From assembly GCA_030950105.1 (NCBI GenBank), contig JAUZRV010000074.1, forward strand, positions 1 to 32,471: 32,471 nt of DNA, read 5' to 3'. Below, piece by piece: positions 1 to 32,471 of the stretch. The notes below the pieces were generated by a model that worked only from the letters and a program-made list of their open reading frames with translations, was not told where the DNA came from and made no database searches. This DNA comes from Rhodobacterales bacterium. Its GTDB lineage: Bacteria; Pseudomonadota; Alphaproteobacteria; Rhodobacterales; Rhodobacteraceae. The position numbers were made by a program, and so were the translations under genes. Numbering within the stretch: the first letter of the stretch is position 1; each line of letters opens with the position of its first letter.

Positions 1-2
1 GA

Positions 3-431
3 TTTAAAATCCGCGCTGTGGGTGAAAATGCCGCCGCAGCCCTTCATGCGGGGATCGGGGTGAAACGGACCTTGATGTCGGCGGCGATCATATCGGGGGG
101 ATTAGCCGGATTGGCGGGGGTGTCCGAAGTTGCGGGCCTCAAGGGGTATTTGACGGCGGACCTGTCGCCGGGATTTGGATTTACCGGCATCGTGGTGGCG
201 GTGTTGGCGGGATTGTCGCCGATCGGGGTGGTGATTTCGGCGGTGTTTATCGCGTCCGTATTTGTCGGCGCAGATAGTATGAGCCGCGCCATGGGGGTTT
301 CAAGCTTTCTGGCCGATCTGGTGGTGTCGATGTCGCTGTTATGCGTGTTGATCGGCGGGTTTGTGGCGCGTTACCGGATTACGTCGACCAAAACGGCGGG
401 CAAAACCGTCGACAAGGCGGGGGTGGCGTAA
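3..431 (+). CDS. ABC transporter permease (BmpA-associated nucleoside/nucleobase type), C-terminal part; gene starts upstream of the window
   Basis: Frame is open to the window edge (FKIRAVGENAAAALHAGIGVKR...); hydrophobic permease segments; EAA-like loop 'RAVGENAAAALHAGI'; TAA overlaps the next gene's ATG. Confidence 0.8.
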   Translation, partial: FKIRAVGENAAAALHAGIGVKRTLMSAAIISGGLAGLAGVSEVAGLKGYLTADLSPGFGFTGIVVAVLAGLSPIGVVISAVFIASVFVGADSMSRAMGVSSFLADLVVSMSLLCVLIGGFVARYRITSTKTAGKTVDKAGVA

Positions 432-1372
432 TGGATATTCTGCAAATCCTGATTTCCGATAGTTTCTGGGCGGCGGCGATCCGCATCGCGACGCCGTTGA
501 TTTTTGGCGTGCTCGGCGCGTTGATCTGTGAAAAAGCCGGGGTTTTGAACCTCGGGATCGAGGGCATATTTGTCGCCGGTGCAATGGCCGGATGGTTGGC
601 GGTCTGGGTTGGGACGGGCCTTTGGGGTGGTTTGATTGTGGCGGCCTTGGCGGGCGGCTTTTTCGGGTTGATCCACGCGATATTGACGGTGCCGTTGGGG
701 TTGTCACAACATGTTTCGGGCCTCGGGGTGACGATGTTCGCCACTTCGGTGAGTTATTTCGCCTATCGCACGGCGTTGCCTTCGGTGAGTTCACCACCGC
801 GTATTGAACCGTTTCGCGCACTCGATATTCCGATATTGTCGGACCTGCCGTTTCTGGGCACGGCGTTGTTTCAACAGACGACAATGACGTGGCTGGCGTT
901 TTTGCTGGTCGGATTGGTGTGGTGGGTGTTCAACCGCACGCCTTTGGGCATGGTGATCCGCGCGGTGGGTGACAACCCCGATGCGGTCGATGCGCAAGGG
1001 TTATCGGTCTATGCGATCCGCATGGGGGCCATCGTTGTCGGGTCGGCGATTATGGCGCTGGGCGGCGCGTTTTTGACCATGTCGGCGTTTGATTCATTCT
1101 TTTTCGGGATGGTCAACGGGCGCGGGTGGATATGCATTGCCTTGGTGATTTTCGCGTCATGGCGACCAGGCAAAGCGTTTCTTGGGGCGCTTCTGTTCGG
1201 GGCGTTTGACGCGTTTCAAGTGCGGCTCCAGACCGAAGTGGGGGCGTTGGTTCCGTCGCAAATTTTCCTTATGGCGCCCTATGTCATGTCGATTATCGCG
1301 CTTGTCATCGTGGCGCGCCGCGCCGAATATCCGCGGGCGTTGTTGCAACCGTGGTTTAAGGGAGAGCGTTAG
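431..1372 (+). CDS. ABC transporter permease, nucleoside/nucleobase type (second permease)
   Basis: Start ATG at 431 overlaps the preceding TAA (longer ORF start at 341 not needed); multi-TM; 'GMVIRAVGDNPDAVDAQGLSVYAIRMGAIVVGSAIMALGGAFL' typical of this permease family. Confidence 0.85.
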   Translation: MDILQILISDSFWAAAIRIATPLIFGVLGALICEKAGVLNLGIEGIFVAGAMAGWLAVWVGTGLWGGLIVAALAGGFFGLIHAILTVPLGLSQHVSGLGVTMFATSVSYFAYRTALPSVSSPPRIEPFRALDIPILSDLPFLGTALFQQTTMTWLAFLLVGLVWWVFNRTPLGMVIRAVGDNPDAVDAQGLSVYAIRMGAIVVGSAIMALGGAFLTMSAFDSFFFGMVNGRGWICIALVIFASWRPGKAFLGALLFGAFDAFQVRLQTEVGALVPSQIFLMAPYVMSIIALVIVARRAEYPRALLQPWFKGER

Positions 1373-1374
1373 AA

Positions 1375-2670
1375 ATGTTTGATCTGCTTGTCAAAAATGC
1401 AAACCTGCCGGACGGGCGCAGGGGTATGGATATCGCCTGTGCGGGTGGGGTTATTGTCGCGGTTGAACGCGGGATTGAAGGTGTCGCGCATGAGGTGATT
1501 GACGCCGCGGGTCAATTGGTGGCCCCGCCATTTGTCGACCCGCATTTTCATATGGATGCGACGCTGTCGCTTGGCACGCCGCGCATGAACGTGTCGGGGA
1601 CGTTGCTTGAGGGCATCGCGCTTTGGGGGGAATTGAAGCCGGTGCAATCGGTGCCGGATATCATCACGCGCGCCTTGCGGTATTGCGATTTGGCGGTGTC
1701 GATGGGGATCGGGGCGATCCGCAGCCATGTGGATGTTTGCGACGATGAATTGAAGGGGGTTGAGGCCCTCATCGAGGTGCGCCGACGGGTGGCACCCTAT
1801 CTTGATCTGCAATTGGTGGCGTTCCCGCAAGACGGGGTGTTTCGCGACCCAACGGCGATGGAAAACCTTGTTCGGGCGCTGGATATGGGCGTTGATGTGG
1901 TGGGGGGAATCCCGCATTTTGAACGCACGATGGCGGATGGCGCGGCCTCGGTGACGGCGCTTTGCGAGATTGCCGAAAAACGCGGGTTGATGGTGGATAT
2001 GCATTGCGACGAAAGCGATGATCCGATGAGCCGCCATGTTGAAACGCTGGCGTTCGAGACCCAGAGATTGGGCTTGCAAGGACGGGTTGCGGGGTCGCAC
2101 CTAACGTCGATGCATTCGATGGATAATTACTATGTCTCGAAATTGATCCCGTTGATGGCCGAGGCGGAAATGCGGGTGATACCCAATCCGTTGATCAATA
2201 TTATGCTGCAAGGGCGGCATGATACCTATCCCAAACGGCGTGGGCAAACGCGGGTGCGCGAATTGCGCGATGCGGGTCTTGTGGTGGGGTTCGGGTCCGA
2301 TTGTGTGATGGATCCGTGGTATTCGATGGGGCGTGCCGATATGTTGGATGTCGCGGTGATGGGGCAACATGTCGGGCAGTTGGCATCGCGTGATGATAGC
2401 GCTTGGTGTTTTGAAGCGGTGACCACAAATTCGGCGGCGATTATGGGGCTTGAGGGCTATGGCCTTGCCAAGGGCTGTGCGGCCAATATGGTGCTGTTGC
2501 AGGCGCGTGATCCGATCGAGGCGTTGCGTCTGCGGGCCGTGCGTCTTGCGGTGGTTCGGGGGGGGCGTGTTATTGCGCGCACGCCGGCAAATATTGCAAA
2601 ATTGTCGTTGGATGGCCGACCGGACTACGTGGATCCGCAACAATATGCGCCGGTGTCCCAAAATAAATAA
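1375..2670 (+). CDS. codA: cytosine deaminase-like amidohydrolase
   Basis: 431 aa; metal-site motifs 'DPHFHMDATL', 'MHCDES', 'GSDCVMDPWYSMGRADML'; starts 3 nt after the permease stop. Confidence 0.82.
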   Translation: MFDLLVKNANLPDGRRGMDIACAGGVIVAVERGIEGVAHEVIDAAGQLVAPPFVDPHFHMDATLSLGTPRMNVSGTLLEGIALWGELKPVQSVPDIITRALRYCDLAVSMGIGAIRSHVDVCDDELKGVEALIEVRRRVAPYLDLQLVAFPQDGVFRDPTAMENLVRALDMGVDVVGGIPHFERTMADGAASVTALCEIAEKRGLMVDMHCDESDDPMSRHVETLAFETQRLGLQGRVAGSHLTSMHSMDNYYVSKLIPLMAEAEMRVIPNPLINIMLQGRHDTYPKRRGQTRVRELRDAGLVVGFGSDCVMDPWYSMGRADMLDVAVMGQHVGQLASRDDSAWCFEAVTTNSAAIMGLEGYGLAKGCAANMVLLQARDPIEALRLRAVRLAVVRGGRVIARTPANIAKLSLDGRPDYVDPQQYAPVSQNK

Positions 2671-2723
2671 TTCAGCATTTGTTTTCCTAATCCGCAGAAA
2701 TAAAACGATTATTATACATTGGG

Positions 2724-2742
2724 TTTGCGTAAAAGGCGCAAA
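2724..2742. repeat. inverted repeat TTTGCG-N7-CGCAAA downstream of codA
   Basis: TTTGCGTAAAAGGCGCAAA read directly; perfect 6-bp arms, no long T-run. Confidence 0.4.
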
Positions 2743-2764
2743 AACCATCAACAAAACCTTTACT

Positions 2765-2778
2765 ACTAATTTATTAGT
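2765..2778. promoter_or_regulatory. candidate operator upstream of glpV: ACTAAT-TT-ATTAGT palindrome beside a TTGACT -35-like hexamer (2779-2784)
   Basis: Perfect 6-2-6 inverted repeat immediately upstream of a -35-like element. Confidence 0.35.
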
Positions 2779-2813
2779 TTGACTTTTGAATTCAGTTTGC
2801 ACCAAGATTAACC

Positions 2814-2831
2814 GGCTGAGGTTACTCGGCC
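2814..2831 (+). promoter_or_regulatory. 5'-UTR stem-loop before glpV (GGCTGAG-GTTA-CTCGGCC)
   Basis: 7-bp stem with one G-U pair and a 4-nt loop, about 37 nt upstream of the glpV ATG. Confidence 0.4.
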
Positions 2832-2868
2832 AATGAAACGACAAAATGATACCAAGGGAGGTCTCAAG

Positions 2869-4605
2869 ATGCGGAAGTATCTATTTTCGGCCGTAGCCGT
2901 AAGCGCGATTTTTGCAGGGTCATCTGCCGCGTTTGCCGATGCTGCTGCTGCTACCAAGTGGATCAACGAAGAATTTCAACCATCCACATTATCCAAAGAA
3001 GAACAAATGACGGAAATGCAGTGGTTTATTGACGCCGCTGCCCCGTTTGCCGGTATGGAAATCAACGTGCTTAGCGAGGGTATTCCAACCCACGGATATG
3101 AATCCGATGTTTTAACCAAAGCGTTTGAAGAAATCACCGGAATCAAAGTCACCCATCAGATTTTGGGCGAGGGCGAGGTAGTGCAAGCGGTGCAAACGCA
3201 GATGCAAACCAACCGCAATCTTTATGATGCCTATGTCAACGACAGCGATTTGATCGGCACCCATTCGCGGTTGCAACTGGCGTATAACCTGACCGATTTC
3301 ATGGCGGGTGACGGTGCGGATGTCACCAATCCGGGTCTTGATCTGGATGATTTTATCGGCACGCAATTCACCACTGGTCCTGATGGCGATCTTTATCAAT
3401 TGCCGGACCAACAGTTTGCGAACCTCTATTGGTTCCGCAAGGATTGGTTTGATCGCGAAGATTTGAAAACCGCGTTCAAGGCCAAATACGGGTATGAATT
3501 GGGTGTGCCGGTCAATTGGTCAGCCTATGAAGATATCGCCGAGTTTTTCAGTAAAGATGTGAAAGAAATCGACGGTGTCGAGATCTACGGCCATATGGAT
3601 TATGGTAAACGTGCGCCTGATCTAGGATGGCGGATGACCGATGCGTGGCTGTCGATGGCAGGCACCGGATCCAAGGGTGAGCCAAACGGTATTCCGATTG
3701 ATGAATGGGGTATTCGCATGGAGGCCGGGTCGTGCAATCCATCGGGGGCGTCTGTGTCACGTGGCGGGGCGGCCAATGGTCCTGCGGCGGTTTATGCGAT
3801 CCGTAAATGGGATGAATGGCTGCGGGCCTATGCACCACCCGGTGCGGCGTCTTTTGATTTTTATCAATCATTGCCAGCGCTTAGCCAAGGAAATGTGGCG
3901 CAGCAGATATTCTGGTATACCGCGTTTACCGCCGATATGGTGAAACCGCAATCCGAGGGGAACAACACCGTCGATGGGGATGGTAAGCCGCTTTGGCGGA
4001 TGGCGCCGTCTCCGCATGGACCGTATTGGGAAGAAGGCCAGAAGGTCGGCTATCAGGATGTCGGATCATGGACAATTTTGAAATCCACACCGCTTGATCG
4101 TGCCAAAGCGGCATGGCTCTATGCACAATTTGTGGTGTCCAAAACTGTGGATATGAAAAAATCCCACGTGGGTCTTACGTTTATCCGCGATTCGACGATC
4201 AACCATGAATCGTTCACTGAACGCTCGGCCAATTTGGGTGGCTTGGTAGAATTCTACCGCTCGCCTGATCGGGTGGCATGGTCGCCAACCGGAATCAACG
4301 TACCGGATTATCCGAAGCTCGCCCAAATCTGGTGGCAGCAAATCGGTGACGTGAATTCGGGCGCATTTACACCGCAAGAGGCGATGGATCGTCTTGCCGG
4401 TGAAATGGATATTACGATGTCACGGATGCAGGCCGTGGATGAGGCCGCCAATGTCTACGGTGGCTGTGGTCCGCGTCTCAACGAAGAAAAGTCGGCGGAA
4501 TACTGGTATGCCAATGGCGGTGCGAAACCACCGTTGGATAACGAGAAACCCCAAGGTGTGACCGTCAACTATGACGATCTGGTGGCACGCTGGGCGTCGC
4601 AATAA
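2869..4605 (+). CDS. glpV: extracellular solute-binding protein of glycerol-type ABC importer
   Basis: ATG at 2869 with GGGAGG RBS and Sec signal peptide (MRKYLFSAVAVSAIFAGSSAAFA); followed by two ATPases, two permeases and a DUF2160-like small protein, as in GlpSTPQUV systems. Confidence 0.82.
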   Translation: MRKYLFSAVAVSAIFAGSSAAFADAAAATKWINEEFQPSTLSKEEQMTEMQWFIDAAAPFAGMEINVLSEGIPTHGYESDVLTKAFEEITGIKVTHQILGEGEVVQAVQTQMQTNRNLYDAYVNDSDLIGTHSRLQLAYNLTDFMAGDGADVTNPGLDLDDFIGTQFTTGPDGDLYQLPDQQFANLYWFRKDWFDREDLKTAFKAKYGYELGVPVNWSAYEDIAEFFSKDVKEIDGVEIYGHMDYGKRAPDLGWRMTDAWLSMAGTGSKGEPNGIPIDEWGIRMEAGSCNPSGASVSRGGAANGPAAVYAIRKWDEWLRAYAPPGAASFDFYQSLPALSQGNVAQQIFWYTAFTADMVKPQSEGNNTVDGDGKPLWRMAPSPHGPYWEEGQKVGYQDVGSWTILKSTPLDRAKAAWLYAQFVVSKTVDMKKSHVGLTFIRDSTINHESFTERSANLGGLVEFYRSPDRVAWSPTGINVPDYPKLAQIWWQQIGDVNSGAFTPQEAMDRLAGEMDITMSRMQAVDEAANVYGGCGPRLNEEKSAEYWYANGGAKPPLDNEKPQGVTVNYDDLVARWASQ

Positions 4606-4645
4606 GCACTCCACTGTTGGGGGTGTCTGATTGCACCCTCAATTT

Positions 4646-4674
4646 AAACCGGGGCTTGCGGGTCCCGGTTTTTT
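4646..4674 (+). terminator. Rho-independent terminator/attenuator-like hairpin between glpV and glpS
   Basis: AAACCGGG (4646-4653) pairs with CCCGGTTT (4664-4671), followed by T-run TTTTTT; a weaker hairpin GGGTG...CACCC lies just upstream (about 4617-4642). Confidence 0.7.
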
Positions 4675-4716
4675 AGGCAGATTCCCCAATAATTACATCG
4701 TATTTGAAGGGCCGAA

Positions 4717-5787
4717 ATGGCGTTCGAAATCAAAAATATCACCAAAAAAGTCGACGGTCAGACCCATATCAAGCCTACAAGCCTGATTTTGGAGGCGGGG
4801 CATTTCAATGTTCTGCTCGGGGAAACCGGCGCAGGTAAAACGTCGCTGATCAAGCTGATGGCAGGACTTGATCGGGTGGCGTCAGGGCAGATTTTAATGA
4901 ACGGGCAGGATATTACCCGTTTAAGCACGCAAAAACGCAATATCTCGTTGGTGCATCAGTTTTTTGTCAACTACGCGCATATGACCGTTTTTGACAATAT
5001 CGCCTCGCCTCTCAAGGTGGCGGGCATGGCCAAATCAGAAATTGCAGGGCGGGTGGAAGAAGCCGCGGATATTTTGCAATTGCGCCCGTTTTTGGCGCGC
5101 CGACCCCATGAATTATCGGGCGGGCAACAACAGCGCTGCGCCTTGGCGCGCGCGATTGCCAAAGAAAGCAACGCTATTTTCCTCGACGAACCGCTGGCCA
5201 ATCTGGATTATAAGCTGCGCGAGGAGCTTCGCGAGCAATTGCCCGAACTTTTTGCCGGGCGCGGGGCCGTGGTTGTTTATGCCACCAGCGAACCGGAAGA
5301 AGCCCTATTGCTTGGCGGCAAAACGGTGTTGATGAATGACGGGCGGGTGACGCAATTTGGCACGACCGCTGAAATCTATCGAAATCCTCTTGATATTACC
5401 TCGGCAAAGGTGTTTTCCGACCCGCCGATCAACACCGCAACCGTGACCAAAAAAGGCGCAGAGGTGGTTTTGAATGGCACGATAAAGTGGGCACTGGACG
5501 GTGACGCGGCCAATTTACGTGACGGGGACTATGCGATGGCAATTCGTCCTAATGATGTGGCTCCGCTGCGCACCTCGCAATCGACCGTTGGCGTGACGGG
5601 GCAAGTGCAGGTGACAGAATTAAGCGGCTCTGAGAGCAGCGCGCACTTTAGTTTCGGGGCGCAAAAATGGGTGTCACTGGCGCACGGCGTGCATATTTAT
5701 GACATCGGTCAGCCGCGCGAATTTTTTCTTGATCCATCCAAGTGCTTTTATTTTGGCGCCGATGGGATGCTGGCGGCGCGGGGATAG
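4717..5787 (+). CDS. glpS: ABC transporter ATP-binding protein (glycerol importer, GlpS-like)
   Basis: Walker A-like 'GETGAGKTS', signature 'LSGGQQQRCALARA', Walker B 'NAIFLDEPL'; C-terminal MalK/UgpC-type regulatory region. Confidence 0.82.
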   Translation: MAFEIKNITKKVDGQTHIKPTSLILEAGHFNVLLGETGAGKTSLIKLMAGLDRVASGQILMNGQDITRLSTQKRNISLVHQFFVNYAHMTVFDNIASPLKVAGMAKSEIAGRVEEAADILQLRPFLARRPHELSGGQQQRCALARAIAKESNAIFLDEPLANLDYKLREELREQLPELFAGRGAVVVYATSEPEEALLLGGKTVLMNDGRVTQFGTTAEIYRNPLDITSAKVFSDPPINTATVTKKGAEVVLNGTIKWALDGDAANLRDGDYAMAIRPNDVAPLRTSQSTVGVTGQVQVTELSGSESSAHFSFGAQKWVSLAHGVHIYDIGQPREFFLDPSKCFYFGADGMLAARG

Positions 5788-5790
5788 AAT

Positions 5791-6873
5791 ATGGCACAGA
5801 TAACACTCTCCAAATTGCGCCATAGCTATTATCCCAACCCGAAACAGGCGGATGATTACGCGCTCAAGATGATTGATCTGGTGCTTGAGGATGGCGGTGC
5901 TTATGCGCTTCTCGGGCCTTCGGGATGTGGGAAATCGTCACTTCTCAACATCATTTCCGGCCTGTTGGTGCCGTCGGATGGGCGGATATTATTTGACGAA
6001 AACGATGTGACAACGGTGGCCCCAAGTGCGCGTAGCATTGCGCAAGTTTTCCAGTTTCCAGTGATTTATGACACTATGACCGTGTATAATAACTTCGCAT
6101 TCCCACTGCGAAATCAGGGCGTTGACGAAGCCCGAGTTGATGTGCGGGTGCGCGAAATTGCCGAGATGCTCGAGGTGACAGATCTGTTGGATAAACGTGC
6201 GGCAGGCCTGTCGCCGGATAACAAACAAAAGATTTCCATGGGGCGTGGATTGGTGCGCGAAGACATGAATGTGGTGATGTTTGATGAGCCGCTGACGGTG
6301 ATTGACCCGCATTTGAAATGGAAATTGCGCTCCAAGCTCAAGGAGCTTCATCAACGGGTGAAGGTGACGATGATTTATGTCACCCACGACCAGACCGAGG
6401 CGCTTACCTTTGCTGATCAGGTGGTGGTGATGCAGGATGGCGAGGTGGTGCAGGTGGGCACGCCGGTCGAATTGTTTGAACGCCCCGCGCACACATTTGT
6501 TGGCCATTTTATCGGGTCGCCCGGGATGAATATCCTTTCATGCGATGTGCGCGGCAGCGTGGCCTATTTTGACGGGATCGAAGTGCCGCTAGAGGGCGCG
6601 ATCAAGCCCGACCTGAACGGCAACACCGAGATCGGCATCAGGCCGGAATATGTGTCGTTTGGCACGCAAGGCATTGCGGCGACTGTGCGCAAAGTGTCCG
6701 ATGTCGGGCGTCATAATGTGGTCACGGTGATGGTTGGTGACACCAAAATCGCGGCGATTGTCAAAGGTGAAACTCCGGCGGTTGGTGACACGGTGCAACT
6801 GGTTTTTGAACAGGATCAAACGCGGCTTTATGTCGATGGTTGGCTGGCGAGCGAGAAAGGGGCAGGGCAATGA
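5791..6873 (+). CDS. glpT: ABC transporter ATP-binding protein (glycerol importer, GlpT-like ATPase)
   Basis: Walker A 'GPSGCGKSS', Walker B 'VVMFDEPL', 'IYVTHDQTEALTFADQVVVMQDG'; degenerate signature region 'LSPDNKQKISMGRGL'. Confidence 0.82.
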   Translation: MAQITLSKLRHSYYPNPKQADDYALKMIDLVLEDGGAYALLGPSGCGKSSLLNIISGLLVPSDGRILFDENDVTTVAPSARSIAQVFQFPVIYDTMTVYNNFAFPLRNQGVDEARVDVRVREIAEMLEVTDLLDKRAAGLSPDNKQKISMGRGLVREDMNVVMFDEPLTVIDPHLKWKLRSKLKELHQRVKVTMIYVTHDQTEALTFADQVVVMQDGEVVQVGTPVELFERPAHTFVGHFIGSPGMNILSCDVRGSVAYFDGIEVPLEGAIKPDLNGNTEIGIRPEYVSFGTQGIAATVRKVSDVGRHNVVTVMVGDTKIAAIVKGETPAVGDTVQLVFEQDQTRLYVDGWLASEKGAGQ

Positions 6874-7733
6874 AGACCCAAAACAATCGCGCGTGGTTAT
6901 TCGTGCTGCCGGTGCTGTTGCTGGTCGCGTTTAATGCGTTGATTCCGATGATGACGGTAGTGAATTATTCGGTGCAAGAGACCTTTGGCAACAACCTTTT
7001 TTTCTGGCAAGGGCTGGATTGGTTTGAAGGTCTGTTGCGTTCTGATCGGTTTCACGCAGCACTTGGGCGGCAATTTTTGTTTACCGGCCTGATCCTTGCC
7101 ATCGAAGTGCCGCTTGGAATTGCGATTGCGTTGGCGATGCCGCGACAAGGGGGGTGGGTGTCGGTGTGCCTCGTGTTGATGGCGCTGCCGATGTTGATCC
7201 CGTGGAATGTGGTCGGCGCGATGTGGAATATTTTCACGCTTCCGGATATTGGATTGCTCGGGTATTTCATCAATCACGTTTTGAATATTCCCTACGACAT
7301 GACGCAAAACCCGATTGCTGCATGGGTGACAATTGTGACGATGGATGTCTGGCACTGGACCTCGCTGGTGGTGCTTTTGTCTTACGCCGGTCTGGTTTCG
7401 ATCCCTGATGCCTATTATCAGGCGGCCAAGATCGACGGGGCGTCAAATTGGGCGGTGTTCCGGTATATCCAACTGCCAAAAATGAAGAACGTGCTGACCA
7501 TAGCCATCCTTTTACGGTTCATGGATAGCTTTAATATTTTCACGGAACCCTTTGTTTTAACAGGAGGAGGCCCGGGAAATTCAACGACATTGCTATCGAT
7601 TGATCTGGTGAAAATCGCATTGGGGCAATTTGATCTGGGACCGGCGGCGGCGATGTCATTGATTTATTTTGTCATCACTTTGCTGGTTTCGTGGTTGTTC
7701 TACACGTTGATGACCAAAGACGATTTGAATTGA
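6870..7733 (+). CDS. glpP: ABC transporter permease (glycerol importer, GlpP-like)
   Basis: ATGA overlap with glpT (ATG 6870); multi-TM; EAA motif 'AAKIDGASNWAVFRYIQLPKMK'. Confidence 0.82.
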   Translation: MKTQNNRAWLFVLPVLLLVAFNALIPMMTVVNYSVQETFGNNLFFWQGLDWFEGLLRSDRFHAALGRQFLFTGLILAIEVPLGIAIALAMPRQGGWVSVCLVLMALPMLIPWNVVGAMWNIFTLPDIGLLGYFINHVLNIPYDMTQNPIAAWVTIVTMDVWHWTSLVVLLSYAGLVSIPDAYYQAAKIDGASNWAVFRYIQLPKMKNVLTIAILLRFMDSFNIFTEPFVLTGGGPGNSTTLLSIDLVKIALGQFDLGPAAAMSLIYFVITLLVSWLFYTLMTKDDLN

Positions 7734-7741
7734 GGGTGGCC

Positions 7742-8539
7742 ATGAAAAAACGTTACATAATTACAACTGCTTACATCTTTTTCCTGATGTTACCAATCTA
7801 TTGGCTGGTGTCGATGAGTTTCAAGACAACGGGCGAGATCCTAGGGGGATTTTCCCTGTTTCCCCAAGAGTTTACCTTGGAGAATTACCGCACAATTTTC
7901 ACCGACCCGACATGGTATTGGGGGTATTTCAATTCGATATTCTATGTCACTCTAAACACGGTGATTTCGGTGTCGGTTGCGCTGCCGGCGGCCTATGCGT
8001 TTTCGCGCTATAGGTTCCTGGGCGATAAACAATTGTTTTTCTGGCTGCTCACCAATCGTATGGCGCCGGCGGCGGTATTTGCTTTGCCGTTCTTTCAACT
8101 TTATTCGGCGGTGGGCCTGTTTGATACGCACCTCGGCGTGGCGTTGGCGCATGCGTTGTTCAATGTGCCGCTCGCTGTGTGGATATTGGAGGGCTTCATG
8201 AGCGGGGTGCCCAAAGAACTTGACGAGACCGCCTATGTGGACGGGTATTCGTTCCCGCGATTTTTCACCACGATATTTTTGCCGACGATAAAATCGGGTG
8301 TCGGGGTGACGGCGTTTTTCTGCTTCATGTTCTCTTGGGTGGAATTGTTATTGGCGAAAACCCTCACGGCGGTCGACGCAAAACCGATTGCGGCGATCAT
8401 GACCAAGACCGCGTCGAGCGCGGGATACGAGCTTGGGCTTTTGGCGGCGGCGGGGACGTTGACCATCATTCCGGGAGCGATTGTGATCTATTTTGTGCGC
8501 AATAATATCGCCAAAGGATTTGCGATGGGGAGAGTATGA
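7742..8539 (+). CDS. glpQ: ABC transporter permease (glycerol importer, GlpQ-like)
   Basis: ATG 7742; MalG-like permease, EAA region 'DETAYVDGYSFPRFFTTIFLPTIKSG'. Confidence 0.82.
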   Translation: MKKRYIITTAYIFFLMLPIYWLVSMSFKTTGEILGGFSLFPQEFTLENYRTIFTDPTWYWGYFNSIFYVTLNTVISVSVALPAAYAFSRYRFLGDKQLFFWLLTNRMAPAAVFALPFFQLYSAVGLFDTHLGVALAHALFNVPLAVWILEGFMSGVPKELDETAYVDGYSFPRFFTTIFLPTIKSGVGVTAFFCFMFSWVELLLAKTLTAVDAKPIAAIMTKTASSAGYELGLLAAAGTLTIIPGAIVIYFVRNNIAKGFAMGRV

Positions 8540-8817
8540 TGTTGGGGTGGATGGCATGGACATGGCCGACGGCGTTTGTCTTTATCGGGATTTTTTCGGC
8601 GATGGGGGTGCTGACATTGCTTGAAATTCGCAACCCGGGGGGGGATGCGCGCAAGGGGGTATTGGGGTTAACGACAACCCGCGGCGACCGCTTGTTTATA
8701 ACTTTACTGGGGTCCTGTTACATTTTCCTGGCTTGGCTTGGCGTTTTTGGCACGCCGCTTTGGGTGCCACTCGCCATTGCCGTTGCCTGGGGCGGTTTTT
8801 GCTTCTGGAAGGTGTAA
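8536..8817 (+). CDS. glpU: small DUF2160-like membrane protein (GlpU-like)
   Basis: ATGA overlap with the preceding permease; 93 aa, two to three hydrophobic segments; 'TTTRGDRLFITLLGSCYIFLAWLG'. Confidence 0.75.
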   Translation: MMLGWMAWTWPTAFVFIGIFSAMGVLTLLEIRNPGGDARKGVLGLTTTRGDRLFITLLGSCYIFLAWLGVFGTPLWVPLAIAVAWGGFCFWKV

Positions 8818-8923
8818 AAGTCGAAATGACGCAGTTTTACCCGTATTTCCCCTGTTTTTCCGATCCTTTATCGCGTTTATGTGCTACTGTTGTAACCATT
8901 ATAAAAAACAGGCGTAACTAAAA

Positions 8924-9319
8924 GTGCGACAAAAGAAACACAGCACACTTTTGACCGAAGTGGAATTGGAATTCATGACCGCGGTTTGGGAAATAAACGG
9001 GGGAACCGTGCGCGAGGTGATGGCGGTGCTCGCGCCGGAGCGTAACCTTGCCTATACTTCGGCTTCGACCATTTTGCGAATACTGGAGCAAAAAGAGTTT
9101 CTGGTTAGCGAAAAATCCGGGCGTTCGTTTATCTATCGCCCCACTATTGAAAAGAGCAGTTATCAAACAAAGTCGCTTAATGATCTGTCGATGAAATTGT
9201 TTGACAATACGCCTTCGTCTCTTGTGGCGCGGTTGGTGGATGATGAAAATCTGACCGAAGATATGCTTGAGGAAATTCGGGCTTTACTGGATAGGAGATT
9301 AGGGAAAAATGCTGTCTGA
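8924..9319 (+). CDS. BlaI/MecI/CopY-family transcriptional repressor
   Basis: GTG start; winged-helix 'LTEVELEFMTAVWEINGGTVREVMAVLAPERNLAYTSASTILRILEQKEFL'; followed by an overlapping M56 peptidase gene. Confidence 0.85.
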   Translation: MRQKKHSTLLTEVELEFMTAVWEINGGTVREVMAVLAPERNLAYTSASTILRILEQKEFLVSEKSGRSFIYRPTIEKSSYQTKSLNDLSMKLFDNTPSSLVARLVDDENLTEDMLEEIRALLDRRLGKNAV

Positions 9320-10424
9320 GGCCCTCCTTAATGCTTATATCGACGCCAACATATTGTTGGGGGCCGGTTATTTGCTTTGGTCTTTTGCACGTTTTCTTAT
9401 TGTGCGGCTTGGGCTGCGCCGCGCCTATATCACACATCTCAAATTGCTTAACGGGGTGATGCTTGCCATCGTATTCTGTCCGATTGCAATTTATTTTATA
9501 ACGGCCTGGGTTGCGCAACCGACAATCAGTTTTTCGGACGTTGTCGTGGCGCAATATCTGGAAGGCAATGTTGATGTAACCGCGCTCCAGCTTGATCGTA
9601 TTCTCAAAATTCGCGAAGCCTTTGAACGTGATTTGGTAGACCTCGGGTCACCGCTCTCTATGGGGTTGGCAGTTCTCTTTATGACCGGCTTTATTGGCTT
9701 TGGTTTCAAGGTTTTGCGCAATGCGCTCCATTTGCGCCGCGCTCTGAATTCCTGTCGTCCGTGGCGAAAAATTGGCAGGGTGCAACTGTTGCTGAGCGAT
9801 CGCGCGCTGGTGCCGTATTCGACGCGCGGATTTGGCAAGCACTATATTGTGATGCCGACTGCGATGCTTGATCATTCTCATGATGTGCGTCTCGCGGTTG
9901 CGCATGAATTGCAACATTTTCGGCAGCGTGACGTGGAGTGGGCGATTGTTCTGGAGATCATGACGCCGTTTTTCTTCTGGAATCCGTTGTTTTTCATGTG
10001 GAAACGGGAAGTCATTCAATTGCGCGAATTTTCGTGTGATCAAAACCTGATCGCCCGAAACGGTGTCGATGTTCGCGCCTATTGCGAATGTCTATTGCGG
10101 GCGAGCCAGCGTAGCCTACGGGGCGCGCAGAATTTTACCATTGTCGCGCCAGCGGTGCCATTGGTAAAGACTGTGCCGCGCTCTGTAGGGGGCTTGGAAA
10201 GCCGAATTATGGCGCTTACCAGTGATCGTTCCGGTTGGTCGTCACGGCGGCTTTTCCAGATGACATTTTTCCCGTTGGCGCTGGCCATAATGGCGATTGG
10301 TGTCCTTATCCAGAGCCCTGCGGATTGGAGCCATGACCGTCTAATGCTATCGACCATTATCAATTTGGAACGCCTGGATATACACAACGCCGAGACCGCG
10401 CGCGCGAATTTCGGGTCGCGATAA
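9309..10424 (+). CDS. M56-family (BlaR1/MecR1-like) membrane metallopeptidase
   Basis: ATG 9309 overlaps the blaI-like stop; N-terminal TM helices; zinc motif 'HELQHFRQRDVEW' and 'LREFSCDQ'; no C-terminal penicillin-sensor domain. Confidence 0.82.
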   Translation: MLSEALLNAYIDANILLGAGYLLWSFARFLIVRLGLRRAYITHLKLLNGVMLAIVFCPIAIYFITAWVAQPTISFSDVVVAQYLEGNVDVTALQLDRILKIREAFERDLVDLGSPLSMGLAVLFMTGFIGFGFKVLRNALHLRRALNSCRPWRKIGRVQLLLSDRALVPYSTRGFGKHYIVMPTAMLDHSHDVRLAVAHELQHFRQRDVEWAIVLEIMTPFFFWNPLFFMWKREVIQLREFSCDQNLIARNGVDVRAYCECLLRASQRSLRGAQNFTIVAPAVPLVKTVPRSVGGLESRIMALTSDRSGWSSRRLFQMTFFPLALAIMAIGVLIQSPADWSHDRLMLSTIINLERLDIHNAETARANFGSR

Positions 10425-10624
10425 CGTGGGTGGTATCTGCCGGATTGGTGCCGCAACAAAACGGCGCGCGTGGGCAGGCGGCGGCGGTGGATGAACTGTG
10501 GGGGGCGGATGCAGTGCGCGACAGACGTGGGGCCGAAGCCCGCGCATTTGTGCGTAAAAATCACCTGCAGGATACCGCTACATCGACAAATTGGGCGCAA
10601 TTGTCAGCGTTGGAATGACGCGAC

Positions 10625-11320
10625 CTATACGCCGACGTATTGATGCAAAAGATCTTTGTCGGCGCGTAATTCTTGTGGTGTGACTGTGCGTGCATTTTGG
10701 CCATTTTTTACGAAAACGATGGTATCAGCGACCGCAAGAACCGCATCAACGCGCTGTTCCACAAGAATAATTGCGACATTTTTCTTTTTCAACGCCACCA
10801 CTGCATCCCGTATGAGCGCAATCATTGACGGTTGTAACCCTTCCGTCGGTTCGTCCAGAAGCAGCACTTTTGGCTCTAGGCAGAGTGCGCGGGCGGTGGC
10901 CAGCATTTGCTGTTCGCCCCCTGAAAGGGTCTCGGCGGGTTGATCAAGACGGTCACGTAATAGCGGGAACATATCAAGCACGTGATCAAGGGTTGCCGCC
11001 CCTTTGCCACGGGTCATAAGCCCGATTTGCAGGTTTTCCGACACGGTCATTTCGCCAAACAATCGCCGCCCCTGCGGAATATATCCAATGCCGCGTTTGG
11101 GCACTTGGTAGGCGGGCAACTGGGTGATGTCCGCGCCTTCCAAAGTGACTTGGCCAGAGGTTGCAGGGACCAGCCCCATGATGGTTTTCATCAAAGTTGT
11201 TTTACCGGCCCCGTTGCGCCCAAGAAGGCACAGGATTTCGCCAGCTTGCACCGAGAGAGAAAGATCCCGCAACACCTGCACACGTCCATATCCGGCATTG
11301 ATGTCGCGCAGTTCAAGCAT
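10625..11320 (-). CDS. livF: branched-chain amino acid-type ABC transporter ATP-binding protein
   Basis: ATG at 11320 (MLELRDINAGYGRVQVL); Walker A 'GRNGAGKTT', 'LSGGEQQMLATARAL', 'LLLDEPTEGLQP'. Confidence 0.85.
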   Translation of the reverse strand: MLELRDINAGYGRVQVLRDLSLSVQAGEILCLLGRNGAGKTTLMKTIMGLVPATSGQVTLEGADITQLPAYQVPKRGIGYIPQGRRLFGEMTVSENLQIGLMTRGKGAATLDHVLDMFPLLRDRLDQPAETLSGGEQQMLATARALCLEPKVLLLDEPTEGLQPSMIALIRDAVVALKKKNVAIILVEQRVDAVLAVADTIVFVKNGQNARTVTPQELRADKDLLHQYVGV

Positions 11321-12041
11321 CGTCGCCCCCCAAATAGGCCGTTTGCACTGCGGCATTGGCATGGATTTGTGCAGGCGTGCCTTCGGCGATGATCTCGCCA
11401 AAATTGAGCACGGTAATTTGGTCGGCCAGCGACATCACCACATCGATATTATGTTCGATCAGCAACACGGTTGTGGTTTGGGCGACATCTCGGATCAGGG
11501 TCTTGAAAGCGTCGATTTCACCATCGGAAAGGCCCTGCGTTGGTTCATCAAGAATGAGTAATTTCGGGGTCTGGCCAAGGCCCATAGCGATTTCAAGCAG
11601 GCGTTGATGCCCATAGGCAAGATCACCGGCAGTTTGATCGGAAAATGGGTGCAGGCCAACCCGGGCGAGCGCAATTTTAGTTTGTATTTTTAGGTTTTTA
11701 TCGGACCCAACATGGTGACGTTGCACCGCAAGGGCGACGTTTTCATAGACCGTGAGATTGGCGAAGATCGAGGTGATTTGAAACGTGTAGGCGATGCCAA
11801 GCGAAATCCGTTTGTGATCGGGCAGGGCGGTGACATCGGTGCCTTCAAATTCGATCACCCCGCTGGTCACGGGAATACGGCCACAGAGCATGGAAACAAA
11901 GGTGGTTTTCCCCGCGCCATTAGGCCCGATCAGGGCGCGAATTTCGCCTTTTGGCAGGATGAAATCAACGTTTTGGACCGCCTTGAGGCCGCCGTAGGTT
12001 TTGGAAACCGCACGTGTAGAGAGCAAAGTCACGGCAGCCAT
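11313..12041 (-). CDS. livG: branched-chain amino acid-type ABC transporter ATP-binding protein
   Basis: 'GPNGAGKTTFVSMLCG', 'LAYGHQRLLEIAMGL', 'LILDEPTQGLSDGE'; overlaps livF start; start may be 12050 or 12041. Confidence 0.85.
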   Translation of the reverse strand: MAAVTLLSTRAVSKTYGGLKAVQNVDFILPKGEIRALIGPNGAGKTTFVSMLCGRIPVTSGVIEFEGTDVTALPDHKRISLGIAYTFQITSIFANLTVYENVALAVQRHHVGSDKNLKIQTKIALARVGLHPFSDQTAGDLAYGHQRLLEIAMGLGQTPKLLILDEPTQGLSDGEIDAFKTLIRDVAQTTTVLLIEHNIDVVMSLADQITVLNFGEIIAEGTPAQIHANAAVQTAYLGGDDA

Positions 12042-12964
12042 TTTGCCCACCTTTCACGAACAATGCCGATCAACCCGTTGCGTGCAAACATGGTGAGCAG
12101 CACCAGAACCACGCCGACCACCAACATATAGGCATCGGTGACGGTGCTTGAGAGATCAATCAGGTAAAACATGAACAATGTGCCTATAAACGGGCCAATC
12201 ACGGTGCCAGCCCCGCCCAACAACACCCAGAGGAGCGGGAAAATTGAATAGGGAACCTGGGCAAAACTCGCCCCGACATAGCCAAACAGGATGCCGTAAC
12301 TTGCCCCCGCCGCGCCCGAAACCGTCCCCGAGAGAACGACAGAAAGCAATTTGTGCCGCCATGTGTCATAGCCAAGCATTTTGGCGCGCGGTTCATTTTC
12401 ACGGATGGCAATAAAGACGCGGCCAATGTTTGATTGCACAAGCTTCAAAGTGCCGATCAGGACAGTGGAAAACAGCACAAGGGCGGCGAAATAGCGGATG
12501 GTCGGATCCGATAGATCAAGGCCGAATATATGGCGCACCGATTGTTGAATGACAAAGCCTTCGTCGCCACGGGTATAGGGGTTGAAATAAAGGATAACCA
12601 AGAAAATAGTCTGTGAAAACATCAAGGTAACGATCATGAAGGCGACGCCAAGGGTGCGCAACGCCAACAGGCCGACCACAAGGGAAAGTGTGAGAGACGC
12701 AAACAAACCCATGCCGAAAGCAGGGCCAACACCCATGCCGAGGAATTGCACCGAAAGGCCCATACCGTAAAGGCCAGCAGCGAAAAACATCGCGTGTCCA
12801 AGGCTTAACAATCCAGTGTAGCCGAACATGATATTATAGCCCATGGCGTAGGTCGCCATCACCATAATGCGGGCCATATTTCCGTGATGATAGGCCGGAA
12901 GGACAAATTGCAGCACGATGAGCAGGGCAATCAGGCCAAGATGGAGAGCGATGGATTTTCTCAT
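12029..12964 (-). CDS. livM: branched-chain amino acid-type ABC permease
   Basis: Multi-TM; 'GYNIMFGYTGLLSLGHAMFFAAGLYG' LivM-like; overlapping gene ends. Confidence 0.85.
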   Translation of the reverse strand: MRKSIALHLGLIALLIVLQFVLPAYHHGNMARIMVMATYAMGYNIMFGYTGLLSLGHAMFFAAGLYGMGLSVQFLGMGVGPAFGMGLFASLTLSLVVGLLALRTLGVAFMIVTLMFSQTIFLVILYFNPYTRGDEGFVIQQSVRHIFGLDLSDPTIRYFAALVLFSTVLIGTLKLVQSNIGRVFIAIRENEPRAKMLGYDTWRHKLLSVVLSGTVSGAAGASYGILFGYVGASFAQVPYSIFPLLWVLLGGAGTVIGPFIGTLFMFYLIDLSSTVTDAYMLVVGVVLVLLTMFARNGLIGIVRERWAKWLP

Positions 12965-13887
12965 GCTGGTTTGGCCCCGAATAATCCGTTGGGGCGATAA
13001 ACCAATACCATCGCAACCAGCAACGTCGCCAGTATCTTGGCCAGTGTCGGCGTGAAAAATACCGAAATGATCCCATCACTCATCCCGATCAAAATGGCGG
13101 CGACCACTGTGCCACGGAGGGAGCCAAGCCCGCCAATAATCACCACGATAAATGACAGCAGCAGCGGATCGTCCCCCATCAAATAATGCGCCTGCTGGAT
13201 CGGCACCACCAGAACCGCCCCCAAAGCGGCAAGGGCCGCCCCCATGCCGAACACCAAGGCGTAGACTTTTTCAACCGGGATACCAAAGGCTTGGGCGGTT
13301 TCCCCGTCAAGTTGCGTGGCGCGCAGGATCAAGCCGAGTTTGCTTTTGGCCATCAGCATCCAGAGCGCCAGAAGCGTGACAATCGCGGCGGCAATGACAA
13401 AAAGTTTGTAACTTGTTGTGCTTAACCCCCACGGCCAATACATTGATAGGCCGCCATCGGTAAATTCAAACCACGGCAGGGCAAGGCGGGTGTTAAAGGG
13501 CGGCGCAACCGGGTGGGCATCGGGACCATAGGTCATCAATGTGACCTGCTGGATGATATAAAGCAGGCCGATGGTGGCAACAATCGTGCGCTCGGGATCA
13601 TAATCAATGCGCCGCAACACGAGCCAATCGGCGAGGGCGGCGAGCAGTCCCACCAGAAGCGGGGCAATAATCAGCGCGGCCATAAATCCTATTGCCGCAC
13701 TGCCACCAATCATCGAGGTGACAAACCACGCCAGAACCGCGCCGAGCATGTAAAATTCGCCGTGCGCCACATTGACCACCCGCATGACGCCAAAAACCAA
13801 CGACAACCCAAGGGCGGTCAAGGTTAAAACCGACGCCTGCACCAACCCTTCCAGGGTGGCAAGCAAAAGGTGGGGGCCAAATTCCAT
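12961..13887 (-). CDS. livH: branched-chain amino acid-type ABC permease
   Basis: 'LTALGLSLVFGVMRVVNVAHGEFYMLGAVLAW' LivH signature; 4-nt overlap with livM. Confidence 0.87.
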   Translation of the reverse strand: MEFGPHLLLATLEGLVQASVLTLTALGLSLVFGVMRVVNVAHGEFYMLGAVLAWFVTSMIGGSAAIGFMAALIIAPLLVGLLAALADWLVLRRIDYDPERTIVATIGLLYIIQQVTLMTYGPDAHPVAPPFNTRLALPWFEFTDGGLSMYWPWGLSTTSYKLFVIAAAIVTLLALWMLMAKSKLGLILRATQLDGETAQAFGIPVEKVYALVFGMGAALAALGAVLVVPIQQAHYLMGDDPLLLSFIVVIIGGLGSLRGTVVAAILIGMSDGIISVFFTPTLAKILATLLVAMVLVYRPNGLFGAKPA

Positions 13888-13913
13888 AACTGTGCTCGAT
13901 CAGGTGGCCGATT

Positions 13914-13973
13914 GGACGGCGCGTTTCCCCCCCGTGAAGGGGAGGATTTAAGGGGCAGGCGGTAAAACCGTCC
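13914..13973 (-). promoter_or_regulatory. composite intercistronic stem-loop between SBP gene and livH
   Basis: Outer arms GGACGG/CCGTCC (13914-13919 / 13968-13973) enclosing CCCC-GTGAA-GGGG; alternative CGGT-AAA-ACCG hairpin at 13960-13970. Confidence 0.45.
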
Positions 13974-13976
13974 GGT

Positions 13977-15269
13977 TTAGAACGATTGCGCGGTGTAATC
14001 GACTTCGTCAGGGTAAAGCCCGTCTTCAATCGACGTGGTGTGTTGCACAACCAGTTTGCCGCCTTCGACCTTGGAAATATATTGCGGGCCAAACACCTGA
14101 TGGGTTTTGCCGTTAAACAATTTCGCGCCTTGGGGATGTTCGCGCCCCTCGGGCATGTCGGTGATCGCTTCGACCGCTTCAATCAGGGATTGACGATCAG
14201 CCGGACCTTTGTATCCAGATGCTTCCATCCCGTCCTTGATGGTATAAAGCGTTTCCCAGCAGCCAAACATATGGGCATAGGTCGAAACGTCTTTTGGATC
14301 GTCAAGTGACGCGCCTTTGTCGTCGATGCCAATGGCGGCGCGATAGAATTTATCAGCGTCGGTTTGGTTGCTCTGGGCGTAGCGCGGCATGCCTTCCCAA
14401 AAATGGGTGCCCTCAAGGAATTCAAGCCCCGGCGAGGCGAAATCAACCGCTTCGAGAGAGTCGATAAAGCCGAAAATTTCCGGGTGGCTCGGCCCGAAAA
14501 ATTCACCCAGCTCTTTGACGAATGTCAGAACCGAAGGGCCAACCATGACGTGATAGATGACTTCGGTTTCGCGCGGGATTTGCGGGAAATATTTGGTGAA
14601 CGAGGTTTCGGTGGGGGGGATGGCGAGTTTTGCAATCACCTCGCCGCCCTGTGCGGCAATTGCTTCGCTAAAGAAATCACGGTGGTTATGACCAAAGGCG
14701 AAATCAGGGTAAATCATGGTGACTTTTTTGCCAAGGTTATCGGCCACAAAAGGTGCCATCGCCTGCACCTGTGATTTTACATCGGTGATTCCGGGTTGCA
14801 ATGTATAGCGGTTGAGCATGCCCGAGGCGACATGATGGCCCTCGGAGACCACAAAATAAGGTAGCTTAAGTTCGGCGGCGCGCGGCGCGGACCCGATGAC
14901 CACATGCGAAAACAACGTGCCATAGGCAATGTCGCAACCATGTTGGTTGGCAAATTTTTCGAGAACCTCGGCGCCGCGTTTGGGATCGGTGCCATCGTCT
15001 TCGGCGACGATTCCAATCGGGCGACCATTGATACCACCGGCGTCATTGATAACCTTGGCAGCGGCGTTTGTGGTGCGTTCATACCAGCGGCCATAGGCGG
15101 CTCCGATGCCGGTGCGGTGCACTTGAAAGCCGATTTTGATCGGGGCATCCGATCCGGCATGGGCGTAGCGGGCGAAATTGGGTAGCGCAGTTGCAGCCCC
15201 CGCAGCGGCAAGGCCGGTCAGAACATTGCGTCGGGTCGGTGCCGCGCTTAAAAGAGTTTTCGATTTCAT
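13977..15269 (-). CDS. branched-chain amino acid/amide-type ABC substrate-binding protein, probable Tat signal
   Basis: ATG at 15269 (15272 is TTG); N-terminus '..SAAPTRRNVLTGLAAAGAATAL'; periplasmic binding fold 'GINGRPIGIVAEDDGTDPKRGAEVLEKF'. Confidence 0.83.
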   Translation of the reverse strand: MKSKTLLSAAPTRRNVLTGLAAAGAATALPNFARYAHAGSDAPIKIGFQVHRTGIGAAYGRWYERTTNAAAKVINDAGGINGRPIGIVAEDDGTDPKRGAEVLEKFANQHGCDIAYGTLFSHVVIGSAPRAAELKLPYFVVSEGHHVASGMLNRYTLQPGITDVKSQVQAMAPFVADNLGKKVTMIYPDFAFGHNHRDFFSEAIAAQGGEVIAKLAIPPTETSFTKYFPQIPRETEVIYHVMVGPSVLTFVKELGEFFGPSHPEIFGFIDSLEAVDFASPGLEFLEGTHFWEGMPRYAQSNQTDADKFYRAAIGIDDKGASLDDPKDVSTYAHMFGCWETLYTIKDGMEASGYKGPADRQSLIEAVEAITDMPEGREHPQGAKLFNGKTHQVFGPQYISKVEGGKLVVQHTTSIEDGLYPDEVDYTAQSF

Positions 15270-15500
15270 CAATTCAATCTCCCCTAATGGTTTTGTTTTT
15301 TGTAAAAACTTAATTAGGGCGAGTATTCACAAATCAGGAAACAATGCAAAGAAATTTGATTGTATACGAACAAGTTTTGCCGTTCCCACAGGTAAATGTG
15401 CATTGTGGTGCGTGCGTGGAAAATCACACGTTATATTCATAAACGGTTGAAGTAAAACAGGTTTTGCGTTTGGGATGAGATGAAAAATCGGGCCTTTCCG

Positions 15501-16805
15501 TTAAACAAACCGGTTCACATAATTTTCCAGTATTTCCTGCCTTCCAGACGATGGAACCGGATTAATATTGTCTCGCAGCACCCGTTCAGTGATGCTCTCT
15601 AGGGACGCCCCGGAGAGCATTTCTTGTGCGTCAGGGGTTTTCCAACCGGCATAGCGCGTCGCCTGTGCCGTCGCCAATCCGCCATCCATCATCATAGCAG
15701 CTGCGGCTTTGAACCCGCGCGCGCAAATATCCATGCCGCCAACATGGGCGGCAATCAAATCCACCGGATCAAGCGATTGGCGGCGTAACTTTGCATCAAA
15801 ATTGGTGCCACCGCTGGTAAACCCGCCCGCGTTCAGGATGTGATAATAGGCGAGGGCCACTTCGGGCACATTGTTCGGGAATTGGTCGGTATCCCATCCC
15901 GATTGGTAGTCATTCCGGTTCATATCAATAGATCCAAACACATCGTTGGCAACCGCCACCGCAATTTCATGTTCAAAAGAATGTCCCGCCAATATTGCAT
16001 GACCCTGTTCAAGGTTGAGCTTCACTTCACCTTCAAGCCCATATTTTTGCAGGAAACTATAACAGGTCGCGGCATCATAATCATATTGATGTTTTGAGGG
16101 TTCCTGCGGCTTTGGCTCCATCAGGATCGCGCCTTTAAATCCGATTTTATGTTTGTATTCGAACACCATATTAAGGAACCGGCCCATGTGGTCCATTTCG
16201 GCGCGCATATCGGTATTGAGCAGAGTTTCGTAACCTTCGCGTCCCCCCCAAAGCACATAATTTTCACCACGCAGTTTATGGGTAGCATCCATGCAGGTTT
16301 TAACGGTTGCGGCACTATAGGCAAAAACATCAGGATCGGGATTGGTCGCCGCACCTGCCATAAAGCGGCGATTGGAAAACAGGTTAGCCGTGCCCCAGAG
16401 CAGGCGAGTATCGCAGTTTTCCATTTTGGCGGCAAAATAATCGACGATTTCATTGAGGTTGCGGGTGCTTTCGGCAAAATCGGCCCCTTCGGGGCGCACA
16501 TCGGCATCATGAAAACAGAAAAACGGCGCGCCAAGAATATCAAACATCTCGAACGCCACATCGGCTTTGTGTCGGGCGTGGTCCATCGTGTCGCCAAACC
16601 ACGGGCGTTGGAATGTTTCACCACCAAACGGGTCGGTGCCGGGCCAGGCGAAAGAGTGCCAATAGGCGACGGCAAAACGCAGATGGTCGCGCATCGGTTT
16701 GCCCATGACCATCTCGTCGGCGTTGTAATGTTTGAAGGAAAGGGCAGAGTTGCCGTCCTGGCCTTCATATTCGATCCGCGTAATATCGCCAAAAAAATCG
16801 GTCAT
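15501..16805 (-). CDS. xylA: xylose isomerase
   Basis: 434 aa; '[12 protein letters not shown]', '[17 protein letters not shown]', '[15 protein letters not shown]', '[17 protein letters not shown]'. Confidence 0.95.
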
Positions 16806-16806
16806 A

Positions 16807-18270
16807 TCAGTGTCCTTTTGGGGCCGGATAGGCCGATTTGAAATGTTGGTATTTTGCGTGAAATGGTGCGGTCATTTCCGTTACAGGCAATATGGTTTCG
16901 GCAATTTGCGGAGGCGTGCAGACGTCGTTTGCAGCCGCTTTTGTTGCCGCCATAAGGCCGAGCCGCGCCGCGCCTAGGGCGGCCCCGAAATCGCCGGCAA
17001 CAGGAATATCAACCGGAATATCGAGAATTGTGGCGATGGCTTTAAGCCAGTAACGGGATTGCGCGCCGCCACCCACCGCCAATACCCGTTCGATATTAGT
17101 GCCCGCACGGTGCAAAGCGGCCAAATTGTCGGCAAAGGCAAAGCCGACACCTTCGATAACGGCCCGGGTGAGGCTCTCTCGGGTATCATTATGGGACAGC
17201 CCGAGAAAACTGCCGCGAATTTTTGCGTCGTTGTGCGGGGTGCGTTCCCCGCCGAGGTATGGTAAAAACATTGCGTTTCCGGGGGGGCGCAAACTGTCCC
17301 CCAATGTGGTGGTAAGCGCTTCGGGGGACTTTCCGGTGATTTTCCCATACCATCCCAAAGAGTCCACGGCCGACAGAATAACGCCCATTTGGTGCCAACG
17401 ATCAGGCAGCGCATGGCAAAACGTATGGACCGCACTTTCCGGGTTCGGCAAATATGAATCATTGGCCGCAAAAACAACGCCCGATGTGCCCAATGACAAA
17501 AATGCCTGACCCGCTTTGATCACGCCCATTCCTATCGCCGAGGCGGCATTGTCACCGGCCCCCCCCGCCACGATAATGCCTTTGGGAAGGCCCCAGAGAT
17601 CCGCCAATACATCGCGCAATATTCCGCCTTCTGCGTTGCCCTCGACAAGGGTAGGCATTTGCGCGCGTGTCATTTGGGATGCCCGCAAAAGAGCATCCGA
17701 CCAATCACGGGTCTCCACATTGAGCCAGCTTGTTCCGGCGCTATCCGACATGTCCGAAATCGTTTCGCCCGTCAGCCACAAACGTAAATAATCTTTTGGT
17801 AGCAACACCTTGTTGATATTTTCAAAAATCTCCGGCTCATGGTGTTTCACCCACATGAGTTTTGGAGCGGTAAAACCGGGAAAGACAATATTCCCCGAAA
17901 TTTCTCGAAAACCGGGTTGGGCATCAAGAGCCGCGGCCTCGTCGAAACTTCGGGTATCGTTCCATAAAATACAGGGTCGCAAAGGCTGCCCCATGCGATC
18001 AATCAGTGTCGCACCGTGCATTTGCCCAGAGAGACCGATACCGTGCAAAGCGCCCATTTCGACAGGGAAATCCCGTGTAAGTTGGTTAAAAACCGCCTTG
18101 GCAGCGGTGATCCATCTTTCCGGGTTTTGCTCGGACCAGCCTTCGTTTGGCCGCTCTACCGTTAAAGGCGCGTTGGCAAAGCCGATGTTGCGCCCTTGTG
18201 AGTCGATCAACATCCCTTTGAGGCCGGATGTGCCCAGATCAAGGCCAAGATACACGCTGCGATCCCCCAT
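16807..18270 (-). CDS. xylB: xylulokinase
   Basis: FGGY kinase '[17 protein letters not shown]', '[13 protein letters not shown]', 'GGGAQSRYW'; ATG at 18270 (track start 18321 is TTG). Confidence 0.93.
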
Positions 18271-18323
18271 TCCCCAAGACGCCAAGATTGCGCGGTTGCA
18301 ATCTTTCTTTCTGAATGGCAAAA

Positions 18324-18346
18324 TTTATTTTGATGAGCAAATTAAA
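18324..18346. promoter_or_regulatory. candidate ROK operator site 2: TTTATTTTG-ATGAG-CAAATTAAA
   Basis: 20 of 23 positions identical to the perfect palindrome at 22559-22581; 8 of 9 arm positions complementary; between xylB and the divergent di-heme gene. Confidence 0.6.
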
Positions 18347-19667
18347 TAGATATAGATATTGCGGTTCTGCCGTCCTAATTGTTGCGATTGCGGGCATTTT
18401 ATCATCCCTAGCGAACGCCGGAGATCGGCCAAAATTCCCCCCCGCCAATTTTGCCAACGCGCCGCGGGCAAACGTCGCCCTTGGCCAACTGTTGTTTTAT
18501 GACAAGATCTTAAGCGGCAATCGCAATATTGCCTGCGCGACCTGTCATCACCCAAAATTCGGAACATCGGACGGGGTTTCATTGGCGTTGGGTGAAGGGG
18601 CGACAGGTCTTGGAACCGCGCGTCGTGTTGATCCCGAGGCTGTCCCGGAGCAGCGTGTCGGGCGTAATGCGCCTGCTTTGTTCAATCTCGGGGCCGCAGA
18701 ATTTACGTCGCTGTTTCATGATGGCCGACTTGAACGGGATGCTGGTGGGGCGGGTGGGTTACGCACGCCTCTGGCCGCTGAAATGGCGGAAAAATTCAAC
18801 AATGTTCTATCGGCGCAAGCGATGTTTCCGGTGTTGTCTGGCGATGAAATGGCGGGGCAGTATTCGGAAAATGACGTGTCCAAAGCGGTGCGCAAGGGGC
18901 TTTTGGCACAGACGGGCGGCGCGTGGGATATTATTGCTTTGCGGGTTGATGAAATACCCGAATATCGCAGGGCGTTTGATGGCGCTATCGGAAAGCGGCC
19001 GGTAAAATTCACCGATATCGCCAATATGATTGCCGATTTTATTGCATTTGAATGGCGCGCGGACCAAAGCCCCTTTGACCGCTATTTGGCAGGGGGCACT
19101 TTGTCGGTCGACGCGGCAAAAGGGTTGGATTTGTTTTATGGCAAGGCGGGATGCGCCACCTGTCATGCGGGCCGGTTTCAAACCGATCACGGTTTCCACG
19201 CCATTGCCATGCCGCAAATAGGGCCGGGGAAATCGGCCCGTTTTGAAGGTCACAATCGTGATATCGGAAGGATGCGGGTCACAGGTGATCCTTCGGATAT
19301 ATATCGGTTCCGAACACCGTCGTTGCGCAATATTACGGCCACCGCGCCCTATGGCCATGATGGTGCCTACGCGACGTTGGAGGCGGTGTTGCGCCACCAT
19401 CTTGATCCGGTAAACGCGCTTTATTCTTATGACCGGACGCAGGCAGTTTTACCGGCACTATCGGGTGCACAGGACTGGGCTATTCTTGAGGATGCAAATG
19501 AAATGGCGCGCATTGCACAGGCCAATGAACTTGCGCCAATAGGGTTGGAGGACCACGAAATTAAGGCGTTACTGACATTTTTACAGGCGCTTACGGATGA
19601 TGTTTCTTTGGTCGGGAGAATGGGGGTTCCCAACACCGTGCCAAGTGGCCTGCCCGTATCGGATTGA
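18333..19667 (+). CDS. exported di-heme c-type cytochrome, MauG/MbnH/bacterial CCP family
   Basis: Signal peptide 'CGSAVLIVAIAGILSSLANAGD'; two CxxCH motifs 'IACATCHHPKFG' and 'GCATCHAGRF'; 'FHDGRLERD', 'RFRTPSLRNITATAPYGHDGAYATLEAVLRHH'; start 18333 or 18315. Confidence 0.85.
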   Translation: MSKLNRYRYCGSAVLIVAIAGILSSLANAGDRPKFPPANFANAPRANVALGQLLFYDKILSGNRNIACATCHHPKFGTSDGVSLALGEGATGLGTARRVDPEAVPEQRVGRNAPALFNLGAAEFTSLFHDGRLERDAGGAGGLRTPLAAEMAEKFNNVLSAQAMFPVLSGDEMAGQYSENDVSKAVRKGLLAQTGGAWDIIALRVDEIPEYRRAFDGAIGKRPVKFTDIANMIADFIAFEWRADQSPFDRYLAGGTLSVDAAKGLDLFYGKAGCATCHAGRFQTDHGFHAIAMPQIGPGKSARFEGHNRDIGRMRVTGDPSDIYRFRTPSLRNITATAPYGHDGAYATLEAVLRHHLDPVNALYSYDRTQAVLPALSGAQDWAILEDANEMARIAQANELAPIGLEDHEIKALLTFLQALTDDVSLVGRMGVPNTVPSGLPVSD

Positions 19668-19690
19668 ATTCTGTTAAAAAAATCATTTAA

Positions 19691-21247
19691 TCACAATGGA
19701 TTGATAGCCAATGCTGATGCGTCACGTGATATACGTAATACTTGGTTGGTTGCAACTTTCTGCCAGTGAGAAACAGATTGATCGGGCCAGATCATTCTGA
19801 TTTCGACTGTTTTTGCATCGCCCAACCCAAAGTGGGCAAATGTGGTACTGCCGCTTGCGTGTCCGCCACCGATGGTGATTTCACGCGCCCAAATTTGTTC
19901 TCCATCCCGGACCTCGATCCAGCCGCCAACGACACCCGAATTGGCACCCGTTTGCCGGACATCAAGCAACAGCCAGCGGCCATTTCCATTGGTCACATTT
20001 TGATAAATTTCGATGTTGTCGTTTCGATTTACCACTGCGAGATCAAGGGCACCATCAAGATTGAAATCCACCAGAGCGGCGCCGCGTGAACGCGTCAAAG
20101 TCGCAATTCCCGCCACGAGGCCGTGTTCCTCAAATACGCTATCTGGTCGCTGGATCAACAGATTATTCGGGTCGGCCATCGCGCTGTCGGGCATTTGATC
20201 GACGTTGCCTTTTGCAATGAAAACATCGTCGCGCCCGTCGTTGTCAACGTCGCCAAATTCAATGTGCCAGCCGGTCGAGGGCCGCCCGTCGCCGCCCGTA
20301 TATGGGCGGTGCGCGGTGGATCCACGCCCATAGGCCGCGTCGTGATAGGCGGGTCCGTTTTGGTCGGGATCGCGCATTTGCAACTTTTGATCGCCCATGG
20401 ATGTGAGGAAAATTTCGGGCAACCCATCACCGGAAATATCCCGGCTGGCGATGCCCATGCCCCAAATACTGTAATTCTTCCAACCTTCTTTCGCGGAATA
20501 GAGAAATGGCTCCGGAGTCAGCGCCCATAATTGTTCACCGCCTTCACGCACATAATAATGCCGGTCGTTGCTAATCCGCAAATCTTGGCGGCCTTGGCGA
20601 TTCCAATCGGAAAACAGCATCGAAAGCGGGCAATGCGCGGGCAGCAAAGGCGTTGTTTTATATCCGGTTCGGGTTGGCCGGCTAAGAAAATTTTCGTCAC
20701 AGGCCTCGAACGGGCCTTCGGGGTCATTGCGGTCCACGTAATTGCCAATCGCAAGGGTTGGCCGCTGGTTTTCGCCTTCCCAAGTTGCGGAAAATGCAGT
20801 GGTCCAACGCGCGGATTGATCCAGACCATCCGTCGTAAATTCGGTAAATGAGCAGTCCGCGCCACCTTGCAAAAGTTTGTTTTCACCTACCCGCATCACA
20901 AACAAATCGAGCAGACCATCATTGTCAAAATCAAACGGATATGCGCCGGTCACATTGGTCAAAGCCAGCGGTTTCGGGGTGTCCGAAACAAACATGACCG
21001 CCGCACCACGCGTGTTTGATGTATTGCGCAAGAGCATGGCGGGGGCCTCGCCACCGGCGACAAATAATTCAGGAAAAAAATCACCATCACAATCAAAAGC
21101 GGCAACGCCTCCGCCGACGAAATATTCCCAACCGCCCGTGTATTGATGGGAAAGACCTAAAACCTCCGCCCTGTTTTCAAAGCGTACTTGCGCGTGCAGC
21201 GGGGAAGTGAAGACAACCAACAGGCACGCAAGTGTTCTAAACGACAT
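19691..21247 (-). CDS. exported FG-GAP/VCBS repeat beta-propeller with C-terminal ASPIC/UnbV domain (CRTAC1-like)
   Basis: Signal peptide 'MSFRTLACLLVVFTSPLHAQ'; repeated Ca-type motifs DCDGDFFPE, DFDNDGLLD, DISGDGLPE, DVDNDGRDD, DFNLDGALD; C-terminal 'GWIEVRDGEQIWAREITIGGGHASGSTTFAHFGLGDAKTVEIRMIWPDQ'. Confidence 0.85.
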   Translation of the reverse strand: MSFRTLACLLVVFTSPLHAQVRFENRAEVLGLSHQYTGGWEYFVGGGVAAFDCDGDFFPELFVAGGEAPAMLLRNTSNTRGAAVMFVSDTPKPLALTNVTGAYPFDFDNDGLLDLFVMRVGENKLLQGGADCSFTEFTTDGLDQSARWTTAFSATWEGENQRPTLAIGNYVDRNDPEGPFEACDENFLSRPTRTGYKTTPLLPAHCPLSMLFSDWNRQGRQDLRISNDRHYYVREGGEQLWALTPEPFLYSAKEGWKNYSIWGMGIASRDISGDGLPEIFLTSMGDQKLQMRDPDQNGPAYHDAAYGRGSTAHRPYTGGDGRPSTGWHIEFGDVDNDGRDDVFIAKGNVDQMPDSAMADPNNLLIQRPDSVFEEHGLVAGIATLTRSRGAALVDFNLDGALDLAVVNRNDNIEIYQNVTNGNGRWLLLDVRQTGANSGVVGGWIEVRDGEQIWAREITIGGGHASGSTTFAHFGLGDAKTVEIRMIWPDQSVSHWQKVATNQVLRISRDASALAINPL

Positions 21248-22493
21248 TTTTCTTAACGCCTTGTAGTTCTGTGTTAATTACACCTTCTATGGCATAGGCC
21301 GCGGCGCCCATTGCCCACATATGGTCGCTCCATTTATGGACCCTGACATCAGGCGGAGGGCCGCCAAATTGCACAATAGAGTTTCGCATATCTTCGATAA
21401 CATCAGCGTCATAGAGAAAGTCGTATTGCATGCGATCCCCCGAAAGGATGATCAGTTCAGGGGCGAAAATGTTTATGACATTGGCAAGCCCCAGCGCAAA
21501 CATGCGCCCCGCACGCCGAAATATCGACAGTGCGATCAGATTTCCATCACGGGCTTCGGCAACCAGTTTTTGCATGCGGATTTCGGTGCTGGTGGGGTGG
21601 TGAAATTGTTCGCTTTTAGGGTTGGTCATGATACTGTTTGCCTCGCGAAGCAGCGCATAATCGCCGACATATGCCTCAAGACATCCACGTTGCCCGCACC
21701 GGCATAACGCACCGTCCAGCTGCACTTTTGTATGGCCCAATTCTGCGCCACTGCCGTTGGTGCCACGAATAAGTTTGCCATCAATAACGATGCCCATACC
21801 AACGCCTTGTTCTATGGTAATGACGATAAAATTCCGGGCCGTTTTGCCAAGGCCGAATTGTTGCTCGGCCAGTGTCACCAGATTGGCGTCATTTTCGACA
21901 AACACATTTATACCGAGGGTCGACTGAAGCATATCCCGCAACGGCACGTCCCGCTCGGAAAGTGTCGGGGACCACCGTATGATGCCTTCAAGCGCATCAA
22001 CAATACCCGGCAGGCCGATCCCAACGCCCGACAGGTCAGAGATCGAATAACCATTTTTATCAAGGCCTTGCCACAATGTCGTGCAGATGAAATCACAGGT
22101 TTGTTGGGCGGTCTGCACATCAAACGGTGTGGGAACCGAATATTCGGCAACGCGGGTACCAACAAAATTCACGATGACCAAAGTGGTTGTCTTGCCCGAA
22201 AATTTGATACCTGCCACAAGGTGCGCTGCACCGCGTAACTGTAAATTGACGCGGGGGCGGCCGCGTTTGGTATTGGCATTGGCGGGGCTAAATGCGGGTT
22301 CGGGGGGGATCTCCTCAAGCAGCCCCCTTAGGATCAGGTCGGCCGTAATGCTGGTGACCGTTGCCGGACTTAAACCCGTCGCATTTGCAATATCTATGCG
22401 CGCAACCGGCGCTGAATTCCGGATGGTGGATAGCACTGCCTTTTTGCCTGAGGTGCGGTTGCCGGGCAAAGCCTCAGTCGGGCCATTTATCAT
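21237..22493 (-). CDS. xylR: ROK-family transcriptional regulator (probable xylose regulator, XylR-like)
   Basis: N-terminal wHTH 'VLSTIRNSAPVARIDIANATGLSPATVTSITADL'; ROK motif 'CRCGQRGCLEAYVGD'; ATG at 22493 with AAAGGAA RBS; divergent from xylF. Confidence 0.82.
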   Translation of the reverse strand: MINGPTEALPGNRTSGKKAVLSTIRNSAPVARIDIANATGLSPATVTSITADLILRGLLEEIPPEPAFSPANANTKRGRPRVNLQLRGAAHLVAGIKFSGKTTTLVIVNFVGTRVAEYSVPTPFDVQTAQQTCDFICTTLWQGLDKNGYSISDLSGVGIGLPGIVDALEGIIRWSPTLSERDVPLRDMLQSTLGINVFVENDANLVTLAEQQFGLGKTARNFIVITIEQGVGMGIVIDGKLIRGTNGSGAELGHTKVQLDGALCRCGQRGCLEAYVGDYALLREANSIMTNPKSEQFHHPTSTEIRMQKLVAEARDGNLIALSIFRRAGRMFALGLANVINIFAPELIILSGDRMQYDFLYDADVIEDMRNSIVQFGGPPPDVRVHKWSDHMWAMGAAAYAIEGVINTELQGVKKNVV

Positions 22494-22546
22494 TATTACG
22501 TTCCTTTGGCGTTCGCGGTGTCGAATGGTCAATTCCGGCATGGGGC

Positions 22547-22593
22547 AGTATTGCACTATTTAATTTGATTACCAAATTAAAATACCGCATAGT
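22547..22593. promoter_or_regulatory. divergent ROK/xylF promoter pair with operator site 1 (TTTAATTTG-ATTAC-CAAATTAAA, 22559-22581)
   Basis: Perfect 9-5-9 palindrome; plus strand TTGATT-N17-CATAGT (22565-22593); minus strand TTGGTA-N17-AATACT (22575 to 22547); both -35 elements inside the operator. Confidence 0.65.
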
Positions 22594-22669
22594 TTCTCCA
22601 GACACGCGATTCTGCCCTAATTCAGTGGTCTTGCCGTGCAAAAAACAGTATCTTTGGGAGGATCATAAG

Positions 22670-23695
22670 ATGAAAAAAATAGGATTTATAGCCGCGGCTG
22701 TTTTGGGATTTGGTCTGGCGACTTCCGCTATTGCAAAAGATCAGATCATTGGCGTGAGCTGGTCAAATTTTCAGGAAGAACGTTGGAAAACGGACGAAGC
22801 CGCGATGAAAGCAGCCATAGAAGCCAATGGTGACACCTATATTTCAGCAGACGCACAATCTTCGGCAGCCAAGCAATTGACCGACGTAGAGAGTCTCATT
22901 GCGCAGGGCGCAAATGCGTTGGTGATTTTGTCGGTTGATTCCGGTTCCGTTGGTGCCGCAGTGGATGCCGCTGCAGCAGAGGGAATTCCGGTCATCGGCT
23001 ATGATCGCCTGATCGAAGATGAACGCGCTTTCTATCTTACTTTTGACAACAAAGAAGTCGGGCGGGTCATTGCGCGTTCGATTCTGGCGGCTGTGCCGAT
23101 GGGCAATTATGCGATCATCAAAGGTGACAAAGGTGATCCCAATGCGGCCTTCCTTCTTGAAGGGATGATGGAAGTGATCGGCGCGGATGTCGATGCGGGG
23201 GAAATTAAAATTGTTGGCGAAGCGTTTACCGACGGATGGAAGCCATCCAATGCGCAGAAAAACATGGAGCAAATCCTGACTGCGAATGACAACAAGGTTG
23301 ATGCGGTCCTGTCGGAAAATGACGGCATGGCCGGTGGTGCCATCGCGGCACTTGCCGCACAGGGCATGAACATACCTGTGTCGGGGCAAGATGGTGATCA
23401 CGCGGCTCTTAATCGGGTGGCGCGCGGCACGCAAAACACATCTGTTTGGAAAGATGCACGGGTTCTGGGCGCAGCGGCAGGCAATATTGCGTCGGCATTG
23501 GCAGAGGGCGGCATGATGGAGAGCATCGAAGGCGCGGTAAAATGGTCGGGCGGGGCGAAAGGTGTTGAAATGAACGCCATTTTCCTAGCGCCAACACCGA
23601 TTAGCGCGTCAAATATCAACGTGGTTATTGATGCCGGTCATATCGCAAAAGACAAAGTTTGCGAAGGTGCAATGGCTGGCGTTAACGGCTGCTAG
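22670..23695 (+). CDS. xylF: xylose ABC transporter substrate-binding protein
   Basis: ATG 22670, GGGAGG RBS, signal peptide; 'GVSWSNFQEERWKTDEAAMKAAIE', 'DRLIEDERAFYLTFDNKEVGR' characteristic of XylF. Confidence 0.92.
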   Translation: MKKIGFIAAAVLGFGLATSAIAKDQIIGVSWSNFQEERWKTDEAAMKAAIEANGDTYISADAQSSAAKQLTDVESLIAQGANALVILSVDSGSVGAAVDAAAAEGIPVIGYDRLIEDERAFYLTFDNKEVGRVIARSILAAVPMGNYAIIKGDKGDPNAAFLLEGMMEVIGADVDAGEIKIVGEAFTDGWKPSNAQKNMEQILTANDNKVDAVLSENDGMAGGAIAALAAQGMNIPVSGQDGDHAALNRVARGTQNTSVWKDARVLGAAAGNIASALAEGGMMESIEGAVKWSGGAKGVEMNAIFLAPTPISASNINVVIDAGHIAKDKVCEGAMAGVNGC

Positions 23696-23716
23696 TTCGC
23701 CCTTTGGACAAAAACG

Positions 23717-23742
23717 GTCGCGCCGGTTTTAACTGGCGCGAC
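23717..23742 (+). promoter_or_regulatory. intercistronic stem-loop between xylF and xylH
   Basis: GTCGCGCCGGTTTTAACTGGCGCGAC: 8 G-C-rich pairs plus further pairs; no T-run follows. Confidence 0.6.
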
Positions 23743-23785
23743 ATTTGATGCCCCTTCCCCACATTGCTGTATTCAGGAGAACGAC

Positions 23786-25111
23786 GTGACAAAACCGTCT
23801 TCCACCCGTGGGCCTTCCAAATCCAATGTTGAGGGCCTTTTTCCCCGGTTTTTGCGTGCTACCGAGATCGATGCCCGCCTGCTCGGAATGATCGCGGCAT
23901 TGGTGTTGATCTGGGTCGGGTTTCACTATTATGGAAAAATTGTAAACGGGTATGGCGCTTTTCTAACCCCCCGAAATCTATGGAATCTATCGGTCCAAAC
24001 GGCCTCAATCGCGGTGATGGCGACGGGTATGGTTCTGGTGATTGTAACGCGCCATATTGACCTGTCTGTCGGCTCAATCCTCGGGTTTACCGCGATGTCG
24101 ATGGCGATAATTCAGGTGTGGATTTTACCTGACTTGATTGGTCTCGGGCACCCCATGATTTGGGTGATTGCGGTGGTGTGCGGCCTCGTAATTGGCGCTT
24201 TGATTGGCGCACTTCACGGCTATCTCATCGCGTATTTGGGTATTCCTGCGTTCATCGTCACCCTTGGCGGCCTGTTGGTGTGGCGCGGCGCCGCGTTTTT
24301 ATTGGCGCGAGGGGAAACTATTTCGCCGGTGGATGCAACGTTTTCCAAATTGGGCGGCGGGCCGTATGGCGCGGTTGGGGCCACGACAAGCTGGATCATC
24401 GGGATTGTCGCTTGTGTGGCCGTGTTGTTGATGTTGTGGCAGGGGCGGCGGCAAAGAAAACGCTTTGACTTCCCGTTGCGCCCGCTCTGGGCCGAGGGGT
24501 TTTTGGCGACAGTTGGCTGTGGATTGATTATTGGATTTGTGGTGCTGGTCAATTCCTATCCGTGGCCAAAGGGGATCGTGAAAAAATATGCTGCGGCCAA
24601 TAATATTGACACTCCGATCAACGAGATATTCATAAGCCATGGCTTTGCTATTCCGGTTCTAATCCTGATCGGGGTGGGAATTATCATGACGATCCTGACC
24701 ACCCGCACCCGATTTGGCCGCTATGTTTTTGCGATTGGCGGCAATCCGGACGCTGCCGAATTATCGGGGATCAACACACGTTGGGTGACGCTCAAGGTGT
24801 TCGCCTTGATGGGCACATTATGCGCGCTTGGTGCGGTGATTTCGAGCGCCCGACTGGGATCGGCAACCAACAATTTGGGCACGTTGGATGAACTATATGT
24901 TATTGCGGCAGTGGTGATTGGCGGCACGTCTTTTTCGGGGGGGATCGGCACAATATACGGCGCTATTTTGGGCGCGTTGGTGATGCAGGCGTTGCAAACC
25001 GGAATGATATTGATCGGCTTTGACGCGGCCATTCAACAAATGGTTGTCGGTGCGGTTTTGGTTGCTGCGGTTTGGATTGATACACTTTATCGCCGCCGCT
25101 CGGGTGTTTAG
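23786..25111 (+). CDS. xylH: xylose ABC transporter permease
   Basis: GTG start with AGGAGA RBS; 'VIVTRHIDLSVGSILGF', 'AIGGNPDAAELSGINTRW' CUT2 permease motifs. Confidence 0.9.
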   Translation: MTKPSSTRGPSKSNVEGLFPRFLRATEIDARLLGMIAALVLIWVGFHYYGKIVNGYGAFLTPRNLWNLSVQTASIAVMATGMVLVIVTRHIDLSVGSILGFTAMSMAIIQVWILPDLIGLGHPMIWVIAVVCGLVIGALIGALHGYLIAYLGIPAFIVTLGGLLVWRGAAFLLARGETISPVDATFSKLGGGPYGAVGATTSWIIGIVACVAVLLMLWQGRRQRKRFDFPLRPLWAEGFLATVGCGLIIGFVVLVNSYPWPKGIVKKYAAANNIDTPINEIFISHGFAIPVLILIGVGIIMTILTTRTRFGRYVFAIGGNPDAAELSGINTRWVTLKVFALMGTLCALGAVISSARLGSATNNLGTLDELYVIAAVVIGGTSFSGGIGTIYGAILGALVMQALQTGMILIGFDAAIQQMVVGAVLVAAVWIDTLYRRRSGV

Positions 25112-25117
25112 GAGGGC

Positions 25118-25876
25118 ATGGATATGACAGGCACAACGCCACTCGTTGAGATGAAAAATATTGAATTAGCCTTTGGTGGAATCAAAGCGGTTGATGATGT
25201 GACGGTCGATTTGTTTGCTGGCGAAGTTGTCGGGCTTCTTGGCCACAATGGTGCCGGAAAATCCACTCTTATCAAGATATTATCCGGCGCATATCAGGCC
25301 GACGCAGGTGAAATATATGTGAATGGAGAGTTGGCGACAATCCGCAATCCGCGCGACGCACACTCTTATAATATCGAAACAATATATCAAACGCTGGCGC
25401 TCGCCGACAATCTTGATGCGGCGGCAAACCTGTTTCTGGGGCGCGAAATAGTTACCCGTTTTGGTATGGTCGACGACGACGCGATGGAGGCCGAAACCCG
25501 CAAAATCATGGGGCGGCTCAATCCCAACTTTGTCAAATTTTCTTCCCCCGTGAGCGCGCTTTCGGGCGGGCAACGGCAATCGGTGGCCATCACCCGTGCG
25601 GTTTATTTTAATGCGCGCATCCTGATTATGGACGAACCTACTGCTGCCCTTGGTCCGCAGGAAACCGAAATGGTGGCAGAACTGATCAAGCAACTCAAGT
25701 CGGAGGGCATCGGGATATTCCTCATTAGCCATGACATCCACGACGTTATGGGGTTGTGCGACCGTGTGAGCGTTATGAAAAATGGTCGCTTGGTGGGCAC
25801 CCAGAATGTTGATGATGTAACCGATGATGAAATTTTGGCGATGATCATTCTCGGGAAAAACCCGGAACGGAACTAG
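25118..25876 (+). CDS. xylG: xylose ABC transporter ATP-binding protein (single ATPase domain)
   Basis: '[22 protein letters not shown]', '[35 protein letters not shown]'; 252 aa. Confidence 0.9.
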
Positions 25877-26625
25877 GCTAACCTATCGCCAAAATAACCG
25901 AGGACATCTTGCAATGCCAGATCGGTTGGTGATCCGGACTTGTCGATGAAATCCAGGGTCAAGACCGAGTGTTTGTTGCCTTCAAGGTGGGTCAATTTGA
26001 TGCGTTCGCGGTCCCCGTTAAAAGCACTGTCAAGTGCGTCGAATTTGGCGGCCGCGCAGAGTTTGTCACCGGCAAAACGAAAGGCCAGCATTGCCCCCTT
26101 TTCATCAAGACTTGTACGGATATCAGCCACATCACGGGCGGACATATGCAATGCCTTGGATTGCAAAAGCGGCAAAGAAGGTTGTGATGAAACTGCCGCC
26201 AATACCGCGTCATTGGCCATCAGGGAAATCGCAAAATTACCCGTGAGGCACATGCCGATTACGCCAATGCCATCGACGTTATACTGTTGTTTGAGATCCT
26301 GACAAAGCGCGCCGAGCCATTTGACCACTGGGCTGGTTTTTTTAGTGGAAAATAGCGAAAATTCGCGGCGCATACAAAACAGCCGCGCAAAATTACCGGC
26401 AAAGGACAACTTGCCAAGTGGGCCAAAAAGATGCGGGATCACCACGCGAAATCCGGCATCCGTCAACTTGTCAGCAAGCCGCAGGGTTTCGACCCCAATG
26501 CCGGGAAGCTCTTGAATTATCAGGATTATAGGGCCTTCACCCTTGGAATATATATCATGTTCCAAAGGTGCGCCGTCAACGGCATTGGTTGTAAAGACTG
26601 ACTTTTCAAATGCGTTCATAACCAT
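25873..26625 (-). CDS. dienelactone hydrolase family protein
   Basis: Alpha/beta hydrolase with nucleophile elbow '[12 protein letters not shown]', '[38 protein letters not shown]'. Confidence 0.8.
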
Positions 26626-26722
26626 CGTGTATCCCCTCGCGCGCCCCTATTTGAACATACGTTAACCCATAGCCAGTCCGGAGCACATTGAATTTTCGGG
26701 GACTGTTCCGGTGTCGCGGTTA

Positions 26723-27703
26723 TTACATGATTGATATTTCGGTTCCTACCCCTTGTTTATTTGCGCGTTCCAAAATGTGATGCGCGCAGGCAAGATCCTG
26801 TGCCGCGATCCCCATTGAACGATATAATGTGATTTCTGTCGGATTGCGGCGGCCCGGCGCACGCCTGTCGAGAACCTCGCCTATTTCGGCAATAATGTGA
26901 TCTTCGGTGATTTTACCGGCTTTGATTGCTTCGATAATATCCCGCGCCTGATGCAGCGCGGAAGGGCGATAATCGACATAAAGCGCGGCTGTTGTCACCA
27001 AGTCTTGGTCGATCTCGCGATACAATGGAGCAGAGGCACCAACCGCATTGACATGGCAGCCTTCGGGCACCCACGCCCCGTATAAAACGGTTTCATGAGA
27101 CGAGGTTACCGTGCAAATTATATCGGCATCCGTTACCGATTTTTGCGCAGAATCCGACCCTATGAAACGTATTTCGGGATGTTGCAGGGCCAAACGCGCG
27201 GCCAAATCCCCGGCGTTTACCAATTTACGCCCAACGAGGCGCACTTCGGCAATATCACGCACCGCGCAGATGGCGGCAATATGGTGTATTGCTTGTTCTC
27301 CGGTGCCGATGATGGTCAGGATTTTGGCATCTTTGCGCGCAAGGGCACGGGTGGCGACGGCGCTGGCCGCAGCGGTCCGGATCGCGGTCAATAATCCGGC
27401 ATTCATGATTGCGATCGGGGTGCCAAATGCGCGCTCAAATAACACCATCATGCCAAGGTGCGATGAATGGCCGTGCGCGGGATTTTTGGGGAAAAGGCTT
27501 ATCAATTTGGTGCCAAAACAGGCAGGGTCTTCCATCGCGCCGGGCATAATTCCAAGCATATTCGGCGCGCCCACATCCAAGGCATGGCGCAACGGCAAAG
27601 TTGCCCGGCCGTTGGACGTTTGCTTCATGGCATCTTCAACGATTTCAATGGCATCGGGAACGGTGAGCAGCGCCCTTACATCAGCGCTATCTAGGGCAAT
27701 CAT
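26723..27703 (-). CDS. ornithine cyclodeaminase/mu-crystallin family protein
   Basis: Rossmann 'LTIIGTGEQAIHHIAAICAVRDIAEVRLVGR', 'DADIICTVTSSHETVLYGAWVPEGCHVNAVGA'. Confidence 0.87.
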   Translation of the reverse strand: MIALDSADVRALLTVPDAIEIVEDAMKQTSNGRATLPLRHALDVGAPNMLGIMPGAMEDPACFGTKLISLFPKNPAHGHSSHLGMMVLFERAFGTPIAIMNAGLLTAIRTAAASAVATRALARKDAKILTIIGTGEQAIHHIAAICAVRDIAEVRLVGRKLVNAGDLAARLALQHPEIRFIGSDSAQKSVTDADIICTVTSSHETVLYGAWVPEGCHVNAVGASAPLYREIDQDLVTTAALYVDYRPSALHQARDIIEAIKAGKITEDHIIAEIGEVLDRRAPGRRNPTEITLYRSMGIAAQDLACAHHILERANKQGVGTEISIM

Positions 27704-28530
27704 TTGTGGTCTCCGTTGATTTTCACGCCGAGAATATTGGCAATCATCGCGCTATAATCGGCGGGGTGGGTGAGATAGGGAAAATGGGTGCCGGTTTCGA
27801 AATGGGCCGCGCGAAACGGATCAAGGCGCGCGCGAACGGCGGCACGCATAGGGGGCGGAATAAGGCGGTCATCACCGGAATCAACGGTGAATATATGTTG
27901 CTTTTTCAATGCGATTAAAGGCAGTTCGGGACCATTCTTGAGGGCCTTGAGGCGGCTGCGCAGTTCCGGCACCGGGATGCGGCCAGACACCTCGGCAATG
28001 AGCAGATCAATCAAATCGGTGCGCGCGGGTTCTTCCGCAGCCCACTGGGTTAAACCGTCGAGAAACCCCTGCATCAAAGTATCGTTAGGTATTGTATCAA
28101 GGTCGGCATTATAGGGTGGTAATTCCGAGAGCATGGCGACCGAATGTAATGTGTTTGCAGCGATGAGGGCCTTGGTTTGATCGGGGTATGTCGCGGCAAA
28201 ATACTGTGCCACATACCCGCCAAGCGAGGACCCGAGGATCACGGAATTTTCAAATTTATGGGTCGCCATCAACGTGGAAATGTCGCTTGCCCAATCCTGA
28301 AGTGAACCCGATTGCGGATAGGTAAGCGATAGAATCCGCGCGTGATTGCGCAGGTCGGTAATCTGGTTCCAGAAAATGTCGCCACGCCCGAGGGTTCCGG
28401 GCAAAAGAACAAGCGCGGGACCGGAATTTCCCACCTGCAAAACGCCCCATTCGCGGGAATTCACGGCCTGTCGTGTTTCTGGGCTTGCCGCGCTAAATGC
28501 GTCACGCGCTTTGATGAGATCATTTGTCAT
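27700..28530 (-). CDS. alpha/beta hydrolase
   Basis: 'GPALVLLPGTLGRGDIFWNQI', nucleophile elbow 'VILGSSLGGYVAQYFAATYP', late 'ETGTHFPYLTHPADYS'; ATG at 28530; 4-nt overlap with the downstream OCD-like gene. Confidence 0.82.
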   Translation of the reverse strand: MTNDLIKARDAFSAASPETRQAVNSREWGVLQVGNSGPALVLLPGTLGRGDIFWNQITDLRNHARILSLTYPQSGSLQDWASDISTLMATHKFENSVILGSSLGGYVAQYFAATYPDQTKALIAANTLHSVAMLSELPPYNADLDTIPNDTLMQGFLDGLTQWAAEEPARTDLIDLLIAEVSGRIPVPELRSRLKALKNGPELPLIALKKQHIFTVDSGDDRLIPPPMRAAVRARLDPFRAAHFETGTHFPYLTHPADYSAMIANILGVKINGDHK

Positions 28531-28710
28531 ACGGTTTACCTTTGTTTGTCGACACGCGGTTGGTTTGGCTGCGGGGCAGTTTGGTGAATTTGTCATATCC
28601 ATGTCTTGAGTGTTGCCCAACCCCTTTGGAATTCAATAGACTTTGCCATAGAGGCCCGCCAAAAGGAACCGAACTGTTTTGGAGCAAGATCAAAGGGCGC
28701 GATTGTTGAA

Positions 28711-29313
28711 ATGATAGCACGTTGGCAAAACCGGGGACGGGCGCATAGAGGGCAAGTTGTCGGGCTGTTGGGGGGGTCCTTTGATCCGGCCCACATGGGG
28801 CATGCGCATATCACCCGCGAGGCGTTGAAGCGATTTGATCTTGATGCGGTGTGGTGGTTGGTTAGCCCCGGAAATCCCCTCAAGGACCATGGGCCTGCAC
28901 CGATCGACGAACGGATGGAAATTGCCCGTCAGGTGATGGATCACCCCAAAGTCACTATAAGCGATTTCGAACGCAAAGCCGGAACGCGGTACACTGCGCA
29001 AACCCTTAAGGCATTGATGAAGGAATACCCGAAAGCCAAATTTATTTGGCTGATGGGGGCGGATAATCTGGCACAGTTTCATCTGTGGCAGGATTGGCGC
29101 TGGATTATGGATAACGTTCCCATCGGCGTATTGGCGCGGCCAGGCGACAGGGTCGCAGCACGCACGTCAAAAGCCGCAAAAATATACGCCCACGCACGAA
29201 TTCGCGGGCGCGAGAGTTGGCGTCTGAGGCGGGCGGTTGCGCCTGCGTGGTGTTTTGTGAATGTGGCAATGGTTGATCTTTCGTCAACAAAGATCCGGGC
29301 AGCAAAAGATTAG
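28711..29313 (+). CDS. nadD: nicotinate-nucleotide adenylyltransferase
   Basis: '[25 protein letters not shown]', '[22 protein letters not shown]', 'STKIRAAKD'. Confidence 0.92.
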
Positions 29314-29393
29314 CTCGGTAAATAGTGGAAATTTTGGCAAAGACTACAATAGGTGACTTGTCGCGGCGGGGGTGCTGGGGGTAAACCAAAGGT

Positions 29394-30884
29394 ATGACCA
29401 ATAAATTTTCTCGACGCGTTTTTTTAGGTGGATGTTTGAGCGGACTGGGCGGAGCGGCATGGGGCGCGCCTCTCACGGTTTCGTTGCGCCCAAAATTGCG
29501 TCCCCGAACGATCGTCGAACAAGCCATAACCGGCGCCGACGCATTGGTGGAAAATGCAGGACTTGGCGGGCGCGTGGGGTTCGTCGTTGCGGATGTCAAA
29601 ACCGGCCTCATTCTGGAGAGCCGCAACGCCACCATCGGGCAACCACCGGCGAGTGTGGCCAAGGCCGTTACCGCGCTTTATGCGCTGCAATCCCTTGGCG
29701 CGAAACATCGGTTCCAGACCCGCCTTATCGCCACATCAGCGGTGAAGAACGGTATTCTCAGGGGGGATTTGATATTGGAGGGCGGGGGTGACCCGACGCT
29801 TGATACCAATGATTTGGCCAACCTCGCTGCTAAACTCAAGGCCGCTGGCGTGCGCGAAGTGCGGGGGCGGTTTCTTGTTTCTGGAGGCGTCCTGCCTTTT
29901 CAACGCTCTATTGATCCCGAGCAACCTGACCATCTTGGGTATAACCCGTCGGTGTCGGGGTTAAGTCTTAATTATAATCGGGTCTATTTTGAGTGGAAGC
30001 GGCAATCAAATGGATATGGGGTGTCAATGGATGCCCGTTCCGACAAATATCGCCCCTCTGTTCAGGTGGCGCGGATCAAAGTCGTCAAGCGTAATTTGCC
30101 GGTCTATACCTATAAAGACCGCGGTGGGCGCGACGAGTGGACAGTCGCGCAAGGGGCGCTTGGCAAGGGGGGGGCGCGCTGGCTGCCGGTGCGTAAACCC
30201 GAACTGTATTCCGGGGAAGTATTTCGGTCTTTTGCGCGGTCACACGGGATTGTTCTAAAGGCCCCCAAAGTAAGCAAGAAATCCGCGAGCGGCACGGTGG
30301 TAGCGCGAGTTTCAAGCCCGGAATTGCGTGACATTGTGCGCGGGATGTTGAAATATTCCAATAATCTAACCGCTGAAATGATCGGGCTTTCTGCGACCGT
30401 GAAGCGGGGTAAACGGGCCAATACCCTTAGGGCGTCTGCCGCAGAAATGAGTGCCTGGGCCAAATCTGCGTTGGGAATGAAAAACGTGCGGTTGGTGGAT
30501 CATTCAGGGCTTGGCGAGGCGTCGCGGATTAGCGCGTCGGACATGTCCTTGGCCTTGGTCAAAGTGCACCAAAATGGCGTTCTCAAGCCGATTTTGAAGG
30601 CTATCCCCCTGCGATTTTCCGATGGAAAGGTGAATAAAAATCACCCCATCAAGGTGCGCGCAAAAACCGGAACCTTGAATTTTGTTAGTGCTTTAGCAGG
30701 ATATATGACGGCGGAAGATGGCACCGAGCTTGCTTTTGCTATTTTTGCGTCGGACATGAAGAAAAGATCCGCAATCAAACGTGCCGACCGTGAAAAGCCA
30801 CAAGGCGAGAGGGGCTGGAACAAGCGTGCAAAGAAATTGCAACAGGCCCTGATCGAGCGTTGGGGCGCGCTTTACGGGCGCTAG
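29394..30884 (+). CDS. dacB: D-alanyl-D-alanine carboxypeptidase/endopeptidase (PBP4, S13 family)
   Basis: SxxK 'PASVAKAVTALYAL', SxN 'YSNNLTAEMIG', KTG 'RAKTGTLNFVSALAGYM'; N-terminal signal-like segment. Confidence 0.9.
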   Translation: MTNKFSRRVFLGGCLSGLGGAAWGAPLTVSLRPKLRPRTIVEQAITGADALVENAGLGGRVGFVVADVKTGLILESRNATIGQPPASVAKAVTALYALQSLGAKHRFQTRLIATSAVKNGILRGDLILEGGGDPTLDTNDLANLAAKLKAAGVREVRGRFLVSGGVLPFQRSIDPEQPDHLGYNPSVSGLSLNYNRVYFEWKRQSNGYGVSMDARSDKYRPSVQVARIKVVKRNLPVYTYKDRGGRDEWTVAQGALGKGGARWLPVRKPELYSGEVFRSFARSHGIVLKAPKVSKKSASGTVVARVSSPELRDIVRGMLKYSNNLTAEMIGLSATVKRGKRANTLRASAAEMSAWAKSALGMKNVRLVDHSGLGEASRISASDMSLALVKVHQNGVLKPILKAIPLRFSDGKVNKNHPIKVRAKTGTLNFVSALAGYMTAEDGTELAFAIFASDMKKRSAIKRADREKPQGERGWNKRAKKLQQALIERWGALYGR

Positions 30885-30904
30885 CGATTGGTGCGATTGA
30901 GGGT

Positions 30905-30935
30905 GCCTCCGGCGGGGATATTTGAACGAAAAAGA
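30905..30935 (+). repeat. GCCTCCGGCGGGGATATTTGAACGAAAAAGAA intergenic motif, resembling a sequence frequent between Rhodobacterales genes
   Basis: Read directly between dacB and the convergent DUF2330 gene; family resemblance is from memory. Confidence 0.4.
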
Positions 30936-30947
30936 AACGCCGGTTTT

Positions 30948-32228
30948 CTATCGGTAACGTGCGGGTGTGCTGGCGCGAATGTTGCGCCGGATGTCAGAGA
31001 GGCGCCAATTGGTTAGTTTATGCAGCGCGCCTGCCTGTGCTTTGATGTTGCGACGGGTTTGGGCAACATATTCACGCCCTGCATCACATGTAATTTCACC
31101 GTCGTAGGGGACGTTCATGATATAACGGCCCTGAAAGTTTTCGCGGTCATCCGTGACCCGCATTGCGAGGTGGCGGGGAAAAGAGTTTTGGTCGTATTGG
31201 AGGTGCAGGCGGGTGACAAAGACATCTTCGCCGGGATTGCGGTTGCCCGGAGCGAGCCAGTTCACCCCAAGTTCCTTAAGCTCTTTTTTGGAAAGAGGAT
31301 CGGCGGCGCATGGGTCGCACCACGCCATATCCCAAGCGTATTCGGTGACCACGGTATTGGGTTTTGCAGCGCGTTTGAACATGGCATGATAGAACTGCCC
31401 AAACACGTCGCGCACATACAACGGCACGGTCACGTTTGAGGGGATGCGAATATTTCGGTAGTTGGAGGCCTCGACGCGCCCCTTGCGGGTCAGGGTCATC
31501 ACCAAAAGGTCTTGTGTGGTTTGACCATTGAGTTTGCCCAACTGGATCGGCAGCATAAAGTCGCGTGACCGGAAAGTCATTTGCAGCGGTTTGAGATCCC
31601 GTTTTTCGCCCGCGGAAAACCGTTTGAGATTGACCCGGGCGACAAAGAATTTCATGCCCATGCGAACATAATCGTCCAACACAAATTGGGCACCATCGGG
31701 GAGTATATACCCTTCGCCAGTCAGAAAGGTGACGAGACCATCGGATTGCGTGGCGGAAAGGATGGCGATGTCATAGTCGCCGACCGCATACTCGGCCTTG
31801 ATCGTGACGCCGAGGGCGGCGGCACCACGTTGACGTGCGGTGCGGCCAACACCATCGACAGAAGGCATCGGTTCGACCAGATATTCGATTGGTGGTTCGC
31901 AGGGATCGGTGTCGCGGTATTCGACAAGACGGGGGGCGCTATAGGCATCAAGATGGGTGACGGTTTTGGGATTTACCACGCGTATCTGATTGCGAGACAG
32001 CACCTTTGGGGTGGGGACGATCATGGCGAAATCGCTTGCCGATCCGCTATAATCCGACGACATCGTAATGACCGAGCGGTTATTGTTCCGAACATAAACA
32101 ACTTTGGATGCCTGATTGTAAAGTTCGCCATCGGCGCGTGCGACATAGAATCCGCAAAAAGCCGAAACCTGCAAAGGGGTCAGTAGAAGGAAGGCGAAAA
32201 TCGCGGAACGCAGCTTTTTAATGGGCAT
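30948..32228 (-). CDS. DUF2330 domain-containing exported protein
   Basis: Signal peptide followed by 'CGFYVARADGELYNQASKVVYVRNNNRSVITMSSDYSGSASDFAMIVPTPKVL', matching the DUF2330 N-terminus. Confidence 0.8.
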   Translation of the reverse strand: MPIKKLRSAIFAFLLLTPLQVSAFCGFYVARADGELYNQASKVVYVRNNNRSVITMSSDYSGSASDFAMIVPTPKVLSRNQIRVVNPKTVTHLDAYSAPRLVEYRDTDPCEPPIEYLVEPMPSVDGVGRTARQRGAAALGVTIKAEYAVGDYDIAILSATQSDGLVTFLTGEGYILPDGAQFVLDDYVRMGMKFFVARVNLKRFSAGEKRDLKPLQMTFRSRDFMLPIQLGKLNGQTTQDLLVMTLTRKGRVEASNYRNIRIPSNVTVPLYVRDVFGQFYHAMFKRAAKPNTVVTEYAWDMAWCDPCAADPLSKKELKELGVNWLAPGNRNPGEDVFVTRLHLQYDQNSFPRHLAMRVTDDRENFQGRYIMNVPYDGEITCDAGREYVAQTRRNIKAQAGALHKLTNWRLSDIRRNIRASTPARYR

Positions 32229-32471
32229 TAATCAGGCAACCTTATTGATAATTGCAAGGCCAATTATGGGTGGTGATTTTCCCTGCGTCAAACCAGTTAC
32301 ATGTAATTTCGGCTGATTTTGGCCCACGCACTAACCCGAATTATTCATGAAGCGGCGTAAATCGTTTGGCGGGCGTAGATCAAGCTGTTGAAATGGCGTA
32401 TGATTTTGGTGTTGAACAAGATCATTCACCTCCAGCAGAAAATCCAACCCACCATGAATGACGATACGCTA

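Follow-up and report, generated by a model that had tools for sequence, protein, structure and literature searches.

Predicted exported CRTAC1-like propeller and di-heme peroxidase-type proteins lie amid xylose-uptake genes in marine Rhodobacteraceae

The locus lies on a contig of 32,471 nucleotides (hereafter the window) from a Rhodobacterales bacterium whose genome assembly is fragmented into 350 contigs. Two genes for predicted exported proteins sit between xylBA and a gene for a ROK-family regulator, with xylFHG beyond the latter. The minus strand carries xylA, encoding xylose isomerase (15501..16805; TIGR02630, 655 bits, cut-off 533), and xylB, encoding xylulokinase (16807..18270; TIGR01312, 556 bits, cut-off 380). 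The xylB ORF is open to 18321 and the TIGR01312 match begins at residue 25 of this longer ORF. The most likely start is 18270, and there are therefore only ~62 bp between xylB and the start of the di-heme gene. The latter (18333..19667, plus strand) encodes a peroxidase-type protein of the MauG/CCP superfamily, with a signal-peptide-like N terminus, two CATCH motifs and a Pfam CCP_MauG domain (PF03150, E 1.4e-33). Convergent with it, a minus-strand gene (19691..21247) encodes a CRTAC1-like beta-propeller protein with FG-GAP_3 and UnbV_ASPIC domains (PF13517, PF07593), and overlaps by 11 nt the ROK gene on the same strand (21237..22556, start approximate). The ROK product was assigned as XylR-like from PF00480 (180 bits) and conserved gene order. 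The plus strand then carries xylF, encoding the xylose-binding protein (22670..23695, start read at ATG 22670; TIGR02634, 369.6 bits, slightly below the 389.6-bit cut-off), xylH, encoding an ABC permease (23786..25111; PF02653 (BPD_transp_2) and synteny) and xylG, encoding an ABC ATPase (25118..25876; PF00005 and synteny). The first-pass annotation had read the central pair as a secreted protein with two heme motifs and a secreted FG-GAP/ASPIC-UnbV protein; both ORFs are open over the ranges given here and both identities held.

Upstream of xylF, and again upstream of xylB or the di-heme gene, is a palindrome, TTAATTTG-N5-CAAATTAA. In the window, a putative ROK/XylR operator (TTAATTTG-ATTAC-CAAATTAA, 0 mismatch) was located at 22560..22580, between the ROK gene and xylF. 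A second putative operator (TTATTTTG-ATGAG-CAAATTAA, 1 mismatch to TTWATTTG-N5-CAAATTAA) was located at 18325..18345, ~55 bp upstream of xylB, where it overlaps the start codon of the di-heme gene. These were the only two matches in the window at 0–1 mismatch; shuffled controls gave 0.95 matches on average when up to 3 mismatches were allowed. Most relatives had the palindrome 50–90 bp before xylF, often with a second copy ahead of either xylB (by ~45 bp), the epimerase gene or the di-heme gene. A cluster outside the Rhodobacteraceae, combining a DHOR-type gene with the propeller gene and xylFHG, had it 34 bp before the DHOR gene. The sites at 22560 and 18325 therefore probably place both the di-heme and propeller genes in the xylose regulon. 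Together, the shared candidate operators and conserved gene order make a strong circumstantial case for including the pair in a putative ROK (XylR-like) regulon. Work on Ruegeria pomeroyi mutants has shown that the xylFGH transporter imports both xylose and glucose (PMC10130141).

Across 150 Rhodobacteraceae genera, the propeller gene occurred in 83, xylF in 85 and both in 80 (Fisher test, p about 4e-32, a statistic that ignores relatedness). The di-heme gene was found no more than 6 kb from the propeller gene in 57/83 propeller genomes, convergent in 55, and elsewhere in the assembly in at least six more (57–64% identity), for which contig ends were partly responsible. Of the first 40-odd neighbourhoods, almost every one had the di-heme gene facing the propeller gene, which was preceded on its own strand by the ROK gene, with xylFHG beyond. 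Clusters in relatives, such as that of Phaeobacter inhibens 2.10, were flanked on one or other side by xylBA, often together with an aldose 1-epimerase gene. The xylBA, ROK and xylFHG flanks reported in the first-pass annotation were confirmed, but the divergent xylBA arrangement in the window is not typical. In most relatives xylBA lies upstream of the di-heme gene and on the same strand, often with the aldose 1-epimerase gene in between; in the window this orientation is reversed. Beyond the Rhodobacteraceae, three alphaproteobacterial families (L154, L155, L159) also had the propeller gene next to xylFHG, and one further genome (G341) carried both the propeller and di-heme genes. Around 12 genomes had di-heme relatives (48–57% identity) without a propeller, several of them at an unrelated trmFO locus. 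Overall, the propeller, di-heme and xylF genes associate with one another rather than co-occurring at chance level, and the proposed tie of the pair to pentose uptake was upheld by its conserved neighbourhood with xyl genes.

Propeller genomes lacking an adjacent MauG-type gene usually had a different, co-oriented oxidase gene directly beside the propeller gene; the two overlapped by 4 nt in six of the loci examined. These oxidases were DHOR-type di-heme proteins at L149, L154, L156, L159 and L169 (PF06537 in the four scanned loci; L156 assigned by similarity) and vanadium-haloperoxidase-like (VHPO) proteins at ten loci plus L196. The VHPO partners had PAP2/VCPO domains and kept the K-x6-RP, PSGH and SR-x5-H motifs. 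Their best PDB match was 4cit (E 6e-76), the vanadium haloperoxidase of Zobellia. Neither the DHOR nor the VHPO type turned up at a MauG-type locus, making the partners mutually exclusive. Besides the 57 genomes with an adjacent MauG-type gene, the 83 propeller genomes of the family comprised nine with a MauG-type or related di-heme gene elsewhere, 11 with a VHPO type, two with a DHOR type and four in which no oxidase partner was seen. Among the 74 propellers in the tree, eight had no recognisable oxidase nearby. The VHPO type formed one clade of the propeller tree (support 100/98), and partner labels required 10 changes on this tree compared with 25.8 when shuffled. VHPO pairs were mostly located away from xyl genes and had no operator; their genomes still have xylF. 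A general link between ASPIC-UnbV proteins and peroxidases was rejected, as generic ASPIC genes in a phylum sample had no peroxidase neighbours.

This exchange of MauG, DHOR and VHPO types indicates that the slot beside the propeller is usually held by a putative peroxide-using enzyme. Since unrelated peroxide-using enzymes substitute for the di-heme enzyme, the propeller and its partner probably work together, in a previously undescribed way. The replacement by DHOR and VHPO types also means that chemistry other than a MauG-specific reaction can fit the slot. A role for the di-heme protein as a plain cytochrome electron acceptor was downgraded, given that a heme-free protein of the vanadium-haloperoxidase type can replace it.

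Membership of the di-heme protein in the MauG/CCP superfamily was evident from its PF03150 score (117 bits, cut-off 25.6), two CxxCH motifs and a distal Q-x3-P-x5-E pattern, these motifs being invariant among the aligned sequences. The Gln-x3-Pro-x5-Glu pattern is found in peroxide-activating enzymes (CCP, MauG). Q162-x3-P166-x5-E172 and H356 were invariant in a six-row alignment, and H356 was found in 98% of 44 relatives. TIGR03981 was the best curated family, matched over its full length at 259 bits (cut-off 340), with orthologues scoring 235–255 bits. Scores against the MbnH (TIGR04039, 122 bits, cut-off 362.85) and MauG (TIGR03791, 106 bits, cut-off 443.85) models were lower still. Falling below all three cut-offs, the protein is therefore a member of none of these families. 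Its best curated families are nonetheless MauG-like and not canonical CCP, and its PDB kin are MbnH (6e1c) and bacterial CCPs; in Phaeobacter, the gene is annotated as cytochrome c peroxidase. By alignment, the sixth-ligand position, Met in classical CCP and Tyr in MauG, is His in this protein. His356 aligns with the Tyr of ‘VVEHY’ in a MauG-like relative (L183), MbnH-like relatives likewise having Tyr, and His129 aligns with the Trp of ‘WDGR’ in the same relative, the position of the MauG inter-heme Trp. The Y294H variant of MauG reportedly no longer makes TTQ. With His at both the MauG Trp and Tyr positions, and family scores under the cut-offs, a MauG-like mechanism is not simply transferable, and the suggested equivalence to MauG or MbnH is not supported in that form. 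The AlphaFold models from six-sequence alignments were poor (mean pLDDT 57 for the propeller, 45 for the di-heme protein). Paralogues of the di-heme protein formed one clade encoded behind TRAP transporter genes and another standing alone near trmFO.

The propeller matched FG-GAP_3 at 70.6 bits (cut-off 26.9) and UnbV_ASPIC at 50.6 bits (cut-off 23.4). Murine CRTAC1 (9etn) was matched by profile (E 4.7e-17) and, from the low-confidence propeller model, by fold (E 1.8e-15). A fold match to aldos-2-ulose dehydratase (4a7k) was discarded as evidence, as generic propellers score similarly. Bacterial CRTAC1-like proteins are widespread, and we know of no function for them. Propellers of all partner types keep C53, C132, W148, W156, Y170, C183, C206, Y231 and W256, as well as W262, M264, M284, W327, H328, M352, H463, H472 and W487. 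In comparison to generic ASPIC proteins of the same phylum, these residues are largely specific to the subfamily, except for M264, W327, H472 and W487, which are present in several generic proteins; W487 is a general ASPIC residue. The first-pass annotation had put forward this Trp-rich protein, with four cysteines, as a possible substrate of the modifying enzyme. The Trp segments it cited exist, with W148, W156, W256 and W262 nearly invariant in the subfamily, and exactly four cysteines (C53, C132, C183, C206) are near-invariant. The invariant Trp residues were, however, rejected as marks of MauG substrates because they are equally invariant where the partner is not of the MauG type. Eight positions were fixed in both groups but to different residues, one in propellers with a MauG-type partner and another in those with a VHPO partner; each lay no more than three residues from an invariant one (p about 0.016, with clade structure as a confounder). 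H230 of MauG-partnered propellers is Glu in the VHPO type and Gln in the DHOR type. Taken as a group, the Cys, His, Met, Tyr and Trp residues that mark out the subfamily resemble an active site or a metal site.

We propose that the propeller and di-heme protein would form a xylose-induced redox pair, probably located in the periplasm. Judging from the sites and gene order, a ROK repressor acting on two operators would control xylFHG, the operon that its own gene shares with the propeller gene, and the genes on the xylBA/di-heme side. The propeller would be the conserved functional protein, bearing the subfamily-specific Cys/His/Met/Tyr/Trp set, and the di-heme protein its dedicated peroxide-using partner, presumably possessing peroxidase activity and interacting with it directly. 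H2O2 would react at the His72 heme, with distal Gln162 and Glu172, and the second heme, probably bis-His (His278/His356), would pass electrons. It is quite conceivable, if somewhat short of probable, that the peroxidase-type partner oxidises the propeller, as a step of maturation or activation. A single round of oxidation could create a metal site or an oxidised residue; repeated rounds could instead keep a redox site active. Galactose-oxidase-type propeller enzymes are activated by peroxidases and offer an analogy. In other clades, DHOR-type or vanadium-haloperoxidase-type proteins would fill the same role. Counting against this reading are the propellers with no recognisable oxidase nearby, the di-heme relatives in genomes that have no propeller, the VHPO pairs away from xyl genes and the His residues at the MauG Trp and Tyr positions. 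A bolder version, which we regard as doubtful, would place the propeller in a new enzyme class, periplasmic, induced by xylose and perhaps oxidising aldoses. Three activators, interchangeable in evolution, would assemble its redox site or keep it active. These would be the MauG-type di-heme, DHOR-type di-heme and vanadium-haloperoxidase-type proteins, and the site could be protein-derived or metal.

The main rival to propeller oxidation is peroxide removal, in which the propeller would act as a periplasmic oxidase, for instance on aldoses, and release H2O2 that its partner would merely clear away. This accounts most simply for the exchange of MauG, DHOR and VHPO types, any peroxidase sufficing, and three unrelated enzymes sharing one protein modification is less parsimonious than three peroxide removers. 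The aldose epimerase and xylose/glucose uptake genes at the locus, and the invariant His/Tyr/Cys/Met set of the propeller, are also consistent with it. We nevertheless judge it rather unlikely, since no known oxidase signature was found in the propeller, its closest solved relative is CRTAC1, for which we know of no enzyme activity, and some propellers have no linked peroxidase. An improbable alternative is that the substrate of the di-heme enzyme is a small molecule or lies in the outer membrane, with the propeller acting as a scaffold or substrate-binding subunit. Hydrazine synthase sets a precedent by pairing a MauG-like gamma subunit with a propeller subunit, and clusters of its homologues hold a CRTAC1-family gene (PMC12758564); the putative bis-His second heme and the His at the inter-heme Trp position resemble the gamma subunit. 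The conserved propeller face, however, looks more like a site than a scaffold, and a conserved scaffold interface is unlikely given that VHPO-type partners are structurally unrelated.

Direct partnership may also be lacking altogether, both genes simply belonging to the xylose regulon and being kept together with the ROK gene by operon or regulon inheritance, to which we give a similarly low probability. In mirror-tree analysis, the di-heme tree correlated equally with those of the ROK protein (partial correlation 0.56) and the propeller (0.50), so that tree correlations do not separate direct partnership from shared inheritance. In the MauG-type group, moreover, the pair is convergent and not co-transcribed, and in some genomes it is unlinked. 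What argues against mere shared inheritance is that other oxidases replace the di-heme gene directly against the propeller gene, even away from xyl genes, whereas generic ASPIC genes have no such oxidase neighbours. Very improbable, in our view, is an ordinary bacterial cytochrome c peroxidase that detoxifies periplasmic H2O2 during growth on xylose. The CCP_MauG domain, retained distal Gln/Glu and Phaeobacter annotation would fit such an enzyme, but not its conserved association with one propeller family and xylose genes, its MauG-like best curated families or the absence of Met at the sixth-ligand position.

By these predictions, marine Rhodobacteraceae house an exported propeller and an exported di-heme peroxidase-type enzyme amid their xylose-uptake genes, a pairing for which no description was found in the open-licence literature searched. 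The locus links one CRTAC1-like subfamily to xylose/glucose uptake, a candidate operator and interchangeable putative peroxide-using enzymes, and the conserved propeller residues named above provide targets for tests. If the propeller is indeed oxidised or activated, it would add a new fold to the few known partner proteins of the MauG superfamily, and abundant marine bacteria might also prove to have a new redox enzyme active on sugars. A first test could be quick, because Phaeobacter inhibens carries the pair and has transposon fitness libraries available (PMC9007349). In strain DSM 17395, the di-heme gene is at 47669–48859 of NC_018291, and the propeller gene is expected beside it as in strain 2.10.

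Several known systems share parts of this arrangement. TIGR03981, the His-Xaa-Ser system-associated MauG-like protein, is the closest curated family and a full-length match; no Hxs radical-SAM genes were recognised within the window. MauG, which acts on methylamine dehydrogenase (TTQ), belongs to the same superfamily and has the same distal Q-x3-P-x5-E pattern, but the di-heme protein differs in having His at two mechanistically important positions, and there are no mau genes. Zobellia vanadium haloperoxidase (4cit) and DHOR di-heme proteins are relatives of the putative partner enzymes in other clades; neither type of gene lies beside the propeller gene in the window. CRTAC1/ASPIC-UnbV proteins have domain content and fold in common with the propeller, which forms its own subfamily with four near-invariant Cys and Met/His/Tyr/Trp positions that are absent or largely absent from generic members. 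Hydrazine synthase and its non-anammox homologues share a MauG-like di-heme subunit (gamma), a propeller and, probably, a bis-His heme, the second heme of the gamma subunit being bis-His (PMC12758564, PMC12607021), and His129 in place of Trp resembles this subunit. The di-heme similarity is, however, very weak (hydrazine_gamma, 28 bits, cut-off 625), the window propeller is of another family and there is no alpha subunit. A 2025 paper described CRTAC1-family genes between the hydrazine-synthase-like subunit genes of non-anammox homologues (PMC12758564), independently hinting at an association of MauG-like with CRTAC1-like proteins.

MbnH/MbnP, SACCP/MopE and CorB/CorA likewise combine an exported MauG-superfamily di-heme enzyme with an adjacent, dedicated, exported partner containing conserved Trp. 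In MopE, a Trp is converted to kynurenine and binds copper (PMC3621798). Compared with MbnH/MbnP, the partner here is a CRTAC1-like propeller and not MbnP, and a xylose-type ROK candidate operator takes the place of copper control. In agreement with the first-pass annotation, no MbnP-type gene was recognised nearby, the neighbour being the CRTAC1-like gene, as it is in 57/83 genomes. MbnH/MbnP and SACCP/MopE are thus the nearest concept, from which the pair in the window departs in the fold of the partner, in its regulation and in the subfamily of the enzyme.

The xylose-binding protein gene xylF and the ABC permease gene xylH (window 22652-25111) were nearer (68-85%) to those of distant loci (L098, L101, L159 and L169) than to their counterparts at the loci whose di-heme and propeller genes best resembled those of the window. 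xylF and xylH also formed a co-evolving module of their own. These transporter genes have probably been exchanged.

In genome G008, a short-chain dehydrogenase-like gene (L195:2820-3656) sat between the propeller and ROK regulator genes, and no oxidase gene was visible in the 8 kb read at this locus. At L143-L148, L150-L152, L163 and L196, a vanadium-haloperoxidase-like gene was followed directly downstream by a CRTAC1-like gene, and these pairs were mostly distant from xyl genes.

Relatives of the di-heme enzyme occurred in several further settings. One clade, ~50% identical and solitary, adjoined trmFO and gluQ-like genes (named by sequence reading rather than family search) in seven genera (L121-L125, L129 and L130); the propeller was absent at these loci. 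Another, labelled the third clade, neighboured a 206-aa exported protein and a homocysteine S-methyltransferase-like gene (L126, also L127). The 206-aa protein, with zero matches in Pfam and NCBIfam searches, and its adjoining di-heme enzyme (gene pair at L126:6710-7330 and L126:7369-8844) are possibly another enzyme-partner pair. In the second clade (~41-46% identity; paralogue at ~7.0-9.7 kb in L111-L117 and L119), DctP/DctM/DctQ-type TRAP transporter genes adjoined the di-heme gene in 8/10 neighbourhoods. This suggests a parallel tie between MauG-like enzymes and periplasmic solute uptake.

Follow-up and report, generated by a model that had tools for sequence, protein, structure and literature searches.

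Two near-identical 23-bp palindromes in the window, as we call the whole stretch of 32,471 nucleotides from a Rhodobacterales bacterium analysed here, lie with the gene of a ROK-family regulator in a conserved locus for the uptake and catabolism of xylose (Table 1). As reconstructed from the sequence, a repressor of the XylR kind encoded by the ROK gene would, with high probability, act on both palindromes and control xylFHG, the ROK-CRTAC1 transcript, xylBA and the gene of a MauG-like di-heme enzyme. What appears to be new is the content of this regulon, namely a conserved exported orphan pair, the MauG-like di-heme enzyme and CRTAC1, apparently under xylose control across Rhodobacteraceae and Roseobacteraceae.

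Table 1. Genes and candidate control elements of the xylose locus, by position in the window
Feature	Position	Strand	Basis and remarks
xylA, xylose isomerase	15501..16805	-	TIGR02630 656 bits (cut-off 533)
xylB, xylulokinase	16807..18270	-	TIGR01312 556 bits (cut-off 380)
Operator 2 (candidate)	18324..18346	none	divergent xylB/di-heme gap; holds the di-heme ATG; 29.5 bits; counterparts in L169 (TTTAATTCGATGACAAAATTAAA) and L181
MauG/MbnH-like di-heme enzyme with signal peptide and two CxxCH motifs, 444 aa	18333..19667	+	PF03150 1e-33; fold; motifs
CRTAC1-type secreted beta-propeller (FG-GAP, UnbV/ASPIC), 518 aa	19691..21247	-	11-bp overlap with the ROK gene
ROK-family regulator, very probably XylR-type, 418 aa	21237..22493	-	PF00480 6e-53; winged HTH in orthologs; RGRP linker; zinc/sugar motifs
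Operator 1 (candidate)	22559..22581	none	ROK/xylF gap; perfect 9-5-9 palindrome; 34.0 bits; kept in relatives' ROK-xylF regions
xylF promoter (putative)	22565..22593	+	-35 TTGATT (22565-22570) inside operator 1; 17-bp spacer; -10 CATAGT (22588-22593)
xylF, D-xylose-type binding protein	22670..23695	+	TIGR02634 371 bits, slightly below the cut-off of 390
xylH, sugar ABC permease	23786..25111	+	syntenic in relatives
xylG, sugar ABC ATPase, short single-domain, 252 aa	25118..25876	+	syntenic in relatives

What can be said about the nature of the two palindromes? On re-reading the sequence, both were found as an earlier sequence-only reading had described them: site 1 reads TTTAATTTG-ATTAC-CAAATTAAA, with all nine arm pairs symmetric, and site 2 reads TTTATTTTG-ATGAG-CAAATTAAA, with eight of the nine symmetric, the two being identical at 20 of 23 positions. 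Both are AT-rich, and two matches at up to three mismatches turn up in one of 100 shuffled windows (chance expectation of such matches, 0.05), so that one might think of chance palindromes or of structural elements such as terminators. However, the sites have no GC stem as terminators would, and the palindrome is rare in shuffles, occurs nowhere else in the genome and recurs at the same positions across dozens of genera; this footprinting in relatives rules out chance or a terminator, to which we assign practically no probability.

The palindromes are also confined to the xyl genes. We searched the organism's own genome (3.21 Mb in 350 contigs, 99.6% complete) by pattern with mismatches, using the reversed pattern as a control. 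In these 3.21 Mb, no place besides the two sites matches at up to two mismatches, and the number of places with three mismatches is the same as in the control, which makes the motif specific to the xyl locus; the two extra three-mismatch places (C292, C310) were accordingly dismissed. Equal frequency of the motif at unrelated loci, which the sequence-only reading had named as an outcome that would speak against operators, is thus not what is seen genome-wide. That it noticed no comparable third copy in the window is likewise borne out, as the next-best place reaches 11.1 bits against 34.0 and 29.5; this place (2773-2795) precedes an unrelated ABC system and was rejected as a site, about 0.5 such places being expected by chance.

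These scores derive from relatives only. The matrix was built by palindromic EM with random starts, applied to the intergenic stretch between ROK and xylF in relatives, the window sequence being left out, and it converged on TTTAATTTGATAATCAAATTAAA, the same palindrome as in the window. Absence of the motif from orthologous promoters, the other outcome named as adverse, did not materialise either: counting related genomes as well, so that these are not independent events, of 147 distinct ROK-xylF intergenic regions, 89 contain the palindrome with up to two mismatches (shuffles, 0.07%), as do 48 of the 84 regions upstream of xylB (shuffles, 0.00%), and seven of the 147 ROK-xylF regions hold solely sites with more than four mismatches. 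Scanned over 3.0 Mb of neighbourhood, the matrix gives 254 matches with 15 bits or more, of which 252 are situated upstream of xylF, xylB or xylA; the remaining two are upstream of a galM-di-heme gene pair (L080) and of CRTAC1 (L122).

Which protein would read these sites? ROK is the regulator kept beside the site across more than 140 loci, and of 150 family genomes 82 have an ortholog. The 24 xyl-linked palindromes with up to one mismatch in these 150 genomes all belong to genomes with a ROK ortholog, while the 68 family genomes that lack one have no xyl-linked site at this threshold. Palindromes apart from xyl genes (up to one mismatch; G014, G038, G056, G057, G071 and G138) number seven against seven in the control and were set aside. 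Furthermore, loci reduced to ROK and xylBA, with neither CRTAC1 nor the di-heme gene, retain the site (L208, L244, and weaker in L210), which points to ROK as its reader. Some other alphaproteobacteria use xylose regulators that are not ROK proteins, and the binding of ROK to the sites is deduced from sequence; hence a different regulator, for instance of the LacI or GntR family, might bind here while ROK controls something else. Given the joint retention of ROK and site, down to the loci with only ROK and xylBA, and the blank in the genomes without ROK, we deem such a regulator very unlikely. The geometry of the site argues in the same direction, as its half-sites, ATTT-N7-AAAT, are spaced exactly like the experimentally tested XylR operators of Bacillus and Paenibacillus, GTTT-N7-AAAC (PMC9104551). 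The proposal of the sequence-only reading that the ROK protein uses both palindromes as operators has therefore gained support from genome specificity, orthologous promoters and co-occurrence with the ROK gene, and we have little doubt in taking them as predicted ROK operators.

The regulator itself has the features expected of a sugar sensor. Its ROK domain is clear (PF00480, 181 bits against a cut-off of 22.9), and an N-terminal winged HTH (HTH_24) is detected in all 14 aligned ROK proteins, albeit weakly in the window protein (E 0.009). Invariant in the alignment are the Arg/Gly-rich linker RGRP at 77-80 and the residues E251-x-G253-H254 and C264-x-C266-G267-x-x-G270-C271-x-E273, whereas residues 95-100 read GIKFSG where DxGxT would stand. 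ExGH and CxCGxxGCxE constitute the sugar/zinc motif of the family, and DxGxT is the phosphate loop of its kinases; this combination of ROK domain, HTH, linker and sugar/zinc motif without DxGxT thus denotes a sugar-sensing regulator rather than a kinase. As in ROK-family XylR proteins, palindromic operators lie upstream of the xyl genes and near the regulator's own gene, and very probably the protein is an XylR-type, D-xylose-responsive autorepressor. Orthologs were also found in 80 named loci, chiefly of Rhodobacteraceae and Roseobacteraceae (Ruegeria, Phaeobacter, Shimia, Sulfitobacter), with some in Hyphomicrobiales (Maritalea, Cohaesibacter).

In a second ROK branch, whose genes are laid out as xylFHGBA (L085, L087, L094, L099, L100 and similar loci), the operator is shifted (TTTATTTTGACA..., T versus A at position 5). 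Joint change of site and protein would lead one to expect such a shift with the branch, but kinship alone could explain it too. Within the operator of this branch, TTTATTTTGACAACTGAAATTAA, GACA is nearly invariant and yields a perfect -35 element, TTGACA.

The flank of operator 1 indicates how repression might be exerted. In 145 aligned regions, the flank on the xylF side keeps an A at position 8 and a T at position 12, counted from the site. The two match bases 2 and 6 of a -10 element that lies 17 bp from an in-site TTGACA or TTGA; as this -35 element, TTGACA stands in 52 and TTGA in 112 of the 145 regions, always at one and the same point within the site. For the window, we infer the xylF promoter to be TTGATT-17-CATAGT; a sigma-70 consensus scan at both sites returned nothing above its cut-off, this putative promoter included. 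With its -35 element inside the operator, ROK would cover the element, the usual repression by occlusion. Without D-xylose, or a close derivative, a ROK dimer on operator 1 would thus cover the -35 element of xylF and face its own gene, shutting off xylFHG as well as the ROK-CRTAC1 transcript, while ROK on operator 2 would silence xylBA to one side and the di-heme gene to the other, blocking initiation at xylB and keeping polymerase from starting at, or reading through into, the di-heme gene. Xylose in the sugar pocket of ROK would then free the operators; D-xylose is the probable effector because of the gene content and the known XylR proteins. So constituted, the regulon would comprise uptake (XylFHG), catabolism (XylA, XylB), the regulator and two exported proteins, the di-heme enzyme and CRTAC1.

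Are these two exported proteins genuine members? The usual layout among relatives of the window's ROK branch consists of an operator followed by xylB, xylA, in some cases an aldose epimerase gene (galM), and the di-heme gene, which converges on CRTAC1 and ROK; beyond these follow a further operator and xylFHG. Normally, then, the di-heme gene closes an xylBA operon that is headed by an operator. The window departs from this layout by an inversion of xylBA, which L169 and L181 share; these three loci form a clade with G019 (support 99/93), whose contig is too short to tell, so that a single event explains the inversion. It is through this inversion that site 2 came to separate xylB from the di-heme gene, and the operator still abuts the latter. 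The location of site 2 given by the sequence-only reading holds, with the refinement that the di-heme ATG (18333) is inside the site.

One might object that the sites serve xylFHG, ROK and xylBA only, with CRTAC1 and the di-heme gene as bystanders and the latter silent from operator 2. The di-heme start codon within the site and the lack of a recognisable di-heme promoter are in line with this, yet in many genera the gene ends the operator-led xylBA operon and moves along with it: where the xylBA-di-heme block has relocated, 38 kb from ROK in L110 and to another contig in L116, it has kept its own operator, and in L080, where xylBA is missing, the operator stands ahead of the epimerase-di-heme pair. 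As for CRTAC1, its gene overlaps that of ROK by 11 bp, making a common transcript very likely. ROK and CRTAC1 occur in 82 genomes each and together in 75 (odds ratio 93), and in 60 of these 75 CRTAC1 follows the ROK gene on the same strand within 500 bp. Even outside the family, three of five cases (L257, L258, L260) show a CRTAC1 relative beside xylFHG or xylBA, set against loci with ROK and xylBA that lack both genes (L208, L244) and genomes in which the CRTAC1 relative is distant from xyl genes (L120, L121). On balance we consider the role of bystanders improbable and CRTAC1 and the di-heme gene, judged by their conserved place in the locus, likely members of the regulon. In some genomes (L112, L113, L118, L119), the ROK ortholog is absent, or a distant ROK protein is present instead, and CRTAC1 nevertheless adjoins xylFHG; here the link of CRTAC1 with xylose outlives the regulator.

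Taken as a whole, the regulon put forward by the sequence-only reading, xylFHG, xylBA, the di-heme gene and ROK-CRTAC1, is upheld by the sites and by conservation of the locus, the weakest link being that site 2 would drive the di-heme gene in this genome. The only in-frame starts of this gene are 18333 and 18315, in or just before operator 2 (18315-18346 for starts and site together), and no Shine-Dalgarno sequence precedes either. An in-frame ATG is likewise found inside the operator in L169; L181 has a normal AAGGAG-ATG just after it. In the window, the di-heme mRNA is possibly leaderless or controlled by a roadblock, and we lean towards expression of the gene from operator 2 in this genome.

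The products of the two genes can be assigned to broad classes. The di-heme enzyme combines a CCP_MauG fold with two CxxCH motifs; its haem sites (C68-C71-H72 and C274-C277-H278) are invariant in the alignment, and a fold search places the predicted structure closest to MbnH (6e1c), MauG and cytochrome c peroxidases (CCP). As it remains far from the equivalog cut-offs for MauG (106 vs 444) and MbnH (122 vs 363), we file it as MauG-like only; TIGR03981 scores 259 vs 340, and the similarity to the hydrazine synthase gamma model is weak (E 1e-6). In CRTAC1, an FG-GAP propeller with UnbV_ASPIC is evident from PF13517 and PF07593, both above cut-off, and its model is a confident beta-propeller (pLDDT 87) that best matches murine CRTAC1 (9etn, TM 0.73). 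The model also weakly matches a sugar enzyme, the fungal aldos-2-ulose dehydratase 4a7k (TM 0.52, 10% identity); many unrelated propellers are among its matches too. Among the other products of the locus, XylG is a single-domain protein in the window as in relatives, where the curated XylG model describes a tandem protein of 500 aa.

Of the 66 genomes with both a di-heme and a CRTAC1 gene, 53 have the two adjacent and convergent. The idea that CRTAC1 always needs the di-heme enzyme was rejected, since CRTAC1 stands without a close di-heme gene in 16 genomes, and we do not put the two forward as a strict enzyme-substrate pair. Speculatively, they could work together in the periplasm as a redox module induced by xylose: the MauG-like enzyme would mature CRTAC1 by oxidation or exchange electrons with it, and CRTAC1 would act on xylose or a xylose-containing compound before or during uptake by XylF; we regard this as a possibility of rather low likelihood.

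How does this system relate to known ones? A ROK XylR with palindromic operators is of a kind established in Bacillus, Paenibacillus and clostridia (PMC2873477, PMC9104551). Like its counterparts there, the window regulator is a ROK protein with an N-terminal HTH whose gene adjoins xyl genes, with palindromes of NTTT-N7-AAAN spacing in a divergent intergenic region and operators both at xylA/xylB and at the regulator gene. Unlike them, it belongs to an alphaproteobacterial branch with the operator TTTAATTTG-N5-CAAATTAAA, and its predicted regulon takes in the xylFHG ABC transporter together with CRTAC1 and a MauG-like di-heme enzyme. The XylR of E. coli, an AraC-family activator, controls xylFGH and xylAB; it shares these xyl targets with the window ROK but is an unrelated protein that activates from different sites. 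A MauG-fold di-heme enzyme gene beside that of an exported partner recalls the MbnH/MbnP and MauG systems, although the partner here is a CRTAC1 propeller rather than MbnP and the scores stay below the curated cut-offs. A parallel is offered by the hydrazine-synthase-like clusters of clades I-III, in which genes for a MauG-like di-heme subunit and CRTAC1 FG-GAP proteins stand side by side; as far as the accessible part of that report describes them, these clusters differ from the window locus in having neither xylose genes nor a ROK regulator (PMC12758564).

Our literature search, outside of which most subscription journals fall, found no paper on a ROK XylR regulon in Rhodobacterales, nor did the searchable papers hold a prior tie of CRTAC1 or MauG-like di-heme proteins to xylose. 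RegPrecise may list XylR regulogs for alphaproteobacteria. An operator-defined regulon would link bacterial CRTAC1 and MauG-like di-heme enzymes, of which the former and most of the latter have no assigned role, to the uptake and catabolism of D-xylose. This link spans Rhodobacteraceae and Roseobacteraceae and some Hyphomicrobiales, and it is testable in tractable strains, for instance of Ruegeria pomeroyi or Phaeobacter. For xylose regulation in this ecologically major marine group, an operator matrix is now at hand; we found no paper describing one.

Elsewhere in the window, a sugar-type ABC transporter operon (2833-8539) is immediately followed by a BlaI/CopY-type repressor paired with a BlaR1-like M56 membrane protease (8924-10424), with no beta-lactamase gene adjoining the pair. 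The gene of a DUF2330 protein (30948-32228) adjoins that of a DacB/PBP4 peptidase (29394-30884).
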